Translations under genes and position numbers: made by a program | Shown here: positions 1-64,000 of the stretch, piece after piece | Layout: each line of letters opens with the position of its first letter | Position numbering within the stretch: position 1 is the first letter of the stretch | Assembly: GCA_017302635.1 (NCBI GenBank) | Contig: JAFLCX010000001.1 | Location: 744,001-808,000, forward strand | Reading direction: 5' to 3' | From: Hyphomicrobiales bacterium | GTDB lineage: Bacteria > Pseudomonadota > Alphaproteobacteria > Rhizobiales > Beijerinckiaceae | Length of the DNA: 64,000 bases | Notes under the pieces: generated by a model | Told to the model about the DNA's origin: nothing | Databases searched by the model: none | The model's input: the letters and a program-made list of their open reading frames with translations, nothing else

Positions 1-748
1 GCGCAAGCAACGCATCGCCATCAGCGAGGCTCTGACGGTGAACGAGTTCAGCTGTCAGCATCGCGAGCCCCTGCTCGACATCGCGGATCACCGGGCCGAT
101 CCGCTGCGCTTCCGGCAGGCCGAGCAACGCCATCGTGCGGTAGACCTCCACCTCGGTGATATCGCGGGCAAGAGCCCCCAGCCGGCGATCGGTGAGCCCG
201 CGATTGACGATCGCGAAACGAACGAATCCGCCCTCATCGGGCGCGAAATCGGAGGCAACTTCGGCAATGCCGCCCTCGATGGTGGAATGGGAGACAATGG
301 TCGGGCGCAGGCGCGCCAAAGCGGCCTCGGCCTCGTTCGGCTCGACAAAGGCGATATCGATCGAGACGAGATGCGGGCCGGGCTGCTCGGGCAGTGGCAA
401 TTGCCGCATCAGATCCGCAGCGGCCACGTCAAAGCGTGCTTTCTCACCCGAGAGCAGGAATACGAAAGTCATGAACTCCGTATGCTCTTCCCAACGGAAG
501 AGGCCCTGCGGCAGTTCGTGCCGATGATGCTTTGCACCTTCAGGCGCCGGGGCACGGCCGTGCGAACGCGCGAACGCATCAAGCCGGGCGCGGATGCTCG
601 CGGCGGATTCGGAGCCGCGCAGAAAGGCCAGACCGATCAGTCGCGCGGGGGCTGAAAACGGAAAAAAGGGCCGCGAATGCGCTTCCAGCAGCACAGCGTC
701 TCGGGCGGGATGCGGCTCGAATGGCGGAGTGGAAGCGATACTGACCAT
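1..748 (-). CDS. DUF3422 family protein (partial, 3' end outside window)
   Basis: Only the first 249 codons are present; the gene runs off the left edge. ATG at 748-746 opens MVSIASTPPFEPHPARDAVL, followed by EAHSRPFFPF near residue 25, which is the typical start of DUF3422 proteins. The middle shows HHRHELPQGLFRWEEHTEF and later RRLGALARDITEVEVYRTM, the segment that precedes the C-terminal coiled-coil and membrane part of the family. Function is unknown; family members are usually about 420 residues, so roughly 170 residues are missing. The gene lies downstream of soxXA on the same strand but is separated from it by an intrinsic terminator, so it probably has its own promoter. Two apparent open frames on other frames here are shadows. 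Confidence 0.8.
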   Translation of the reverse strand, partial: MVSIASTPPFEPHPARDAVLLEAHSRPFFPFSAPARLIGLAFLRGSESAASIRARLDAFARSHGRAPAPEGAKHHRHELPQGLFRWEEHTEFMTFVFLLSGEKARFDVAAADLMRQLPLPEQPGPHLVSIDIAFVEPNEAEAALARLRPTIVSHSTIEGGIAEVASDFAPDEGGFVRFAIVNRGLTDRRLGALARDITEVEVYRTMALLGLPEAQRIGPVIRDVEQGLAMLTAELVHRQSLADGDALLA

Positions 749-763
749 GACAACCGAATATCC

Positions 764-795
764 GTCAACAAAAGAGGCCGGCGCGAGCCGGCCTC
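764..795 (-). terminator. Intrinsic terminator after soxX
   Basis: A perfect 9-bp stem, GAGGCCGGC paired with GCCGGCCTC around a 4-nt loop (774-795), is followed on the minus strand by TTTTGTT. It sits about 60 bp past the soxX stop and before the DUF3422 start, so it should end the soxXA transcript. Confidence 0.85.
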
Positions 796-857
796 CCCTC
801 TATGCAACGAAAGTCGCAGGCTTGGCTATCCTCGCATGACGCGGGACAGCCATGTGC

Positions 858-1469
858 TCACTTGTTGACAGGCGACTCAGGGTCAAAGAGCAAAGCCGTC
901 ACATCCTTCATCTGCTGCTCGGTGAGGAAGTTGTGATAGCCGAAACGCGGCATCATCGAGCAGGGCATCACCGACATCGCATTGTAAATCTTGGCGTAGG
1001 TGGCCTTCGCTTCCTCAGGCTTGAAACCCCGATTCTTACCATAGAGATGCAGGGACGGTCCCAGGGTGCCGTAACTCAGCTGCGCCAGATCAAGCTGATG
1101 GCAGGCGTAGCAATTCGCGCCGTTTGTCATGGGTCGATCTGTGAATGTGCCGCCGCGCCCGTCATTGGCGATGCGGATACCGGATTTCCAGTCGCCCAGC
1201 ACATTGCCGTCGGCCGGGAATTTCACCGTCGCGATTTCGCGGGCCTTGATCTGGTCGAACACGGCGCCGGGCGGCTCGTTGCGGTGCTCGGAGCATTGTT
1301 TCTGGGTTTCGTCGAAACTCACGCGCTTTTCCCAGCCCTCCGGCACTTTCGGCCACATGGCCTTGGTAACAGCCTCGAGCGTTGCGGGGTCGACCTTCGG
1401 CTTGTCCTGCGCTGTGGCGCCAGAAGCAAAGGCCGTGAGAAGAGCGGCCAGAACAAATGTCTTTTTCAT
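858..1469 (-). CDS. soxX: SoxX, thiosulfate-oxidation cytochrome c subunit
   Basis: 203 residues. SoxX is the small haem subunit of the periplasmic SoxXA complex, which oxidatively couples thiosulfate to the carrier cysteine of SoxY. A signal peptide (residues 1-20, ending SGATA) is followed by one haem c motif CYACH (C120, C123, H124), then GTLGPSLHLYG and the MPRFG segment whose Met173 is the expected distal ligand. The spacing matches the SoxX family. It lies 12 bp downstream of soxA on the same strand and ends before a strong terminator, giving a two-gene soxAX transcription unit that runs away from the divergent soxYZBCD arm. Confidence 0.95.
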   Translation of the reverse strand: MKKTFVLAALLTAFASGATAQDKPKVDPATLEAVTKAMWPKVPEGWEKRVSFDETQKQCSEHRNEPPGAVFDQIKAREIATVKFPADGNVLGDWKSGIRIANDGRGGTFTDRPMTNGANCYACHQLDLAQLSYGTLGPSLHLYGKNRGFKPEEAKATYAKIYNAMSVMPCSMMPRFGYHNFLTEQQMKDVTALLFDPESPVNK

Positions 1470-1481
1470 GATTCTTCTCCC

Positions 1482-2315
1482 TCAGCGCTTGATCGACGGG
1501 ACCTGGATTTCTCCGCCCTCGGCCTGCTTGACGAGAAACAGGGTCAATGCGGTCAATCCATCGGAGAGGTAGATGGGCTCGGGCGTGCGCATCTGGCGGT
1601 AGCAGTCCCAGAGGCGATGCTGCATGGTGCGGGTCTGGCTCTGGCTGACGCGATAGGTGGGCCATGAGCCCATCGTTTCCTGGACCGCCTTTCCGGGCTT
1701 GATCAGATTGGGCAGACCTTGCAGGCGGATGCGCCGCCCGTCCTCGGCATGGCAGGTCGCGCAGGAGAAATCCATGAAGTCCGAGCGCCGGTGAAACAGC
1801 ACCTCACCGATCGCAAAGGCCTCCTTTTCCTTCGGGTGGGCGAGCGGCACCTCGAACTTCATGCCGTTGGATTTGTTGGCTATGAAGGCAACGAGATCTT
1901 CCATGTCGGAGAACCGGCCCGGCCCGCCAAAGCGGCGACGCACGATATCAGCGGTGTCGAGTTCCTGGATTTTCTGCATGCACCAGAACAGACGCTGCTC
2001 GAGGTCCATCACCTTGCCGACATCTTCAAAGAAGCGTGGCAACTTGGCAAAGGCCCCTTCGAGCTTCCCCGGCCCCTGACCCAGATCGCAGGTTTCAAGG
2101 CTCACATTCTTCGCACCCCGTTTGGTGCTCCAGAGCACCTCGCCGCGATCCACGTTGAGATAGCCCGGGTTCGACATCGGGTCGTTGATCATCGCCCGGT
2201 ATTTCTCGAGTTCCTTCTCGGTGTCGATTGGCTGCGGAGCCTGTGCAAGAGCACCGCCCGCAAGCGATGCCGCCAAAGCCCAGCTGAACCAAGCGCGTTT
2301 GCCGCGTTTGAGCAT
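1482..2315 (-). CDS. soxA: SoxA, L-cysteine S-thiosulfotransferase subunit (monohaem type)
   Basis: 277 residues. SoxA carries the active-site haem of SoxXA. ATG at 2315-2313 is chosen because GGGAGAGG lies just upstream and a signal peptide (residues 1-24, ending GGALA) follows; the much longer open frame upstream is antisense to soxYZ. One CATCH haem motif is present (C185, C188, H189) and the catalytic cysteine ligand is in WDCYRQMR (C238). The N-terminal haem motif of dihaem SoxA is absent; instead lone cysteines C76 (LETCDLGQG) and C112 occur where that domain would be, as in monohaem SoxA proteins where they can form a disulfide. Partner of the adjacent soxX. Confidence 0.95.
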
Positions 2316-2435
2316 GATCGGTTCCTCTCCCTCGCCGCCGGGTTGATGCGGGTCTGGTGCCCGGTCCCGGCTTTCTTCTGACCGGCGGTCCCGAATTGTC
2401 CGCATCACCGGAGTTTCGAACCACCGCTTTACATT

Positions 2436-2461
2436 CAAGAAAATATATATATCGTTTCTTG
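2436..2461. promoter_or_regulatory. Palindrome in divergent soxA-soxY promoter region
   Basis: The 219-bp gap between soxA and soxY (2316-2534) must contain both divergent promoters. Within it, CAAGAAA and TTTCTTG form 7-bp inverted arms around a 12-bp AT-rich centre (ATATATATAT). AT-rich palindromes of this kind are bound by ArsR-family repressors, and the thiosulfate repressor SoxR belongs to that family, but no soxR is in the window, so assignment to SoxR is inference. Confidence 0.45.
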
Positions 2462-2534
2462 TCAAATCAGGTTGATGGCGGAGAGTTGACACCGGTTCAA
2501 CCCAAAAAACAAGAACGATTTCAAGGAGGAAGAT

Positions 2535-2996
2535 ATGACTTTCCCTGATGCATTGTCGCGCCGCGATGCCATAGTTCTGGCAGCGCTCTCGGCAGCCGCC
2601 ACGGCAATCGGGCCTCGTCTTGCACACGCCGATGCTGCGGCTGTCGAGGCCGAGATCAAGAAGCTCTATGCCGACAAGAAACTCGGTTCGGGCCGCGTCA
2701 AGATCGACGTTCCGCAAATCGCCGAGAATGGTCTCGTCGTGCCGATCAACGTCGAGGTTGAAAGCCCGATGACCGAGCAGGATTTCGTGAAAGCCGTGCA
2801 TGTCTATGCCGACGGCAATCCGTTGCCGGGCGTCGTGAGCTTCGCCTTCACGCCGGCTTGCGGCAAGGCTGCGGCCTCCTCGCGGATGCGGCTGGCGCAG
2901 ACACAGAACATCATTGCGGTTGCCGAGATGTCCGATGGCTCGCTCTTCACGTCCAAGGTGGAGGTGAAGGTGACCATTGGCGGATGCGGCGGCTGA
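2535..2996 (+). CDS. soxY: SoxY, sulfur carrier subunit
   Basis: 153 residues. SoxY carries the sulfur intermediates covalently on a cysteine in the flexible C-terminal tail GGCGG (C151 here, at the very end, as in the family). The N-terminus [11 protein letters not shown] has the twin arginine of a Tat signal, fitting export as a folded SoxYZ heterodimer. A strong ribosome site AAGGAGGAAGAT precedes ATG 2535. A second cysteine, C109 (TPACGK), is also seen. It is the first gene of the rightward sox arm, 21 bp before soxZ. Confidence 0.96.
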
Positions 2997-3017
2997 GAAA
3001 GCGGGAGGATAGAGAAG

Positions 3018-3347
3018 ATGTCGAACAAACCTGTTCCGCGCGTCCGCGTCCCCGCGAATGCCAAGAAAGACGAACTGATCGAGATCAAGACCCTGATCAG
3101 CCACGAGATGGAATCCGGCCAGCGCCGCGACAGCGCGGGCAAGGTCATCCCGCGCCGGATCATCAACACGTTCACGGCTGAATTCGACGGCAAGACCGTG
3201 TTCGAGGCGACCTGGCATCCGGCGATTTCCGCGAATCCGTACCAGTCCTTCTTCTACAAGGCGGTCAAAAGCGGCGAATTCACCTTCAAATGGAAGGATG
3301 ATGACGGCTCGGTCTATGAATCCAAGGCGAAAATTCAGGTCGCCTGA
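3018..3347 (+). CDS. soxZ: SoxZ, partner of the sulfur carrier SoxY
   Basis: 109 residues with no signal peptide, as expected because SoxZ is co-exported bound to SoxY. Conserved family segments are [20 protein letters not shown] near the N-terminus, [12 protein letters not shown], and the C-terminal [16 protein letters not shown]. An AGGAT/AGAAG type ribosome site lies in the 21-bp gap after soxY, and the two genes are certainly co-transcribed. A small hairpin follows before soxB. Confidence 0.96.
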
Positions 3348-3355
3348 GGGTTAGA

Positions 3356-3373
3356 GCGGAAGGCGACTTCCGC
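3356..3373 (+). promoter_or_regulatory. Intercistronic hairpin between soxZ and soxB
   Basis: A perfect 7-bp stem GCGGAAG / CTTCCGC closes a GCGA loop, which is a GNRA tetraloop in RNA. No T-run follows, so it is not a normal terminator. It lies 9 bp after the soxZ stop in the 105-bp gap before soxB and may stabilise or trim the soxYZ end of the message, allowing more carrier protein than enzyme. Confidence 0.5.
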
Positions 3374-3452
3374 CCGTCATTTCAAAGCCGAAAGCCTGAC
3401 CGGGCGCGTTACCGCGCAACGGCTTCGGCTGGCCTGTCACCGAGGGTTGAAC

Positions 3453-5150
3453 ATGATTTCACGGCGAGACTTTCTGCAGGCGGGTGCGGCTGCTTCGGCG
3501 CTGGTTGCAGCGTCCGGGCTCGGACCGCTCAACCGCGTGGCTGCACAGCAGCGCCTCAGCCAGGCCGATATCCTGCGCTTCCAGCCTCTGGGAACGCTGA
3601 CCTTGCTTTATGTCGCGGATCTGCACGCCCAGCTTCGCCCGGTTTACTACCGCGAGCCCTCCATCAATCTCGGCGTTGGCGAAGTGAAAGGCCTCGTGCC
3701 GCATCTCACCGGCAAGGACGTGCTCGCGCATTTCAACCTGCCGGCAGGCTCTCCGATGGCGCATGCGCTGTCATCCGAGGACTTCGTGGCTTTGGCGAAA
3801 AACTACGGCCGCATGGGCGGCTTTGATCGCATCGCGACCATCATCAAGGCGATCCGCGCCGAGCGGGGCGAGGGCAACTGCCTGCTGCTCGATGGTGGCG
3901 ACACCTGGACGAATGCGTGGGGCGCGCTGCAAACCAAGGCGCAGGATGTGGTTGAGGCCATGAACCTGCTCAAGCCGGATGCCATGACCGGGCATTGGGA
4001 ATTCACACTCGGCGCCGAGCGGGTGAAGGAAATCACCGACAAGCTCCCCTTCCCGTTCCTCGCCCAGAACATCCGCGATACCGAGTTCGAGGATCGCGTT
4101 TTCGAGCCACGCAAGACATTTGAACGCGGCGGGGCGAAGATCGCCGTGATCGGGCAGGCCTATCCATATACGGCAATCGCCAATCCGCGCTGGATGTTCC
4201 CGAAATGGTCGTTCGGACTGCGCGAGGATGACTTGCGCAAGGAGGTCGAGGACGCGCGCGCAGAGGGTGCCGATATTGTCGTGCTGCTCTCGCATAACGG
4301 CTTCGATATCGACCGAAAAATGGCTGGGCGGGTCAAAGGGATCGATATTATTCTCACGTCGCACACGCATGATGCGCTGCCCGACGTCGTCAAGGTGGGC
4401 CAGACCTTGCTGATTGCCACGGGGAGCCACGGCAAGTTTGTCTCGCGACTTGATCTCGACATCCGCGACAAGGCGCTGAAAGGCTATCGCTTCGGGCTGA
4501 TCCCGGTCTTCTCGGATGCGATCACGCCCGATGCCGAGATGGCGGCCTTGGTGGCGAAGCACCGCGCGCCCTTTGAGAAAGATCTCTCCCGCGTGCTTGC
4601 GAAAACCGAGGGGCTTCTCTACCGGCGCGGCAACTTCCAGGGCTCGTTCGACGATGTTTTCACCGACGCCATGTTGCAGGTGCGCGATGTCGAGATCGCG
4701 CTCTCGCCCGGTGTGCGCTGGGGTGCGAGCCTGCTGCCGGGGCAGGACATCACTTTCGAGGATGTCACCAATGCCTGCGCCATGTCTTACCCCCAATGCT
4801 ACCGCACGAGCATGAAAGGCGAGATGCTGAAGACGGTGCTGGAAGATGTGGCAGACAACATTTTCAACCCCGATCCCTACCTGCAGGGCGGTGGTGACAT
4901 GGTTCGCGTGGGCGGCATGGGTTTCACGATCGACCCCAACGCCACGATCGGCCAGCGCATTTCGAACATGACGAACCTGCGCGACGGCAAGCCGATCGAT
5001 GCCAACCGGGAATACACAGTCGCCGGCTGGGCCTCGATCAACGAAGGCACTCAAGGCCCGCCGATCTGGGATGTGGTGAGCCAATATCTGACGACGAAGA
5101 AAACAATCACGCCGCGCCCGCTGGACGCGGTGAAGGTTGTCAACATCTGA
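3453..5150 (+). CDS. soxB: SoxB, dimanganese thiosulfohydrolase
   Basis: 565 residues. SoxB hydrolyses the terminal sulfone from S-thiosulfonated SoxY, releasing sulfate. ATG 3453 is preferred over an in-frame TTG at 3447 because GAGGG ends 6 bp before it. The Tat signal begins MISRRDFLQAGAAASALVAA. Metallophosphoesterase-type ligands are visible: D56 and H58 in YVADLHAQ, D150 in LDGGDTW, H181 in TGHWEF, H281 in LSHNG, and H304/H306 in LTSHTHD. Length and motif spacing match SoxB of the 5'-nucleotidase superfamily. Thirty to forty bp separate it from soxC in the same operon. Confidence 0.97.
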   Translation: MISRRDFLQAGAAASALVAASGLGPLNRVAAQQRLSQADILRFQPLGTLTLLYVADLHAQLRPVYYREPSINLGVGEVKGLVPHLTGKDVLAHFNLPAGSPMAHALSSEDFVALAKNYGRMGGFDRIATIIKAIRAERGEGNCLLLDGGDTWTNAWGALQTKAQDVVEAMNLLKPDAMTGHWEFTLGAERVKEITDKLPFPFLAQNIRDTEFEDRVFEPRKTFERGGAKIAVIGQAYPYTAIANPRWMFPKWSFGLREDDLRKEVEDARAEGADIVVLLSHNGFDIDRKMAGRVKGIDIILTSHTHDALPDVVKVGQTLLIATGSHGKFVSRLDLDIRDKALKGYRFGLIPVFSDAITPDAEMAALVAKHRAPFEKDLSRVLAKTEGLLYRRGNFQGSFDDVFTDAMLQVRDVEIALSPGVRWGASLLPGQDITFEDVTNACAMSYPQCYRTSMKGEMLKTVLEDVADNIFNPDPYLQGGGDMVRVGGMGFTIDPNATIGQRISNMTNLRDGKPIDANREYTVAGWASINEGTQGPPIWDVVSQYLTTKKTITPRPLDAVKVVNI

Positions 5151-5195
5151 AGCGATCAAACGCGGCGAAACGACCGCGACATGGGAGAGGACCCG

Positions 5196-6473
5196 ATGAC
5201 AGATTCGGGAAAAGAAAAGTCGGCGAGCCGAAGAGGCTTTCTGGCCGCAGCCGGTGCGGGCGCAGCTCTCGCGGCCGGGCTCGGCAAGGCCGGTGCGCAG
5301 GGCGCCAAGCCCGATCCGTTGATCACGGACATTCAGGACTGGAACCGCTATCTCGGCGACGGCGTGGCCGACCGCCCATACGGCAAGCCGTCGGCTTTCG
5401 AGAAGAATGTCGTGCGTCGTGACGTCGAGTGGCTCACCGCCAGCCGCCAATCCTCGGTGAATTTCACGCCGCTGCATGCGCTCGACGGCATCATCACCCC
5501 CAACGGGCTCTGCTTCGAGCGCCATCACGGCGGCATTGCCGAAATCGCGCCGGACAAGCACCGCCTGATGGTGCACGGGCTGGTCGAGAAGTCGCTTGTT
5601 TTTTCGCTCGAAGACCTCAAGCGATTTCCGGGCAGGATGAATCGGGTATTCTTTCTAGAATGCGCGGCCAATTCCGGCATGGAATGGCGCGGCGCACAGC
5701 TCAATGGCTGCCAGTTCACCCACGGCATGGTGCACAACGTCATGTATACCGGCATTCCGCTGCGCGCAGTGCTGGAGGAGGCAGGCCTTCGCACAAACGC
5801 GAAATGGCTGCTGGCCGAGGGTGCCGATGCGTCGCTCATGACGCGCTCCATCCCGATGGAGAAAGCGCTGAAGGATGCGATGCTCGGCTGGGGCATGAAT
5901 GGCGAGGCACTGCGGCCCGAACAGGGTTACCCGCTGCGGCTCGTCGTGCCAGGCTGGGAAGGCAATATGTGGATCAAGTGGCTGCGGCGGCTCGAGGTCG
6001 GCGACGAGCCATGGCAGCAGCGCGAGGAGACCTCGAAGTATACCGATCTCTTGGCCGATGGCCGCTCGCGCCGCTTCACCTTCATCATGGATGCGAAATC
6101 GGTCGTCACAAACCCCTCGCCGCAAGCGCCAATGCTCGCCAAGGGTCCGAATGTGCTCTCGGGCCTCGCCTGGTCGGGGCGTGGTGCAATCACCCGCGTC
6201 GATGTCTCGATCGATGGCGGCAAGAACTGGCAAACCGCACGCATCGACGGTCCGGTTCTCCCCATGTCCCTGACGCGCTTTTACGTTGATTTCGACTGGA
6301 ACGGCTCGGATCTCCTGATCCAGTCCCGCGCCATGGACGAGACCGGTTATGTGCAGCCCACAAAGGACGAGTTGCGCAAGGCGCGCGGTGTGAACTCGAT
6401 CTACCACAACAACGGCATCCAGACCTGGCATGTGAAAGCGAACGGGGAGACCGAGAATGTCGAAGTTCTCTAA
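5196..6473 (+). CDS. soxC: SoxC, molybdopterin sulfane dehydrogenase subunit
   Basis: 425 residues. SoxC with SoxD removes six electrons from the sulfane sulfur bound to SoxY, so its presence implies oxidation of thiosulfate to sulfate without sulfur globules. ATG 5196 is preferred to the in-frame ATG 5181 because GGGAGAGG sits 5 bp upstream of it. The Tat signal contains SRRGFLAAAG. The sulfite-oxidase-type molybdenum ligand is C156 in FFLECAANSGMEW, and the C-terminal dimerisation domain contains SGLAWSGRGAITRVDVS. The last 17 bp overlap soxD, which implies translational coupling of the two subunits. Confidence 0.96.
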   Translation: MTDSGKEKSASRRGFLAAAGAGAALAAGLGKAGAQGAKPDPLITDIQDWNRYLGDGVADRPYGKPSAFEKNVVRRDVEWLTASRQSSVNFTPLHALDGIITPNGLCFERHHGGIAEIAPDKHRLMVHGLVEKSLVFSLEDLKRFPGRMNRVFFLECAANSGMEWRGAQLNGCQFTHGMVHNVMYTGIPLRAVLEEAGLRTNAKWLLAEGADASLMTRSIPMEKALKDAMLGWGMNGEALRPEQGYPLRLVVPGWEGNMWIKWLRRLEVGDEPWQQREETSKYTDLLADGRSRRFTFIMDAKSVVTNPSPQAPMLAKGPNVLSGLAWSGRGAITRVDVSIDGGKNWQTARIDGPVLPMSLTRFYVDFDWNGSDLLIQSRAMDETGYVQPTKDELRKARGVNSIYHNNGIQTWHVKANGETENVEVL

Positions 6474-7119
6474 GATCCTGATCACGCTGGCGGCCGCGGC
6501 CCTTGTGGCCTTTCCGGTTCTGGCCCAGCCGAAGAAATCGGGGCTGGGGCGCGCGGCCCTGCCGGAGGAAATCTCCGCCTGGGATATTGATGTCCGGGCC
6601 GATGGCGTCGGCCTGCCACCCGGCAAGGGCAGCGTGAAGGAAGGCGAGGCGCTTTTCCTTGAGCGTTGCGCGAGCTGTCACGGCGAGTTTGCGGAGGGCA
6701 CCGGACGCTGGCCGGTTCTCGCGGGCGGCATAGGCACCATGAAAGATGACCGCCCGGAGAAGACAGTGGGCTCGTTCTGGCCTTATCTTTCGACTTCGTT
6801 CGACTACATTCGCCGCACCATGCCCTACGGAAACGCGCGTTCCCTGAGCGACGACGAGACCTACGCCATCGTGGCCTTCCTGCTCAACATGAACAATATC
6901 GTCAAAGATGACTTCGTACTGAGCAAGGAGAACTTCCTCTCGGTGCGGCTGCCGAACGAAAAGACCTTCTACGATGACAACCGGGAAGCGGCAGAAAAGC
7001 ACTTTTGGAACCGCACCCCTTGCATGACGAACTGCAAGCCTGACACAAGGGTCACCGGTCGGGCCCGCGTGCTCGATGTGACACCGGAAGATATGGCCAA
7101 GGGCATCAAGGTTGAGTGA
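6457..7119 (+). CDS. soxD: SoxD, cytochrome c subunit of sulfane dehydrogenase (short form)
   Basis: 220 residues with signal peptide 1-23 (ending PVLA). One haem c site CASCH (C71, C74, H75) and the likely distal Met122 in RTMPYGNARSL are present. The C-terminal WNRTPCMTNC segment is typical of SoxD. Classical SoxD of Paracoccus is a longer dihaem protein; this is the shorter monohaem version. It begins inside the end of soxC and is followed 4 bp later by another cytochrome gene, so electrons from SoxC can pass directly into a chain of small cytochromes. Confidence 0.92.
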   Translation: MSKFSKILITLAAAALVAFPVLAQPKKSGLGRAALPEEISAWDIDVRADGVGLPPGKGSVKEGEALFLERCASCHGEFAEGTGRWPVLAGGIGTMKDDRPEKTVGSFWPYLSTSFDYIRRTMPYGNARSLSDDETYAIVAFLLNMNNIVKDDFVLSKENFLSVRLPNEKTFYDDNREAAEKHFWNRTPCMTNCKPDTRVTGRARVLDVTPEDMAKGIKVE

Positions 7120-7123
7120 GACG

Positions 7124-7468
7124 ATGACACAGAGGCCTGTTCTGCTCTGCGCCCTCACCCTCACGCTTGGTGCTTTCATGGTGCTGGGCTCTGTCGGCTT
7201 GTCGCGATCGAGCGCATCGAAGGGCGACAAGGCCTTCGGCGAATACCTTTCGGCAGAATGCGTCACCTGCCATCAGAAATCGGGCAAGGTGGTGGGCGGC
7301 ATTCCGGCGATTGTTGGCTGGCCGGAAGATCAGTTCGTCGCGGTGATGCTCTCGTACCGGGAGGGTGCCCGGGAGAATCAGGTGATGCGCAGCATTGTCG
7401 GCAAGTTCAATCACGACGAGATCGAAGCGTTGGCCGCGTATTTTGGCTCGCTCAAACCACAGAAATAG
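7124..7468 (+). CDS. Small cytochrome c, probable SoxE-type partner of the flavoprotein
   Basis: 114 residues from ATG 7124; a TTG start at 7112 overlapping the soxD stop is possible. An N-terminal hydrophobic segment (residues 5-25) acts as signal or anchor. One haem site CVTCH (C46, C49, H50) and a candidate Met88 in NQVMRSIVGKFN. Size and position before a SoxF-type flavoprotein match the cytochrome subunit of flavocytochrome c sulfide dehydrogenase (SoxE/FccA), although FccA can be dihaem and this protein is monohaem. A general c553-type electron carrier is the alternative. Confidence 0.8.
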   Translation: MTQRPVLLCALTLTLGAFMVLGSVGLSRSSASKGDKAFGEYLSAECVTCHQKSGKVVGGIPAIVGWPEDQFVAVMLSYREGARENQVMRSIVGKFNHDEIEALAAYFGSLKPQK

Positions 7469-7543
7469 CGTTCAATATTCCACAGGGGGCAGCCCGCGAT
7501 CGGCCGGAAGAAACAGGCCCGCGGCAGGGAAGAGGAAAAATCC

Positions 7544-8818
7544 ATGAAGACGACACGTCGCAATCTTCTGATCGGCTCGGGCACCATCGCCGCAGCCAGC
7601 ACCTTGTCGGCTCCGGCCGTTCTCGGCCAGGCCAAACCACGCGTGGTGGTGATTGGCGGCGGGGCCGGCGGTGCCACGGCCGCGAAATACATTGCGAAAG
7701 ACAGCGAGAAGAAAATCGCCGTCACGCTCGTGGAAGAGAACGTCAATTACCAGACCTGCTTCCACTCCAACCTGTTCCTTGGCGGCTTCCGCGATTATGC
7801 CTCGATCCTGCATGATTACCGCAAGCTGCAGGGGCATGGCGTCGATATCGCCCGCGCCCGTGCTTCCATGATTGATCGCGACAAGAAGCAGGTCATGCTC
7901 GCCGATGGCCGTCGCATCGCCTACGATCGCGTCGTGGTCTCGCCCGGCATCGACCTGAAATATGATTCAGTGCCCGGATGGGGCCGCGAGCATGAGGAAG
8001 CAATGCCGCATGCCTGGAAGCCGGGGGCGCAGACCCGCCTCCTAAGGCGTCGCCTCGATACTGTGCCGAATGGCGGCGTCATCGTCATGATCGCTCCGCC
8101 GAACCCTTATCGCTGCCCGCCGGGCCCCTATGAGCGCATCTCGATGATGGCGCATGCCCTCAAAAAGGCCGGCAAGACCAAATCGAAGATTTTCATCATC
8201 GACCCGAAGGAAACCTTCTCGAAGCAGGCCCTGTTCCAGGAGGGCTGGGAGAAGCATTACAAGGGCATGGTCGAATGGCTCGGGCCCAAGGTGCATGACG
8301 GTCTGAAATCGGTGGACCCGAAAACCGGCACAGTCGTCACGGGTTTCGAGACCTACAAGAACGCAGCCCTCGTCAATGTCATCCCGGCCCAGATGGCGGG
8401 GGCGATTGCCCGCGATTCAGGTCTTGCGAACCAGACCGGCTTTTGCGCCATCAACCCCGAGAACATGAAGTCGGCTGTCGACGCGAACGTGTTCGTGCTG
8501 GGTGATGCAACAATCGCGGGCGACATGCCGAAATCGGCCTTCTCGGCCAACTCGCAGGCCAAGGTTGCAGCCATGACCATCCGTGGCGAACTGATCGGCG
8601 CGCGCACCTTCCCGGCCCGCTATGCGAACACCTGCTGGAGCCTGATCGACACCGACGACACCGTGAAAGTGGGTGGGGCTTACGAAGCCAAGGATGGCAA
8701 GATCACCGCCAGTTCGACCTTCGTCTCCAAGACCGGTGAGAGCGCCGAACTGCGCAAGGCGACACAGGCCGAGAACATGGGCTGGTATGCCGGCATCATC
8801 GAGGACATTTTCGGCTGA
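7544..8818 (+). CDS. soxF: SoxF / FccB-type sulfide dehydrogenase flavoprotein
   Basis: 424 residues. Flavoprotein subunit of flavocytochrome c, oxidising sulfide or polysulfide in the periplasm and passing electrons to the preceding cytochrome. Tat signal KTTRRNLLIGSGTIAAAS; FAD-binding VVVIGGGAGGATAA (residues 34-47); NYQTCFHSNLFLGG contains the conserved Cys72 region used for flavin linkage and catalysis; a second cysteine is in YRCPPGPYE; ANVFVLGDATIAGDMPKSAF is the C-terminal FAD contact. GAAGAGGAAAAATCC provides the ribosome site. Last gene of the sox arm, ended by a strong terminator. Confidence 0.92.
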   Translation: MKTTRRNLLIGSGTIAAASTLSAPAVLGQAKPRVVVIGGGAGGATAAKYIAKDSEKKIAVTLVEENVNYQTCFHSNLFLGGFRDYASILHDYRKLQGHGVDIARARASMIDRDKKQVMLADGRRIAYDRVVVSPGIDLKYDSVPGWGREHEEAMPHAWKPGAQTRLLRRRLDTVPNGGVIVMIAPPNPYRCPPGPYERISMMAHALKKAGKTKSKIFIIDPKETFSKQALFQEGWEKHYKGMVEWLGPKVHDGLKSVDPKTGTVVTGFETYKNAALVNVIPAQMAGAIARDSGLANQTGFCAINPENMKSAVDANVFVLGDATIAGDMPKSAFSANSQAKVAAMTIRGELIGARTFPARYANTCWSLIDTDDTVKVGGAYEAKDGKITASSTFVSKTGESAELRKATQAENMGWYAGIIEDIFG

Positions 8819-8847
8819 GCAACCCGTTCGCCGGAAGTCCGGAAGGA

Positions 8848-8871
8848 GGCCCGCTTCGGCGGGCCTTTTTT
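8848..8871 (+). terminator. Intrinsic terminator of the sox operon
   Basis: GGCCCGC and GCGGGCC form a 7-bp stem closed by a TTCG loop, followed by six T residues. It also touches the stop of the convergent gene at 8870, so it may stop both transcripts. Confidence 0.92.
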
Positions 8872-10042
8872 ATGCTGCACCCTTCGTGGGCAGACGCAGC
8901 CGCACCGTCATGCCTTGCCCGGGCTGGCTCTCGGCCTCAAGGGTCCCGCCGTGCAGGGCCACGATGCCGAGCGCGATCGGCAGGCCCATGCCCAGCCCCT
9001 GATTGGGGCGCGAGAGCGACATATCCCCTTGCGCAAACGGCTCAAGACAGCGGCTGATATCCTCGCTCTCCATGCCTTCCCCGTCATCGGCGACACTGAT
9101 CACGACTTCGCCGGGCCAGTGCCGCACCGAGAGGGTGACGGTGGTCGCGCCTTTCGCGTGGCGGATGACATTATCGACGATCCGCCCGAGCGCGGAAGCC
9201 AGAAGCCCCTGATCACACTGGATTTTCAACCCGGACTCCGCATCCTCCCGAATGACCTCGAGCCCGGAGGCCACGAGTTCGCCGCGGCGGCTTTCGAGCA
9301 CGTCATCGACAATCCAGCCGGGCGCCGTGGGTTCGTGGCCGGCGGCAACCCGCCCGGAGATCAGATCGGAATAGATCGACATATCGGCGAAGCTCTGCAG
9401 CAACCGCTTGCCCGATTCCTGAACGGCTTCGAGGTGCTCGCGCATCCCTGCGAGATCCCCGCTCTCGCGCGCTTCCGCCGCCAGTTTCGTGAAACCGATG
9501 ATGGCGTTGAGCGGGGTCTTCATCTCGTGGCGCAGCACGCTCAGAAGGTTATCCTTCGTGCGCCCCAGTGTTTCGGCCTCGGCCTGCGCAGTGCGGGCGA
9601 TGGTTTCGTTGCGTGCCGCACGACACACGAAACGCAGGCAATGATCAAGAAGGGTCCAGTTGACCGGCTTGACCACGAAGGATGACGCGCCAAGCTCGTA
9701 AGCGCGATCGATGGCCATCGCATCATCGCGCGAGGTGACCATGATAACCGGCAGATCGGCCAAGGCTGGCCGCATGCGCAGCTGGCGGATGACTTCCAGG
9801 CCGGACATGTCCGGCATTTCCATATCGACGATCAGGATATCGAACGTTTTTTCCGCAAGCGCCTGCAAGCCGGTCTGCCCATTCTCGGCAAGCGATACGT
9901 TGCGTCCGAGCATGGAGAGGAACATCCGCGCGGTTTCGCGATAGATCGGATCATCATCGACAACCAGCACGCGCAAGGCTTCGGCAGGAGCGGAGCGTGG
10001 CGGGGTTGCGGCTGGTTGGCGGGGGGCAAGCGCGCTGTTCAT
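8870..10042 (-). CDS. Response-regulator / histidine-kinase hybrid (REC-HisKA-HATPase)
   Basis: 390 residues, soluble. An N-terminal receiver domain (residues 22-140) has acidic VVDDD, phospho-acceptor D73 in IVDMEMPD and the conserved lysine in SFVVKPVN. A HisKA domain follows with H172 in [14 protein letters not shown], then an ATPase domain with [16 protein letters not shown] and [10 protein letters not shown] receiver placed before the kinase core suggests a phosphorelay node whose kinase activity is set by an upstream kinase. The neighbouring divergent gene codes for a membrane hybrid kinase with a histidine phosphotransfer domain, an obvious partner. No output DNA-binding domain is present in either protein. 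Confidence 0.88.
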
Positions 10043-10193
10043 GGCAGTCCTTTTTCACCTCAGGATTGTGCGCGGAAAGCCTTTAAGCGCTGGTTACCCC
10101 ATTAACCTGAACATCAGGCTTTTGAAGTATTTATGCATTGCAGTGCCGCAACGGCCATCAAGACAATCTGGCGCCGGCGAGAAGGTTATACGA

Positions 10194-12992
<2,799 letters not shown>

Positions 12993-13922
12993 TCAGCCCT
13001 TTAAATCTTCCGTCCTGAGCCAGAAAACTTCGCCGGCGCTATCCTCCGTATCGAGCCAGGTGAACGGTAGATGCGGATATTCGGCGTCCAGAACATCCCG
13101 ATCGAGCCCGACTTCGCACAACAACCCGCCACCCGACTCAAGGTGCCGGGGCGCGTCCTTGAGGATGCGGCGGACGATATCGAACCCATCATCGCCACCG
13201 GCCAGAGACATGACCGGTTCGTGGCGAAACTCTTCGGGCAGGAGATCCATCGTCGCCTGATCGACATAGGGCGGGTTGGTGAGGATGAGATCGAACCTCC
13301 GGCCCTTCAAGGGCGAGAACAGGTCGCCCCGATGCAAAGTGATCCGATCCTGCATCCCGTAATCGGCGACGTTCTCGGCCGCGAGCGACAAGGCTTCGGC
13401 GGATAGATCAACCGCGCTGATCTCGGCATTCGGGAAGGCATGGGCTGCGAGGATCGCGAGGCTGCCCCCGCCGGTGCACAGGTCCATCACGCGCATCACC
13501 GAGGCCGGGTCTTCGACGAGCGCCTCCCCAGTTTCGGAACCATCGAAAAGCGGTGAGAACAGCAAGTCGGCGATGAAGGAGCGCGGCACGATCGCGCGAG
13601 GGTCTGAGCGAAACGAGAAGCCGTGCAGGTAAGTGTGGCCGGTAATGTAGGCCGCCGGCACACGCTTCTCGATGCGCATGGCGATGCGCTCCGCCAGGAG
13701 CTTCTTTTCGCGAACAGTCAGCCTCGCGTCGGCGAAGGCGTTGAAATCATCCACCGGCAAGTTGAGGCTTTCGAGAATGAGGAAGGCTGCCTCATCCAGC
13801 GCATTGGTCGCGCCATGTCCGTGATGCAGACGCGCGCCGCGAAAGGCACTCACCGCATAGCGCAGCACATCGCGCAGGGTTGAAAGTTCCGAGATCTCAG
13901 CGCGGTGATCGAGGAGCGTCAT
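12993..13922 (-). CDS. prmB: PrmB-type ribosomal protein L3 glutamine N5-methyltransferase
   Basis: 309 residues. ATG 13922-13920 overlaps the stop of the upstream gene by ATGA, indicating translational coupling; the longer open frame upstream is a shadow of that gene. The SAM-binding motif VMDLCTGGGSLAILAA and the NPPY motif (LTNPPYVDQ) define an N5-glutamine methyltransferase of the HemK/Prm family. The N-terminal helical domain with TLRDVLRYAVSAF fits PrmB (L3) better than PrmC (release factors). Its stop abuts the stop of the convergent kinase gene with no spacer (TGATCA). Confidence 0.88.
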   Translation of the reverse strand: MTLLDHRAEISELSTLRDVLRYAVSAFRGARLHHGHGATNALDEAAFLILESLNLPVDDFNAFADARLTVREKKLLAERIAMRIEKRVPAAYITGHTYLHGFSFRSDPRAIVPRSFIADLLFSPLFDGSETGEALVEDPASVMRVMDLCTGGGSLAILAAHAFPNAEISAVDLSAEALSLAAENVADYGMQDRITLHRGDLFSPLKGRRFDLILTNPPYVDQATMDLLPEEFRHEPVMSLAGGDDGFDIVRRILKDAPRHLESGGGLLCEVGLDRDVLDAEYPHLPFTWLDTEDSAGEVFWLRTEDLKG

Positions 13923-14329
13923 GAGCGGGTCCGGTCCCAGCCGGCCGCCAGTGCCGGAAAGAGAATGATCAGGCTCTGCGCGAGAAAGGACAGAGATCCG
14001 GTCAAGGTGAGCATGTCGGCCAGCATGGCGCGAACTGGCGTCCGGAAGACGAGTACACCCAGCAGCATTTCGGCCACCATCAGCAGCATGAAGGCGATCA
14101 ACCCGACGCATAGCCACGAGTTGCGCGTGGCCGGGCCCATGTTCCGGGTGACCCATCGCGCCGCGAGATAGGAGATGACGACCATCACCGGCAGTTCGAC
14201 AAGACGGCTGACGGTCGCACCGAGATAAGGCTGAAGCATTACAATGCGGATCGCCCCCAGAGCGAAGCCCGCTCCGAAAACGAGGGCAAAGAAGGCGAGC
14301 GCGGACGAGAAAACCCTTGCCGCAGACAT
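13919..14329 (-). CDS. Small integral membrane protein of unknown function
   Basis: 136 residues, about four predicted transmembrane helices: residues 5-27, 41-60, 72-94 and 103-127. It has no motif I recognise. It lies 2 bp downstream of the glutaryl-CoA dehydrogenase gene and overlaps prmB by 4 bp, so it is the middle gene of a gcdH-orf-prmB operon. The arginine-rich tail WDRTRS is probably cytoplasmic. Confidence 0.7.
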   Translation of the reverse strand: MSAARVFSSALAFFALVFGAGFALGAIRIVMLQPYLGATVSRLVELPVMVVISYLAARWVTRNMGPATRNSWLCVGLIAFMLLMVAEMLLGVLVFRTPVRAMLADMLTLTGSLSFLAQSLIILFPALAAGWDRTRS

Positions 14330-14331
14330 GC

Positions 14332-15528
14332 TCAGAAAAACGCCTGGAGGCCGGTGATGGCACGCCCGAGGATCAGGGCATGAACGTCATGCGTGCCTTC
14401 ATAGGTGTTTACCGTTTCAAGGTTCTGGGCGTGGCGCATCACATGATACTCGGCCATGATGCCATTGCCGCCATGCATGTCGCGCGCGGCGCGGGCAATA
14501 TCGAGCGCCTTGCCACAATTGTTGCGCTTGATGATCGAAATCATCTCTGGCGCCATCTCGCCGGCATCCATCAGGCGCCCAACACGCAACGAACCCTGAA
14601 GCCCCAGTGAAATCTCGGTGAGCATATCAGCCAGCTTCTTCTGGTAGAGCTGGGTCTGCGCAAGCGGCTTGTTGAACTGGTGGCGATCGAGCCCGTATTG
14701 GCGTGTCCTCGCGAGGCAGTCTTCCGCAGCGCCCATCACGCCCCACGAGATGCCGTAGCGCGCGCGGTTGAGGCAGCCGAACGGCCCCTTGAGGCCCGAG
14801 ACATTCGGCAGGAGATGGTCATCGGAAACCTCTACCCCATCCATCACGATCTCGCCGGTGATCGAGGCGCGCAGCGAGAGCTTGCCACCAATCTTGGGGG
14901 CGGAAAGACCCTTCATGCCCTTTTCCAGCACGAAGCCGCGGATCGCCCCGCCATGCGCTTCGCTCTTCGCCCAGACGACAAAAACATCGGCAATGGGAGA
15001 ATTGGAAATCCACATCTTCGAACCGATCAGCCGATAACCCGTTGCGGTTTTCTCGGCGCGCGTTTTCATCCCGCCGGGATCGGAACCGGCATCCGGCTCG
15101 GTGAGGCCGAAACAGCCGATAAATTCGCCCGAGGCGAGTTTCGGAAGATATTTCTCGCGCTGCGCCTCCGAGCCATAGGCGTAGATCGGATACATCACGA
15201 GCGAGGATTGCACGCTCATCATCGAGCGATAGCCTGAATCGATGCGCTCAACCTCGCGCGCAACGAGGCCATAAGCCACGTATCCCGCCCCCGCGCATCC
15301 ATATTTCTCCGGCAGAGTGACACCGAGCAGGCCGAATTTCCCCATCTCGCGGAAGAGCTCCGGCTCGGTCTTTTCGGAGAGGTAAGCCTCTGTCACGCGC
15401 GGCAGCAGCACGCCCTGCGCGAAATCCCGGGCGGAGTCGCGAATCATCCGCTCATCTTCGGTAAGCTGACCATCCAGAAGAAAGGCGTCAGCCCAATCGA
15501 AAACGGCAGAACTGCTGGTGGAAGTCAT
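14332..15528 (-). CDS. gcdH: Glutaryl-CoA dehydrogenase
   Basis: 398 residues from ATG 15528-15526, with AGGGA upstream; the open frame continues 1.5 kb further but that part is antisense to the ATP-grasp gene. Acyl-CoA dehydrogenase fold: [19 protein letters not shown] (FAD/substrate loop), [18 protein letters not shown], and the catalytic glutamate in [19 protein letters not shown]. The [15 protein letters not shown] segment and [15 protein letters not shown] are typical of glutaryl-CoA dehydrogenases, which oxidise and decarboxylate glutaryl-CoA to crotonyl-CoA in lysine, tryptophan and aromatic breakdown. It is divergent from the Anbu operon with 279 bp between them. Confidence 0.93.
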
Positions 15529-15807
15529 GGATGTCCCTGGCGTTGGTGGGGTGGCACGAGAGGCCGGATGCCCCCTTTCTATCGAAGCTCGCCGCCTCAA
15601 GAAAGAGCCCTGGCAGGGCGCTATTTCACGAAATGACACCTTGGCCGCATTGCGTTTGCCGGAATTGGCTCCATGATGCCATTCGAGAGCCGGACTGCCT
15701 GGACGTTCTGGCCTCGGACTTGCTGGGGAAGGGAGAGTTCTCTCAGCGGGTTGCGGCGCAACACCGGTGAATTGTGTTGCGAGTGGCGTAGGGGAGGAGA
15801 CGAAGCG

Positions 15808-17244
15808 ATGGCGGCATTTGACGAAATGCGCGGGCATGACGATGCCGTAAGGCCTGTCTATCGAGACATTGCCGAGTGGTTCGAGGCTGCCCCGCAGGAG
15901 TTGATCACCAGCCGCAAAGCCGAGGCGGAGGCTTTTTTCCGGCGCATCGGCATCACCTTCGCCGTCTATGGCGATGAGCAGGGTGCCGAGCGCATTATTC
16001 CTTTCGATATCCTGCCGCGCGTCATCACCTCCGGTGAATGGGCCCGCCTCGCCGAGGGGCTTGAACAGCGCGTGCGCGCGATCAACGCCTTTATCGGCGA
16101 TGTCTATGGCGCGCGCGAGGTCGTGAAGGCCGGCATCGTGCCGGAGGACCTCATTCTCGCCAATCCGGCATTCCGGCCAGAAATGACCCGGATCAAGCCA
16201 CCCAAAGACATCTATGCCCACATTGCCGGCATCGACATGGTGCGCACGGGGCCGGACGAGTTCTTCGTGCTGGAAGACAATGCGCGCACACCCTCGGGCG
16301 TTTCCTACATGCTCGAGAACCGCGAGGCGATGCTCCGGCTCTTCCCCGAGCTTCTCGGGCGGCAGAAAATCAAGCCGGTCGACCAGTATCCGGAAGAACT
16401 GCTCGCAACCCTGCGCTCGGTCGCGCCGCCGACGGCCCCCGGAGAGCCCACGGTCGTGGTGCTGACACCCGGGCCCTACAATTCGGCCTATTACGAGCAT
16501 TCCTTCCTGGCTGACCGGATGGGCGTTGAACTCGTCGAGGGTCCCGACCTCTTCGTGCGCGGCAACGTCGTCTACATGCGCACCACAGAGGGACCGAAGC
16601 GCGTCGACGTGATCTACCGCCGCGTCGATGATGAATATCTCGATCCTCTGACGTTTCGGCCTGACAGCACGCTCGGCGTCCCCGGCCTGATGTCCGCCTA
16701 CAAAGCGCGCAATGTGACCATTACGAATGCAGTCGGCACGGGGGTTGCCGATGACAAGGCCATCTACTCTTACATGCCAGACATCGTCCGGTTCTTCACC
16801 GGCAAGGATGCCATGCTCAAGAACATCGAGACCTATCGCTGCCGTGAGCCGAAAATGCTGAGCCACGTGCTCGCCAATATCGGCGAGCTGGTGGTCAAGG
16901 AGGTGAACGGCTCTGGTGGCTATGGCATGCTGGTGGGGCCGCATGCCACCAAGGCCCAGCGCGAGGCTTTCGCCCTCAAAGTGAAAGCAAATCCCGATAA
17001 TTATATTGCCCAGCCGACCTTGGCGCTCTCGACTGTGCCATGTTTTGTGGAAGAAGGGCTCGCGCCGCGCCACGTTGATCTGCGGCCTTTCGTGCTTTCC
17101 GGCTCCGACAAGGTCCGGATCGTGCCCGGTGGCCTGACGCGTGTGGCCCTGAAGAAAGGCTCGCTGGTCGTCAATTCGAGCCAGGGTGGCGGCACCAAGG
17201 ATACCTGGGTTGTGGATGCCGATTCGTCGGCCGGAACCGCCTGA
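15808..17244 (+). CDS. Circularly permuted ATP-grasp protein (Anbu operon)
   Basis: 478 residues from ATG 15808, which has GGGAGGAG 10 bp upstream; an earlier in-frame ATG at 15673 would add a tail of unrelated composition. Family features include [33 protein letters not shown] and [14 protein letters not shown] (ATP-grasp-like), matching the COG2308 type. Such proteins are predicted peptide ligases and occur with an alpha-E protein, a transglutaminase and the Anbu protease, exactly as here. A peptide ligase role is established only by fold prediction. Confidence 0.9.
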
Positions 17245-17273
17245 ACGCGCCCGATTTCAAGGATCATTTTCCG

Positions 17274-18215
17274 ATGCTCGCCCGTACTGCTGACAACCTG
17301 TTCTGGCTCTCGCGCTATGTTGAACGCGCGGAGAGCCTCGCGCGCATTCTCGACGTTGCCCTACGCCTCGCAACCTTGCCTTCCGCCTATGCCGGCAGTT
17401 CAAACGAGTGGGAGAGCGCGATCGACACCGCCGCCTGCAGCCAAGCTTTTTATGCGGCATACCCCATCGCGAACGAGAAGAATGTCACCGAGTTCATTAT
17501 TGCCGGCGAGACGAATCCGTCTTCCATTCGCCGCTGCATCGAGAATGCGCGGCACAATGCCCGTGCCGTGCGCACGGCGATCACCACGGAGGTCTGGGAG
17601 ATTCTCAACGATGCCTGGAACCAACTCCAGCGCATCAAGCTCAAGAACATGAACGGGCAGGAACTGACACGCTTCCTTTCTTTTGTGAAGGAAGTCAGCC
17701 TGCGCTTCGATGGCACCGCTTACCGCACCATGCTGCGCACCGACCATTACTGGTTTCAGCGACTGGGCATGTTCATCGAGCGCTCGGACAACACCGCACG
17801 CCTGCTCGACGTGAAATACCACGTGCTGCTGCCCGAACAGGAACCGGTGGGCGGCGGGCTCGATTACTTCCAGTGGTCGGCACTGCTGCGCTCGCTCTCG
17901 GCCCTCAACTCCTATCATCTGATCTACCGCGAGGGGATAAAGCCCTGGCTTGTTGCGGATTTTCTCATCCTGCGCTCAGAGCAGCCGCGTTCGTTGATCT
18001 CGACCTACAAGAACCTGAATGAAGTGCTTGATCTGCTCTCGGAGCGCTATGGACGGCAGGGGCCCAGTCAGCGCCTCGTTCGCTCGACCTTCGCCGACCT
18101 GCAGAACGTCGATACCGATCGCCTCTTCCAGCAGGGCCTGCATGAATTTCTGGTCGCTTTCCTGGGGGAGAACAACCGGCTGGGGATGGCGATCTCGGAG
18201 CAATATCTGCAATAG
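17274..18215 (+). CDS. Alpha-E domain protein (Anbu operon)
   Basis: 313 residues, helical throughout, beginning MLARTADNLFWLSRYVERAE, the hallmark of the alpha-E family (COG2307). Conserved SNEWESAI, NPSSIRRCIENARHNARAVR and the closing EFLVAFLGENNRLGMAISEQY segments are present. Function is unproven; the protein regularly pairs with the permuted ATP-grasp protein, here 29 bp upstream, and is thought to act in the same peptide-forming complex. Confidence 0.9.
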   Translation: MLARTADNLFWLSRYVERAESLARILDVALRLATLPSAYAGSSNEWESAIDTAACSQAFYAAYPIANEKNVTEFIIAGETNPSSIRRCIENARHNARAVRTAITTEVWEILNDAWNQLQRIKLKNMNGQELTRFLSFVKEVSLRFDGTAYRTMLRTDHYWFQRLGMFIERSDNTARLLDVKYHVLLPEQEPVGGGLDYFQWSALLRSLSALNSYHLIYREGIKPWLVADFLILRSEQPRSLISTYKNLNEVLDLLSERYGRQGPSQRLVRSTFADLQNVDTDRLFQQGLHEFLVAFLGENNRLGMAISEQYLQ

Positions 18216-18265
18216 GGGAGGGCCTTGCGCGCAGGGCTTTCGGGAATTCAGGGCAAGTACGTGCA

Positions 18266-19090
18266 ATGCGCCTTCGGTTGAGACACGAAACCAATTACGA
18301 TTACGCCGGCCCGGCGCGCGGGGCGATTCAGGTCCTGCGCTTGACCCCACGCAACCACGCGACACAGTTTGTCCGCCGCTGGCGTGTCGAGATCGACGCT
18401 GATTGCCGCCTCGAACGCGACGAGGATGCCTATGGCAACATCACGCATATTTTCTCGGTCGACGGGCCGATCGAGCGCATGCGCATTCTGGTGGATGGAG
18501 AGATCGACACCACCGGCGGCGAAGGGGTGATCCGGGGCTCCTACGAGCGCTTTCCGCTCTCTTACTGGACCAGCCAGACGGCACTGACCACAGCGAGCAA
18601 GGAGATCACCGAATTCGCGGATGAACTCGCAGCCAGCGAAGGTGGCGACCAGATTGCCTTTCTCCACCGGCTGATGCTGGCGATCTTCGAGCGCTTTGCC
18701 TTCCTTCCGGGTGCGACGGATACGGCTACAAGTGCGGGCGAGGCCTTCGCCAAGAAATCAGGCGTCTGCCAGGATTTCGCGCAGATCTTCCTCGCCGCCG
18801 CGCGCTCTCAAGGTATCCCGGCGCGTTATATCTCGGGATATTTTCTGCGCTCCGACACGCATGAGCAGGAAGCCGGCCATGCCTGGGCCGAAGCTCACTT
18901 GCCAGGCATCGGCTGGATCGGTTTTGACCCCGCCAATGGGGTCTGCTCCGACGAGCGCTACATCCGCGTCGCGACAGGGCGAGACTATCTCGAAGCCGCA
19001 CCCATCCGCGGTGCGCGGCTCGGCGGGCATGGCGAAAGCCTTTCTGTGCAGGTGATCCTGCATGAGGGACGCGAGCTGAAAGACCAGTAG
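18266..19090 (+). CDS. Transglutaminase-like cysteine protease (Anbu operon)
   Basis: 274 residues. The N-terminal beta domain starts MRLRLRHETNYDYAGPARGA, and the catalytic core shows Cys in SGVCQDFAQIFLAAAR, His in AGHAWAEAHLPG and Asp in WIGFDPANG, the full transglutaminase triad in order. ERYIRVATGRDYLEAAPIRG closes the domain. No signal peptide is seen, so it acts in the cytosol. It probably cleaves or exchanges isopeptide or peptide bonds made by the ATP-grasp enzyme. Confidence 0.92.
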   Translation: MRLRLRHETNYDYAGPARGAIQVLRLTPRNHATQFVRRWRVEIDADCRLERDEDAYGNITHIFSVDGPIERMRILVDGEIDTTGGEGVIRGSYERFPLSYWTSQTALTTASKEITEFADELAASEGGDQIAFLHRLMLAIFERFAFLPGATDTATSAGEAFAKKSGVCQDFAQIFLAAARSQGIPARYISGYFLRSDTHEQEAGHAWAEAHLPGIGWIGFDPANGVCSDERYIRVATGRDYLEAAPIRGARLGGHGESLSVQVILHEGRELKDQ

Positions 19091-19167
19091 AAAAACCGGA
19101 ATTTGGGGCTATAAGCGCGTCCGAGAGGGGCGGCTCGGGCCGGAATAGAAGGGGCAGCATTCACGCG

Positions 19168-19914
19168 ATGACTTATTGCGTTGGAATCATCAATCGCGAC
19201 GGTCTGCTGATGATCGCCGATACCCGCACCAATGCCGGGCTCGACAATGTCGCGACATTCCGCAAGCTGCACGTGTTTCGTGAGCCGGGTCAGAAGACCT
19301 TCGTTCTCGCCACGGCCGGCAACCTCGGCTTCACCCAGAGCGTGATCTCGATCCTGCGCGAAGGCCTTGAGCGCGAGGATGGCCGGTTCGAACGTCTGCT
19401 TGACCAGAATTCGATGTTCCAGGCCGCGCAATTTGTCGGCGAGGTGATTCGCTACGTCTACCGCACCGACGGCACGGCGATCGAGCAGCATGGCGCTTCG
19501 CTCGACGTCTCAATGCTGCTCGGCGGCCAGATCAAGGGTCGCAACCTGCGCCTCTTCATGCTCTACAAGGCCGGGAATTTCATCGAGGCGACGGTCGATA
19601 CGCCGTTCCTGCAGATCGGCGAGCACAAATATGGCAAACCCATTCTCGACCGCGCCGTGACCTTCACCACCGATTTCAACGATGCGATGAAGCTCGCCCT
19701 GATCTCGATGGATTCGACCATGCGGTCCAATCTCGGTGTTGGCCTGCCGATCGATATCCTGATGATGCGTCGCGACGAGATTGACCCCGAGGTTGAGCAC
19801 CGCATAGAGGCGGGCGAACCTTATTTTCATGACCTGCGCGAGCGCTGGTCGGCTGCCTTGCGCAAGGCCCATAACGACATTCCGCCCCCGCCCTATCTGC
19901 CGAAAAAGGGGTGA
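19168..19914 (+). CDS. Anbu, ancestral proteasome-like Ntn hydrolase
   Basis: 248 residues. Removal of Met1 would expose Thr as the N-terminal nucleophile ([20 protein letters not shown]), and the [12 protein letters not shown] and [15 protein letters not shown] segments match the Anbu branch of the proteasome/HslV superfamily. Structures of Anbu from other bacteria show ring or helical assemblies, but its natural substrates are not established. GAAGGGG precedes the ATG. The four-gene order ATP-grasp, alpha-E, transglutaminase, Anbu is the classical one. The following dapE begins within 6 bp of the stop and is likely co-transcribed. Confidence 0.92.
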
Positions 19915-19919
19915 AGCGC

Positions 19920-21083
19920 ATGAGCGAGGCCCATTCGCGCGCGGTTCGCATGACACGCGACCTTGTTCGCTGCACCTCGGTGACACCGGCCGAGGGCGGC
20001 GCACTCGCGTTGATCGAGAGCTGGCTCAGGCCCTATGGATTTGAGGTTCACCGGCCGGTTTTCACGGAACCCGGCACACCGGATGTCGAGAACCTATATG
20101 CCCGGATCGGGCGTGGTTCACCGGTGCTGATGTTCGCGGGGCACACGGATGTGGTGCCAGTGGGAGATGAGGGTGCCTGGACGCGCCCGCCTTTCGGTGC
20201 CGAAATTTTCGATGGCGTGCTCTGGGGGCGCGGCGCCTGCGACATGAAGGCCGGAGTGGCAGCGGCACTGGCGGCGGTTCTGGATCATTTGGATGCCGGT
20301 GGCGCGATCCCCGGTTCAATCGTGTTTGTCATCACAGGGGACGAAGAGGGCCCCGCGGTCAACGGCACGGTCAAGCTGCTCCAATGGGCCGCAGCGCGGG
20401 GTGAGCGTTTCGATGGCTGCATTCTGGGCGAGCCAACCAATCCGATCGCGATGGGCGACATGATGAAGATCGGCCGGCGTGGCTCGCTCTCCTTTGATCT
20501 CGACGTGATCGGCAAGCAGGGCCATGTCGCCTACCAGCACCTCGCAAAAAACCCGATCGACGGGCTGATGCGCCTGATGGCGGCTCTGAAAGCCACACCG
20601 CTCGATGCGGGAACCGAACATTTCTTGGCCACCAATCTCGAATTCACGAGCGTGGATGTCGGCAATCCGGCCCGCAACGTCATTCCGGCGGCTGCGCGCG
20701 TGCAGGGCAATATCCGTTTCAACGATCTTTGGACGAGCACGACGCTGGGTGCTGAACTGCGCCGTCGCTTGGAGGGCGTGAACGATGCGCCGGATTATCG
20801 CCTAACCCTTCATCCAACCAATGCCGAGGCCTTTCTCACGGCGCCAGGCCCCTTCGTGGAACTGGTTTCGGGAGCCGTGAGGGACGTCACCGGTCGCACA
20901 CCGGAGCTTTCCACAACCGGGGGCACCTCGGATGCCCGGTTCATCCAGGCTTATTGCCCGGTTATCGAGTTCGGAACGGTCGGTCAGACCATGCATCAGG
21001 TGGATGAGCGCGTGTCCCTCTCGGATATCGACCAACTGACGGCTGTCTATCGCCGAGCGATCGAGCGGTTCTTCAAAGCCTGA
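19920..21083 (+). CDS. dapE: Succinyl-diaminopimelate desuccinylase
   Basis: 387 residues from ATG 19920, with AAAAAGGGG upstream; GTG 19911 overlapping the Anbu stop is an alternative. M20 metallopeptidase ligands are visible: H in [14 protein letters not shown] in [10 protein letters not shown], the EE pair in [12 protein letters not shown] in GEPTN and H near the C-terminus in [11 protein letters not shown]. It releases succinate from N-succinyl-LL-diaminopimelate in lysine and peptidoglycan synthesis. Its stop abuts that of the convergent rmuC. Confidence 0.93.
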
Positions 21084-22268
21084 TCAGCCCGCATGCCGAT
21101 GGATCGGCAGCGGCAGAACCGGCGTCTCGCCCTGCCCTTCTGCCTTATGCTCGAATTCCAGTGACCCGATCCGCTCACCGCGCTTGACGACTTTCTCGGT
21201 CGAGGTCAGGAGGCCCGTTACATCCTCCTGTGCCTGCCTGAAATGGGCTTCGAGCTTGCCTGCACGTTCACCGATCCGACGCACATCGTCGAGAAGCCGG
21301 TCGACCTCGGTCTGGATCAGGCGAGCCTGATCGCGGAACGCCGCGTCACGCACGATAGTCTGGGCAACCTGAATCGCCATGATCAGCAACGAGGGCGAGA
21401 CAATCAGCACCTTCGCGCGATGGGCTTTCTGGACCAGGTCCTCGAATTGCTCGGCAAGATCGGCATAAAGCGCCTCGGACGGCACAAACATCAGCGCCAT
21501 ATCCTGCGTTTCGCCGGACTGGAGGTATTTTTCCGAGATATCCTTCACATGAATAGTGATGTCGTTGCGCACGCGGCGCGCAGCAGCGATACGGGCCTCG
21601 TCGCTTTTGGCCTCGCGCAGGGCAGCAAAACCCTCGAGCGGAAATTTGGCATCGATCACGAGGGGGCGATCATCTCCCGGCAGATGGATGAGGCAATCCG
21701 GCCGCGCGCGATTGCGCAGGGTCGCCTGAAAATCGAAAGCGCTCGAAGGCAGGGCATCGCGCACGATGGCTTCCATCCGCCCCTGCCCATAGGCCCCACG
21801 CGCCTGCTTGTTGGCGAGCACATCCTTGAGGCTCAGCATTTCCGAGGCGAGACCCTTGAGATTGGTCTGTGCGGCATCAATCACCGCGAGGCGCTCGTTG
21901 AGTTTGCCCAAAGTCTCGGACGCCCGCGCCGCGTTCTCAGCAAGGCTCGTATGCATGGAGCCTCGGAGATTATCGAGCCGATCCGCCACAGCGCGGGTCA
22001 TTTCAGCCTGCCTCGTGCCAAAAACCTCGGTAATCGTCGCCATACGGCCCGTCATTTCGGCCTGAAGACGGTTCATGGTCTCGATCTTGTCATCGAGTTC
22101 GCGCTGGCGCTCGGCCGCAGCGGCACGCGCCGCCTCGCGCTCGGAGCGCGCCCGAATGGCGACAACCAGCATCGCCAAGGCCAGCATGACAACGAACGCC
22201 GACGCACCAACCAGAATATCGGCTAGCGTGAGGGCCCGGTCGGCAAATATGAAAACGGTTTCGTTCAT
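21084..22268 (-). CDS. rmuC: RmuC-like DNA recombination protein
   Basis: 394 residues from ATG 22268-22266; GTG 22271 directly before it is also possible. One transmembrane helix (about residues 15-38, VGASAFVVMLALAMLVVAIR) is followed by a long coiled coil (40-150) and the RmuC nuclease-like domain, with DCLIHLPGDDRPLVIDAKFPLEGF and ALMFVPSEALYADL. RmuC limits recombination at inverted repeats. A perfect GTTC-N7-GTTC LexA box lies 30 bp upstream, so the gene should be SOS-induced. Confidence 0.92.
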   Translation of the reverse strand: MNETVFIFADRALTLADILVGASAFVVMLALAMLVVAIRARSEREAARAAAAERQRELDDKIETMNRLQAEMTGRMATITEVFGTRQAEMTRAVADRLDNLRGSMHTSLAENAARASETLGKLNERLAVIDAAQTNLKGLASEMLSLKDVLANKQARGAYGQGRMEAIVRDALPSSAFDFQATLRNRARPDCLIHLPGDDRPLVIDAKFPLEGFAALREAKSDEARIAAARRVRNDITIHVKDISEKYLQSGETQDMALMFVPSEALYADLAEQFEDLVQKAHRAKVLIVSPSLLIMAIQVAQTIVRDAAFRDQARLIQTEVDRLLDDVRRIGERAGKLEAHFRQAQEDVTGLLTSTEKVVKRGERIGSLEFEHKAEGQGETPVLPLPIHRHAG

Positions 22269-22297
22269 CACATCAGGCTAACGCGATTCGCTGAAAA

Positions 22298-22312
22298 GAA
22301 CAAATATCGAAC
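22298..22312 (-). promoter_or_regulatory. Predicted LexA (SOS) box upstream of rmuC
   Basis: GAAC-N7-GAAC on the plus strand, read as GTTC-N7-GTTC from rmuC. This is the direct-repeat LexA box known from alphaproteobacteria. It ends 30 bp before the rmuC start codon. The divergent gene def starts 69 bp on the other side and is not a known SOS gene, so rmuC is the likely target. Confidence 0.7.
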
Positions 22313-22380
22313 GAATTGACCCTGCGCAGGAGCTTGGATAAGGCTCCGCGCGCGCCTATTTATCAAGTTGAAGCATTGCC

Positions 22381-22899
22381 ATGAGCGTCAAGAAACTCGT
22401 CATCCTCCCCGATGCGCGCCTGCGCCAGATTTCTGCCCCGATCACCGGTGTGGACAAGGCCTTGCGCGCCTTCGTCGATGACATGTTCGAGACGATGTAT
22501 GACGCGCCGGGCATCGGGCTCGCCGCCATTCAGGTGGGCGAGCCGAAGCGGCTTTTCACGCTGGACGTCTCGAAGCGCGAGGACAACCGCGAGCCGCTGG
22601 TGGTGATCAACCCTGAGATCACCTGGAAGTCGGACGAGAAGAACACCTACGAGGAGGGCTGCCTCTCTATCCCCGAATACTACGAAGAGGTCGAGCGCCC
22701 CGCCCGGGTGCGGCTGAAGTATCGCGATATCGATTTCGTGGAACGGGAGTTGGAGGCCGATGGGCTGCTCGCGACCTGCATCCAGCACGAACTCGACCAC
22801 CTCAACGGCGTTCTCTTCATCGATCATATCTCGAAGCTGAAGCGCGACCGGGTGATCAAGAAGTTCACGAAGCTCGCGAAACGGGATGACGAGGCGTGA
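22381..22899 (+). CDS. def: Peptide deformylase
   Basis: 172 residues. The three metal-site motifs are all present in order: [10 protein letters not shown] (residues 45-54), EEGCLSIP (Cys ligand) and QHELDHLNG (two His ligands and catalytic Glu). It removes the N-formyl group from new proteins. The stop overlaps the GTG start of fmt by four bases (GTGA), so the enzyme that removes formyl groups is coupled to the one that adds them. First gene of def-fmt-truA. Confidence 0.97.
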
Positions 22900-23819
22900 G
22901 CCTGCGCCTTATCTTCATGGGCACACCGGCTTTCGCGGTGCCGACTCTCACCGAAATCATCGGGCAGGGTCACGAGGTCGTGGCTGTCTATACGCGCGCT
23001 CCGGCTCCGGGCGGACGACGCGGGTTGGAGCTCGTGAAATCACCGGTGCATCAGGCGGCCGAGCGCTTCAGCATACCGGTGCTGACGCCGAAAAGCTTGC
23101 GAAGCGCCGAGGCGCAGGCCGAATTCGCGGGTTTCGGCGCTGATGCCGCGATTGTGGTCGCTTATGGGCTGATCCTGCCCGTACCGGTGCTTGGTTCTGT
23201 GCCGCTCGGCTGCCTCAACCTGCACGGCTCCGCCCTGCCCCGCTGGCGCGGCGCCGCGCCGATCCAGCGCGCCATCATGGCAGGCGACAAGGAAACCGCC
23301 GTGATGGTGATGCGCATGGAGGAAGGGCTCGATACCGGCCCGATCGGCATGGCCGAGCGCATCGTGATCGGCCCGGATATGAATGCCGGGCAGTTGCACG
23401 ATCGGATGATGATGGTGGGCGCAGACCTGATGGTGCGCGCCCTTGCGGCCCTGGCGCGCGGATCGCTGAATTTCATCCCCCAATCCACTGACGGCGTCAC
23501 TTATGCCGCCAAGATCATGAAAGAGGAATGCCGGATCGATTTCTCGAAGCCGGCGCAAGCCGTGCATGATCAGATCCGTGGCCTCGCCCCTGCGCCCGGC
23601 GCGTTCTTCGAGCATGAGGGACGGCGGATCAAGGTTCTGCGTGCCGTCTTGGCCGAGGGAACGGGAGCTGCGGGCACCGTTCTGGGCGAAAACCGGATTG
23701 CCTGCGTGGAGGGCGCGATCCGCCTCATCGAGGTTCAGCCGGCGGGGAAGGCTGCGATGAGTGCCGCCGATTTCTGGCGCGGGCACCCGTTGCCCACGGG
23801 CACCCGGATCGGGCAATGA
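22896..23819 (+). CDS. fmt: Methionyl-tRNA formyltransferase
   Basis: 307 residues, GTG start. The N-terminal formyltransferase domain shows [16 protein letters not shown], the catalytic segment [20 protein letters not shown] and [13 protein letters not shown]; the C-terminal OB-like domain runs from about residue 205 ([15 protein letters not shown]). It formylates initiator Met-tRNA. Overlaps def upstream and truA downstream by four bases each. Confidence 0.97.
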
Positions 23820-24559
23820 CCCGCTACAAACTCACCATCGAATACGATGGCACGCCCTATTTCGGCTGGCAGAGCCAGCGCGAGGGGCGCGGCGTGCAGG
23901 ATGCCGTCGAGCGCGCCTTGTGGAAAATGGAACCCGACGCGCCGCGCCTCAAATGCGCGGGGCGCACCGATGCCGGTGTCCATGCGCTCGGTCAGGTGAG
24001 CCATGTGGACCTCAAAAAAAACTGGACGGCCTATACCCTGCGCGAGGCCCTGAACGCGCATCTGAAACAGGCGGATGAAGCCGTGGCGATTGTCGCGGTC
24101 GAGCCGTGCGAGGAGCGATTCGATTGCCGCCTTTGGGCACGGCGGCGGCATTATCGCTACCGGATTTTGAACCGGCCCGGCCCTTCGGCGCTGGATCGGT
24201 ATCGGGTCTGGCACATCATGAAGCCACTCGATGTCGAGGCGATGCAGCAGGCGGCACAGAGCGTGCTTGGCCAGCATGATTTCACGACCTTTCGCGCGAG
24301 CGCCTGCCAGTCGAAATCTCCGGTCAAGACGCTGGAGCAGCTCGACGTGTTTCGCGCGGGTGACGAGGTGCATTTGGAAGCGAGCGCGCGCTCATTCCTC
24401 CACAATCAGGTGCGTTCGATGGTGGGCTCGCTGGTGCAGGTCGGGCGCGGCATCTGGCCCGCGAGCCGGATGCGCGAGGCACTCGATGCGAAAGACCGCG
24501 CGCAATGCGGGCCGGTAGCACCGGCGTGCGGGCTCTATTTCACACATGTGGAGTATTGA
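23816..24559 (+). CDS. truA: tRNA pseudouridine(38-40) synthase
   Basis: 247 residues. Conserved [10 protein letters not shown] near the start, the catalytic aspartate in [25 protein letters not shown] and [12 protein letters not shown]. It modifies U38-U40 in the anticodon stem-loop of many tRNAs. ATGA overlap with fmt; no terminator was found between its stop and the convergent argB end 45 bp away. Confidence 0.97.
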
Positions 24560-24604
24560 GAGAGGGCGAGAGGCATGTCCTCCCGCCGCTTTGTCAGGGT
24601 CGGA

Positions 24605-25498
24605 TCACGGCGTGATCAGCGTGCCAGCACCATGCTCCGTCAGGAGTTCCAGCAGCACGGCATGCGGCACCTTGCCATCGAGGATCACGACACCTTCGAC
24701 GCCCTGCTCGATCGCGTAGATGCAGGTCTCGATCTTCGGAATCATCCCGCCCGAAACAGTGCCGTCGGCGATGAGTGCGCGGCACTGATCAACCGTGAGT
24801 TCGGGGATCAGGTTCTTGTTCTTGTCGAGCACGCCCGGAACATCAGTGAGGAGCAGCAGGCGCTTGGCCTTCATGGCCCCTGCAATCGCCCCGGCGAAGG
24901 TATCGGCGTTGACATTGTAGGTCTGGCCATCCTCGCCGATCGCGACAGGCGCGAGCACGGGGATCAGCTCGGCTTTCAGCACTGCATCGAGCACCGAGCG
25001 ATCGACCTTGTGTGGGTCACCCACGAAGCCGAGATCCAGTTCCTTCTCGATGTTGGAATCCGGGTCGCGCAGGGTGCGGGTGAGTTTCCGCGCCGTCACC
25101 ATGTTGCCGTCCTTGCCGCAGAGCCCGATGGCCTTGCCGCCTTCGGCCGAGAGCCAGCCGACAATCTGCTTGTTGATGGAGCCGGCCAGCACCATCTCGA
25201 CAATCTCGACCGTGGCGGCATCGGTGACGCGCAGGCCGCCCTTGAACTCGGACTGGATGCCGAGCTTGTCGAGCATCTTGCCGATCTGCGGCCCGCCGCC
25301 ATGCACGACGATGGGCTTCACGCCCTGCAATTCGAGCAGCACCACGTCCTCGGCAAAATCCTCCGCTGCCGCCTTGTTGCCCATCGCGTGGCCGCCGTAT
25401 TTGATGACCACGACTTCCTGATCGTAGCGCTGCATGAAAGGCAGCGCCTCGGCGATCACCTCGGCACGGGTGTGAACGTCAGGGAGTTTCTGGGTCAT
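24605..25498 (-). CDS. argB: N-acetylglutamate kinase
   Basis: 297 residues from ATG 25498-25496 (AAGG upstream); the open frame extends further but without family similarity. Amino-acid kinase fold: [25 protein letters not shown], the N-acetylglutamate loop [23 protein letters not shown] and [11 protein letters not shown]. It catalyses the second step of arginine synthesis. It is the last gene of the rpmH-rnpA-yidC-engB-argB series, a gene order common in Hyphomicrobiales. Confidence 0.97.
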
Positions 25499-25550
25499 GG
25501 CGAGGCCTTCGAAAAACGGGTCCGCCGTCTTACCGCAACGCCTCGCAAAC

Positions 25551-26216
25551 TCAACCCCAGACCCATTCTGGCAGAGCGCCTCGTTCGGCGAGCAGATACG
25601 CAATCGAAGCCCGCAATTCCGGGATCCCCTGCCCGGTCTTTGCCGAGGTGAGGATGATATCGGGATGCGCCGCCGGGTGGCGCGCGATTTTCGCCGCGAT
25701 AGCCGCAAGCTGGGCCGCCGCCTGCTTCTCGGTGAGATCGTCAGCCTTGGTCAGGATCACCTGAAACGGCACCGCCGCCGTGCGCAGGGTCTCGAGCACG
25801 GGATCATCGGTGGCTTTGAGACCATGACGCGCATCGATCAGCAGCAGCACGCGCGCGAGCTGCACGCGCCCGCGCAGGTAATCATGGATCATCCCGGTCC
25901 AGGCCGAGACCTTCTCCTTGCCCACCGCCGCAAAACCGTAGCCTGGCATATCGATGAACGAGAAGGCACCCGCGACATCGAAGAAATTCAGCTGTTGCGT
26001 CCGCCCCGGTGTGTTCGAGGTGCGCGCAAGCGAGTTCCGCCCGGTCAGCGCGTTGATCAGCGAGGATTTGCCAACATTCGAGCGCCCTGCAAAGGCGATC
26101 TCCAGACCGCGCGGCGGCGGCAGATCGGTCGATTTCGCCGCCGCCCAATAGAATTGCGGCTCACGCGCGAAAAGTCGTCGACCGGCTTCGGTGTAATCGG
26201 GGCCATCCCCAGACAT
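25551..26216 (-). CDS. engB: EngB/YsxC ribosome-assembly GTPase
   Basis: 221 residues. GTPase motifs in order: [14 protein letters not shown] (G1), [11 protein letters not shown] (G2), DMPGYGFA (G3), TKADDLT (G4) and SAKTGQG (G5). The DMPGYGFA form and short length identify EngB, which helps assemble the large ribosomal subunit. It lies 19 bp downstream of yidC and 52 bp before argB. Confidence 0.97.
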
Positions 26217-26235
26217 GGCGATGCCCCTTTTTGCT

Positions 26236-28035
26236 TCAGCCGCGCTTGAACGTGGCTTTGAGGTTATCCCACAATTCCACCTTGGTGCCGAGCTTGCGCA
26301 TGATCGCGTATTGCTGCGCGACCGAGAGGATGTTGTTCCACGCCCAGTAGATCACGAGGCCTGCCGGGAACGAGGCCAGCATGAAGGTGAACAGGAGAGG
26401 CATCCAGGCAAAAACCGCCTTCTGAACCGGGTCGGTCGGCTCCGGGTTCATCTTCATCTGCAGCCACATCGTGATGCCCATGATGATCGGCCAGATGCCG
26501 AGATGAAGCAGAGCCGGAGGCGTGAACGGCAGCAACCCGAACAGGTTGAACATGTTCGTCGGATCGGGCGCCGCGAGATCCTTGATCCAGCCGAAGAAGG
26601 GCGCGTGGCGCATTTCGATCGTGACAAACAGCACCTTGTAGAGCGCGAAGAAGATGGGGATCTGCACCAGAACCGGCAGACAGCCGGCGAGCGGGTTGAT
26701 CTTCTCCTTCTTGTAAAGCTCCATCATCGCCTGCTGCTGCTTCTGCTTGTCATCGGCGAAGCGGTCGCGGATCGCGAGCATTTCAGGCTGCACGGCTTTC
26801 ATGCGCGCCATGCTCTCGTAGGATTTGTTCGCGAGCGGGAACAGCGCGAGCTTGATCAGAACGGTGACGATCAGGATCGTGACACCGAAGTTCCCGACGA
26901 GAGCAAAAACCCATTCCATGAGATGGAACAGCGGCTTGGTGATGAAATAGAACCAGCCCCAATCGATCATCAGATCGAAATTCTTGGCGTTGAGCGCCTT
27001 CTGGTAGGTGTTGATCGTGTGGAATTCCTTGGCACCCGCAAAGAGTCGCATGGTGGACGAGAGTTCGCCGCCCGGCTGGATCGTAGCGACTTCGCCGATC
27101 GCGGCGGTTTCGTAAACCGGATTTGCAGCCGTTCCGCCAGCGCCGAAAGCTGCGGAAAACGGCTTGTCTTGCGAGGGAACGAGCGCCGAAGCCCAGTATT
27201 TCTCGGTGATGCCGAGCCAGCCGCCATTGTTCTTGGCGAAGGTTTTCGCCTTGGCCTTCACGGCATCCGAGAAGGTCATTTCCTGGAGCTTGTCGTCGAG
27301 ATAGCCGATCAGGCCTTCGTGCAGGATGAAAAAACCGAGAACCGCCGGCGTGCCGTGCCGACTGATACGCCCGTAAGCGGACAGCGCCACGGGATTGGAG
27401 CCGTTGTTCTTCACGCTGTCGGTAACCGTGAAGAGGAATTTCTCGTCCATCCCGATCACGCGGGTGAAGACGAGGCCCTGCCCGTTATCATGCGTCAGGG
27501 TGACAGTGCCGCCGGGGCGCAAAGTGTCACCGCTCGCCTGCCACCGTGTCTCGGCTCCCGGAACAAGGGCGCTCTGGCCAGCCGCCGGCAACCAGCCAAA
27601 ATCGGCGAAATAGGCGTCCGGCGCCCCATTCGGCGCAAAAAGCACGATATTCGCGCTCTTGGGGTCAACTGTCTCGCGGTAGCGGTTGAGCGAAAGATCG
27701 TCGATGCGTCCGCCGACAAGCGAAATCGAGCCGGACAAGGCGGGGGATTCGATCTTGAGGCGCGGCACGAGAGCGAGGGCCTGATCGCGCGGGATTTTCG
27801 CTCCGGCTGCGACCGTCGAGCCAGGCGCGGGCGCCGGGGTCACAGCGGTTCCGCCCTGTACCGGCGGTTGCAAAACGCTCGAGCCCGAACCGGATTGCGC
27901 CGCATTGGTCTGGGACTGTGCCTGCTGGCGCTGCTGATCGAGCGCCGGCTTGCCGTAGAAGTAATTCCAGCCGACCATGACAATCACGGAAAGCGCAATC
28001 GCGAGGAGGAGGTTTTTGTTGTCTTCGGACTTCAT
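26236..28035 (-). CDS. yidC: Membrane protein insertase YidC
   Basis: 599 residues from ATG 28035-28033 (MKSEDNKNLLLAIALSVIVM), the usual YidC start; codons further upstream are untranslated. The first helix anchors a periplasmic domain (about residues 60-345). The conserved insertase core follows: TVLIKLALFPLANKSYESM, NPLAGCLPVLVQIPIFFALY, and the last helices with LFTFMLASFPAGLVIYWAWN. As in other alphaproteobacteria the conserved groove basic residue is Lys rather than Arg. It inserts membrane proteins with and without Sec. Confidence 0.97.
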   Translation of the reverse strand: MKSEDNKNLLLAIALSVIVMVGWNYFYGKPALDQQRQQAQSQTNAAQSGSGSSVLQPPVQGGTAVTPAPAPGSTVAAGAKIPRDQALALVPRLKIESPALSGSISLVGGRIDDLSLNRYRETVDPKSANIVLFAPNGAPDAYFADFGWLPAAGQSALVPGAETRWQASGDTLRPGGTVTLTHDNGQGLVFTRVIGMDEKFLFTVTDSVKNNGSNPVALSAYGRISRHGTPAVLGFFILHEGLIGYLDDKLQEMTFSDAVKAKAKTFAKNNGGWLGITEKYWASALVPSQDKPFSAAFGAGGTAANPVYETAAIGEVATIQPGGELSSTMRLFAGAKEFHTINTYQKALNAKNFDLMIDWGWFYFITKPLFHLMEWVFALVGNFGVTILIVTVLIKLALFPLANKSYESMARMKAVQPEMLAIRDRFADDKQKQQQAMMELYKKEKINPLAGCLPVLVQIPIFFALYKVLFVTIEMRHAPFFGWIKDLAAPDPTNMFNLFGLLPFTPPALLHLGIWPIIMGITMWLQMKMNPEPTDPVQKAVFAWMPLLFTFMLASFPAGLVIYWAWNNILSVAQQYAIMRKLGTKVELWDNLKATFKRG

Positions 28036-28174
28036 CGATCCCGTTCCGTCTGTCCCGCAGGCAGCGAGGCAGGCCGCCTGAAACCCCGGATCAGGGCGCA
28101 GCGCGGCCGTCATGGCTGAAATTCGTTGCGCCTTCTATGCCGGAAGCCCTGCCTTTGCCAAGCGCGGCGCGCAC

Positions 28175-28603
28175 TTATTGTGAACCGGTCTGGCGACGCG
28201 GACGTGACAACACGCCCCCACCAGCCAAAAGTGTGGCAATGGCCTTGGCGATACCGGCGACCAGAACCGGGAATTCAATGTTGATTGCCTCCCGCCGGGC
28301 GATCACCACGAAATCGCCGCGCGCCTCACCCACCCGGGGCGCTGCATTTCGTACGGCTTCCTTGAGGCGACGGCGGATGCGGTTACGCTCGGTCGCGGTC
28401 CCGATTTTTTTTGTGACCGTGAACCCGAATCGCAAGGCAGTCGGGGACTCTCCAACCGGCCGGTACAAAACGGTAAACCCCGGCCCGTTCGCGCGTTTGC
28501 CGGCATTGGCAGCGAGAAAATCAGCCCGCTTCCGGATGGTCTCCAGACGAAAAGAGGGCGCTGGCCCTGCGGCTGCGCCCTCGGAAGGTATGTCGATGGT
28601 CAT
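28175..28603 (-). CDS. rnpA: Ribonuclease P protein component
   Basis: 142 residues from ATG 28603-28601. Conserved LETIRKRADFLAAN, RFGFTVTKKIGTATERNRIRR (RNR motif binding the RNA subunit) and ARGDFVVIARREA. It is the protein cofactor of RNase P. It lies 35 bp downstream of rpmH, and the 139-bp gap to yidC is too short for the small gene yidD that often sits there. The frame is open far upstream but that part is antisense to the next gene. Confidence 0.96.
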   Translation of the reverse strand: MTIDIPSEGAAAGPAPSFRLETIRKRADFLAANAGKRANGPGFTVLYRPVGESPTALRFGFTVTKKIGTATERNRIRRRLKEAVRNAAPRVGEARGDFVVIARREAINIEFPVLVAGIAKAIATLLAGGGVLSRPRRQTGSQ

Positions 28604-28638
28604 CGAAACGATGCGATCCGGGACAAACCCGGACAGCA

Positions 28639-28773
28639 TCAGGCCGAGAGCTTCTTGCGCCCCTGGCGGCGACGCGAGGCGATGACCTTGCGGCCACCGA
28701 CGGTTGCCATACGGGCGCGGAAGCCATGACGGCGTTTGCGAACAAGCTTGCTCGGCTGATAAGTGCGCTTCAT
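28639..28773 (-). CDS. rpmH: 50S ribosomal protein L34
   Basis: 44 residues, typical full length: [18 protein letters not shown] at the start, ending RQGRKKLSA. It is short and very basic, as L34 always is. First gene of the rpmH-rnpA-yidC-engB-argB cluster; its leader holds two hairpins (see separate entry). Confidence 0.97.
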
Positions 28774-28832
28774 CGGCGTCGTCCTGAATCGTGCTTTGTG
28801 GGTTCCGGGGCCTTGGAGGCGGGGTTTTGAAC

Positions 28833-28880
28833 AGACCGGAAATCTCCGGTCTCGAACAAAAACGCGCCCCGAAAGGCGCG
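28833..28880 (-). promoter_or_regulatory. Tandem hairpins in the rpmH leader
   Basis: Reading towards rpmH, a 6-bp stem CGCGCC/GGCGCG (28880-28863) is followed by TTTTTG, the form of an intrinsic terminator, then a perfect 8-bp stem AGACCGGA/TCCGGTCT with a 4-nt loop (28852-28833). They end 60 bp before the rpmH start. No minus-strand gene lies upstream that would need a terminator, so attenuation or ribosomal-protein feedback on rpmH-rnpA is possible. Confidence 0.5.
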
Positions 28881-29053
28881 GCCCACCGCGAGGCTCGCGG
28901 CAAATCGAAGGCGCATAAAAGGCAGCCGGCCGGAAATGTCAATCCAAAAAAGCCGGGATGCGCCGGGGCGAGAAGAACTTGCGCGCGAGCCGGCAGGCAT
29001 GTCAGGTCTTTTCCGCACTTTCGACGGCCCCGCCGGAGAACGGAGATCATGCC

Positions 29054-30298
29054 TTGGACAAGCCCGACCTTCTGATCATCGGTCTCGATCGCCTCGGGCT
29101 TGACCTCGCCATGGCAGCTTCTGCTCTTGGCGCGAGTGTCGTGCTGGCCATGCAGGGCGAGACAGCGCTTGAATTTGCCCAGCGCGATGGCGAATACTTG
29201 GTGCGCCTCGCCTCGATGCCGTTCAGCAACGAGGCCGAAGGGCACCTCCAGCGGGAACAACTGTCCCGCTGGATCACGACCACCCGTTCGTCGGAGCGCC
29301 TGCGTGCCGCGCGTGTACGGGTCGAACCGGGCCAAGCGCGGTTTCTCGACACGCGCCGCATCGCCCTGGGAGAACGCATCCTCACCCCGCGCCGGATTGT
29401 CATCGCGACCGGGCGGGCTCCCGACCAGGCCTCGGGATTTCCGACCGAGCCTTTCGGCAACGACATGCCCAAGCGAGTCGTCATTTCCGGTCGCAGCCCG
29501 ATCAGTATTGCTCTTGCCTCGGTTGCGATGCGCGCCGGAACAAGAACAAGTCTCGTCCCCGCCGCCGGCCTGTCCGATCTGTTCGACCCAGAAATGTCGG
29601 CTCTTGGCCTCGAAACGCTCGAACGGCAAGGGCTTGCTCGTCTCTCAGAAATCCCCACCCTTCGTCCGGCTGAGGTTCCGGTCTGGCAGGAGCCGAAATG
29701 GCAGCCGGCTTTGGATGGTCTCGGTCTTGAGATGGCCGGGATCAAGCATCTCGAGAACCGACTGGTGCTGAATGCTCGCCTCGAAACCAGCCTCGGACGC
29801 GTCAGCGCGATCGGCACCGTGACGGGGCAGAGCGATGCCAGTATGGTCGGCTACCTGCTCGCACGGCTCATGTTCAGAAAACCCGGCAACTACGCCTCTC
29901 CCCTGGCCATGCGCGTCATTCCCGGCATGCCGGAGCTTGCCGAGATCGGCCTGACGGAGCAGGAAGCGCGCAAGCGCTGGGGGCGGGTTGCGATCCATCG
30001 GGCCAATGCCAGTGAATTGGGGCCTGTGTCGGGGCCATTGGCGGCCGTCAAACTCATCTGCCATCCCAAGGGGAGGCTGGTCGGCGCCAGTTGCCTTGCT
30101 CCAGACGCGGTTGAACTCGCATCCATCATCTCGCTGGCCATCGGCAACGCGCTCGGGCTTGAAGCAGTCGCACGCCTTTCGCTGCCTCAAGGTGCGGGCG
30201 CAGAGACCCTGCGTCTCGCCGCCAGTGCGCCGCAGCGGGCTCGCCTGCGCTCGCCACGTCTTCAGGCGGCGCTGCGCTTCATGCGCAAATTCGGCTGA
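29054..30298 (+). CDS. Degenerate FAD-dependent oxidoreductase-like protein
   Basis: 414 residues from TTG 29054, which has CGGAG 8 bp upstream; no ATG fits. The layout follows dihydrolipoamide dehydrogenase/mercuric reductase: an N-terminal nucleotide fold (LLIIGLDRLGLDLAM), a second (RVVISGRSPISIALASVAM) and a dimerisation domain (AEIGLTEQEARKRWGRVAIH, CHPKGRLVGASCL). However, both glycine-rich loops are eroded, the redox CxxxxC motif is missing, and the C-terminal His-Glu pair of the active enzymes is not seen. It probably no longer catalyses disulfide reduction. It is followed after 5 bp by a histidine kinase gene, suggesting a sensory or regulatory role. Confidence 0.72.
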   Translation: MDKPDLLIIGLDRLGLDLAMAASALGASVVLAMQGETALEFAQRDGEYLVRLASMPFSNEAEGHLQREQLSRWITTTRSSERLRAARVRVEPGQARFLDTRRIALGERILTPRRIVIATGRAPDQASGFPTEPFGNDMPKRVVISGRSPISIALASVAMRAGTRTSLVPAAGLSDLFDPEMSALGLETLERQGLARLSEIPTLRPAEVPVWQEPKWQPALDGLGLEMAGIKHLENRLVLNARLETSLGRVSAIGTVTGQSDASMVGYLLARLMFRKPGNYASPLAMRVIPGMPELAEIGLTEQEARKRWGRVAIHRANASELGPVSGPLAAVKLICHPKGRLVGASCLAPDAVELASIISLAIGNALGLEAVARLSLPQGAGAETLRLAASAPQRARLRSPRLQAALRFMRKFG

Positions 30299-30303
30299 GT
30301 ATC

Positions 30304-31743
30304 ATGTCGGAAACTGTTCCAGCCAAGCAGGACGGCCCCGGCTCCGGGCTCTGGCGGCCGGGACTTTCCGGTCGCCTGATGTTGCTCGCCATCCTGTTCG
30401 TGCTGGTCGCCGAAATCCTGATCTACGTGCCCTCGGTCGCGAACTTCCGGAACTCATGGTTGAGCGACCGTCTCGCCCAGGCCCGCGCCGCCGCGCTGGT
30501 TCTGGAGCGCATGCCGCCCGACACGCTACCGCGAGATCTCGTCGACGACCTGCTCAAAGGCATGGATGCCTCCATGATCGCCCTGCGCATCGAGCAATCC
30601 CGGCGCCTTCTTGCGATTGCCGACATGCCACCGCCGGTCGAGATCGAGGTTGACCTGCGCGCGCGCCGCCCGGCTTCGGAGATCATGAGCGCCTTCGATA
30701 CCCTGATCTTTGGCCAGAGCCGCACCATGCGCGTGGTGGGGCCGGCACCGGGCGGCGGCGACTTCGTGGAGATCATCATCAACGAGCGCCGGTTGCGCAT
30801 GGCGATGCTCGATTATTCCTGGTCGATCCTGCAATTGTCGCTGATCATCTCGGCCATCGTCGCGGCGTTGCTCTATCTTGTTCTCAACGCGCAGATCGTG
30901 CGGCCGGTCAAAGCCCTGGCCGGCAACATGGCCCGCTTCCGCGACCAGCCGGAAGATGCGCGCAACCTCGTTGCACCCGGCCGAAGGCAGGACGAAATCG
31001 GCGCTCTGGAGCGTTCCATCGCGGATATGCAGCAGGCTCTGCGCCAGCAGTTGCGCCAACGCGAGCACCTCGCCAATCTCGGGCTGGCTGTTGCCAAGAT
31101 CAATCATGACCTGCGCAACATGCTCGCCTCTGCCCAGTTGATGGCGGACAGGCTGGCAATGACCTCCGATCCGAATGTTCAGCGTTTCGTGCCGAAGATG
31201 CTCGACACACTCGATCGCGCCATCCAGTTCTGCCAGACCACCCTCGCCTACGGGAAAGCGCAGGAACAGGTGCCACAGATCAGCGCGGTGGCCCTTGTGG
31301 CCCTGCTTCACGATGTGGGCGAACAGCTCGCACTGACGCCACATACCACGCCGGCGCTCGACATCGATGCGACGCCGGACCTGCGCGTCAACGCTGATCC
31401 GCACCATTTGAACCGTGTGCTCACGAACCTTCTGCGCAATGCCCGGGCAGCGCTGGAAACCCAGCCGGAAGCATCCGAAAAGCGGATATCCATGAAGGCT
31501 TCGCGCCAGGGCACGGACATTGTGGTCGACATCCGGGATACGGGCCCGGGCATCCCTCCGCGTGTTCGCGAGACACTGTTCCGAGCCTTCAGTGGCGGGG
31601 GAGCCAACGGCAGCACCGGTCTCGGGCTCTCGATCGCTCAGGAACTGATGCGCGGCATGGGCGGCCGGATGGATTTGATCGAGGAAGGCGGGCAAGGTGG
31701 CGCCCATTTCCGCCTTTGGCTGCCGGCGACATTGGTCGGCTGA
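30304..31743 (+). CDS. Membrane sensor histidine kinase (orphan)
   Basis: 479 residues. Two transmembrane helices (about 25-43 and 177-200) flank a periplasmic sensor of about 130 residues. HAMP follows (NAQIVRPVKALAGNMARF), then a dimerisation domain with the phospho-acceptor histidine in VAKINHDLRNMLASAQL, and an ATPase domain with NLLRNARAAL, DTGPGIP and STGLGLSIAQEL. No response regulator gene is adjacent. The start lies 5 bp after the degenerate flavoprotein gene, so the two are translationally linked. Confidence 0.88.
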   Translation: MSETVPAKQDGPGSGLWRPGLSGRLMLLAILFVLVAEILIYVPSVANFRNSWLSDRLAQARAAALVLERMPPDTLPRDLVDDLLKGMDASMIALRIEQSRRLLAIADMPPPVEIEVDLRARRPASEIMSAFDTLIFGQSRTMRVVGPAPGGGDFVEIIINERRLRMAMLDYSWSILQLSLIISAIVAALLYLVLNAQIVRPVKALAGNMARFRDQPEDARNLVAPGRRQDEIGALERSIADMQQALRQQLRQREHLANLGLAVAKINHDLRNMLASAQLMADRLAMTSDPNVQRFVPKMLDTLDRAIQFCQTTLAYGKAQEQVPQISAVALVALLHDVGEQLALTPHTTPALDIDATPDLRVNADPHHLNRVLTNLLRNARAALETQPEASEKRISMKASRQGTDIVVDIRDTGPGIPPRVRETLFRAFSGGGANGSTGLGLSIAQELMRGMGGRMDLIEEGGQGGAHFRLWLPATLVG

Positions 31744-31855
31744 GACTTATAGCGTGTGTCGTGAAATCCTGCGGGATACCCGCGCGAAACAGGCTTGCCC
31801 TTTCGGGATGATGCCGCTATCAAGCGCGCTCTCGCGGCGGATCGTTGCTGCGTAG

Positions 31856-31932
31856 GCGCCCGTAGCTCAGCTGGATAGAGCACCAGACTACGAATCTGGG
31901 GGTCAGAGGTTCGAATCCTTTCGGGCGCGCCA
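31856..31932 (+). tRNA. tRNA-Arg (anticodon ACG)
   Basis: 77 nt including encoded CCA. Acceptor GCGCCCG (31856-31862) pairs with CGGGCGC (31922-31928), followed by G and CCA. Anticodon stem CCAGA/TCTGG encloses loop CTACGAA with ACG at 31890-31892; the T loop GGTTCGAATCC is canonical. The wobble A should be edited to inosine, reading CGU, CGC and CGA. Confidence 0.97.
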
Positions 31933-32025
31933 TTCTTCCGACAATTCCGAATTGAAAGAACGCGCGAAAGCGTGCGGTTTTAGCAATTTCCGCGTATGTT
32001 GATGGCGCTGGGATACTGCTGCCTG

Positions 32026-32664
32026 CTACCTGGGCGGGAATTTCCGGTTCAACTCTGCGATTTGCTCAGCATCGAGTTTTCGCACATCGGTCCCTCGCGC
32101 CAGGTGAACAAGGCGCGCCGTCTCCTCCAGTTCTTCAATCCCGAAAACAGCCGCCTCAAGTGAAGCGCCAGCAACGACGGGGCCGTGATTGGCGATCAGG
32201 ATCGCGGCATGATCCGGCGCCTTGGCGGCAATCAGCGGGATGATGTCCGACGAGCCGGGCGTTGTGTAGGGGATCACGGGGACATGACCCACGCGCATGA
32301 CCACATAAGGCGTGATCGGCGGGATCGCGTTGTTCGGGTCGATATCGCTTCTGCATGAGAGAAGCGTTGCGAAGGTTGAATGCAGGTGCACCACCGCCCC
32401 CGTTTTCGGGCGTGCGGCATAAAGGGCGGCATGCAGCGGCAGTTCCTTGGTGGGTAAATCGCCCGAGAGATGGCGCCATTGCGCATCCAGCCGCGCAAGG
32501 CGATCCGGTTCGAGAAAGCCAAGACAGGCATTGGTGGGCGTGACAAGATAGCCTCCATCCGGGAGGCGAACCGAGATGTTGCCCGATGAACCCGACGTGA
32601 GCCCGCGTTCAAACAGCGAGCGCGACCAGCGGACAAGATCAGCGCGAAGCTGTGCCTCAGTCAT
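32026..32664 (-). CDS. otnC: OtnC-type 3-oxo-tetronate 4-phosphate decarboxylase (class II aldolase)
   Basis: 212 residues. Class II aldolase/AraD fold with TSGSSGNISVRL near the start, the zinc histidines in VVHLHSTFATLLS and later the ILIANHGPVVAG segment. In the tetronate pathway OtnC decarboxylates 3-oxo-tetronate 4-phosphate to dihydroxyacetone phosphate. Its start overlaps the stop of the kinase gene otnK by ATGA, which strongly supports this role over a generic aldolase. Confidence 0.88.
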   Translation of the reverse strand: MTEAQLRADLVRWSRSLFERGLTSGSSGNISVRLPDGGYLVTPTNACLGFLEPDRLARLDAQWRHLSGDLPTKELPLHAALYAARPKTGAVVHLHSTFATLLSCRSDIDPNNAIPPITPYVVMRVGHVPVIPYTTPGSSDIIPLIAAKAPDHAAILIANHGPVVAGASLEAAVFGIEELEETARLVHLARGTDVRKLDAEQIAELNRKFPPR

Positions 32665-33914
32665 GGATGGCCCTTGAGCGCTTCCAAAGCGCGTCGATAG
32701 AAATCGACACCACCAAAATTACCCGATTTGAGTGCAATCGCCAGCTCTTTTCCCTCCACTGCAAGCGCTGGCACGCCGGGATCAATCTCGGGACCGATGG
32801 AAAAGGCCGAAACCCCAAGCGCCTTGACAACGGCCCCCGATGTTTCGCCACCCCCTACCACGAGACGGGACACCCCGGCCGCGACAAGCCAGCGCGCAAC
32901 TTCGCCCATCATCGACTCGAGAGCAGCGGCAACCACGTCACGCCCATAACGACCCTGCGCCTCACGCACATTTTCAGGATCGGCAGAGGAGTAAATCATC
33001 GGCTCGCGGTCGATATTTTCCAGCGCGAAGCCGGCTACCATTTCGGCATTCACTCTGTGCGACATCACCGCATCCGGAGAGATTTCGAAGACCGGGTGAT
33101 GCTCGGCGTAGGCCGCAACCTGTCGCAGCGACTGGACAGAGCACGAGCCCGAGAGGGCAATACCCGGCCCGGATTGTCCTCGAAAAGCACGAGGCGTTTC
33201 ATTGAGCAGGCCATGGCGCCGGAAATTCTGAGGCAAACCCAGCGCGATGCCGGAACCGCCGGTCACGAAGCGATCACTGGCGACCGCTTCCCCCAAAGCG
33301 AGCAGATCGGCATCAGCCAATGCGTCGGCGACAATCAACCGTCTTCCGGAGGTCATTTCAGCATCCAGTGCAGAACGGATGCCAGCAGCACCTTGCCGGA
33401 CCGTGCCGAAAGGCACCAAGCCGATCTCGCCTTTGGTCTGCAATCGCAACCAGCGGCGGATATCCGGATCGGTCATGGGGGTCAGGGGGTGGTCCCGCAT
33501 GCCGGTCTCGGAGAGCAACCGATCGCCCACAAACAGATGGCCGTTATAAAGAGTCCGCCCGGTGGCCGGGAAGACAGGGCAAACCACGGCCGAGCCGCCA
33601 AGTTTATCGAGCAGTGCTTCCGCAACCGGTCCGATATTGCCTTCCGGGGTTGAGTCGAAGGTTGAGCAGTATTTGAAGAGGATCTGGCGCGCGCCCTGCG
33701 CCAGCAGCCAATCGCAGGCAGCCACCGACTGAGCGATGGCTTCATCCGCCGGAATTGTCCTGCTCTTGAGCGACACCACGCCGGCTTCGCACTCCGCGGC
33801 AGCGCGCCCCGAGGGAATGCCGACGAACTGGGTGACAGCCATACCACCTTTCGCGAGCGTGTTGGCGACATCGCTCCCGCCCGTGAAATCATCCGCGATG
33901 ACGCCCAGCAGCAT
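32661..33914 (-). CDS. otnK: OtnK-type 3-oxo-tetronate kinase (DUF1537 family)
   Basis: 417 residues from ATG 33914-33912; an in-frame TTG at 33926 overlapping the dctM stop could add four residues. Family motifs: GVIADDFTGGSDVANTLAKGG at the start, FKYCSTFDSTPEGNIGPV, PVFPATGRTLYNGHLFV and the ATP-binding C-terminal VVGGGETSGAVV. It phosphorylates 3-oxo-tetronate at O4. It is flanked by otnC and a TRAP transporter, all one operon. Confidence 0.9.
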   Translation of the reverse strand: MLLGVIADDFTGGSDVANTLAKGGMAVTQFVGIPSGRAAAECEAGVVSLKSRTIPADEAIAQSVAACDWLLAQGARQILFKYCSTFDSTPEGNIGPVAEALLDKLGGSAVVCPVFPATGRTLYNGHLFVGDRLLSETGMRDHPLTPMTDPDIRRWLRLQTKGEIGLVPFGTVRQGAAGIRSALDAEMTSGRRLIVADALADADLLALGEAVASDRFVTGGSGIALGLPQNFRRHGLLNETPRAFRGQSGPGIALSGSCSVQSLRQVAAYAEHHPVFEISPDAVMSHRVNAEMVAGFALENIDREPMIYSSADPENVREAQGRYGRDVVAAALESMMGEVARWLVAAGVSRLVVGGGETSGAVVKALGVSAFSIGPEIDPGVPALAVEGKELAIALKSGNFGGVDFYRRALEALKGHP

Positions 33915-33922
33915 GGCGGCGC

Positions 33923-35212
33923 TCAACCGCGCATCAACCAGACGAGCGCCATGGGTATGGCCTCGACATAGGTGACAACCAGCAGCACGGCGATGGCAAT
34001 CGCGAACATCGGGATGAGTTCGCGGGAAATGGCCCCCATCCCGACATTCGCGATCTTCGCCGAGACGAAGAGGGTTCCGCCCACAGGCGGTGTGTAAAGC
34101 CCGATAACCAGATTGAAGACCATGATCAGCCCGAGATGCACGGGGTCGACGGCAAAGGCCTTCGCCACCGGGATGAACAACGGTGCGGTGAGAATGAGAG
34201 CCGGCAGCGGCTCGATAAAGATACCGACAAGGATGAGGGCGAGGTTCAAGAGGAAGAGAAAGACGTATTTGTTCTCTGAAATCGAAGCGATGGCTTTGGC
34301 GAGGTTCGCCGGTATCTGCTCGATGGTGATGAGCCAGGAGAGCGCTCCGGTCGCGCCGATCACCAGCATCACCACAGCACTTGTGATGAAAGCTTGCAGC
34401 AGCAAGGCCGGAACTTCGCGCGGCTTCAGTTCGCGGTAGACCAGCAAGGCCAGAACCAGCCCATAAAGAACTGCGACAGCAGCAGCCTCAGTGGGCGTGA
34501 AAAAGCCAGAGAGGATGCCACCCAGAATGACAATCGGCATGCCGAGAGCGGGCAGCATCGCCTTGAAGCTGTCCCAGATTTCCGCGCGGGAGGGCATCTC
34601 GCCGCCGATATCGCAGCCAATCTGCTTGCCGCGATAGATACAGAGCAGGATCAACCCGAAGGCGAGGACAAAGCCGGGAAAAACACCCGAAACGAGCAAC
34701 TCGCGAGTCGAGACCCCCTGCGCCAGAAAGCTGTAGACAATCAGCGGGATGGAGAGCGGCATCAGAACGCCAATGGTGCCCGCCACCGCCACCAAGGCGG
34801 CCGCGAAGGCGCGAGGGTAGCCTCGCTCAGCCATCTGCGGGATCATGACCGAGCCAACGGCCGCGCTATCGGCGATCGCCGAACCGGAGACTGATCCGAA
34901 CATCGTACAGGACGAGACCGTAACCACACCGAGTCCTCCCGGCATGAAAGAAAGAAGCGCGCGCGCAAAATGAATAAGCCGTCGACCGACACCGCCACGC
35001 GTGATCAATTCGCCGGCAAAGACAAAAAGCGGAATTGCAGCCAGATGGATGGGCTCGACGCTGCCCTGATAGGTGATGAAAATCGCCTCCAGCGGATAAA
35101 ACCGGCCGAAAATCCAGATCGTCGAGATGGTGGTGATCAGCAGCGCCCAGACCAATGGCATGCTGATCAGAGCGAGCGAAAAGAAAACAACGCAGATAAC
35201 CGTCAAAATCAT
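33923..35212 (-). CDS. dctM: TRAP transporter large membrane subunit DctM
   Basis: 429 residues from ATG 35212-35210, overlapping the dctQ stop by ATGA; the frame upstream is antisense/out of frame to dctQ. About 12 hydrophobic segments. Typical DctM elements are IPLFVFAGELITRGGVGRRL, CTMFGSVSGSAIADSAAVGS, GVLMPLSIPLIVYSF and GLYTPPVGGTLFV. It couples sodium gradient energy to import of an organic acid delivered by DctP. Confidence 0.93.
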   Translation of the reverse strand: MILTVICVVFFSLALISMPLVWALLITTISTIWIFGRFYPLEAIFITYQGSVEPIHLAAIPLFVFAGELITRGGVGRRLIHFARALLSFMPGGLGVVTVSSCTMFGSVSGSAIADSAAVGSVMIPQMAERGYPRAFAAALVAVAGTIGVLMPLSIPLIVYSFLAQGVSTRELLVSGVFPGFVLAFGLILLCIYRGKQIGCDIGGEMPSRAEIWDSFKAMLPALGMPIVILGGILSGFFTPTEAAAVAVLYGLVLALLVYRELKPREVPALLLQAFITSAVVMLVIGATGALSWLITIEQIPANLAKAIASISENKYVFLFLLNLALILVGIFIEPLPALILTAPLFIPVAKAFAVDPVHLGLIMVFNLVIGLYTPPVGGTLFVSAKIANVGMGAISRELIPMFAIAIAVLLVVTYVEAIPMALVWLMRG

Positions 35213-35739
35213 GGGGTGATATCCTGGCCACGCCCGAACGCATCGCCGCCACGTGCGATGACCCAGGTTTCGTAAGCGACAAAGACAAGGGTGAGTGCCG
35301 AGCCGACCGGCATGGCCAGATATTGCAGGCCGACAGGCCAGTAGAGCACGCTCATCTGCTGATCCATCGTCTTGGTGACGATATTCGAACCTGCATTCAC
35401 CAGCAGGATCAGCAAAGCCATCACGGCCAGTCTCAGGGTCACCTCGATGATCCGGCGTATCGTCGGCGGGATCTTCTCGACGAATTCCGAGATGCACATA
35501 TGGGCCCCGCGCCGCGCCGCTGCTGCGCCACCGAGAAATGTCGCCCAGACAAGCGCGAACTCGCCGAATTCCGTGTTCCAGGCGATATCAGCGTTGAAGA
35601 ACGCGCGGGCCAGCACATTGGCGCTCATCACGGTCAGGAGTGCTGTTCCGAGTACGACAATGACAATCTCCAACCCGTCACCGAGCCAGCGCAAGAGCGC
35701 TGGCTCGGGTCGGGAGGGACGGTAAAGAAAACCGCTCAC
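35209..35739 (-). CDS. dctQ: TRAP transporter small membrane subunit DctQ
   Basis: 176 residues with four predicted helices (about 25-45, 60-80, 99-118, 140-160) and the family pattern NTEFGEFALVWATFLGGAAAARRGAHM. Second gene of dctP-dctQ-dctM. It bridges the periplasmic binding protein cycle and DctM. Confidence 0.9.
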   Translation of the reverse strand: MSGFLYRPSRPEPALLRWLGDGLEIVIVVLGTALLTVMSANVLARAFFNADIAWNTEFGEFALVWATFLGGAAAARRGAHMCISEFVEKIPPTIRRIIEVTLRLAVMALLILLVNAGSNIVTKTMDQQMSVLYWPVGLQYLAMPVGSALTLVFVAYETWVIARGGDAFGRGQDITP

Positions 35740-35762
35740 AATGGCATCTTTCGGCTGGGCGC

Positions 35763-36779
35763 TCAGGCCGGGTTAGAGCGACGGATGGCCTCGCAATCAG
35801 CAAGCATACCATCGACGATCCCGATACCGAATGTCTCGCGCGCCTTGTCGTAGACAGGCCGCACCGCCTCGCGGAATGGCGCGATGGCAGGTTTGGCAAC
35901 CTTCGCGCCCTTGGCGGTCATTTCGGCGAGTTGCTTGTCCTCATCAGCCCGGACAAGCTGGCGCGAATGCTTGGCTGCGTCCGCCGCAGCTTTCGTCACC
36001 GCCTCCTGCGTTTTGGAGTCGAGACGCTTCCAGGTGATTTCCGAAATGGTCATGGGCAGGGGTGAATAGACATGCCGCGTCAGCGTGATATGCGGCGCGA
36101 CTTCATAGAAGCGCAGGGAATAGATTGTGTCGGTGGGATTTTCCTGGCCGATCACGGTACCCTGCTGGATCGCGAGATAAACCTCAGTCACCGGCAGAAC
36201 CACCGGAACAAAACCGATGGCTTCCATGATCCAGCGGATCATGTCGTTCGGGAAAACGCGCATGCGCTTGCCCTTGGCATCCGCGGGACTCCCGAGGGGT
36301 TCCTTGGTGGTGAACGAACGGAAACCCGCTTCCCATGTCGACAGGGCGCGCAGGCCTTTCGCCGGCAACTGATCCAACTGGAATTTCAGGGCTTTCGATT
36401 CGTCATAGAGCTTCCAGCCCTGCTCATAGGTGTCCACCAGAAACGGCATGGCGGTCAGATTGAGCCCGCGCACATGCGGAGCGTAGCTTCCCGTCGCGGA
36501 AACCGTGAAATCCAACCCGCCGAGCTGGAGTTGCTCGATGGCCTTCGGGTCGTTTGCAACCTGACCGGAATGGAAGACCTGCACATTGAAAGCATTGCCG
36601 GTATATTCGGCGACCTTCTTGGCAAACAACTCGGCGGCCTGCTGGCGCGAACCAACCGGCGTATCCGTATGGCTCAGCCGCAATATCTGCGGGCTCTGTG
36701 CTTGGGCGCGCGAGACAAACGGAGCCGCAATGGCACTGGCGCCTGCAGCCACGATCAGACGGCGACGATCGATATTCAT
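35763..36779 (-). CDS. dctP: TRAP transporter periplasmic binding protein DctP
   Basis: 338 residues. Twin-arginine-like N-terminus MNIDRRRLIVAAGASAIAAP, cleavage near AQAQ (residue 28). Typical DctP features: HTDTPVGSRQQAAELFAKKV, FHSGQVANDPKAIEQLQLGG, and GKRMRVFPNDMIRW with the arginine that usually contacts the substrate carboxylate. First gene of the leftward dctPQM-otnKC operon. The catabolic neighbours suggest a C4 sugar acid as substrate, but this cannot be read from the sequence. Confidence 0.93.
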   Translation of the reverse strand: MNIDRRRLIVAAGASAIAAPFVSRAQAQSPQILRLSHTDTPVGSRQQAAELFAKKVAEYTGNAFNVQVFHSGQVANDPKAIEQLQLGGLDFTVSATGSYAPHVRGLNLTAMPFLVDTYEQGWKLYDESKALKFQLDQLPAKGLRALSTWEAGFRSFTTKEPLGSPADAKGKRMRVFPNDMIRWIMEAIGFVPVVLPVTEVYLAIQQGTVIGQENPTDTIYSLRFYEVAPHITLTRHVYSPLPMTISEITWKRLDSKTQEAVTKAAADAAKHSRQLVRADEDKQLAEMTAKGAKVAKPAIAPFREAVRPVYDKARETFGIGIVDGMLADCEAIRRSNPA

Positions 36780-36868
36780 GTCTTCCTCCCTCCGGACGGC
36801 GCATCGGCGCCGGTTAACTGGCTTCGCGATCGGATTTCTTGTCGTCAGATCGCTTGCGTTTCGCTTCG

Positions 36869-36900
36869 GATGCGTTTATGCATACATTAATTGATGCGTT
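36869..36900. promoter_or_regulatory. Candidate GntR operator between dctP and the lactonase gene
   Basis: In the 146-bp divergent promoter, GATGCGTT occurs twice (36869-36876 and 36893-36900). Between the copies lies ATGCATACAT, one mismatch away from the palindrome ATGTATACAT typical of FadR/FCD-type GntR sites. The GntR gene at 40034 is the obvious regulator. Both divergent operons could be controlled from this one site. Confidence 0.5.
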
Positions 36901-36925
36901 CGTCAACTGAGTTCTGAGGTGAGGG

Positions 36926-37930
36926 ATGTCGGAGCGGGTTCCGCTCGATCGGGTTGAATTTCGCGGGGCGGGTCTCAACCGCCCCGAATGCCTCGTCACG
37001 CACGAAAGCGGCTCTGTTTTTGCGGCAGACTGGTTCGACACAGGTGGCGTCGCCATCGTTCGTCCCGATGGTGACGTGAGTCGCGTGATCGCGAAACGTC
37101 CGATCGACGATCCGCTTCGCCCCAATGGAATTGCCCTGGAAGCCGGGGGCACATTTCTCGTCGCTCATCTCGGCCCGGAGACGGGCGGGCTCTTCCGGCT
37201 ACACCCGGATGGGCGCTGCGAAACCGTCCTTCGCGAGCTGAATGGCGAGGCATTGCCGCCTTCCAACTTTCCACTGGTCGACAGCCGCGGGCGGATCTGG
37301 CTCACGATCTCTACCCGCAAGGTGCCCCGCGCGCTCGATTATCGCCCCGACGCCGACAGCGGCTTCATCGTGCTGATCGAGAATGGCATTGCCCGCATCG
37401 TGGCGGACGGGCTCGGATACACCAATGAATGTGTGCTCAGCAGCGATGAAAAGACCCTGTTCGTCAACGAGACCTTTGCCCAGCGTCTGACACGGTTTTC
37501 GGTTCAGGAGGATGGAAGTCTCACCGACCGCACCACCGTGGCGCGATTCGGGGCTGGCACATTCCCGGATGGAGTCATCCTCGACGCCGCAGGCGATTTC
37601 TGGATCACGAGCATCGTCTCCAACCGGGTCATTCGGGTCAGCCGCAACGGGCTTCAGTCCACGATCCTCGAAGAGAGTGACCCCATGCATCTCGATGAGG
37701 TCGAACTGGCCTTCCACGAAGGGCGCATGGGCCGTTCTCACCTCGACGGTTCGCCTGCCCGCACCTTGCGCAACATTTCAAGCCTCTCTTTCGGCGGTCC
37801 CTCCATGAACGAAGCCTATCTCGGTTGCCTGCTCGGTGACCGGATTGCGGTGTTCAACCCGCCGGCGCGCGGCATTCCGCCTTTCTCTTACACCGCCCCG
37901 CTCGGCCCCCTCTCCAGACAGGTTTCATAA
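36926..37930 (+). CDS. SMP-30/gluconolactonase-like lactonase
   Basis: 334 residues, a six-bladed beta-propeller. Family features are RPECLVTHESGSVFAADW, RPNGIALEAGGTF, GLGYTNECVLSSDEKTLFVNET (metal-site Asn) and PDGVILDAAGDFWITS. SMP-30 proteins hydrolyse sugar lactones with a divalent metal. Here it starts the rightward arm of a sugar-acid locus, so hydrolysis of a tetrono- or similar lactone is a reasonable inference. The start has GAGGTGAGGG upstream; the stop shares one base with the next start (TAATG). Confidence 0.85.
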   Translation: MSERVPLDRVEFRGAGLNRPECLVTHESGSVFAADWFDTGGVAIVRPDGDVSRVIAKRPIDDPLRPNGIALEAGGTFLVAHLGPETGGLFRLHPDGRCETVLRELNGEALPPSNFPLVDSRGRIWLTISTRKVPRALDYRPDADSGFIVLIENGIARIVADGLGYTNECVLSSDEKTLFVNETFAQRLTRFSVQEDGSLTDRTTVARFGAGTFPDGVILDAAGDFWITSIVSNRVIRVSRNGLQSTILEESDPMHLDEVELAFHEGRMGRSHLDGSPARTLRNISSLSFGGPSMNEAYLGCLLGDRIAVFNPPARGIPPFSYTAPLGPLSRQVS

Positions 37931-39039
37931 TGAGTGCCAATGACGCTTTTCACATCGCAGTCCTGCCCGGAGACGGCATCGGCCATGAGGTGATGCAGCC
38001 CTGTATTGCCGTGCTGGAGGCCGCTGCAGCACGCGTCGGCGGATTCTCGTTCCGCTTCGACACGCATCAGGCTGGTGCCATTCACTATCGCGATCACGGA
38101 ATTGCCCTGCCCAAATCCGCTCTGGACACTTCTCGGCGGGCGGACGCCATCCTGCTGGGCGCGATGGGCTGGCCGGCCATCCGCTATCCGGATGGAACCG
38201 AGATTGCGCCGCAGCTCGATCTGCGTTTCGAGTTCGGCCTGTTTGCCGGCGTCCGCCCCGTCCGGACTCTGCCGAGCATGCCGGCCATCCTGGCCGACAA
38301 GCGTGCCGCGCATCTTGATTTTGTGATCATCCGCGAATCGACCGAAGGGCTTTTCGCATCCCGAGGCAAGGGTGTGGTGACCGACGATCGGGAAGCGCGC
38401 GATACGATGGTGATCACACGCGACGTTTGCGAGCCACTTTTCGACTTTTCGTTCCGCCTGGCCCAGCAGCGCAAGGCGCGCGGTGGCAAGGGCATTCTCG
38501 CCTGCGTCGACAAGGCCAACGTCTTTGCGTCTTTTGCCTTTTTCCGGAAAGTTTTCAACGAGCGCGCTGGCCTTTTCCCCGATATCCGGGCCGATTATGC
38601 CTATGTCGATGCCACGGCCCTCGACATGGTGCGCCGACCCTGGGCGCTCGATGTTCTGGTCACCGAGAACATGTTCGGTGACATCCTGTCCGATCTGGGT
38701 GCCGGACTTATGGGGGGAATGGGTTTTGCGCCGTCAGCCGACATTGGCGCCGAGCACGCCGTGTTCCAGCCCTGTCATGGAACAGCACCCGATATCGCCG
38801 GGCAGAGCAAAGCCAATCCGACAGCCATGATTCTCTCTGGCGCGATGATGCTCGATTGGCTGGGCGAAAAACACGGCCGCAAGGAAGCTTTGCAAGCCGC
38901 CGAATTGATCCGTGCGGCAGTTGACCGCGCTTTTGCCGAAGGTCTGAAGCCTTATGAGATTGGCGGAACGGATGGCACATTCGAAGTCGCCCGCCATGTG
39001 CTGGAAGCCATGAGCCAGAAAACACTGGAGGTTGCCTGA
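37930..39039 (+). CDS. Isocitrate/isopropylmalate-type dehydrogenase
   Basis: 369 residues. Beta-decarboxylating dehydrogenase fold with IAVLPGDGIGHEVM, the arginine and tyrosine/serine region IRESTEGLFASRGKG, DKANVFASFAFFRKV and the NAD segment ENMFGDILSDLGAGLMGGMGFAPSA; metal aspartates are in the latter. The hydrophobic leucine-specific elements of LeuB are not obvious, and the sugar-acid context suggests a tartrate/malate-like 2-hydroxyacid dehydrogenase. Exact substrate unknown. Coupled to the lactonase gene by TAATG. Confidence 0.85.
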   Translation: MSANDAFHIAVLPGDGIGHEVMQPCIAVLEAAAARVGGFSFRFDTHQAGAIHYRDHGIALPKSALDTSRRADAILLGAMGWPAIRYPDGTEIAPQLDLRFEFGLFAGVRPVRTLPSMPAILADKRAAHLDFVIIRESTEGLFASRGKGVVTDDREARDTMVITRDVCEPLFDFSFRLAQQRKARGGKGILACVDKANVFASFAFFRKVFNERAGLFPDIRADYAYVDATALDMVRRPWALDVLVTENMFGDILSDLGAGLMGGMGFAPSADIGAEHAVFQPCHGTAPDIAGQSKANPTAMILSGAMMLDWLGEKHGRKEALQAAELIRAAVDRAFAEGLKPYEIGGTDGTFEVARHVLEAMSQKTLEVA

Positions 39040-39042
39040 TCC

Positions 39043-40071
39043 ATGAATGGCCTCGTCCGTGTGGCATGTGTCGGCACCGGCTATTTCAGCCGCTTCCAGT
39101 ATCGTGCCTGGAACCGGCTGCACGAAGTGGAACTTGTGGCCCTGTGCAACCGCAGCCGCGACAAGGCGGAGGAGTTCTCGCGCGAATTCAATGTGCCGAT
39201 GGTCTTCACCGACCTCGCCGAGATGCTGAAGCTTGCCAAGCCAGATCTCCTCGACATCATCACCCCTCCGGAAACGCATCTTGCCGCGATCCGGCTTGCG
39301 GCAGAGCACCGCGTCGATGTGATCTGTCAGAAGCCGTTCTGCGCCACGCTGGCCGAGGCGCATCAAGCTCTCGAAATCGCCGAGCGGGCCGGGATTTCTG
39401 TTACCGTTCATGAGAATTTCCGGTTTCAGCCCTGGCATCAGGCCATTCGTCGCTTCCTGCAGGATGGCGGCTTGGGGCAGGTCTATCAGGCGACCTTCCG
39501 CCTTCGGCCCGGCGATGGTCAGGGGCCGTCGGCCTATCTCGAGCGGCAACCGTATTTCCAGACAATGCCGCGCTTCCTGATCCATGAGACAGCCATTCAC
39601 CTGATCGATGTGTTCCGGTCCCTGTTTGGAGAGGCGAAAGCTGTCACAGCGTTGCTGCGCCGTCTCAATCCAGCCATTGCGGGTGAGGATTCGGGGCTCT
39701 TTGTGCTCGATATGTCAGATGGCACGCGCTGTGTTTTCGACGGCAACCGCCTATCGGATCACCCGGCAAAAAACTGTCGCCTGACGATGGGTGAGTTCGT
39801 GATCGAGGGAGAGAGAGGCGTTGTCAGCCTTGATGGCGACGGGGGGCTGCATTTCCGGGCGCATGGCACGCTGCAAGTTCACCCCATTGAATATTCGTGG
39901 GAAAATACCGATTTCGGGGGCGATTGCGTTTACAGGTTCCAGCGCCATGTCATCGATCATCGTTGTAGGCGCGGCTTGATCGAGACCAGTGCCAGAGATT
40001 ATCTTTCCAATATCCGGATAGAGGAAGCGATCTATGAATCGAACGACACAGGTCGCCGCCTCTCTCTCTGA
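39043..40071 (+). CDS. Gfo/Idh/MocA family oxidoreductase
   Basis: 342 residues. N-terminal Rossmann fold with VRVACVGTGYFSRFQYRAW, the conserved EKP equivalent in VICQKPFCATLAEA (here QKP, catalytic Lys retained), then the substrate domain with HENFRFQPWHQAIRR and the histidine in FLIHETAIHLIDVFRSL. These enzymes oxidise secondary hydroxyls of sugars and sugar acids with NAD(P). Begins 3 bp after the dehydrogenase stop and overlaps the GntR gene by 38 bp. Confidence 0.88.
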   Translation: MNGLVRVACVGTGYFSRFQYRAWNRLHEVELVALCNRSRDKAEEFSREFNVPMVFTDLAEMLKLAKPDLLDIITPPETHLAAIRLAAEHRVDVICQKPFCATLAEAHQALEIAERAGISVTVHENFRFQPWHQAIRRFLQDGGLGQVYQATFRLRPGDGQGPSAYLERQPYFQTMPRFLIHETAIHLIDVFRSLFGEAKAVTALLRRLNPAIAGEDSGLFVLDMSDGTRCVFDGNRLSDHPAKNCRLTMGEFVIEGERGVVSLDGDGGLHFRAHGTLQVHPIEYSWENTDFGGDCVYRFQRHVIDHRCRRGLIETSARDYLSNIRIEEAIYESNDTGRRLSL

Positions 40072-40738
40072 AGAAGAGGCGCGCCTCCCGGCCAGCGAGC
40101 GAGCCTATCGTCAGCTGAAGCAACTCATCCTCGACAACGAAATTCCGGCCGGTTCACAGATGCTCGAACTGGAGGCCGCGGCGCGCCTCGGCATGAGCCG
40201 CACGCCGGTTCGGGAAGCGATGGTGCGACTCGAACAGGAAGGCATGGTCGAACTGCGTTCGCGCCACGGTATGCGCGTGCTGCCGATCTCGCCGGATGCT
40301 CTCGCGGAAATTTATGAAATCCTGACTGCACTCGAAGGTGCGGCCGCAGAAGCCGCAGCCCGCAAGGGGGCTGATGACAGCCAACTGGCCGACCTTCAAC
40401 ATGCAGTGGACGATATGGAGGTCGCGCTTGCGAGTGACGACCTGATCCGCTGGAGCCGAGCCGATGCGCGCTTTCACCGATTGCTGGTGGAACTCGCGGG
40501 CAATCGCAGACTTGCCGCCCTTGTTGAACAGGTTTCCGATCAGGCTCATCGCGCACGGCTGACAACTTTGCGCATGCGGCCAAAGCCGGTGGGCTCGAAC
40601 CGCGATCATGCGGCTTTGGTGCAGGCGATCCGGGATCGCGACCCACAGCGCGCACGCGATATTCACGAGCAGCATCGCCGGCGTGCGGCCCAAATGCTGG
40701 TCAGTCTTGTCCGTGATTTCGGGTTGAAACAACTCTGA
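40034..40738 (+). CDS. GntR-family (FCD) transcriptional regulator
   Basis: 234 residues. The N-terminal winged helix (residues 20-90) shows AYRQLKQLILDNEIPAG and MSRTPVREAMVRLEQEGMV, the standard GntR signature. The C-terminal FCD domain has the metal-site pattern with D in ADARFHRLLVELAGNRRL and later NRDHAALVQAI. It probably represses the divergent TRAP/lactonase promoters until a pathway intermediate binds. Last gene of the rightward arm, followed by a bidirectional terminator. Confidence 0.92.
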   Translation: MNRTTQVAASLSEEEARLPASERAYRQLKQLILDNEIPAGSQMLELEAAARLGMSRTPVREAMVRLEQEGMVELRSRHGMRVLPISPDALAEIYEILTALEGAAAEAAARKGADDSQLADLQHAVDDMEVALASDDLIRWSRADARFHRLLVELAGNRRLAALVEQVSDQAHRARLTTLRMRPKPVGSNRDHAALVQAIRDRDPQRARDIHEQHRRRAAQMLVSLVRDFGLKQL

Positions 40739-40779
40739 GAAGCGAAAAGAAACGCCATTGCCACTGCTCCGGGCGCCGA

Positions 40780-40807
40780 AAGCCCGGCTCCTCGCAGAGC
40801 CGGGCTT
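40780..40807. terminator. Bidirectional hairpin between gntR and the ABC operon
   Basis: A perfect 11-bp stem, AAGCCCGGCTC / GAGCCGGGCTT, with a 6-nt loop lies between two convergent transcription units. On the plus strand CTTCGTTTC follows; on the minus strand TTTCGG follows. T-tracts are weak but the stem is very stable. Confidence 0.8.
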
Positions 40808-40833
40808 CTTCGTTTCTCGGCTGCCTTGCGGGA

Positions 40834-41940
40834 TCAGGCGGCGAGAAACAAAGCACGGCTGTGATCGAGATCGACCGCGATGGCTGATCCCGGATTGAGC
40901 GGCACAGCCCCCGATTGATGCGCGACATCAACCAAGACCTCGTTGGTTCCGATCGCGACGCCATAGCGCACGGATGCGCCGAGAAATTCGAAATGCGTGA
41001 TCTTGCCATCGAGGCGTGTCATGCCCGGCACGGGTGGCGATCCGAGGGGCGCCACACGCACATTCTGCGGCCGGAAGACGAGTTTGGCGCCCGGCTGCAC
41101 ATTCTCCTTCGGCGGGAAAGGCAGCGAGCCACCGCCAGCAATCGAGAAACTCGCGCCGGCAGGCTCAGCCATGCCATCGAGGATGTTCGCCGTGCCGAGG
41201 AAGTTTGCGACGAACAGGTTCGCCGGCCGATCGTAGAGCCCCATCGGTGTGCCGACCTGCTGTACAACGCCGTCGCTCATCACGGCGATCCGATCGCAAA
41301 TCGTGTTCGCTTCTTCCTGATCATGGGTGACGAAAATGGTCGTGATGCCGAGTTCCTGCTGCAGGTCGCGCAATTCGCGCCGCACCTGAACGCGCATCTT
41401 GGCATCAAGGTTCGAGAGAGGCTCATCCAGCAGCAGAACCTTCGGCCGCACGGCAATGGTGCGCGCAAGCGCGACGCGCTGCTGCTGCCCGCCTGACAAT
41501 TGCGAGGGACGGCGGTCTTTCAGATGCTTCATATTGACGAGGTCCAGCGCCTGATCCACGCGCTTCTCGATCTCATCCTTCGGCATCCTGCGCTCTTCGA
41601 GGCCGAAAGCGACGTTCTTCGCCACTGTCATGTGCGGCCAAAGCGCGTAGGACTGGAAGACCATGCCGACATCGCGCTTCCAGGGTGGAAGCGCGGAGAT
41701 ATCCTGCCCGGCGACCATCACCTTGCCGGTCTGTGCGATATTGAAGCCAGCGATGAGGCGCAGAAGCGTCGTCTTTCCGCAACCCGAGGGGCCGAGAAAG
41801 GCGAAGAACTCGCCGGGGTTCACGGTGAGATTGACGTCCTTCAGCACATGGGTCGTGCCGTAAGAGAGATTGACGCCGCTGACCTCGATACCGGCGGCAG
41901 AACGACGGATTTCCGCGCCCAGATCATTGGTGATGCTCAT
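40834..41940 (-). CDS. ABC transporter ATP-binding subunit (PotA/FbpC-like)
   Basis: 368 residues. Walker A GPSGCGKTTLLRLIAG, Q-loop VFQSYALWPHM, signature LSGGQQQRVALARTI, Walker B LLLDEPLSNLD and switch VTHDQEEA, followed by a TOBE-type C-terminal domain (from about residue 245). Energises the permease encoded 24 bp upstream. The family includes importers of ferric iron, spermidine, 2-aminoethylphosphonate and hexose phosphates; the ATPase alone does not tell which. Confidence 0.92.
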   Translation of the reverse strand: MSITNDLGAEIRRSAAGIEVSGVNLSYGTTHVLKDVNLTVNPGEFFAFLGPSGCGKTTLLRLIAGFNIAQTGKVMVAGQDISALPPWKRDVGMVFQSYALWPHMTVAKNVAFGLEERRMPKDEIEKRVDQALDLVNMKHLKDRRPSQLSGGQQQRVALARTIAVRPKVLLLDEPLSNLDAKMRVQVRRELRDLQQELGITTIFVTHDQEEANTICDRIAVMSDGVVQQVGTPMGLYDRPANLFVANFLGTANILDGMAEPAGASFSIAGGGSLPFPPKENVQPGAKLVFRPQNVRVAPLGSPPVPGMTRLDGKITHFEFLGASVRYGVAIGTNEVLVDVAHQSGAVPLNPGSAIAVDLDHSRALFLAA

Positions 41941-41964
41941 GATACTTTTCTCCCGTATTCGAAG

Positions 41965-43692
41965 TCAGGAACCGGCCTTGGCCTTGCGGTCACGCTCGGC
42001 CAGGATGTGGGACAGATAGGTGGAAATGCCGACGATCAGCACGGCGATGATGCCGAGCGCCGCGCCAGCACCGCGGCCAGCCGGCGATTGCATGAAAACG
42101 TAGAGCCCATAGGCGAGCGGCGCGTCGGATGTGTTCTGCACCAGCATCATGGTCGCCGAAAGCTCGACGGCGGCGGTCGCGAAACTGGTGATGAAGCCCG
42201 CGAGAATGCCACCGGTCATCAGGGGCACAACGACCTTGCGGATGGTCGATGCCTTGTTCGCGCCGAGGTTCTCGGCTGCCTCCTCCAGAGAGACGCTGAT
42301 CTGCTGCATCGCGGCCATGCAGGCTCTGAGCGCATAGGGCAGGCGTCGCACGGCCAGCGCGATGACGATGATGATCCACAGGCTCGCGACCGATTGGCCG
42401 GAGGGCAGGCTCACGCCGTAATAGGCGCGCAGATAGCCGATACCGAGCACGACGCCGGGCACCGCGAGCGCCGCACTTGCGAGATAATCGAGCCATTGCC
42501 GACCGGGAATGCGGGTGCGCAGCACGATATAGGCGATGGCGGTGCCGATGACGACCCCGATCAGCCCCGCGAGCGTCGCGTAAAGCAGCGTGTTCCAGAT
42601 GAACTGCGCGCTTTCGGTCATCACACGACCATAATGCGCGAAAGTGTAGCCATCCGGCAGCGGCGCGAAGGACCAGATCGTGGAAACCGAGAGCAGGGCA
42701 AGCCCGACATGCGGCGCGAGCACAAGCGCGAGGATGATGCCGATGGTGGTGTAGGCGAGAACCTTGTCGAAGCCCGAGATCGGCCGTTTCGAGAGCCCGC
42801 CGCCACCGCGTTGCAAGGTCGCGAAATCGCGGCCACGCGTGGCATAGGTCGCGATATAGAGCGAGAGGATCGAGAACACGATCAGGACGACCGAAATCAC
42901 GTAGCCCATCGGGTCCTTGAGGCCGATCGAGGTGATGCGCAGATAGGCCTGCGGCGCCAGCATGTCCTTCACGTTCAGCAGCAAGGGCGTCGCGAGATCA
43001 TCGAACACCTTGATGAAGACGAGGCTTGCGCCGGCCACATAACCGGGCATGGCGAGCGGAAACACGATGCGGCGGAACAGCCGGCCGCCCGAGCAGCCGA
43101 GATTCTGCGCTGCCTCTTCCATCGAGCGGTCGATGTTGCGAAGGGAGGCCGTAAGATTGATCAGGATAAACGGGAAATAGTGCACTGACTGCACGAAAAT
43201 CACACCGTTCAGCCCCTCCATGAAAGGGATGTTGATGCCGAACCAGTCGCCGAGCAGCAGGTTGAACGTGCCGTTTCGCCCGAAAAGAAGCTGCATCGCG
43301 ATCGCGCCAGCGAAAGGCGGCATGATCAGCGGAATGACGCCCAGTGTCTGGATGATCGAAGAACCCGCGAACTCATAGCGCGTCGTGAAATAGGCGAGCG
43401 GCAAGGCGAAGACCGTGGCCCACACCACCGACATCGCCGAGACGTAGAGCGAGTTGCCGAAGGACCGGATGAACATTTCGTTCTGGGCGAAATCCCAGAA
43501 ATTCACCAGCGTGAAGGCGCCCGTGTTCGGATCCTGAAATGCAACCAGGATCACCATCGCGACCGGGATGATCAGGAACAGCGCGAGAAACGAGACAATC
43601 GCGCCGATGGTCAGCCATTGGCCGGGTGTCGCGAGGGCCGCCTGCGCGGCTTTTTCAGGAGCTGCCGTGGTGAAAGTCTGTGTAGCCTGCAT
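41965..43692 (-). CDS. ABC transporter permease, fused two-domain (FbpB-like)
   Basis: 575 residues from ATG 43692-43690 (AGGGGAAG upstream). Twelve predicted helices in two homologous halves; each half carries a BPD coupling loop, MEEAAQNLGCSGGRLFRRIVFPL (about residue 205) and LEEAAENLGANKASTIRKVVVPL (about residue 487). The fused arrangement is typical of ferric-iron and sugar-phosphate type importers. Lies between the binding protein and ATPase genes. Confidence 0.92.
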   Translation of the reverse strand: MQATQTFTTAAPEKAAQAALATPGQWLTIGAIVSFLALFLIIPVAMVILVAFQDPNTGAFTLVNFWDFAQNEMFIRSFGNSLYVSAMSVVWATVFALPLAYFTTRYEFAGSSIIQTLGVIPLIMPPFAGAIAMQLLFGRNGTFNLLLGDWFGINIPFMEGLNGVIFVQSVHYFPFILINLTASLRNIDRSMEEAAQNLGCSGGRLFRRIVFPLAMPGYVAGASLVFIKVFDDLATPLLLNVKDMLAPQAYLRITSIGLKDPMGYVISVVLIVFSILSLYIATYATRGRDFATLQRGGGGLSKRPISGFDKVLAYTTIGIILALVLAPHVGLALLSVSTIWSFAPLPDGYTFAHYGRVMTESAQFIWNTLLYATLAGLIGVVIGTAIAYIVLRTRIPGRQWLDYLASAALAVPGVVLGIGYLRAYYGVSLPSGQSVASLWIIIVIALAVRRLPYALRACMAAMQQISVSLEEAAENLGANKASTIRKVVVPLMTGGILAGFITSFATAAVELSATMMLVQNTSDAPLAYGLYVFMQSPAGRGAGAALGIIAVLIVGISTYLSHILAERDRKAKAGS

Positions 43693-43770
43693 GGGTCTTC
43701 CCCTTGGCAACGCGGGTGACGCGCCCGGTGCAAAGTTTCGCGGAATGATGAAGTCAGATGAGGAGGGCTT

Positions 43771-43800
43771 CCCGGCGGCGAAGGGAGGTGCGCCGCCGGG
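43771..43800 (-). other. Stable hairpin between binding-protein and permease genes
   Basis: A perfect 10-bp stem CCCGGCGGCG / CGCCGCCGGG with a 10-nt loop lies in the 123-bp gap. There is no T-run. Such intercistronic hairpins protect the upstream binding-protein message from 3' decay and lower permease expression. Confidence 0.6.
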
Positions 43801-43815
43801 GTTCCTCGCCGTTTT

Positions 43816-45147
43816 TCAACGGGCAAGCTTGAGAGCTTCCTCGGCCTTGGCCTTGGCTTTGGCATAGTTGTCCTTGGCGAACGAGGCCCAACGACGCTCG
43901 AATTCGGCCTGGCGGGTCTTGCCATCGGCGCCACCGCGGAAGGCTGCGACGATGTCATTGTCGGAACTGGCCTGGCTCTCGGTGATTGGCATCTGGCTGA
44001 TAAGCGCACGTGCTTCGCCAAGAGCCTGACGGGCTGCCGCGTTGTTCTTCTTCTCCAGCGCGGTCTCGGCATCGTGCATGATCTTGGTGATCGCCTTCAG
44101 ATCGTTGTGCTGGAAAGTAATCAGCTGGTCGAAAAGCGTATCCACCACCGCAGTGCGGCGCTCAGATTTCTCGACATCAAAATGGATCATCGACTTGAAG
44201 TTCGCGTCCTTGAACGGATTGGGAAATCCAGCAGGCGCCTTCGCATAAATTTCAGGGTTGACCGGCAAGCGACGGATGGTCGGCTCCAGCAGCACTTCCT
44301 GACCTGCGGGCGAAAGCAGGAACTCGATGAAGGCCTCAGCACCTGCCTTGTTCGGGGCACCCGCGATGATCCCGATATTCGCCGGCACGACGGTCGTCGC
44401 ACTGGGATAAACGAATTTAACCGGGAAACCGGCCCCCTGCGCCGAGAAGGCAAAGAAATCGATCACGATCCCGAGCCCGACCTGCCCTGAATTCACCGCA
44501 TCCGGAACGCCGAACGAGCGCTCGGCGATCTGGTTGAAATTCCCGGACATCGCCTTGATCGTCGCCCAGCCTTTCTCCCAACCCTCAGCCTGCAGAATGG
44601 CCTCGAGCGTCAGATGTGTCGTGCCGGAGCGGGCGGGCGACGCAATCGAGACATGGTTGTGATAGGCGGGTTTGGCGAGATCGATCCACTCCTTGGGTTC
44701 GGGAATGCGATTGGCGCGCAGGTAGCGCTCGTTCCACATGATGCCGTAGCCCGAGGCCGCGAAACCGAAATAGAATCCGTCGACATCATTGATCGGATAG
44801 GAGCCGACGCGCGCCGGAATGCCGGTCACCTTGGGTTTGTAGTTCTGGAGCAGCTTCTTGTTTTTCAGGACTTCGAAAGCATCCGGCGCCGAAGCCCAGA
44901 AGAGATCCGATTGCGGATTAGCGCGTGTTTCGTCGACGAATTTTACGCCCGCATTGGTGTTGCGGTTCTGAACCTCGAGTGTCAGGCCCGGATTGGCGCG
45001 CTCGAAAGCCTTCTTGATCGGCTCGGTCACGTCTTTCGAGAAGGACGTGACGACTGTGACCTTGCCGGCCGGAGCCTGCGCAAGGCTGGCGCTGGTCAGC
45101 AAGGCGCTTGCAGCAAGGGCATGCAGCCAATGGCGGCGGGTAAGCAT
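43816..45147 (-). CDS. ABC transporter periplasmic binding protein (iron/phosphate-ester type)
   Basis: 443 residues with signal peptide (MLTRRHWLHALAASALLTSA, cleavage near LAQA). VTVVTSFSKDVTEPIKKAFE, LFWASAPDAFEVLK, SGYGIMWNERYL and SIASPARSGTTHLTLEAIL are typical of the extracellular binding proteins of the FbpA/AfuA class. The same pattern recurs in the sensory binding protein at 48604-49959. The C-terminal 90 residues are a charged helical extension (KAKAKAEEALKLAR). A ligand such as an organophosphate or iron is possible; the adjoining Pgt-like regulators favour a phosphate ester. Confidence 0.88.
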   Translation of the reverse strand: MLTRRHWLHALAASALLTSASLAQAPAGKVTVVTSFSKDVTEPIKKAFERANPGLTLEVQNRNTNAGVKFVDETRANPQSDLFWASAPDAFEVLKNKKLLQNYKPKVTGIPARVGSYPINDVDGFYFGFAASGYGIMWNERYLRANRIPEPKEWIDLAKPAYHNHVSIASPARSGTTHLTLEAILQAEGWEKGWATIKAMSGNFNQIAERSFGVPDAVNSGQVGLGIVIDFFAFSAQGAGFPVKFVYPSATTVVPANIGIIAGAPNKAGAEAFIEFLLSPAGQEVLLEPTIRRLPVNPEIYAKAPAGFPNPFKDANFKSMIHFDVEKSERRTAVVDTLFDQLITFQHNDLKAITKIMHDAETALEKKNNAAARQALGEARALISQMPITESQASSDNDIVAAFRGGADGKTRQAEFERRWASFAKDNYAKAKAKAEEALKLAR

Positions 45148-45345
45148 GAGCGTATCTCCCGAATGAATTGTTCTGTGCCGCCGAGTTCAGGCCGGCGGTC
45201 ATCACAAGATTGCAGGAGAAACCCGGGGTTTTGAAGTTAAATAAATTCTTTTATTTTCAGATACTTATATAATTCCAATCTATTGACCGTTTCGAACATT
45301 TCCCAAAACTATCTTCTCCGATGTGTCAAGAATGACCCAAGCCCG

Positions 45346-46683
45346 TCAGGAGTCGAAATCAGCCCCGCGCGAGAGCCCATGGGTCCTGAGTTTCAGATAG
45401 AGGGTCTTGCGAGAAACGCCGAGCCGCTCGGCAATGGCTTCGAATGTGCCGCCCTCTGCAAGGGCATGCGTCAATTCGCGTTTCTCGTGGGCCGCCATTC
45501 GGGTCTCGAGAGTGCCAGCCGATATCGTGATCGCCGACACCATCGGGCCCGAACCCAGCGGCGGAAATCCCATCGCGGCCCGCTCGGCTGCGTTGCGAAG
45601 TTCACGGATGTTGCCGGGCCAATCATGCGAGAGAAGCGGCGTCGGGTCGATTTCAGGCGGCATGGGGCGTTTCATGCGTGCCGCCACTTCCGAGACAAAA
45701 TGACGGAACAGCAGCAGGATATCGTCGGCACCGCGCTGGCGAAGGGGGGGTGTTTCCAGCGGCAGCACCGCCAGCCTGTAGACCAGATCTTCCCGAAACT
45801 GTCCGCTTTTCGCGATCGCTGAAAGGTCGGCCTTGGTCGCGGCGATTACTCGGATATCGACAGGAATTTCCTTCACGCCGCCCAACCGCTCGACGCGTCG
45901 CTCCTGAAGGACACGCAGCAGCCGCGTCTGCGCTTCGAGCGGCATGCTTTCGATTTCATCGAGAAACAATGTGCCGCGGTGCGCCTGCTCGATCTTGCCG
46001 ATGCGGCGCTCCTTCGCGCCGATGAAGGCTCCGGGCTCGTGCCCGAAGAGCTCTGATTCGATCAGCGTTGCAGGCAGAGCGGCGCAGTTGATGGCGATGA
46101 AAGGTCCGCGATTGCGCGGTCCGAAATCGTGCAGGCTGCGGGCAACCAGTTCCTTGCCCGTGCCGGTTTCGCCCTGAATGAGCACGGTACTGTCGACCTC
46201 GGCGAGAGCCAGAACCAGCTCACGCAACCGCTTCATCGGGTGCGATGAGCCGAGGATGCGGTGCTCAATCGCCCGCGCGGAGACGTTCCCGGCCAGTCGT
46301 CTGTGATCCAGCACTAGCCGCCTATGTGCGCTCGCCCGATGCAGGATTTCGAGCACATAGGCGGGATCAGCCGGCTTTTCGATGAAATCATGTGCGCCCC
46401 GGCGCATGGCCTCCACAGCCATCGTCACGTCGGCATGGCCGCTGATCAGAATGACCGGAATATCGACATCGACGGATTTCACCTCCTTGAGAACGGCAAA
46501 ACCATCGCGAGCAGGCATCCGCACGTCGGAGAGCACCACGATATCCGCCTCACGGGCGAGGTGGTCACGTGCCGCCATCAGCGAGGAGCAGGGCTCAACG
46601 CCGTACCCGCCCAGTCGCAGGGTCTCGGAGAGCGCTTCGAGCACTTCCTCGTCATCGTCGATCAGGATGATGGTGCTTGCCAT
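45346..46683 (-). CDS. Sigma-54 type response regulator, PgtA/DctD-like, with GAFIGA loop
   Basis: 445 residues. Receiver with D53 (LSDVRMPARDG); AAA+ domain with Walker A GETGTGKE (171-178), Walker B LFLDEIES and arginine finger region; C-terminal Fis-type helix-turn-helix (EAIAERLGVSRKTLYLKLR). The loop that contacts sigma-54, normally GAFTGA, reads GAFIGA (218-223), so the key Thr is replaced by Ile. Gene order binding protein, kinase, regulator equals pgtC-pgtB-pgtA of enterobacteria, which controls phosphoglycerate uptake. It should control the ABC operon that begins 199 bp downstream. Confidence 0.88.
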   Translation of the reverse strand: MASTIILIDDDEEVLEALSETLRLGGYGVEPCSSLMAARDHLAREADIVVLSDVRMPARDGFAVLKEVKSVDVDIPVILISGHADVTMAVEAMRRGAHDFIEKPADPAYVLEILHRASAHRRLVLDHRRLAGNVSARAIEHRILGSSHPMKRLRELVLALAEVDSTVLIQGETGTGKELVARSLHDFGPRNRGPFIAINCAALPATLIESELFGHEPGAFIGAKERRIGKIEQAHRGTLFLDEIESMPLEAQTRLLRVLQERRVERLGGVKEIPVDIRVIAATKADLSAIAKSGQFREDLVYRLAVLPLETPPLRQRGADDILLLFRHFVSEVAARMKRPMPPEIDPTPLLSHDWPGNIRELRNAAERAAMGFPPLGSGPMVSAITISAGTLETRMAAHEKRELTHALAEGGTFEAIAERLGVSRKTLYLKLRTHGLSRGADFDS

Positions 46684-46684
46684 G

Positions 46685-48607
46685 TCAACTCACCCCCGCC
46701 GCGCGCAATTCAATCGAGAAATGCGCGCCTTCATCGGAGGCCAGCAGGCGCAAGGCTCCGCCAAAATCGCGGATGATGCTGAACGAAATCGCCAGCCCCA
46801 AGCCAACGCCTTCGCCGGGCGGTTTCGACGTGACGAAGGGATCGAAAATCGCGTCCCGCACGCTGTCCGGCACGCCGGGGCCGTTATCGCTAATGTCGAT
46901 CCGCACCAGATTGTTGCGCTGTTCGGCCTGAATGCGCACGACCGGCTGCGGCGTCTCGACCAGCGCATCGAGCGCATTGCCGATCAGGTTCACGAAAACC
47001 TGCTCGAGGCGGATATCCTCTGCTTCGGCCTGAAGCCCGGCCGGGATATCAAGCTCGAGGCGTGCGCCGGCCTCTTTCAGCCGGCTCGCAAGGATGAGGT
47101 TCGCGCCCTCCACGACCTCGGCGATGGTAACCGCCGAAAGGGCGAGGTCTGGTCGTCGCGCAAACCGGCGCAGATGCCCCACGACATGCGCGGCACGCGC
47201 GGTGAGTTCCTCCACCTTTCGCAAGGCCCGTGTCACCCCTTCGGTTTCGCCACGCTGCTGGAGCAGGCTGGCATTGTAGGCGTGCGAGCGGATGGCATTG
47301 AGCGGCTGGTTGAGTTCGTGCGCGATACCCGCCGAGAGATGTCCGAGAGCGGCGAGCTTTGCCGATTGCACGAGATCACTCTGGGTACGCCGAAAACGCT
47401 CCATCGCGCGCGCCATGTCGCTCAACTCATCATGACCGGAAATCTCGATCGGCGGCGGAATTTTTCCGTCGGCCAGTTGGCGAGCCGTATCACCCACGAT
47501 GCCGATGCGGCGGATGAGGTTCGAGCGGACGTAAAACAGGCCGCTTCCCAGAGATGCCAGCACCGCGATCGCCCCGATCAACAGCAACAGGTTCCGCCCG
47601 ATGCGGATCGAGCTTTCCGCTTCGTGCTGCGACTGCCCCGCGCGATCGGAAGCCCGGGCGACGAGCCCGGCGATCTCGCGATCAAAAGCGCCCACCAGCG
47701 TTCTGTTGTCGCCGAGCAGCAGCGTCAGCTTGCGCTGTTGCGCGAGTTCGAGACGACGCAGGGCCGGCAACCCATTCTCGGACGTCGAGAGTTCTATCAA
47801 CCGCTGGATGACTTGCCGCAGGGTCAGAGTGTCGGGTGCCTCCTCCATGGGCGGCACCTGGGCGCGGATCAGGTCAACGGTTTCCGCAAGAAAATGATTG
47901 TCGAGAGCCAGTTGCTCCAACGTATCCACGGCCGCGATCCGGCTGATCAATCCGATCGCCAGATTTGCATGCGAGGAGACCTGCAGGATCGCTTCAGCCT
48001 TCCGGATCTGCTTTCGGATTTCGGGCGCAGGCCGTGCCTCGCCACGCGGGCGGGACTCGATTTCTTCAAGTTGGGACAGCACGATGACGCGGGCATCGTC
48101 TACAAGCGGCTCCGCTTCTTCCACGAAGTCGGAGTGAAGCGAGCGCACCTCGCGGAGCAGCACTTCATTTTGCCGGCGCATGGCGAGAGCCGCGAGGGTT
48201 TCGGCGCGGATCGAATCGAGATTCTGGTCGAGATCGTCGATCAATCTGCGCATGCCCTCGGGGGCTGTCGTGCTGTCCTGGTCCACCAGTTGGCGCAGGA
48301 TGCTCGCCCGCTCGCGCAGCCTCGCCCCGATATCCTCCACTTCGGCGGGACTTTCGGCGCGCGTGAGAAGCGGCGCGCCGGCCGTGATCGCACCGCCCAC
48401 CTGTGCAAGCCTGCCGGCAGTCACGACGAGGGGCAATTGTCCGCCGCCGATCGTACGGATGGCCCCGCTCACACGCTCGAAGGCCAGCCAGGCGATCAAC
48501 ACGGCAAGCAGCGCAAGCAAGGCAGAGAGGCTGAAGGCGAAGCCCAACCTGCCGCCAATACCCAGCCAGGCGCGGCGCGGCTCGCCTGCATCGTGCAGCT
48601 GACTCAT
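46685..48607 (-). CDS. Membrane histidine kinase, PgtB-like
   Basis: 640 residues. Helix 1 (about 20-45) and helix 2 (about 338-360) enclose a large, mostly helical periplasmic domain of about 290 residues. HAMP follows, then HisKA with the phospho-acceptor in LSAGIAHELNQPLNAIRSH and the ATPase with NLIGNALDAL, DNGPGVP and GEGVGLGLAI. The HELNQPL form is typical of DctB-like kinases that partner sigma-54 regulators. The start overlaps the stop of the upstream binding-protein gene by 4 bp, and the regulator gene follows after 1 bp. Confidence 0.9.
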   Translation of the reverse strand: MSQLHDAGEPRRAWLGIGGRLGFAFSLSALLALLAVLIAWLAFERVSGAIRTIGGGQLPLVVTAGRLAQVGGAITAGAPLLTRAESPAEVEDIGARLRERASILRQLVDQDSTTAPEGMRRLIDDLDQNLDSIRAETLAALAMRRQNEVLLREVRSLHSDFVEEAEPLVDDARVIVLSQLEEIESRPRGEARPAPEIRKQIRKAEAILQVSSHANLAIGLISRIAAVDTLEQLALDNHFLAETVDLIRAQVPPMEEAPDTLTLRQVIQRLIELSTSENGLPALRRLELAQQRKLTLLLGDNRTLVGAFDREIAGLVARASDRAGQSQHEAESSIRIGRNLLLLIGAIAVLASLGSGLFYVRSNLIRRIGIVGDTARQLADGKIPPPIEISGHDELSDMARAMERFRRTQSDLVQSAKLAALGHLSAGIAHELNQPLNAIRSHAYNASLLQQRGETEGVTRALRKVEELTARAAHVVGHLRRFARRPDLALSAVTIAEVVEGANLILASRLKEAGARLELDIPAGLQAEAEDIRLEQVFVNLIGNALDALVETPQPVVRIQAEQRNNLVRIDISDNGPGVPDSVRDAIFDPFVTSKPPGEGVGLGLAISFSIIRDFGGALRLLASDEGAHFSIELRAAGVS

Positions 48608-49959
48608 GGGCGCAGCCCCGGTGCGATGAGTTCAGCAGGTGTCAGGCGACGCTGGAGCGCTTCAAGTCGTTCCTCGGCGCCGGCCAACGTTGTTTCCGCC
48701 GCTTGCCGTATCCGGGTGACCAACGCCGCCTGAACCGGATCGAGCGGCGCGCCGCGTGGAACACGCTTGAGGTCCGCCACTGCGGGCTCCTGATGAAGCC
48801 CAGCAAGCGCGCCCGGCAATTGCGCCGCCAATTGCCCGATTGAACGCCACTCGGCACGCAAATCAGGGTGGTTTGCTAGCCGGGCATCCAGTGCTGAATG
48901 GTTGCGCCAGAATTTCTGCAATCGCGCCAGCCGTTCGGTAATGAGTTCGTCAAACAGGATATTCACCAGTTCATACCGGGTGCCGGAGAGCCGCGCATCA
49001 AAGCGGAAGGGCGGCTCCTCCGCTCGAGCCAGTGCGAAGAGATCCTGTCCGCCCGTCGGCAGAATGCCTGCTCCGATGGGGAAACGATTGATCTGGGGTT
49101 CGATCAGAAGTCTTTGCCCGGCTTCTGAAAGAACAAAGTCCGCAAAACGACGCGCACCCTGCGGATTTCGCGCGCCGGCCAGCACGGCGATGCTCGCGGG
49201 CAGGAAGACGTTCTCCGTCGGATAAGCGAATTCAAGTTCGCCTGTTTCGTTGCGGCCAAGAAAATCGATCGAAAGCCCGATGGCGAAGCGCCCTTGCGCC
49301 ACACCGCTGGAGACACTGAAAGATCGGGCCGTGACGGTCGCAAGATTGCCGGCAAGCCTCAGCCAGATTTCCCATCCGCGTTCCCAGCCATAGCGCTGGA
49401 GCACGGTCTCGACCATCAGATGCGTTGTGCCCGAGCGAGACGGCGCTGACATTGCGACCAGCCCCGCAAAGCGTGGATGCACGAGATCAGCAATTGCGCG
49501 TGGAGTAGCGACCTGCGCCCGTGCCAGACTCGGAGCATGCCACATCATCCCGTAGCCGGAGATCGAAAAACCCCGGTAAAGCCCGTTGATATCATCAACT
49601 GGAAAAGCACCGATACGGCTTGAGGCCGGCTGGATTCCGGAGGGAATGGGAACGAACTTATCTGCTTCACGCAGCACTTCGAACGCATCGGGTGCCGATG
49701 CCCAGAACACATCACCCTCGAATCGCCCGGTCGTCACCATCGCAATGGCCGCCGTTGTCTTCCGATTGAGCATCCGCAGGCGAAATCCGGGTTCCTTCTG
49801 CTCAAAGGCGCGCCGGAATGGCTCATAAAGCGAAGCAGGAAAAGAGGTGACGACCACCACTTCCTCGCGAGCGACGGCCGAACCCGTAAAGAAACAAAGG
49901 GCCAAGGCCAACAAGCGGCGAGGCGTTTGACCCAGTCCTATCCGGCAGAAAGCTCTCAT
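48604..49959 (-). CDS. Periplasmic binding protein linked to sensor kinase, PgtC-like
   Basis: 451 residues from ATG 49959-49957, which begins a clear signal peptide (RRLLALALCFFTGSAVA, about residues 14-30); no good ribosome site is seen, so the start is uncertain. EVVVVTSFPASLYEPFRRAF and VFWASAPDAFEVLREADKF show it is a paralogue of the ABC binding protein at 43816. A C-terminal helical extension (about 340-451) is also shared in kind. It presumably presents ligand to the kinase encoded directly downstream rather than to the transporter. Confidence 0.85.
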   Translation of the reverse strand: MRAFCRIGLGQTPRRLLALALCFFTGSAVAREEVVVVTSFPASLYEPFRRAFEQKEPGFRLRMLNRKTTAAIAMVTTGRFEGDVFWASAPDAFEVLREADKFVPIPSGIQPASSRIGAFPVDDINGLYRGFSISGYGMMWHAPSLARAQVATPRAIADLVHPRFAGLVAMSAPSRSGTTHLMVETVLQRYGWERGWEIWLRLAGNLATVTARSFSVSSGVAQGRFAIGLSIDFLGRNETGELEFAYPTENVFLPASIAVLAGARNPQGARRFADFVLSEAGQRLLIEPQINRFPIGAGILPTGGQDLFALARAEEPPFRFDARLSGTRYELVNILFDELITERLARLQKFWRNHSALDARLANHPDLRAEWRSIGQLAAQLPGALAGLHQEPAVADLKRVPRGAPLDPVQAALVTRIRQAAETTLAGAEERLEALQRRLTPAELIAPGLRP

Positions 49960-50599
49960 GCGCGCGATTGATGCAGCTTTGTCGTCAATCCGCAAGCGCG
50001 GCCGGACGCCGGATTCTTCCGTCAGCGCTCGCAACGGCATTGTACGCCGTGCTGCGGCAGATTGTCGCCAAAGCACGCGATGCTCATGGGCCGGTCGGGC
50101 TATTGTCACTGCTACTTCCAGATGCAGCAGCTTCGGCAGGCATCGCAATCATGGGCATTTTTGCACATTTTTTATTGGCATAAACGCAACGATTGGATCG
50201 CTTCTTTTACTCAGTCGCCTAAGGACTTCGCGACCTCTAGGCGACACGCAGAGAGAGTGTCCCCGCGGCGAAAAGTAGAAATAACCTTTGATAAAATTTA
50301 TTACGACAGAATTGTGAGATTATATTATAAAACCATCAAATTAAGAATTTAAAATGAAAAATTACATGAAGTAAGATTCATGTAAATATTTATAATTACA
50401 TGAAATGTTTACATGTTATCATTTTTTTCGCTCATGGCGCTCTTTTCGGAATTTTCAATGGAAATCAATCGAAAGTTGCACACATATCGTCGTTAATCAA
50501 AGCTTTAAATCAAGCATAAACTGAGTGTTTAGCCGGTTGATCATCCAGGGCATTCATGCATTGTTGACGTCAATTTATCCTTTTGGAGCATTGGTATCC
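49960..50599. other. AT-rich intergenic region between divergent units
   Basis: 640 bp without a convincing gene. The left third (to about 50150) has normal GC content; from about 50150 to 50560 the sequence becomes strongly AT-rich, with runs such as TTTATTGG and AAAATTTATTACG. It must hold the promoters of the leftward binding protein-kinase-regulator operon and of the rightward fusion gene. It contains the TTACATG element array listed separately. No tRNA, hairpin terminator or small open frame with a ribosome site was found. Confidence 0.7.
50362..50417. promoter_or_regulatory. Array of four TTACATG elements upstream of the fusion gene
   Basis: TTACATGAA at 50362-50370, its inverse TTCATGTAA at 50377-50385, TTACATGAA again at 50396-50404 and TTACATGTT at 50409-50417. 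Start-to-start distances are 15, 19 and 13 bp. Clustered, partly inverted copies in a promoter suggest a regulator that binds cooperatively. The array is 180-240 bp before the fusion gene start. Confidence 0.6.
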
Positions 50600-53500
50600 A
50601 TGTCAAAGCCCTCTCTTTTCCTTGCTTTAACCTACCATACGGATGCTTCTACAAAGTCTTTCACCAGCATACGCGGCTCAGGATTTTGTCGTGCTGCCTC
50701 ATTTTTAGTCGCAGCTTGCGCCCTTGCTGTTCACGCGACCCCTGCTCTCGCGATCCCGTCGCCGGAACTCATCATCGGTTCGCTCTCGTCGCTGTCGCAA
50801 CTCCTGACGATCGGACTGGCCAGCGTTGGCGGCGTGGCCGCCGTGGGGTTCGGCATGTCGGCGCGGCGCTCGGGCGCCAGCGCGAAAGCGGCTCGCCGCA
50901 TGTCGCTGATTGCGCTCGGCCTTCTCGTTGTGGCCCTGATCTCGGCTATGGGAAACATTTATCAGTACCGCAGCTATAGCGCAGAGCGGCAGGAGCGGCT
51001 GGAAGCCACCCTCACGCGGCCCTCGCGTGATCCGGGCGCGCCGGTCGCCGACCCGACCTTGCGCGAATACTCGTTCAACCAGCAGCTCCGCCACAAAAAC
51101 GGCATCTCAACCGCTGACGCCAACAAGCTGATGAGCGAGGCCGCCTCCGGGCTGCGCCCCGACGTGTTCTTCCTCGATATCCGCGAGACGGCGGAGACCG
51201 AAATGGGCACGCTGCCGGACGCCAAAATTTCCCGGGGGCCAGACCTGCCGAAATCGGGGATCGGTTTCGAGGGCAAGACCGCCATTCTCTTCTGCCACAA
51301 TGGCAATCGGAGCGCTGAAAACTGCGAGGCGCTCGCGGCGCGCGGCATCAACTGCAAGTTTGTCGTCGGCGGGCTCGAGAAATGGGTCGTCGAAGGCCGC
51401 AAGATGACCGGACTCGAAAACCGGACGCTCGATACTCTGCGGGCGGTGCCGGATTTCCCGAATGCACGCACCTTGCTCGATACCAAGGAGGTGAAGAACC
51501 TTGTCGACAATGAAGGCGCAATCTTCGTCGACCTGCGCTACCCGGGCGAATTCGCGCAGCGCCACATTCCCGGCGCGATCAACATCACGATGCGCACGGC
51601 GACCACCGAAGATATCAAGGCGCGCGTTGCAGCGCTGCCGAAGAAGCCGGTGATCGTGCCCTGCTATGATCGGCGCAGTTGCTTCTTCGGCGAGTTGATG
51701 GGGCTGGAACTGCATCGCATGGGTGGCGATTTCCGCGGCCGCTATACCGTTCCGTGGGAGTATTTCCGCGAATCCACACGCCCGCCGCATGTCGTCGAGT
51801 GGCAGGCGCAGAAGGATCGGACTTACTGGAGCATCGGCGTCGAAGCCGTCGCGGATGTTCTCGTCAGCGTTTCGAAATGGCTCCCCTTCCCGCTGGTGCT
51901 GCTGCTTCTGGCCCTTCTTTCCCGGCTGATCATCCTGCCGGTGGCTCTGAAGGCCGAGCGCGACCAGATCGTCTCGAAGAAGATTGCGCCGGAGGTTGCG
52001 GCGCTGAAGGTGCGCCTCGCAGATGATCCTCAGCGCATGAGTCGAGCTCTGGGCGAGTTGTTCCGGCAACACAAGATGACACCGATGCGCAACCTGCTCG
52101 GGTTGCTGTTCCTGCCCATCCTCGCGATCTCGGTTTCGGCGGTGGATATGGCCGCCGGCAAACTCGGCACGCCGTTCTTCTGGGTCGAGAACGGCACGGT
52201 GAAGGACTTCACTTTTGTTTTGCCCCTGCTCTTCGGTGCTTTGCTCTGCCTGTACATCGATCTCTCGTTTCCGGGCAGCACGCGTCGTCGGGTCATGATC
52301 TGGGTCGGCGGCATGGCGCTGTTTGGCGGCATGGCCGCTGTTCTCGGAGCGGCTTCGAGTTTCTACATCGTGCTCAGCGCGGCGCTCATCCTGTTGCAGC
52401 GGCTCTATCTGACGCTGGATCGCAAATCGGTGCTCGGCTGGCTTGGTCTTCGTCGGAACACCTATGGAATCAAGACGCTATCGGAACCGGACGTTTTGAC
52501 CCATTGCGGCAACAAGGCCTACCGCCTGGCACGAATGAAGGCGGCCGGCATTCCCGTTCCGGATGGCTTTGTGCTCGATGATGCTTTCATCGCAACCTAC
52601 AGGGCTGCCGCACCATCCGAACGCGAAAAGATGCTCGATCAGGCATGGAACACCGCACCCCTCACTCGCGCTGCCGTACGCAGTTCTGCTGCGGGCGAAG
52701 ACGTTGCCGAGTTCAGCTTCGCGGGTGTTTTCGAGAGTGTCCTGCATATCGAGCGCACGACACTTGCCGAGGCTGTGGACCACGTCATCGCGTCCTTCAG
52801 CGACAAGCGTGCCGAGGCCTATGCGATCGATGCCAGCAGCGGCAATATTCTCGTGCAGCAGATGGTTGATGCCGAATATGCCGGCGTGCTCTTCACCCGC
52901 TCGCCGAATTCCGGCGGACACATGATGGTCGAGATGGTGCGCGGCACCGCTGACGCCTTCGTCTCGGGGGCTGCAACGCCCGAAACATTCTGTTTCGGCC
53001 GCACGACATCTCACTTGCAGGGCGATAAACATCCGCCGATTTCGGTGCTGGCGCTGCTCGAGATCGGGCGGAAGGCCGAGCAGTTGTTCGGCGGGCCGCA
53101 GGATATCGAATGGGCCTATCGCGGCGGAGAGTTTTTCATTGTCCAGAGCCGCGACATCACCCGTGCGGTGATCGGCGACAAGGTTGCCTTGGCCATCGAG
53201 GATGAACGTGCCCGGCTGATCGAGCGCGCCTCGGGTGCTCAGCCAGGCGAAGTGGTTCTCGCGCGCACTGAACTTGCCGAACTTCTGCCGCGTCCGACCG
53301 CGCTCTCGCTTTCGCTGATGAACGAGATCTGGTCGGTGGGCGGCAGTGTCGATCGTGCCTGCCGATCGCTCGGGCTCACCTACAATGTCGGCGAGAACAC
53401 GCCGTCCTACGTGACCCCGGCTTTCGGGCGTCTCTACATCGATCGCCGGCAGGAGCTGGCACGTGCGCCGGTCGTCAGCACTTTCCTGCTGCGCAAGCTG

Positions 53501-54688
53501 ACCAAGCAGGCCGAGACGATCGAAGCGAGCATTCGCGGTGATCTTTTTGCCGAGATCGAGTCTCATACCACGCTGATGGATGCGGTGGATTTCGGGAAAA
53601 TGTCCACGCCGGATCTCCTTGCGACGTTCAAGCGCCAGCACGAACGGTTCGTGGGCGGTATCTATGCCGAGGTGGAGAGCGTCAACATCCTCGCGTCGCT
53701 CTTCGTGGGGCAGGCAACCGCCCTGCTGACAAAAGCAGGCGTGGAGCCCAGTGCAGTGCTCGCCGGAGCGGGCGAAACCTTGATCGCGCGCGGGATCGCG
53801 GCGGCTGAGGCAGCGACCTCGCCCGAAGAGCGTCGCGCGATCCTGCTGCAGACGCTCGGCCATCGGGCGAGCTTCGACTACGAACTCTCCCAACCACGCT
53901 ATGGCGAGACGGTCCACAGGCTTGAACAATTTGCTGCCGGCTGGCCCACGGGCGCTGACTTGCCAGCAATTCCGGATCGCCTGAGCCAGAAAGCACACAA
54001 GGCCGCGCTGGCGGCCCGCCGTTTCCAGACCCTGAAGGAGGATGCCAAGCACATGGCCTTGCGCGAGCTTGCCGCCTTGCGCAGGATCGCGATGGCGCTC
54101 GATGACCGGTTCGAACTCGGTGGCCTGGCCTTCTGGCTCACTTCGGACGAACTCAAGAGCTTCGGCGCGGACACCGAGCAGAAGCTGCGCGAACTGGCGG
54201 TCGAGCGGCGCGATCTGGCGGCGATCTTTGCGGATCTTCCGGGTCTGCCATCGGCCCTCACCGCCGAGATCATCGAAAATGCAGTTCTGACAGATTCCAG
54301 CTCGACGGACGGCGCAGGGGCGCTGAAGGGCTCGCGCGTCGCCGGTTCAAAGCCCGTCGAAGGGCGGGCGCGGGTGATCGCGCAGTCTGTCGCCGAATTG
54401 GGTGGCCCGATCGATGACCTCGAGCCGGGTGACATCATCGTCGCCCCGATGATCCCGCATGCGTGGCTGCCCTATTTTCGGACTGTCGCCGGGCTGGTCT
54501 CCGATGTGGGCGGCTTCCTCAGCCACACTGCGATCGTGGCCCGCGAGTTCGATCTCGCGATGGTCGTCGGTGTCGCCCAATGGAAATCCATTCCGGATCG
54601 AGCGACCATTCGTCTCAATCCTGATGGTTCAATCGAGTGCATCGAAAATCAGGCTGCGCTCGGACATTACGAGGAGGCAGCCGAATAA
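50600..54688 (+). CDS. Rhodanese-rhodanese-YidC/Oxa1-phosphotransferase fusion protein
   Basis: 1362 residues from ATG 50600 (GGAG 11 bp upstream; GTG 50525 also in frame). Residues 31-121 hold three hydrophobic helices. Two rhodanese domains follow: about 160-270 with Cys232 in FCHNGNRSAE, and 290-395 with Cys355 in PCYDRRSC. Residues 420-610 resemble the YidC/Oxa1 core: SRLIILPVALKAERD (Arg442 at the groove position), a charged cytosolic loop, then four helices. Residues 630-860 are a PPDK/PEP-synthase ATP-grasp domain (RSSAAGED 694-701; AGVLFTRSP; DIEWAYRGGEFFIVQSRDIT). Residues 886-1234 are helical with LGHRASFDYELSQPRYGE, as in rifampin phosphotransferases. The C-terminal swivel domain has His1309 (GGFLSHTAIVARE). 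No PEP TIM barrel exists. Positive-inside charges place the rhodaneses outside and the phosphotransferase inside. Substrate unknown. Confidence 0.9.
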   Translation: MSKPSLFLALTYHTDASTKSFTSIRGSGFCRAASFLVAACALAVHATPALAIPSPELIIGSLSSLSQLLTIGLASVGGVAAVGFGMSARRSGASAKAARRMSLIALGLLVVALISAMGNIYQYRSYSAERQERLEATLTRPSRDPGAPVADPTLREYSFNQQLRHKNGISTADANKLMSEAASGLRPDVFFLDIRETAETEMGTLPDAKISRGPDLPKSGIGFEGKTAILFCHNGNRSAENCEALAARGINCKFVVGGLEKWVVEGRKMTGLENRTLDTLRAVPDFPNARTLLDTKEVKNLVDNEGAIFVDLRYPGEFAQRHIPGAINITMRTATTEDIKARVAALPKKPVIVPCYDRRSCFFGELMGLELHRMGGDFRGRYTVPWEYFRESTRPPHVVEWQAQKDRTYWSIGVEAVADVLVSVSKWLPFPLVLLLLALLSRLIILPVALKAERDQIVSKKIAPEVAALKVRLADDPQRMSRALGELFRQHKMTPMRNLLGLLFLPILAISVSAVDMAAGKLGTPFFWVENGTVKDFTFVLPLLFGALLCLYIDLSFPGSTRRRVMIWVGGMALFGGMAAVLGAASSFYIVLSAALILLQRLYLTLDRKSVLGWLGLRRNTYGIKTLSEPDVLTHCGNKAYRLARMKAAGIPVPDGFVLDDAFIATYRAAAPSEREKMLDQAWNTAPLTRAAVRSSAAGEDVAEFSFAGVFESVLHIERTTLAEAVDHVIASFSDKRAEAYAIDASSGNILVQQMVDAEYAGVLFTRSPNSGGHMMVEMVRGTADAFVSGAATPETFCFGRTTSHLQGDKHPPISVLALLEIGRKAEQLFGGPQDIEWAYRGGEFFIVQSRDITRAVIGDKVALAIEDERARLIERASGAQPGEVVLARTELAELLPRPTALSLSLMNEIWSVGGSVDRACRSLGLTYNVGENTPSYVTPAFGRLYIDRRQELARAPVVSTFLLRKLTKQAETIEASIRGDLFAEIESHTTLMDAVDFGKMSTPDLLATFKRQHERFVGGIYAEVESVNILASLFVGQATALLTKAGVEPSAVLAGAGETLIARGIAAAEAATSPEERRAILLQTLGHRASFDYELSQPRYGETVHRLEQFAAGWPTGADLPAIPDRLSQKAHKAALAARRFQTLKEDAKHMALRELAALRRIAMALDDRFELGGLAFWLTSDELKSFGADTEQKLRELAVERRDLAAIFADLPGLPSALTAEIIENAVLTDSSSTDGAGALKGSRVAGSKPVEGRARVIAQSVAELGGPIDDLEPGDIIVAPMIPHAWLPYFRTVAGLVSDVGGFLSHTAIVAREFDLAMVVGVAQWKSIPDRATIRLNPDGSIECIENQAALGHYEEAAE

Positions 54689-54717
54689 GCGGCTCCTCAT
54701 GCTTATTCGCCGTTTCT

Positions 54718-54745
54718 CAGCCCGAACTTTAGCGAGTCCGGGCTG
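54718..54745. terminator. Hairpin after the fusion gene
   Basis: CAGCCCG pairs with CGGGCTG, extended inward by ACT/AGT after one mismatch, with a 6-nt loop. It is 29 bp past the fusion stop and 11 bp past the stop of the convergent small frame. No T-run follows on either strand, so it could be a weak shared terminator or a 3'-end stabiliser. Confidence 0.55.
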
Positions 54746-54756
54746 ATGAATCGTGT

Positions 54757-54915
54757 TCAGTCGATCGAATGTTCTGCAACCTGAACAGTAATTTTCTTAT
54801 CTGCTCCGAAATTAGACGATGAAAAATGTGAATTCATCATCAAGAATGGGATGATCGCGAGACTAATTGCTCCAATCATATTGATCCAATTCTTTTCTAC
54901 GAGCATGTTTTGCAT
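54757..54915 (-). CDS. Possible small membrane or secreted protein, 52 residues
   Basis: Too short for usual gene calling. ATG 54915-54913 has GGAG 9 bp upstream. The product begins MQNMLVEKNW, has one hydrophobic stretch (about residues 11-27, INMIGAISLAIIPFLMM) and a polar tail ending VQVAEHSID. Codon use is AT-rich like the surrounding spacer and unlike the rest of the window. It is convergent with the fusion gene, with a hairpin between them. No similarity is recognised; comparative conservation is needed to be sure that it is translated. Confidence 0.4.
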   Translation of the reverse strand: MQNMLVEKNWINMIGAISLAIIPFLMMNSHFSSSNFGADKKITVQVAEHSID

Positions 54916-55230
54916 GATGTCGTACTCCGTCCAGCCCTTCTTGAGCGTGGAAGATACAGACGCTGTGTGACATCCCTGTGAAACATTCGAATAAAATTGT
55001 ATTCAAATCAAAAAACACAGCAAATTCTGTATATTTACATTACATCAACCATTCAAAAGTATAAATTTCGCTGTCTAAATGCTCACAATTTAAAGTAGAA
55101 AACCCCAGCTCGATTTTCACGCAAAGATTGTGTTTCGACACCAAAGTTCAGATCATTGGATCCGTCCGCTGGTGGGGAAAGTCTCTCCTTGAATGTGATG
55201 CATGGCAATTGATTCATCTCGAGGGTCCTC
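54916..55230. other. AT-rich spacer before the PstS-like gene
   Basis: 315 bp, strongly AT-rich from 54970 to 55110. It should hold the divergent promoters of the 52-residue frame and of the binding-protein gene. Two overlapping TTACAT half-sites occur at 55035-55045, resembling the core of the array at 50362. ATTCGAAT/ATTCAAAT-like motifs occur near 54990. No other gene is seen. Confidence 0.55.
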
Positions 55231-56016
55231 ATGAGCAACCGCCATCCGACACAGGTCTCCAAGTCCAGTTTTGTAGCTTTCGCCTTGCTCACAGCAACCA
55301 CATTCGGTGTCTTTGCGAATGATGGAATTGTTATTCAAGGGTCTTCAACGGTCAGTTCGCGTCTTTTTGTTCCATTCAAGGCCTCTATTGAAGAAAAAAG
55401 CGGACAAAAAATTGCCGTCACATCCTCGAAATCATCGGCCGGACTGATCGCTTTGCTTGAAGGGCAAGCTCAAATTGCGATGATGTCATCACCGCTTGAA
55501 GAAGAGATCCCGAATGTGAAGAAAATTCTTCCAACGGGCGACTTCGCCTCTCTCAAGGCTTTCGAGATCGGGCGCACTCGCGCGGCCTTCGCGATCCATC
55601 CGAAGAATTCCACGAAGCCGGTCTCCATGGCTCAGCTGAAGGATATCCTGACAGGGCAGATCGGAAACTGGAAGGAGGTCGGCGGTCCCGACATGCCGAT
55701 CCGGCTTGTGGTTGTGCGGCAGGGCGGCGGCGTGCTTTCAACGGTGGAAGCGCAGATGAACGGGGGCAAGGACATTGATGTCCCCAATATGATCAAGGTC
55801 AATAACGGCAGCCAGGTCATCAAGGTTGTCCAACAGGAAGAGGGTGCGCTGGGTATCGCGCAGCTGGGCCTTGTCTCGGAGGCGAAGTTGCCTGAACTCG
55901 GCACCGAAAAGCCGATCGAGCAGCGCCTGTTCCTGATTACAAAGAACACACCGGCGGCTCCCTTGCAGAAAGTGATCGAAGCCGCCCGCGAAGTCGCTTC
56001 GCGCGAGTTGCGCTGA
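55231..56016 (+). CDS. PstS-like periplasmic binding protein
   Basis: 261 residues. Signal peptide about 1-29 ([16 protein letters not shown]). [17 protein letters not shown] followed by [22 protein letters not shown] is the phosphate-binding-loop layout of the PstS-type family, and [21 protein letters not shown] is a hallmark. At 261 residues it is shorter than transport PstS (about 320-340) and no pst permease genes adjoin. Codons in the first third are AT-rich and the rest GC-rich. A methyl-accepting protein gene follows 29 bp later, so a sensory rather than a transport role is plausible. Confidence 0.85.
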
Positions 56017-56045
56017 ACCTGCAATCACCCGGCAAGGAAACGGCA

Positions 56046-57713
56046 ATGGGTATCCTGAGAATCTCAACGAAGCTCTATGCAGTCGTCGGCGTTTTTCTGG
56101 CGCTCGTGATGTTCCTCGGCGGTGTCACCATGATGGCCTCGCAGCGCATGAGCATGGCGGGGCAGGAACTCCACAGCAGTTTCCTCGCTGTCGATACGCT
56201 GGGCGGATTCAAGCTCCTGATCGAGCGGCAGCGCCGCATCGTCGAGAGTGCCCCGGCGGAGTTGGACCGTTTGCGCCTGAAGGAGCAGCGGGAGGAACTG
56301 TCGAGCGTTTCGGCGAAGCTTCTGGGCATTCTCGAGGAAGGCAAGGTTCTGGCCGGGCAGGGCGGACCTGATGCCGAAGCCTCGAAACACCTGAACGAGA
56401 TGATTCGTCTTGGCCATGAGGTGGTCTCTCTGGCCGAGAAATTCGCGCATGATCGTGCGGGCGCACTCGCGCAGGGTGCTTTCAATTCGGCGGCCGATGC
56501 CCTGCAAAAGCGGCTTGAGCGCGACCAGGCTGAACGCATGATCCGTTCGAATGAGGCGGCTTTGGCGGTGCAGGATGCTGCCAAGCTCACCCTGACTGCC
56601 GCAGCCGCCGTCAGCCTGCTGGCTCTTCTGCTCAGCCCGCTTGGCGTGCTGGTGACCTATCGCGTCGTGGATCGGCTCGCGAAAATTCGCGCCAGCATGC
56701 TGAAACTCGCCAGCGGCGATCAGGATACCCATGTACCTTTCAGTCAGGATCGCGACGAGATCGGCGCCATGGCGACGGCGCTGACGGTCTTCAAGGAGAA
56801 TATCGAGCGCATTTCGGCGCTCAGTTGGGAAACGGAGACCATGCGGGCGGAGGCGGCCGAAGAGCGCCGCCAGCAACTCGACAGCATCGCGGCCGAATTC
56901 GAGGAAACGATCCAGCGTGTCGCCCATTCGGTCGCGAATTCGTCCACCGCCCTGCAATCGGTCTCCCAGACCCTGACGGAGGTCTCGGCCAGCACCAGCG
57001 AGCGCACACGGCTGGTGCTCGATCAGGCGAGCGAAACCTCCAACCAGGTCGGAGCCGTCGCCGGCGCAACGACGCATCTCAACAGCTCGATCAGCCAGAT
57101 CGCCGAACAGGCTTCGGATGCGGCGCGCACCGCCAAACAGGTCGGCGAGGACAGTAAAGTGATCCGCGAGCGCGTGGCCAACCTCGTGGCCTGCGTCAGC
57201 GAGGTCGATGAAGTGGCCGAAACCATCCGCACCATTGCAGCCCAGACCAACCTTCTGGCGCTGAATGCGACCATCGAGGCCGCAAGGGCTGGCGAGGCTG
57301 GAAGGGGCTTCTCGGTCGTTGCGTCGGAGGTCAAGTCACTCGCGCAGCAGACCGCGAACGCGACGCAGGTGATCGCCACCCAACTGACAGCAGTCCAGCA
57401 AGCCACCAATGCGGCTGCCGAGTTCATTGAAAGATTCACCCACAAAGTGAACGAAATCAGTCTCTCGGCAACCGGCATCGCCGAAACCGTCAGTGAACAG
57501 CGCGAGAGCGTCGACAGCATTGATCTGGCAGCGCGCAAGATCGCGGCCTCAACCCAGCAATTGCACGAAGCCATCCTTCTCGTTCAGGAGAATGTCGACA
57601 AGAATGCGGATGCCGCGTCGCATTCCCAGCACAGCGCGCATGAACTCGGCACATATGCCGAAGAACTCGATACCTCTGTCTCGAGGCTCATCCAGCGCAT
57701 CCGTGCGGCCTGA
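56046..57713 (+). CDS. Methyl-accepting chemotaxis-like signalling protein
   Basis: 555 residues. Helix 1 (about 10-32), a helical periplasmic sensor of about 150 residues, helix 2 (about 184-205), HAMP ([20 protein letters not shown]), then the cytoplasmic coiled coil with the hairpin tip [20 protein letters not shown] and [18 protein letters not shown]. No C-terminal NWETF-like CheR-binding tail is present. AAGGAAACGGCA precedes the ATG. It is in operon with the PstS-like protein, which may act as its ligand-binding partner. Confidence 0.9.
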
Positions 57714-57732
57714 AGCAGAATTCGGGGCAGCA

Positions 57733-57757
57733 GGCCGGGTCTTATCCCGGCCTCATT
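57733..57757 (+). terminator. Probable terminator after the methyl-accepting protein gene
   Basis: GGCCGGG / CCCGGCC form a 7-bp stem with a 6-nt loop, 20 bp after the stop, followed by TCATTTCC. The T-tract is interrupted, so efficiency is uncertain. Confidence 0.65.
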
Positions 57758-57858
57758 TCCGGATGGATCAGGTCGTTTTCGGGCGCTTTTCGAACGCCCA
57801 GACCGTGCCAGCTCGATGCATGAAGCTTGCCAAGCACAAAAATTCTCGTCCTTGATGT

Positions 57859-57884
57859 GAACCTCTTGCTCCGCCCGCGCGACC
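57859..57884 (+). promoter_or_regulatory. Predicted ECF promoter of the sigma factor gene
   Basis: TGAACC with GAACC at 57859-57863, a 16-bp spacer, then CGACCAA from 57880. The identical pattern occurs before the two small genes at 61071 and 61563. The -10 element ends 34 bp before ATG 57919. It indicates autoregulation. Confidence 0.7.
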
Positions 57885-57918
57885 AAGCAACGTGCAGGCC
57901 TTGCTGAAGGTGATGCCG

Positions 57919-58479
57919 ATGGAGTCTGGCAGCGACGAGGAACTCGTCCAACGCATTGCCAAGGGAGACAACCTTGCCATGCGGGTGCTTTACGCCCGGC
58001 ATAACCTGCGTGCCTTCCGGTTTCTCCAACGCCTCTTGAAGGACGAGGCGCTGGCGGAGGATGCGCTGAGCGAGGTCTTTGTGGATGTCTGGCGGCAGGC
58101 GGCGAGTTTCGAGGGGCGATCCTCGGTTTCCACCTGGCTTCTGGCGATGGCGAGGAACAAGGCCTGGTCGGCCTTGCGCAAGCGCCGCGAGGCCGAGCTC
58201 GATGAGGGCGTGGCCGAAGCAATCGAGGATGATGGCGATGACCCCGAAGTGCAGATGCAGAAGAGCGACAAGGGCGCGGCGATCCGCGCCTGCATGGAGA
58301 AGCTCTCCCCCGAACACCGCGAGGTTCTCGATCTCGTCTACTACCACGAAACATCCGTCGAGGAGGTCGCGATGATCATCTCGATCCCGGAAAACACCGT
58401 GAAAACCCGTCTTTTTCATGCTCGCAAGAAACTTGGCGAGCTTCTCAAAGCCAACGGAATCGACCGGGGGTGGCCATGA
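57919..58479 (+). CDS. ECF-family RNA polymerase sigma factor
   Basis: 186 residues from ATG 57919 (GAAGG 8 bp upstream); ATG 57913 or GTG 57892 are alternatives. Region 2 (residues 20-90) has ALAEDALSEVFVDVWRQA and WLLAMARNKAWSALRKRR; region 4 (from about 125) has LSPEHREVLDLVYYHETSVEEV and PENTVKTRLFHARKKL. The stop overlaps the anti-sigma gene start by ATGA. A promoter of the same type as two downstream ones precedes it. Confidence 0.93.
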   Translation: MESGSDEELVQRIAKGDNLAMRVLYARHNLRAFRFLQRLLKDEALAEDALSEVFVDVWRQAASFEGRSSVSTWLLAMARNKAWSALRKRREAELDEGVAEAIEDDGDDPEVQMQKSDKGAAIRACMEKLSPEHREVLDLVYYHETSVEEVAMIISIPENTVKTRLFHARKKLGELLKANGIDRGWP

Positions 58480-59159
58480 TCAACGCTCTGAACGAGGCAG
58501 ATCGGGAGATCGAGGATCTCCTGCCTTTCTATCATAACGGACGTATTTCGGCCGCTGACCGGGCACGTGTCGAGATTGCTCTTGGCACCAACGCCGAATT
58601 GCGCCGGCGGCTCGACCTCATCGCTGAGGAGAGCGAAGCGGCGATCGTGCTCAACGAAGCAGCCGGTGCGCCCTCGCCTCGCGCCCTCGATGCCCTGATG
58701 GCAAAGATCGAAGCCGAGCCGAAGCGGATCGCACAGCAGGTGGGTGCCGTGCGGCGCGGGTTGATGGAACGGCTGGGTGGCCTGATCGCCGCGCTCTCGC
58801 CGAAAACACTGGCTTATGCGTCTGCTGCGGCGATTGCCGTGATTGCGGCGCAAGGCGTCGTTTTGACGGGCGTCGTGCCTGGTTCAGGGCCTGGCTCACA
58901 GAATTATCAGACCGCCTCGGCCCCTGCCGCGAGCGATGGCACCTTTGTGCTCATCTCCTTCGCGCCGGAAGCCAAAGCAGTGGCAATTGCTGATTTGCTG
59001 AAGAGCGTCGGAGCCTCGATTGTCGAGGGACCGCGTGCCAGCGGGCTCTATCGCGTGCGGATTGGTGACAAGGCCTTGCCTCGGCCGGAGTCCGAGCGCA
59101 TTGTTGCACGGCTTCAGGCGGCTAAGGATGTGGTCGCGCTCGTCGCTCCTGATCAGTGA
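58476..59159 (+). CDS. Putative membrane anti-sigma factor
   Basis: 227 residues from ATG 58476 (GGGGGT upstream). The cytoplasmic N-terminus (1-105) begins NEADREIEDLLPFYHNGRIS, like the fold of anti-sigma domains, but lacks the HxxxCxxC zinc motif. One helix (about 110-132, TLAYASAAAIAVIAAQGVVL) crosses the membrane. The periplasmic C-terminus contains FVLISFAPEAKAVAIADLLKSVGASIVEGPRASGLYRV, which may be a small ferredoxin-like domain. Placement directly after the sigma gene with a 4-bp overlap supports the role. Confidence 0.82.
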   Translation: MINALNEADREIEDLLPFYHNGRISAADRARVEIALGTNAELRRRLDLIAEESEAAIVLNEAAGAPSPRALDALMAKIEAEPKRIAQQVGAVRRGLMERLGGLIAALSPKTLAYASAAAIAVIAAQGVVLTGVVPGSGPGSQNYQTASAPAASDGTFVLISFAPEAKAVAIADLLKSVGASIVEGPRASGLYRVRIGDKALPRPESERIVARLQAAKDVVALVAPDQ

Positions 59160-59171
59160 GGAGAGGCCCAG

Positions 59172-60866
59172 ATGGCAAGCAAGCGTCTCTCAGGCTCCCT
59201 TGCGATGCTTGCTCTGGTTTTTGGCGGAATGGCCGTGCCGGCGATCGCCATGCCGGTCGCCATCGATGGGATGATGCAACCCACGGCCGAACCAGCCCAA
59301 TTCGTGCGCGGTCAGGGCAGCGTGCAGATGCCGCGAGGGAACTTTACGGGCGGCAATGTCCGTGTTCCCGGTGGCACGGCACGTGTGCCGGGCGGCGATA
59401 TCGGTCTCCCCGGCGGACGGCCCCGCGTACCGGGGGGACGTGGTCGCTTTCCGGGCGGCGCGGGCGTCATCATCGGCACGGGCGTCTTGTTGCCTCCGCT
59501 GATCGACGCGCTCCAGCCACGTGGAAGACGGGTCATCGTCGAGGAATATGATGATGACGATGAGCCGGTTCGTCCACGCGCGCGGCCGAGGCGAAAACAG
59601 GAGGCGCGCGGTGCGCCGCCGCGCCAGCCCCCGCGGCAGCAGACCCAGTCCGCTGGGCCCCGTTTGCCACCAGTCAGCATTCCGCGCCCGAACGAGCGCC
59701 GCTACGTGGCTGAAGAGGTGTTGCTCGAACTGCGCCCCGGCTCGGACAGCGCAGCCGTGATGCGACGCCATCGCCTCACCCCGCTCGCGACGACACGTTT
59801 TGTGCTCGCCAATGCAACAATCACACGCGCCCGGGTGGATGGCGGACGCAGCGCCCGACAGGTGCTTCAGCAAATGGCCGGGGACGCAAGGATCGCGAGT
59901 GCCCAGCCGAATTACCTCTATGCCTTGCAGCAAGAGCCGCAGAAGAGCGAAACTGCTGCACCGGCAGAGCCGCAAAAGGCAAGCATCGCGCCTGCGGCGG
60001 CTGAACCCGCGCCCGTCGCAAAGCCACAATATGTGCTCGATCGCATGGCCGTCGCCGACGCACATCGGCTGGCGCAGGGTGCAAAGGTGAAAGTCGCGCT
60101 CGTGGATACCGGTCTCGACGACGCGCACCCTGAACTGCAAGGCGTGATCGCCGGGCGTTTCGATGCGCTCGGCACGGATGCGACGGGCACTCTGGGACAT
60201 GGCACGGCACTCGCCGGTGCCATTGTCGCGAAGTCAACGTTGCGCGGCATTTCGCCCTCAGCCGAGTTGCTCGCTGCGCGCGCCTTTGGCTCGGCTGCCG
60301 GCACAGCCGCACAGGGCACCAGTTTTCAGATTTTACAAGCACTCGACTGGGCAGCAGAACAGGGCGCGCGCGTCCTCAATCTCAGCTTTGCGGGTCCACA
60401 GGACCGACTGATGGGTCGCTCGCTCGAGGGCGCGAGAACGCGCAAGATCATTGCTGTCGCGGCCGTCGGCAATGCCGGGCCGGGAACGCCGCCTCTCTAC
60501 CCGGCGGCCGAGCCCTCGGTCCTCGCGGTGACCGCGACCGATGCGAGTGATGCGGTATTCAACCGCGCGAATACCGGCAGGCAGATCGCGATTGCCGCGC
60601 CGGGTGTCGATGTCATCGCCGCAGCACCCGAAAAGGGCTACACGTTCTCGTCCGGCACATCGATGGCGGCAGCCCATGTCTCGGGGCTTGTAGCCCTGAT
60701 GCTGGAGCGCAACCCGGAGCTGGATCTCGCAGGAGTGAGGCGCGTACTCGCCGCCACAGCGCAGGATCTTGGCCCGAAAGGTCCGGACACGATCTTCGGT
60801 GCTGGCCGGGTGAATGCAGCCGCTGCCGTCGCCCGCGCAGCCGAGGAAGCCGCCAAGCGGCCCTGA
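59172..60866 (+). CDS. Secreted subtilisin-family (S8) serine protease
   Basis: 564 residues with a signal peptide (about 1-26). A low-complexity region with five PGG repeats (residues 66-96) is followed by an acidic and Arg/Pro-rich linker, an inhibitor-like propeptide (about 178-250, RYVAEEVLLELRPGSD to SAQPNYLYAL) and the S8 catalytic domain: D312 (VDTGLDDAHP), H343 (GHGTALAGA), N434 (VGNAGPG) and S497 (SSGTSMAAAHVSGL). It sits 12 bp after the anti-sigma gene, so it may process the anti-sigma factor or be an effector of the envelope response. Confidence 0.9.
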   Translation: MASKRLSGSLAMLALVFGGMAVPAIAMPVAIDGMMQPTAEPAQFVRGQGSVQMPRGNFTGGNVRVPGGTARVPGGDIGLPGGRPRVPGGRGRFPGGAGVIIGTGVLLPPLIDALQPRGRRVIVEEYDDDDEPVRPRARPRRKQEARGAPPRQPPRQQTQSAGPRLPPVSIPRPNERRYVAEEVLLELRPGSDSAAVMRRHRLTPLATTRFVLANATITRARVDGGRSARQVLQQMAGDARIASAQPNYLYALQQEPQKSETAAPAEPQKASIAPAAAEPAPVAKPQYVLDRMAVADAHRLAQGAKVKVALVDTGLDDAHPELQGVIAGRFDALGTDATGTLGHGTALAGAIVAKSTLRGISPSAELLAARAFGSAAGTAAQGTSFQILQALDWAAEQGARVLNLSFAGPQDRLMGRSLEGARTRKIIAVAAVGNAGPGTPPLYPAAEPSVLAVTATDASDAVFNRANTGRQIAIAAPGVDVIAAAPEKGYTFSSGTSMAAAHVSGLVALMLERNPELDLAGVRRVLAATAQDLGPKGPDTIFGAGRVNAAAAVARAAEEAAKRP

Positions 60867-60991
60867 GTGACGCCCGAGCTGTTCCGCGCCAGTCTTTTTT
60901 TCAAAGAAACGCCCGCAAAACAAAAGGATGTGGCGATTCTGGCAATCGGCCTCTTTCTCATCTCCTGTGCGAAAAAAAGTGGCCTTTCTTT

Positions 60992-61017
60992 GAACCTTCA
61001 CCCCTCTCCTCGCGACC
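60992..61017 (+). promoter_or_regulatory. Predicted ECF promoter before the first small secreted-protein gene
   Basis: GAACC at 60992-60996, a 16-bp spacer, CGACCAAC from 61013, matching the sigma gene promoter exactly in elements and spacing. The -10 element is 54 bp before ATG 61071. The rest of the 204-bp gap after the protease holds no gene. Confidence 0.7.
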
Positions 61018-61070
61018 AACAATCAGAGGGCCGATGACCGGACCCTCATCAGGAACGAGGGAACCCGACA

Positions 61071-61343
61071 ATGATCAACGTCCGCACATCCACCAAATAT
61101 CTGTTTGCCGCGCTTGCCTTGGGCGGCGCCGCGATCACCGCCGCCAGCGAGGCCTCCGCCTGGCCCGGCCGCGGCCCGCGCCATGGCTTCGATTGGCATC
61201 CGGCCCCGCATCACATCTGGCGCGGCCACTATGGCCCGCGCTTCGTGCATTATGGCGGCGGATATCGCTGCCGGATGATCCGGCGCGTGAACGCTTACGG
61301 CGAACTGGTCGTGCGCCGTGTCTGCTTCAACCGCTACTACTGA
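61071..61343 (+). CDS. Small secreted protein with C-terminal CxnRVNxYGE motif (1)
   Basis: 90 residues. Signal peptide about 1-30 (LFAALALGGAAITAASEASA), then a His/Pro/Gly-rich segment and a C-terminus with Cys67 and Cys85 bracketing RRVNAYGELVVRR. The same pattern ends the product of the next gene. The two cysteines could form a disulfide in the periplasm. GAGGGAA precedes the ATG. Function unknown; ECF control suggests a role in envelope stress. Confidence 0.75.
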   Translation: MINVRTSTKYLFAALALGGAAITAASEASAWPGRGPRHGFDWHPAPHHIWRGHYGPRFVHYGGGYRCRMIRRVNAYGELVVRRVCFNRYY

Positions 61344-61371
61344 TCGTCGGCTTTCTCCTGAGCCGATGATG

Positions 61372-61407
61372 CAGCCGCCCCGGCGAGGGGCGGCTGATTT
61401 CATTTTC
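61372..61407 (+). terminator. Terminator after the first small gene
   Basis: A perfect 10-bp stem CAGCCGCCCC / GGGGCGGCTG with loop GGCGA, followed by ATTTCATTTTC. It lies 29 bp past the stop. Confidence 0.8.
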
Positions 61408-61480
61408 AGGACCCGCCACGAAGTTCGACCCGTCATCGATCGTCCGATTTCTGCCTTCCAAAAATAATTTCGCATGACGT

Positions 61481-61506
61481 GAACCCAAACCGCTCTCGAT
61501 GCGACC
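61481..61506 (+). promoter_or_regulatory. Predicted ECF promoter before the second small secreted-protein gene
   Basis: GAACC at 61481-61485, a 16-bp spacer and CGACCAAC from 61502: third copy of the pattern. The -10 element is 57 bp before ATG 61563. Confidence 0.7.
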
Positions 61507-61562
61507 AACGGGTATGGAGGCCGAATGGTCGACCCCCGAAACAAGCAACCAGGAGAAAAGTC

Positions 61563-61850
61563 ATGTCGAAGATCAGCACCAAGAAGACCGCCACGCTCGC
61601 CCTCGCCCTCTTCGCGCTCGGCTCCGCCGCCTTCGCTTCTGCTGCAGAAGCCCGCCCGCGCCACTGGGGTTACGGCGCCGCCGCACTGGCCGGTGGCCTC
61701 GTGCTCGGCTCGATTATCGCTGGCTCCGCCGCCCGCAGCGAGCCGGTCTATGTCGAGGATGAAGCACCCCGCCGCTGCTTCACGGTGGAACGCGTGAACC
61801 GCTACGGTGAGGTGATTGGCCTGCGCCGGGTGTGCCGCTCGGTCTACTGA
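61563..61850 (+). CDS. Small secreted or membrane protein with C-terminal CxnRVNxYGE motif (2)
   Basis: 95 residues from ATG 61563, with AGGAGAAAAG just upstream; codons before it in the same frame overlap the promoter and are not translated. Signal peptide about 1-30 (TLALALFALGSAAFASAAEA), a second hydrophobic stretch (36-55, GYGAAALAGGLVLGSIIAG), and the C-terminal Cys72 to Cys91 segment containing ERVNRYGEVIGLRR, nearly the same as in the preceding small protein. Paralogue by motif and by promoter. Function unknown. Confidence 0.75.
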   Translation: MSKISTKKTATLALALFALGSAAFASAAEARPRHWGYGAAALAGGLVLGSIIAGSAARSEPVYVEDEAPRRCFTVERVNRYGEVIGLRRVCRSVY

Positions 61851-61874
61851 ACGCCGGCAAGGCTCGCAAATTCA

Positions 61875-61907
61875 AAGGGGCATCGGCCTTCATGGCCGGT
61901 GCCCCTT
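61875..61907 (+). terminator. Terminator after the second small gene
   Basis: A long stem, AAGGGGCATCGGCC with GGCCGGTGCCCCTT (14 bp including one G-T pair), loop TTCAT. It lies 25 bp past the stop. The following T-tract is short. Confidence 0.7.
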
Positions 61908-62022
61908 GGCTGATCCGGGCACCCGTGGGGTGCAACTTCGAACGCGCAAGCGTTCGCAAGGGCAACTGCCCGCCGGCCGGTTGGAGCCGTGAGCAAGGCG
62001 AACTTGGCGCGAGACGGAAAAA

Positions 62023-62096
62023 TGGAGCGGGTAGCGGGAATCGAACCCGCGCGTTCAGCTTGGGAAGCTGACAGGCTACCATTACATCATACCCGC
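62023..62096 (-). tRNA. tRNA-Gly (anticodon CCC)
   Basis: 74 nt including encoded CCA (plus-strand TGG at 62023-62025). On the minus strand the acceptor GCGGGTA pairs with TACCCGC; the anticodon stem TCAGC/GCTGA encloses TTCCCAA with CCC at 62064-62062; the T arm has GGTTCGATTCC. It reads GGG. Confidence 0.96.
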
Positions 62097-62266
62097 GACG
62101 AAAGCGGTGGTAGCCGAAGCGGCTTGATGACGTCAACACATGAGCCACTCTTCGCATCGGCGACAATCGAGAGCCGGATAGAGGCTTCAAAGCTGGCACG
62201 GGCTATGCTTCACTTGGAAAGGGGGCCGAGCATCAGTCCGGCCCGCGCGAAAGGAGCGGGCTCGGA

Positions 62267-63484
62267 ATGGATCCTTACCTGATGGAATGGGGCGGCCTTC
62301 TGCTGCGCTGGGCACATGTGATCACCGGAATCGCCTGGATTGGATCATCCTTCTATTTCATGCATCTTGATGCATCCTTGCGCGCCGTGCCGGATATCCC
62401 GGCCGGCAAAGGCGGTGCGACATGGGAAGTGCATGGTGGCGGCTTCTATGAGGTGAAGAAATACCTCGAGGCGCCCAAGCACCTGCCGGAGGAGATGATC
62501 TGGCACAAATGGCAGAGCTACTCGACCTGGATCACCGGGTTTTTCCTGCTCGTCTGGGTCTATTATGCGCAGAGCGAGCTGTATCTGATCGACCCCGCCG
62601 TGCGTGAACTCTCGCCGCTTGTCGCGAGTGCGATCGGCCTGCTGAGCCTCGCGATCGGCTGGGCCGCCTATGATGGCCTGTGCCGCTCGCCGCTGGCGAA
62701 AAACGAGAAGGGGCTGGCGCTGGCGGTGTTCGTGCTCATCGTCGGCATGGCCTATGGGTTCCAGCAGATCTTCTCGGGCCGAGGCGCCATGATCCATATC
62801 GGGGCCGTGATGGGCACGATCATGACAGCAAACGTGTTCATGATCATCATTCCGGGCCAGAAGAAGGTTATCGCTGCGCTCATGGCGGGCCAATCGCCCG
62901 ATCCGACTCTCGGAAAGCGGGCGAAGATACGCTCGACCCATAACAACTACATCACCTTGCCGGTGGTGTTTCTGATGCTCTCGAACCACTACCCGCTCAC
63001 CTGGTCGACCCCTTACGGCTACGTGATCGTGGGGCTGGTGCTGATCGCCGGTGCGGCTGTTCGGCACTTCTACAATGTGCGCCATGCGAGCGGGCGTGAT
63101 CTGTGGTGGACCTGGGTCGCGGCGGCCTTGTGCATCTGGACTGCGATCTGGATTTCGCTCAGCGCCTCGCCTCAGGGCCGCGAGAGGCTCGGGCTGGCGC
63201 CGCTGGTGGAGCCCGCCCTCGCTGCGACCTTGCCACAAGCTCCCGCTCCGGTCGTCGAAATCATCACCTCGCGCTGCTCGATGTGCCATGCGCGCGAGCC
63301 GGTCTGGGCCAGCATTGCCATTGCACCGAAAGGGGTGCTGCTTGACAGCCCCGAGCACATTGCACGCCAGAAATCCGCTATCAGGATGCATAGCGTGATG
63401 ACACATTCGATGCCCCCGAATAATCTCACGGGTATGACCCTTGAGGAAAGACGCACCCTCGCGCTCTGGGTGAACCAGAAATGA
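62267..63484 (+). CDS. puuD: Urate hydroxylase PuuD (membrane, cytochrome c domain)
   Basis: 405 residues. About eight membrane helices begin LLLRWAHVITGIAWIGSSFYFM; the segment HGGGFYEVKKY and HKWQSYSTWITGFFLL match the PuuD family. The C-terminal periplasmic domain carries a haem c motif CSMCH (in SRCSMCHAREP) and a distal Met in THSMPPNN. PuuD oxidises urate to 5-hydroxyisourate and passes electrons to the respiratory chain. AAGGAG lies upstream. The stop overlaps the next start by ATGA, giving a purine breakdown operon. Confidence 0.95.
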   Translation: MDPYLMEWGGLLLRWAHVITGIAWIGSSFYFMHLDASLRAVPDIPAGKGGATWEVHGGGFYEVKKYLEAPKHLPEEMIWHKWQSYSTWITGFFLLVWVYYAQSELYLIDPAVRELSPLVASAIGLLSLAIGWAAYDGLCRSPLAKNEKGLALAVFVLIVGMAYGFQQIFSGRGAMIHIGAVMGTIMTANVFMIIIPGQKKVIAALMAGQSPDPTLGKRAKIRSTHNNYITLPVVFLMLSNHYPLTWSTPYGYVIVGLVLIAGAAVRHFYNVRHASGRDLWWTWVAAALCIWTAIWISLSASPQGRERLGLAPLVEPALAATLPQAPAPVVEIITSRCSMCHAREPVWASIAIAPKGVLLDSPEHIARQKSAIRMHSVMTHSMPPNNLTGMTLEERRTLALWVNQK

Positions 63485-64000
63485 GCCCTCCCCGCGCCCC
63501 TTCTCCGGCCGAACTGGGTCGTGCGATTGTCGCGCGCCTTGATGAGCTTGCCCAGATCAGCGACGAGCCGGGCAAGATCACCCGCCTGACCCTCTCGCCC
63601 AGCCATCGTCGGGCAGTCGACCGGACGACGGAATGGATGCACGAAGCCGGGATGACGACGAGGCTTGATGCGCTCGGGACCCTGATCGGCGAGTATCCCG
63701 GTGCATCGGCTGGTGCTCCTCATCTACTGATCGGATCGCACCTTGATTCGGTGCGCGATGCCGGACGCTTTGACGGAACGCTTGGTGTGGTGGCGGCGAT
63801 CGAGATCGTCCGGCATCTGCAACAAAGTGGAAAGCGTCTTCCCTTCGGCATCACGGTTCTGGCCTTTGGCGACGAGGAAGGCGTGCGTTTTCTCTCGACA
63901 CTGACGGGCTCGCGCGCCGTTGCAGGGCAGTTCGATCCGAAAATCCTCGATGAACGCGATGAGGATGGTATCTCCCGGCGCGAGGCCCTGCGAGATTTCG
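63481..64000 (+). CDS. allC: Allantoate amidohydrolase / M20 hydantoinase-carbamoylase family (partial, 5' part)
   Basis: The first 173 codons; the gene leaves the right edge. M20-type metal ligands are visible: H in LLIGSHLDSVRDAGRFDG with the following aspartate, and the glutamate pair in AFGDEEGVRF. TRLTLSPSHRRAVDRTTEWM and ARLDELAQIS are typical of allantoate amidohydrolases (AllC) and related N-carbamoyl-amino-acid hydrolases. Coupling to puuD by ATGA favours allantoate, the product further down the urate pathway. Confidence 0.88.
   Translation, partial: MSPPRAPSPAELGRAIVARLDELAQISDEPGKITRLTLSPSHRRAVDRTTEWMHEAGMTTRLDALGTLIGEYPGASAGAPHLLIGSHLDSVRDAGRFDGTLGVVAAIEIVRHLQQSGKRLPFGITVLAFGDEEGVRFLSTLTGSRAVAGQFDPKILDERDEDGISRREALRDF

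Follow-up and report, generated by a model that had tools for sequence, protein, structure and literature searches.

A fusion of two rhodaneses, a YidC-like membrane core and a predicted phosphotransferase, with a periplasmic substrate-binding protein and a membrane receptor encoded beside it

To our knowledge, proteins with the YidC fold are insertases, and we know of none that carries small molecules. YidC itself also has a P1 domain. Among periplasmic substrate-binding proteins (SBPs), AioX and ArrX are the inputs of sensor kinases, and pairs of an SBP and a receptor that lack a transporter are well known. Rifampin phosphotransferase (RPH), which phosphorylates a small molecule, is in its structures (RPH-Lm; 5HV1, 5FBS-U) a three-domain protein with no membrane part. 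In Escherichia coli the membrane rhodanese YibN is reported to interact with YidC as a separate protein (PMC12282094).

The window analysed here, a stretch of 64,000 nucleotides from a Hyphomicrobiales bacterium, contains a gene that joins relatives of several of these proteins in one chain, and genes for an SBP and a receptor follow it. The features are:

50600..54688, + strand: fusion gene, 1,362 codons (amino acids) in one intact frame with an ATG start; an in-frame GTG lies at 50525
50600..50752, + strand: signal-peptide-like segment, residues 1-51, in which A-x-A precedes the conserved IPSPE; putatively cleaved
50768..50965, + strand: two transmembrane helices, approximately residues 57-86 and 100-122, from hydropathy, loop charges and the structure model
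51092..51409, + strand: rhodanese domain 1, loop CHNGNR, C232 at 51293-51295
51473..51769, + strand: rhodanese domain 2, loop CYDRRSC, C355 at 51662-51664, and C361; best stretch 295-360
51887..52417, + strand: YidC/Oxa1-like membrane core, groove arginine R442 at 51923-51925
52505..53167, + strand: ATP-grasp domain (PPDK_N) with K639, R694, S713, D835 and E837, from Pfam and conservation
53237..54304, + strand: helical middle domain with GHR...PRY and LKEDAKH (K1146, E1147, K1150), from alignment with RPH-Lm and conservation
54320..54634, + strand: phosphohistidine swivel domain, PF00391 (PEP-utilizers), H1309 at 54524-54526
55231..56016, + strand: PstS-like periplasmic SBP, 261 aa (PBP_like_2)
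56046..57713, + strand: transmembrane receptor, 555 aa, with an N-terminal sensor, HAMP and an MCP signalling domain

The fusion protein and its family

The earlier note had read this frame as a single chain, and this is confirmed: a Pfam search found in it two rhodaneses, a 60KD_IMP/YidC domain, a PPDK_N ATP-grasp domain and a PEP-utilizers swivel domain. The 60KD_IMP match scores 49.7 bits, above the Pfam cut-off of 35; with the NCBIfam model yidC_oxa1_cterm the fusion scores 54.8 bits, below the cut-off of 84.3. A search for homologues with the same domain order had been suggested, and 119 of the 120 matches listed (query included) carry all four kinds of domain in one chain. A frameshift or assembly artefact is ruled out by the identical architecture of many records. 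Many of the short relatives of the phosphotransferase arm, found on short contigs, are likely to be fragments.

Both rhodanese loops contain the catalytic cysteine. The active sites had been described as intact, and this is borne out by a set of 40 database proteins, not picked by rhodanese-loop patterns, every one of which has C232, C355, C361, R442 and H1309. By contrast the genome loci, 80 kept out of 97 relatives, were found using two such patterns, so that counts of the rhodanese cysteines are inflated there. In the 71 rows formed by the window and the 70 of 80 fetched loci that exceed 1,280 aa, R442 is kept in all and H1309 in 69. The deep member P0223 has no cysteine at position 361, and the 60KD_IMP model was not reached at E 0.05 in P0230. 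Structure models were built on 49 alignment rows; rhodanese 2 by itself was barely tested by the Foldseek and VIA-align match lists.

The signal-peptide-like segment has a hydrophobic stretch at 34-52 and an n-region of net charge +3.1, and residues A51-E56 are conserved at 90% or above in an alignment of 40 rows. The two helices that follow are both modelled as such, the first with low confidence. Averaged over the family, the net loop charges (K+R minus D+E) come to +3.9 for TM1-TM2, -7.7 for the rhodaneses, +4.7 for the YidC C1 hairpin, -1.7 for TM3-TM4, +2.8 for TM4-TM5 and +3.8 after TM6. Because of these charges the rhodaneses are predicted to lie outside and the phosphotransferase arm inside, which agrees with the periplasmic rhodaneses and cytosolic phosphotransferase proposed earlier. 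The SBP is also predicted to be outside.

Compared with a YidC/Oxa1 insertase, the fusion has two rhodaneses in place of the P1 domain and adds a phosphotransferase arm of 735 residues past the last helix. A second YidC-type frame of 625 aa, so named on inspection and because it matches the domain of the fusion, lies at 26236-28113 of the window on the minus strand; this rules out the fusion as the only or housekeeping YidC. YibN resembles the fusion in that a membrane rhodanese is tied to YidC, but in two proteins; moreover, its single rhodanese is predicted to be cytoplasmic, whereas the two of the fusion are predicted to be outside (PMC12282094).

The closest solved relative across the whole arm is RPH-Lm, in which an ATP-grasp domain, a helical acceptor domain and a C-terminal histidine swivel domain have the same order. 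The arm superposes on RPH over 639 residues. In the alignment RPH residues R117, T136, R666, E667, K670 and H825 correspond to R694, S713, K1146, E1147, K1150 and H1309; four are unchanged, while T136 becomes Ser and R666 becomes Lys. K22 of RPH-Lm also aligns to the ATP-grasp domain, though the stretch concerned is weak (1.4 bits). The arm thus keeps both RPH active sites, with R666 as Lys, and from its sequence is likely to phosphorylate a cytosolic compound. Although the folds superpose over the acceptor region (approximately residues 860-1054), the profile alignment to RPH fails there, so that the acceptor may be anything, a protein included. The rifampin-binding pocket (Q336, Y351 and others) falls where there is no profile alignment, and the fusion scores 144.6 bits with NCBIfam RIF_Ptrans (NF041857), below the cut-off of 999. 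Many source names among the 120 fusion matches listed are 'rifampicin phosphotransferase'. RPH differs from the fusion, whose arm is attached to a rhodanese-bearing membrane core. PTS enzyme I and PEP synthase/PPDK differ by their PEP/pyruvate-binding TIM barrel, which we take to be PF02896. No such barrel was found in the fusion, where four Pfam families in total were reached at E up to 1, and which has instead a membrane part of the YidC kind.

The neighbouring binding protein and receptor

Inspection of the neighbours of the homologues revealed that the SBP-receptor pair, overlooked in the earlier note, travels with the fusion gene. An SBP lies within 5 kb of the fusion in 65 of 81 loci, a receptor in 63 and both in 63. 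Where 3.5 kb is available on each side, both are present in 54 of 57 loci; 33 of these 57 are of Rhodobacteraceae type, and also share a zinc-uptake block, and the pair is found in 21 of the 24 others. The loci L016, L085 and L091 have no pair within 5 kb; L085 has no SBP on its contig, and its genome (G730) has a partial SBP at a contig end. Genome G793 has an SBP and a receptor, with the fusion absent. In a sample of 296 genomes of the family (thresholds E 1e-80 and 1e-40), fusion and SBP occur together in 11, the SBP alone in one, the fusion alone in none and neither in 284. The Fisher value is 3.8e-19, ignoring relatedness and for a sample that overlaps the 80 loci (genomes G820 and G730 are L052 and L085).

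The SBPs and sensors fall into two types that are mutually unmatched in sequence, 11 PstS-like and 52 PhnD/PtxB-like. The type of the SBP matches that of the sensor in 63 of 63 loci and the two are never mixed; no ORF was matched by both SBP queries. On the fusion tree the SBP type switches three times, two of the switches being forced by starred branches. Receptor outputs are a histidine kinase, GGDEF-EAL or a chemoreceptor (22 of the 63 receptors scanned with Pfam: HisKA 13, GGDEF and EAL 8, MCP 1), the last being that of the window. The sensor part of the window receptor groups with those of ten other loci, including the GGDEF-EAL receptors of L013 and L019.

Solved relatives of the SBPs bind small anions. 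The oxyanion contacts Y55, S130, T131 and H160 of Te_PtxB are kept as Y88, S164, T165 and H194 in all 16 PhnD-like SBPs that were aligned (of 53); where Te_PtxB has the capping Tyr208, these proteins invariably have Lys. PtxB/PhnD and the AioX/ArrX-type proteins are of the same SBP family and have most oxyanion contacts in common with these; the fusion-linked proteins differ in the Lys and in being encoded beside the fusion. The cassette further differs from AioX/ArrX-type systems in that the output of its receptor varies. In PstS an Arg, a Ser and a Thr in the second loop contact the phosphate. They are replaced (R, S and T in 4GD5) by V, G and V in both the PstS-like profile consensus and the window SBP; the Thr is kept by three of the 11 PstS-like members aligned (L024, L038 and L040; L065, the twelfth, was omitted for its unknown letters).

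The trio adjoins a cluster for zinc uptake of the ABC type (ZnuA, ABC-3 permease) in 35 loci, whose SBPs are all PhnD-like; a link to metal is therefore possible, and the linkage there is partly shared ancestry. In L018 a PilZ gene (Pfam 27.9 bits, cut-off 22.5) begins 79 bases past the fusion; that ORF was itself a seed of the PilZ profile, so its own match is no test. PilZ was rejected as a general partner, since this was the one such ORF across 81 loci in a search that covered ORFs of at least 110 aa. The PgtABC-like cluster upstream in the window was also rejected: its four genes have no counterpart in other loci (phmmer E 1e-15, ORFs of at least 110 aa), except for one HK match in L091 (1e-18).

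Comparison within the genus identified the following stretch:

49881..57824, no strand: without match in the congener G006, of which 19.5 kb match both flanks

All three cassette genes lie within it, as does the 5′ end of the SBP gene upstream. Full-length fusion is absent from all 16 congener genomes examined, and the SBP type of the window occurs in one of 17 genomes of the genus, namely its own. The GC content is 0.56 at 50-52 kb and 0.54 at 54-56 kb and is 0.62 at 52-54 and 56-58 kb, so composition gives weak support.

Possible function

Because the gene travels with a periplasmic SBP and a receptor, the input of the system probably lies in the SBP, of phosphite/phosphonate/phosphate type, and not necessarily in the rhodaneses. 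That sulfur or thiol status is the signal, or that a secreted substrate takes part, as the earlier note had suggested, finds no support here. Of the three genes in the cassette, the fusion is the one that stays constant. We assign a probability of roughly 0.4 to the reading, drawn from sequence, that it is a membrane-bound phosphotransferase acting on the cytosolic side on a compound whose outside form is sensed by the SBP and receptor. Once loaded, the SBP would contact the receptor and so govern behaviour by way of chemotaxis, c-di-GMP or gene expression; it would probably also contact the outer side of the fusion, where the rhodaneses are predicted to sit. The YidC-like core would bring the substrate, free or in a lipid-borne form, to the inner face, and phosphorylation there would trap it. 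ATP would load H1309, as it does H825 of RPH, and the loaded swivel would then move to the middle domain, where a hydroxyl or comparable group would receive the phosphate at K1146, E1147 and K1150. The trio is laid out like an SBP that serves both a receptor and an uptake system, the fusion occupying the uptake slot. Uptake is the weakest step, and since SBP-receptor pairs without a transporter exist this slot may be empty. The mechanism gives rhodanese chemistry no defined place. A more specific form, which we think doubtful, is an ATP-driven group translocation in one chain, where the SBP would hand a small anion to the rhodaneses, the YidC fold would conduct it and the swivel histidine would phosphorylate it, the SBP also steering the receptors. 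Candidate anions are a phosphonate, a phosphate ester or a thiosulfate-like oxyanion.

The alternative that we take most seriously, while thinking it somewhat unlikely, is that the fusion is a co-receptor that modulates signalling with no uptake, the rhodaneses reading either thiols of the envelope or the SBP in its loaded state, while the arm phosphorylates a cytosolic messenger or protein. The outputs of the 22 partner receptors scanned are signalling domains, and PilZ, a further tie to signalling, is found in nine of the 120 arm relatives listed as well as beside the fusion in L018. It is however absent from the other 111 and from all 120 full-length matches listed, and the superposition on an enzyme that phosphorylates a small molecule, with the acceptor-site trio kept, argues against such a role. 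Improbable, and more so than the translocation, is a lipid-handling enzyme in which the YidC-like core would shift a lipid alcohol between leaflets for phosphorylation at the inner face; RPH itself accepts a large hydrophobic substrate, but the neighbouring SBPs resemble binders of small anions, and the rhodaneses of the fusion are predicted to be on the opposite side from that of YibN.

We think it very unlikely that the fusion is a YidC paralogue controlled by periplasmic thiols and ATP and dedicated to the insertion of certain membrane proteins, for example the receptor, given the other YidC-type frame in the window and two receptor types that are unlike in sequence; the arm would also be unexplained. 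Least probable of all is self-protection, with the SBP detecting a toxic natural product and the arm phosphorylating it. The relationship to RPH-Lm and the source names of the matches would fit, but the RIF_Ptrans score is far below its cut-off, and small anions are what the solved SBP relatives bind.

We know of no phosphotransferase arm, SBP or receptor associated with YibN. An insertase fold, a phosphotransferase and rhodaneses in one chain are not described in the literature that could be searched, in keeping with the novelty claimed earlier. The close partnership with an SBP and a receptor of interchangeable output indicates that the chain belongs to its own kind of sensing system. If the transport reading were true, uptake of a new class would be involved, with the first member of the Oxa1 superfamily that we know of for small substrates; if the signalling reading were true, the fusion would link the periplasm in a new way with c-di-GMP, with chemotaxis or with gene expression.

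Counting the genome of the window, the fusion is present in five of 397 genomes sampled from the order (the other four being L014, L015, L019 and L038) and two of 289 from the class, in samples that overlap. Phaeobacter inhibens carries the gene on a plasmid, and with culturable carriers such as this the system is open to testing.

The fusion family, its active sites and predicted topology

The cassette comprises three genes of the window:
50600-54688, forward strand: the fusion, 1,362 amino acids, with two rhodanese domains, a YidC-like core and a phosphotransferase arm resembling rifampin phosphotransferase (RPH)
55231-56016, forward strand: a PstS-like periplasmic substrate-binding protein (SBP)
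56046-57713, forward strand: a transmembrane receptor with HAMP and MCP signalling domains

A protein database search gave 590 matches to the fusion at E up to 1e-3. Among the 120 listed, 119 (query included) carry all four Pfam families in one chain of 1,254-1,412 amino acids, whose identity to the query ranges from 45% to 87%; the other is a fragment. Proteins named for Planctomycetes and Chitinimonas (P0223, P0230) are among the more distant relatives; P0230 has a YidC part in one listing of relatives, yet no match in a separate Pfam domain scan. A genome scan using rhodanese-loop patterns found 97 stretches encoding a relative, reduced to 80 loci, mostly of Hyphomicrobiales type and in Rhodobacteraceae or Roseobacteraceae, and also in Granulosicoccaceae (Gammaproteobacteria). 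The parts of the fusion are known singly; no published description of the whole architecture was found in the literature searched, which covered few subscription journals.

Residues C232, C355, C361, R442, K639, R694, D835, E837, K1146, K1150 and H1309 are present in all of 40 database proteins, and S713 and E1147 in 39. In 71 full-length copies (70 loci plus the window), K639, R442, D835, E837 and K1146 are invariant, as are C232, C355 and C361, the rhodanese figures being inflated because the loci were retrieved by their rhodanese loops; K1150 is kept in 70, H1309 in 69, and S713 and E1147 each in 68. C242 and C252 are cysteine in 67 of the 70 loci.

Profile alignment to the solved structure of RPH-Lm (in whose paper numbers are the chain number less 12) equates R117, T136, R666, E667, K670 and H825 with fusion R694, S713, K1146, E1147, K1150 and H1309, and K22 with K639 through a weakly aligned stretch. 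The account of RPH, which terms it a chimera of phospho-relay parts, assigns Lys22, Arg117 and Thr136 to ATP, makes His825 the carrier and gives the second phosphotransfer to Glu667-Arg666 (PMC4844700). From these matched residues both half-reactions of the fusion arm look possible.

Family-mean hydropathy places a signal-peptide-like segment at 34-52, TM1 at 57-86 and TM2 from 100, followed by five YidC helices. The mean net charge of the loops alternates: +3.9 for TM1-TM2, -7.7 for the rhodaneses, +4.7 for C1, -1.7 for TM3-TM4, +2.8 for TM4-TM5, -0.1 for TM5-TM6 and +3.8 after TM6. By this alternation the rhodaneses are predicted to face outward and the phosphotransferase arm to lie inside, although the 28 residues directly after TM2 (+2.0) oppose the trend. 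In this prediction the rhodaneses take the position of the P1 domain of Escherichia coli YidC.

A PilZ domain is found in nine of 120 listed relatives of the arm (P0176, P0181, P0194, P0198, P0204, P0212, P0219, P0221 and P0226), C-terminal in the three scanned with Pfam and, by alignment, in the others. All nine have [DN]xSxxG, with RxxxR upstream by eye, together the usual c-di-GMP signature. Direct c-di-GMP control of these enzymes is possible. Some retain a YidC part, and P0194 and P0204 the second rhodanese loop. At locus L018 a separate PilZ protein (13997-14395; Pfam 27.9 bits) lies directly 3′ of the fusion.

Linked binding proteins and receptors

Within 5 kb of the fusion there is an SBP gene in 65 of 81 loci and a receptor gene in 63 (window included). 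Where at least 3.5 kb is available on both sides (57 loci) both are present in 54 and neither in three (L016, L085 and L091). Of the PhnD-like SBP genes, 44 lie upstream and 7 downstream in opposite orientation to the fusion, and 2 upstream in the same orientation, at a median gap of 200 bases; of the PstS-like genes, 10 lie downstream in the same orientation and 2 upstream in the opposite one, at 356 bases. Compared over their first 190 residues, the 63 receptors form two clusters at E 1e-3, one accompanying PstS-like SBPs (11 of 11) and the other PhnD-like (52 of 52). SBP type switches three times on the fusion tree, which was built quickly and in which some branches are long; starred branches force two of the switches, as in the case of the sister rows L014 and L015. 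Receptor outputs vary: of 22 scanned, 13 have HisKA plus receiver, eight GGDEF plus EAL, and one, that of the window, MCP.

In a sample of 296 Rhodobacteraceae-type genomes the fusion occurs in 11, each with an SBP; neither is present in 284, and the SBP alone in one (G793). There (L104) SBP and receptor remain without the fusion, and a CoA-transferase-like gene (by eye) comes next in its stead; the locus offers a natural deletion to compare with. G820 has fusion and SBP on separate contigs with receptor pieces at both contig ends, whereas the SBP match in G730 is partial and lies at another contig's end.

We note that a zinc uptake cluster (ZnuA and ABC-3 permease) lies further out beside the trio at 35 loci (L031, L034, L039 and 32 others), every one with a PhnD-like SBP, and that a Fur-like gene accompanies it in many. 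This is possibly only the common synteny of Roseobacter relatives. Such loci make up 33 of the 57 well-flanked ones; the SBP-receptor pair is present in 21 of the other 24.

Ligand and possible function

The window SBP lacks, at aligned places, the usual Arg, Ser and Thr by which PstS contacts phosphate. The PhnD-like SBPs are closest to the phosphite-binding protein PtxB (E 4.6e-33). Te_PtxB contacts its ligand through Y55, Y100, S130, T131, S132 and H160, with Y208 as cap (PMC5700983). In 16 of 16 aligned SBPs the equivalents of Y55, Y100, S130, T131 and H160 are Y, F, S, T and H, and the cap is K; S132 is I in 90% or more. Three-oxygen binding is thus likely to be kept, and the lysine suggests a pocket cationic at the tail side and a negatively charged ligand tail. 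Within this family, a binder of glycerol phosphate is likewise described without an aromatic cap (PMC12718374). From these pocket features the ligand is expected to be a small anion whose head group is XO3. Candidates are phosphonates and phosphate esters and, because the second loop of the rhodaneses is cationic, compounds resembling thiosulfate.

Our tentative reading (probability about 0.4) is that the three genes form a sensing system in which a membrane phosphotransferase is the constant member. The arrangement resembles an SBP common to a receptor and an uptake device, with the fusion in place of an ABC or PTS permease. The SBP would dock on the rhodaneses, the substrate would pass along the YidC groove and phosphorylation would trap it, phosphate moving, as in RPH, from ATP through H1309 to the acceptor. 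The closest parallel in biology comes from E. coli, where an interaction of YidC with YibN, a membrane rhodanese, has been reported (PMC12282094, citing other work). That the fusion is instead a co-receptor without transport is less probable; a lipid-moving phosphotransferase is unlikely, a dedicated insertase more so, and a detoxification enzyme the least probable.

Probable mobility of the cassette, and its neighbourhood

The fusion is patchy in the order sample too (five of 397 genomes, the window's own counted); no full-length fusion was matched in 16 congeners, and the window SBP type is in one of 17 genomes of the genus. A 19.5-kb region of congener G006 matches window 42889-49880 and 57825-61903 in pieces; these flanks are there 6.2 kb apart in different relative orientation, and 49881-57824, holding the trio, has no match. 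GC content is 0.56 at 50-52 kb and 0.54 at 54-56 kb, but 52-54 and 56-58 kb have an ordinary 0.62. The three genes probably arrived together, as a single unit.

The fusion is on 82 plasmid records, 59 of them Phaeobacter. On Phaeobacter inhibens 2.10 plasmid pPGA2_239 (L101), of the plasmid type that bears tropodithietic acid genes, the cassette is flanked on one side by an annotated zinc uptake cluster and on the other by tviB and a MurR/RpiR regulator. In a metagenome-assembled genome named Ramlibacter (Betaproteobacteria; L016) the fusion, without SBP or receptor nearby, clusters with Alphaproteobacterial rows, reflecting either transfer or misbinning.

Two neighbours adjoin the window cassette:
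43816-50148, reverse strand: PgtABC-like cluster, not conserved with the cassette, in which two paralogous SBPs (E 9.6e-71) flank a PgtB-like histidine kinase and a sigma-54 regulator
57892-60866, downstream: ECF sigma factor, possible anti-sigma factor and subtilase

The SBP at 48604 in the former has matches in seven of 16 congeners, and the ECF sigma factor gene close matches in three of 16.
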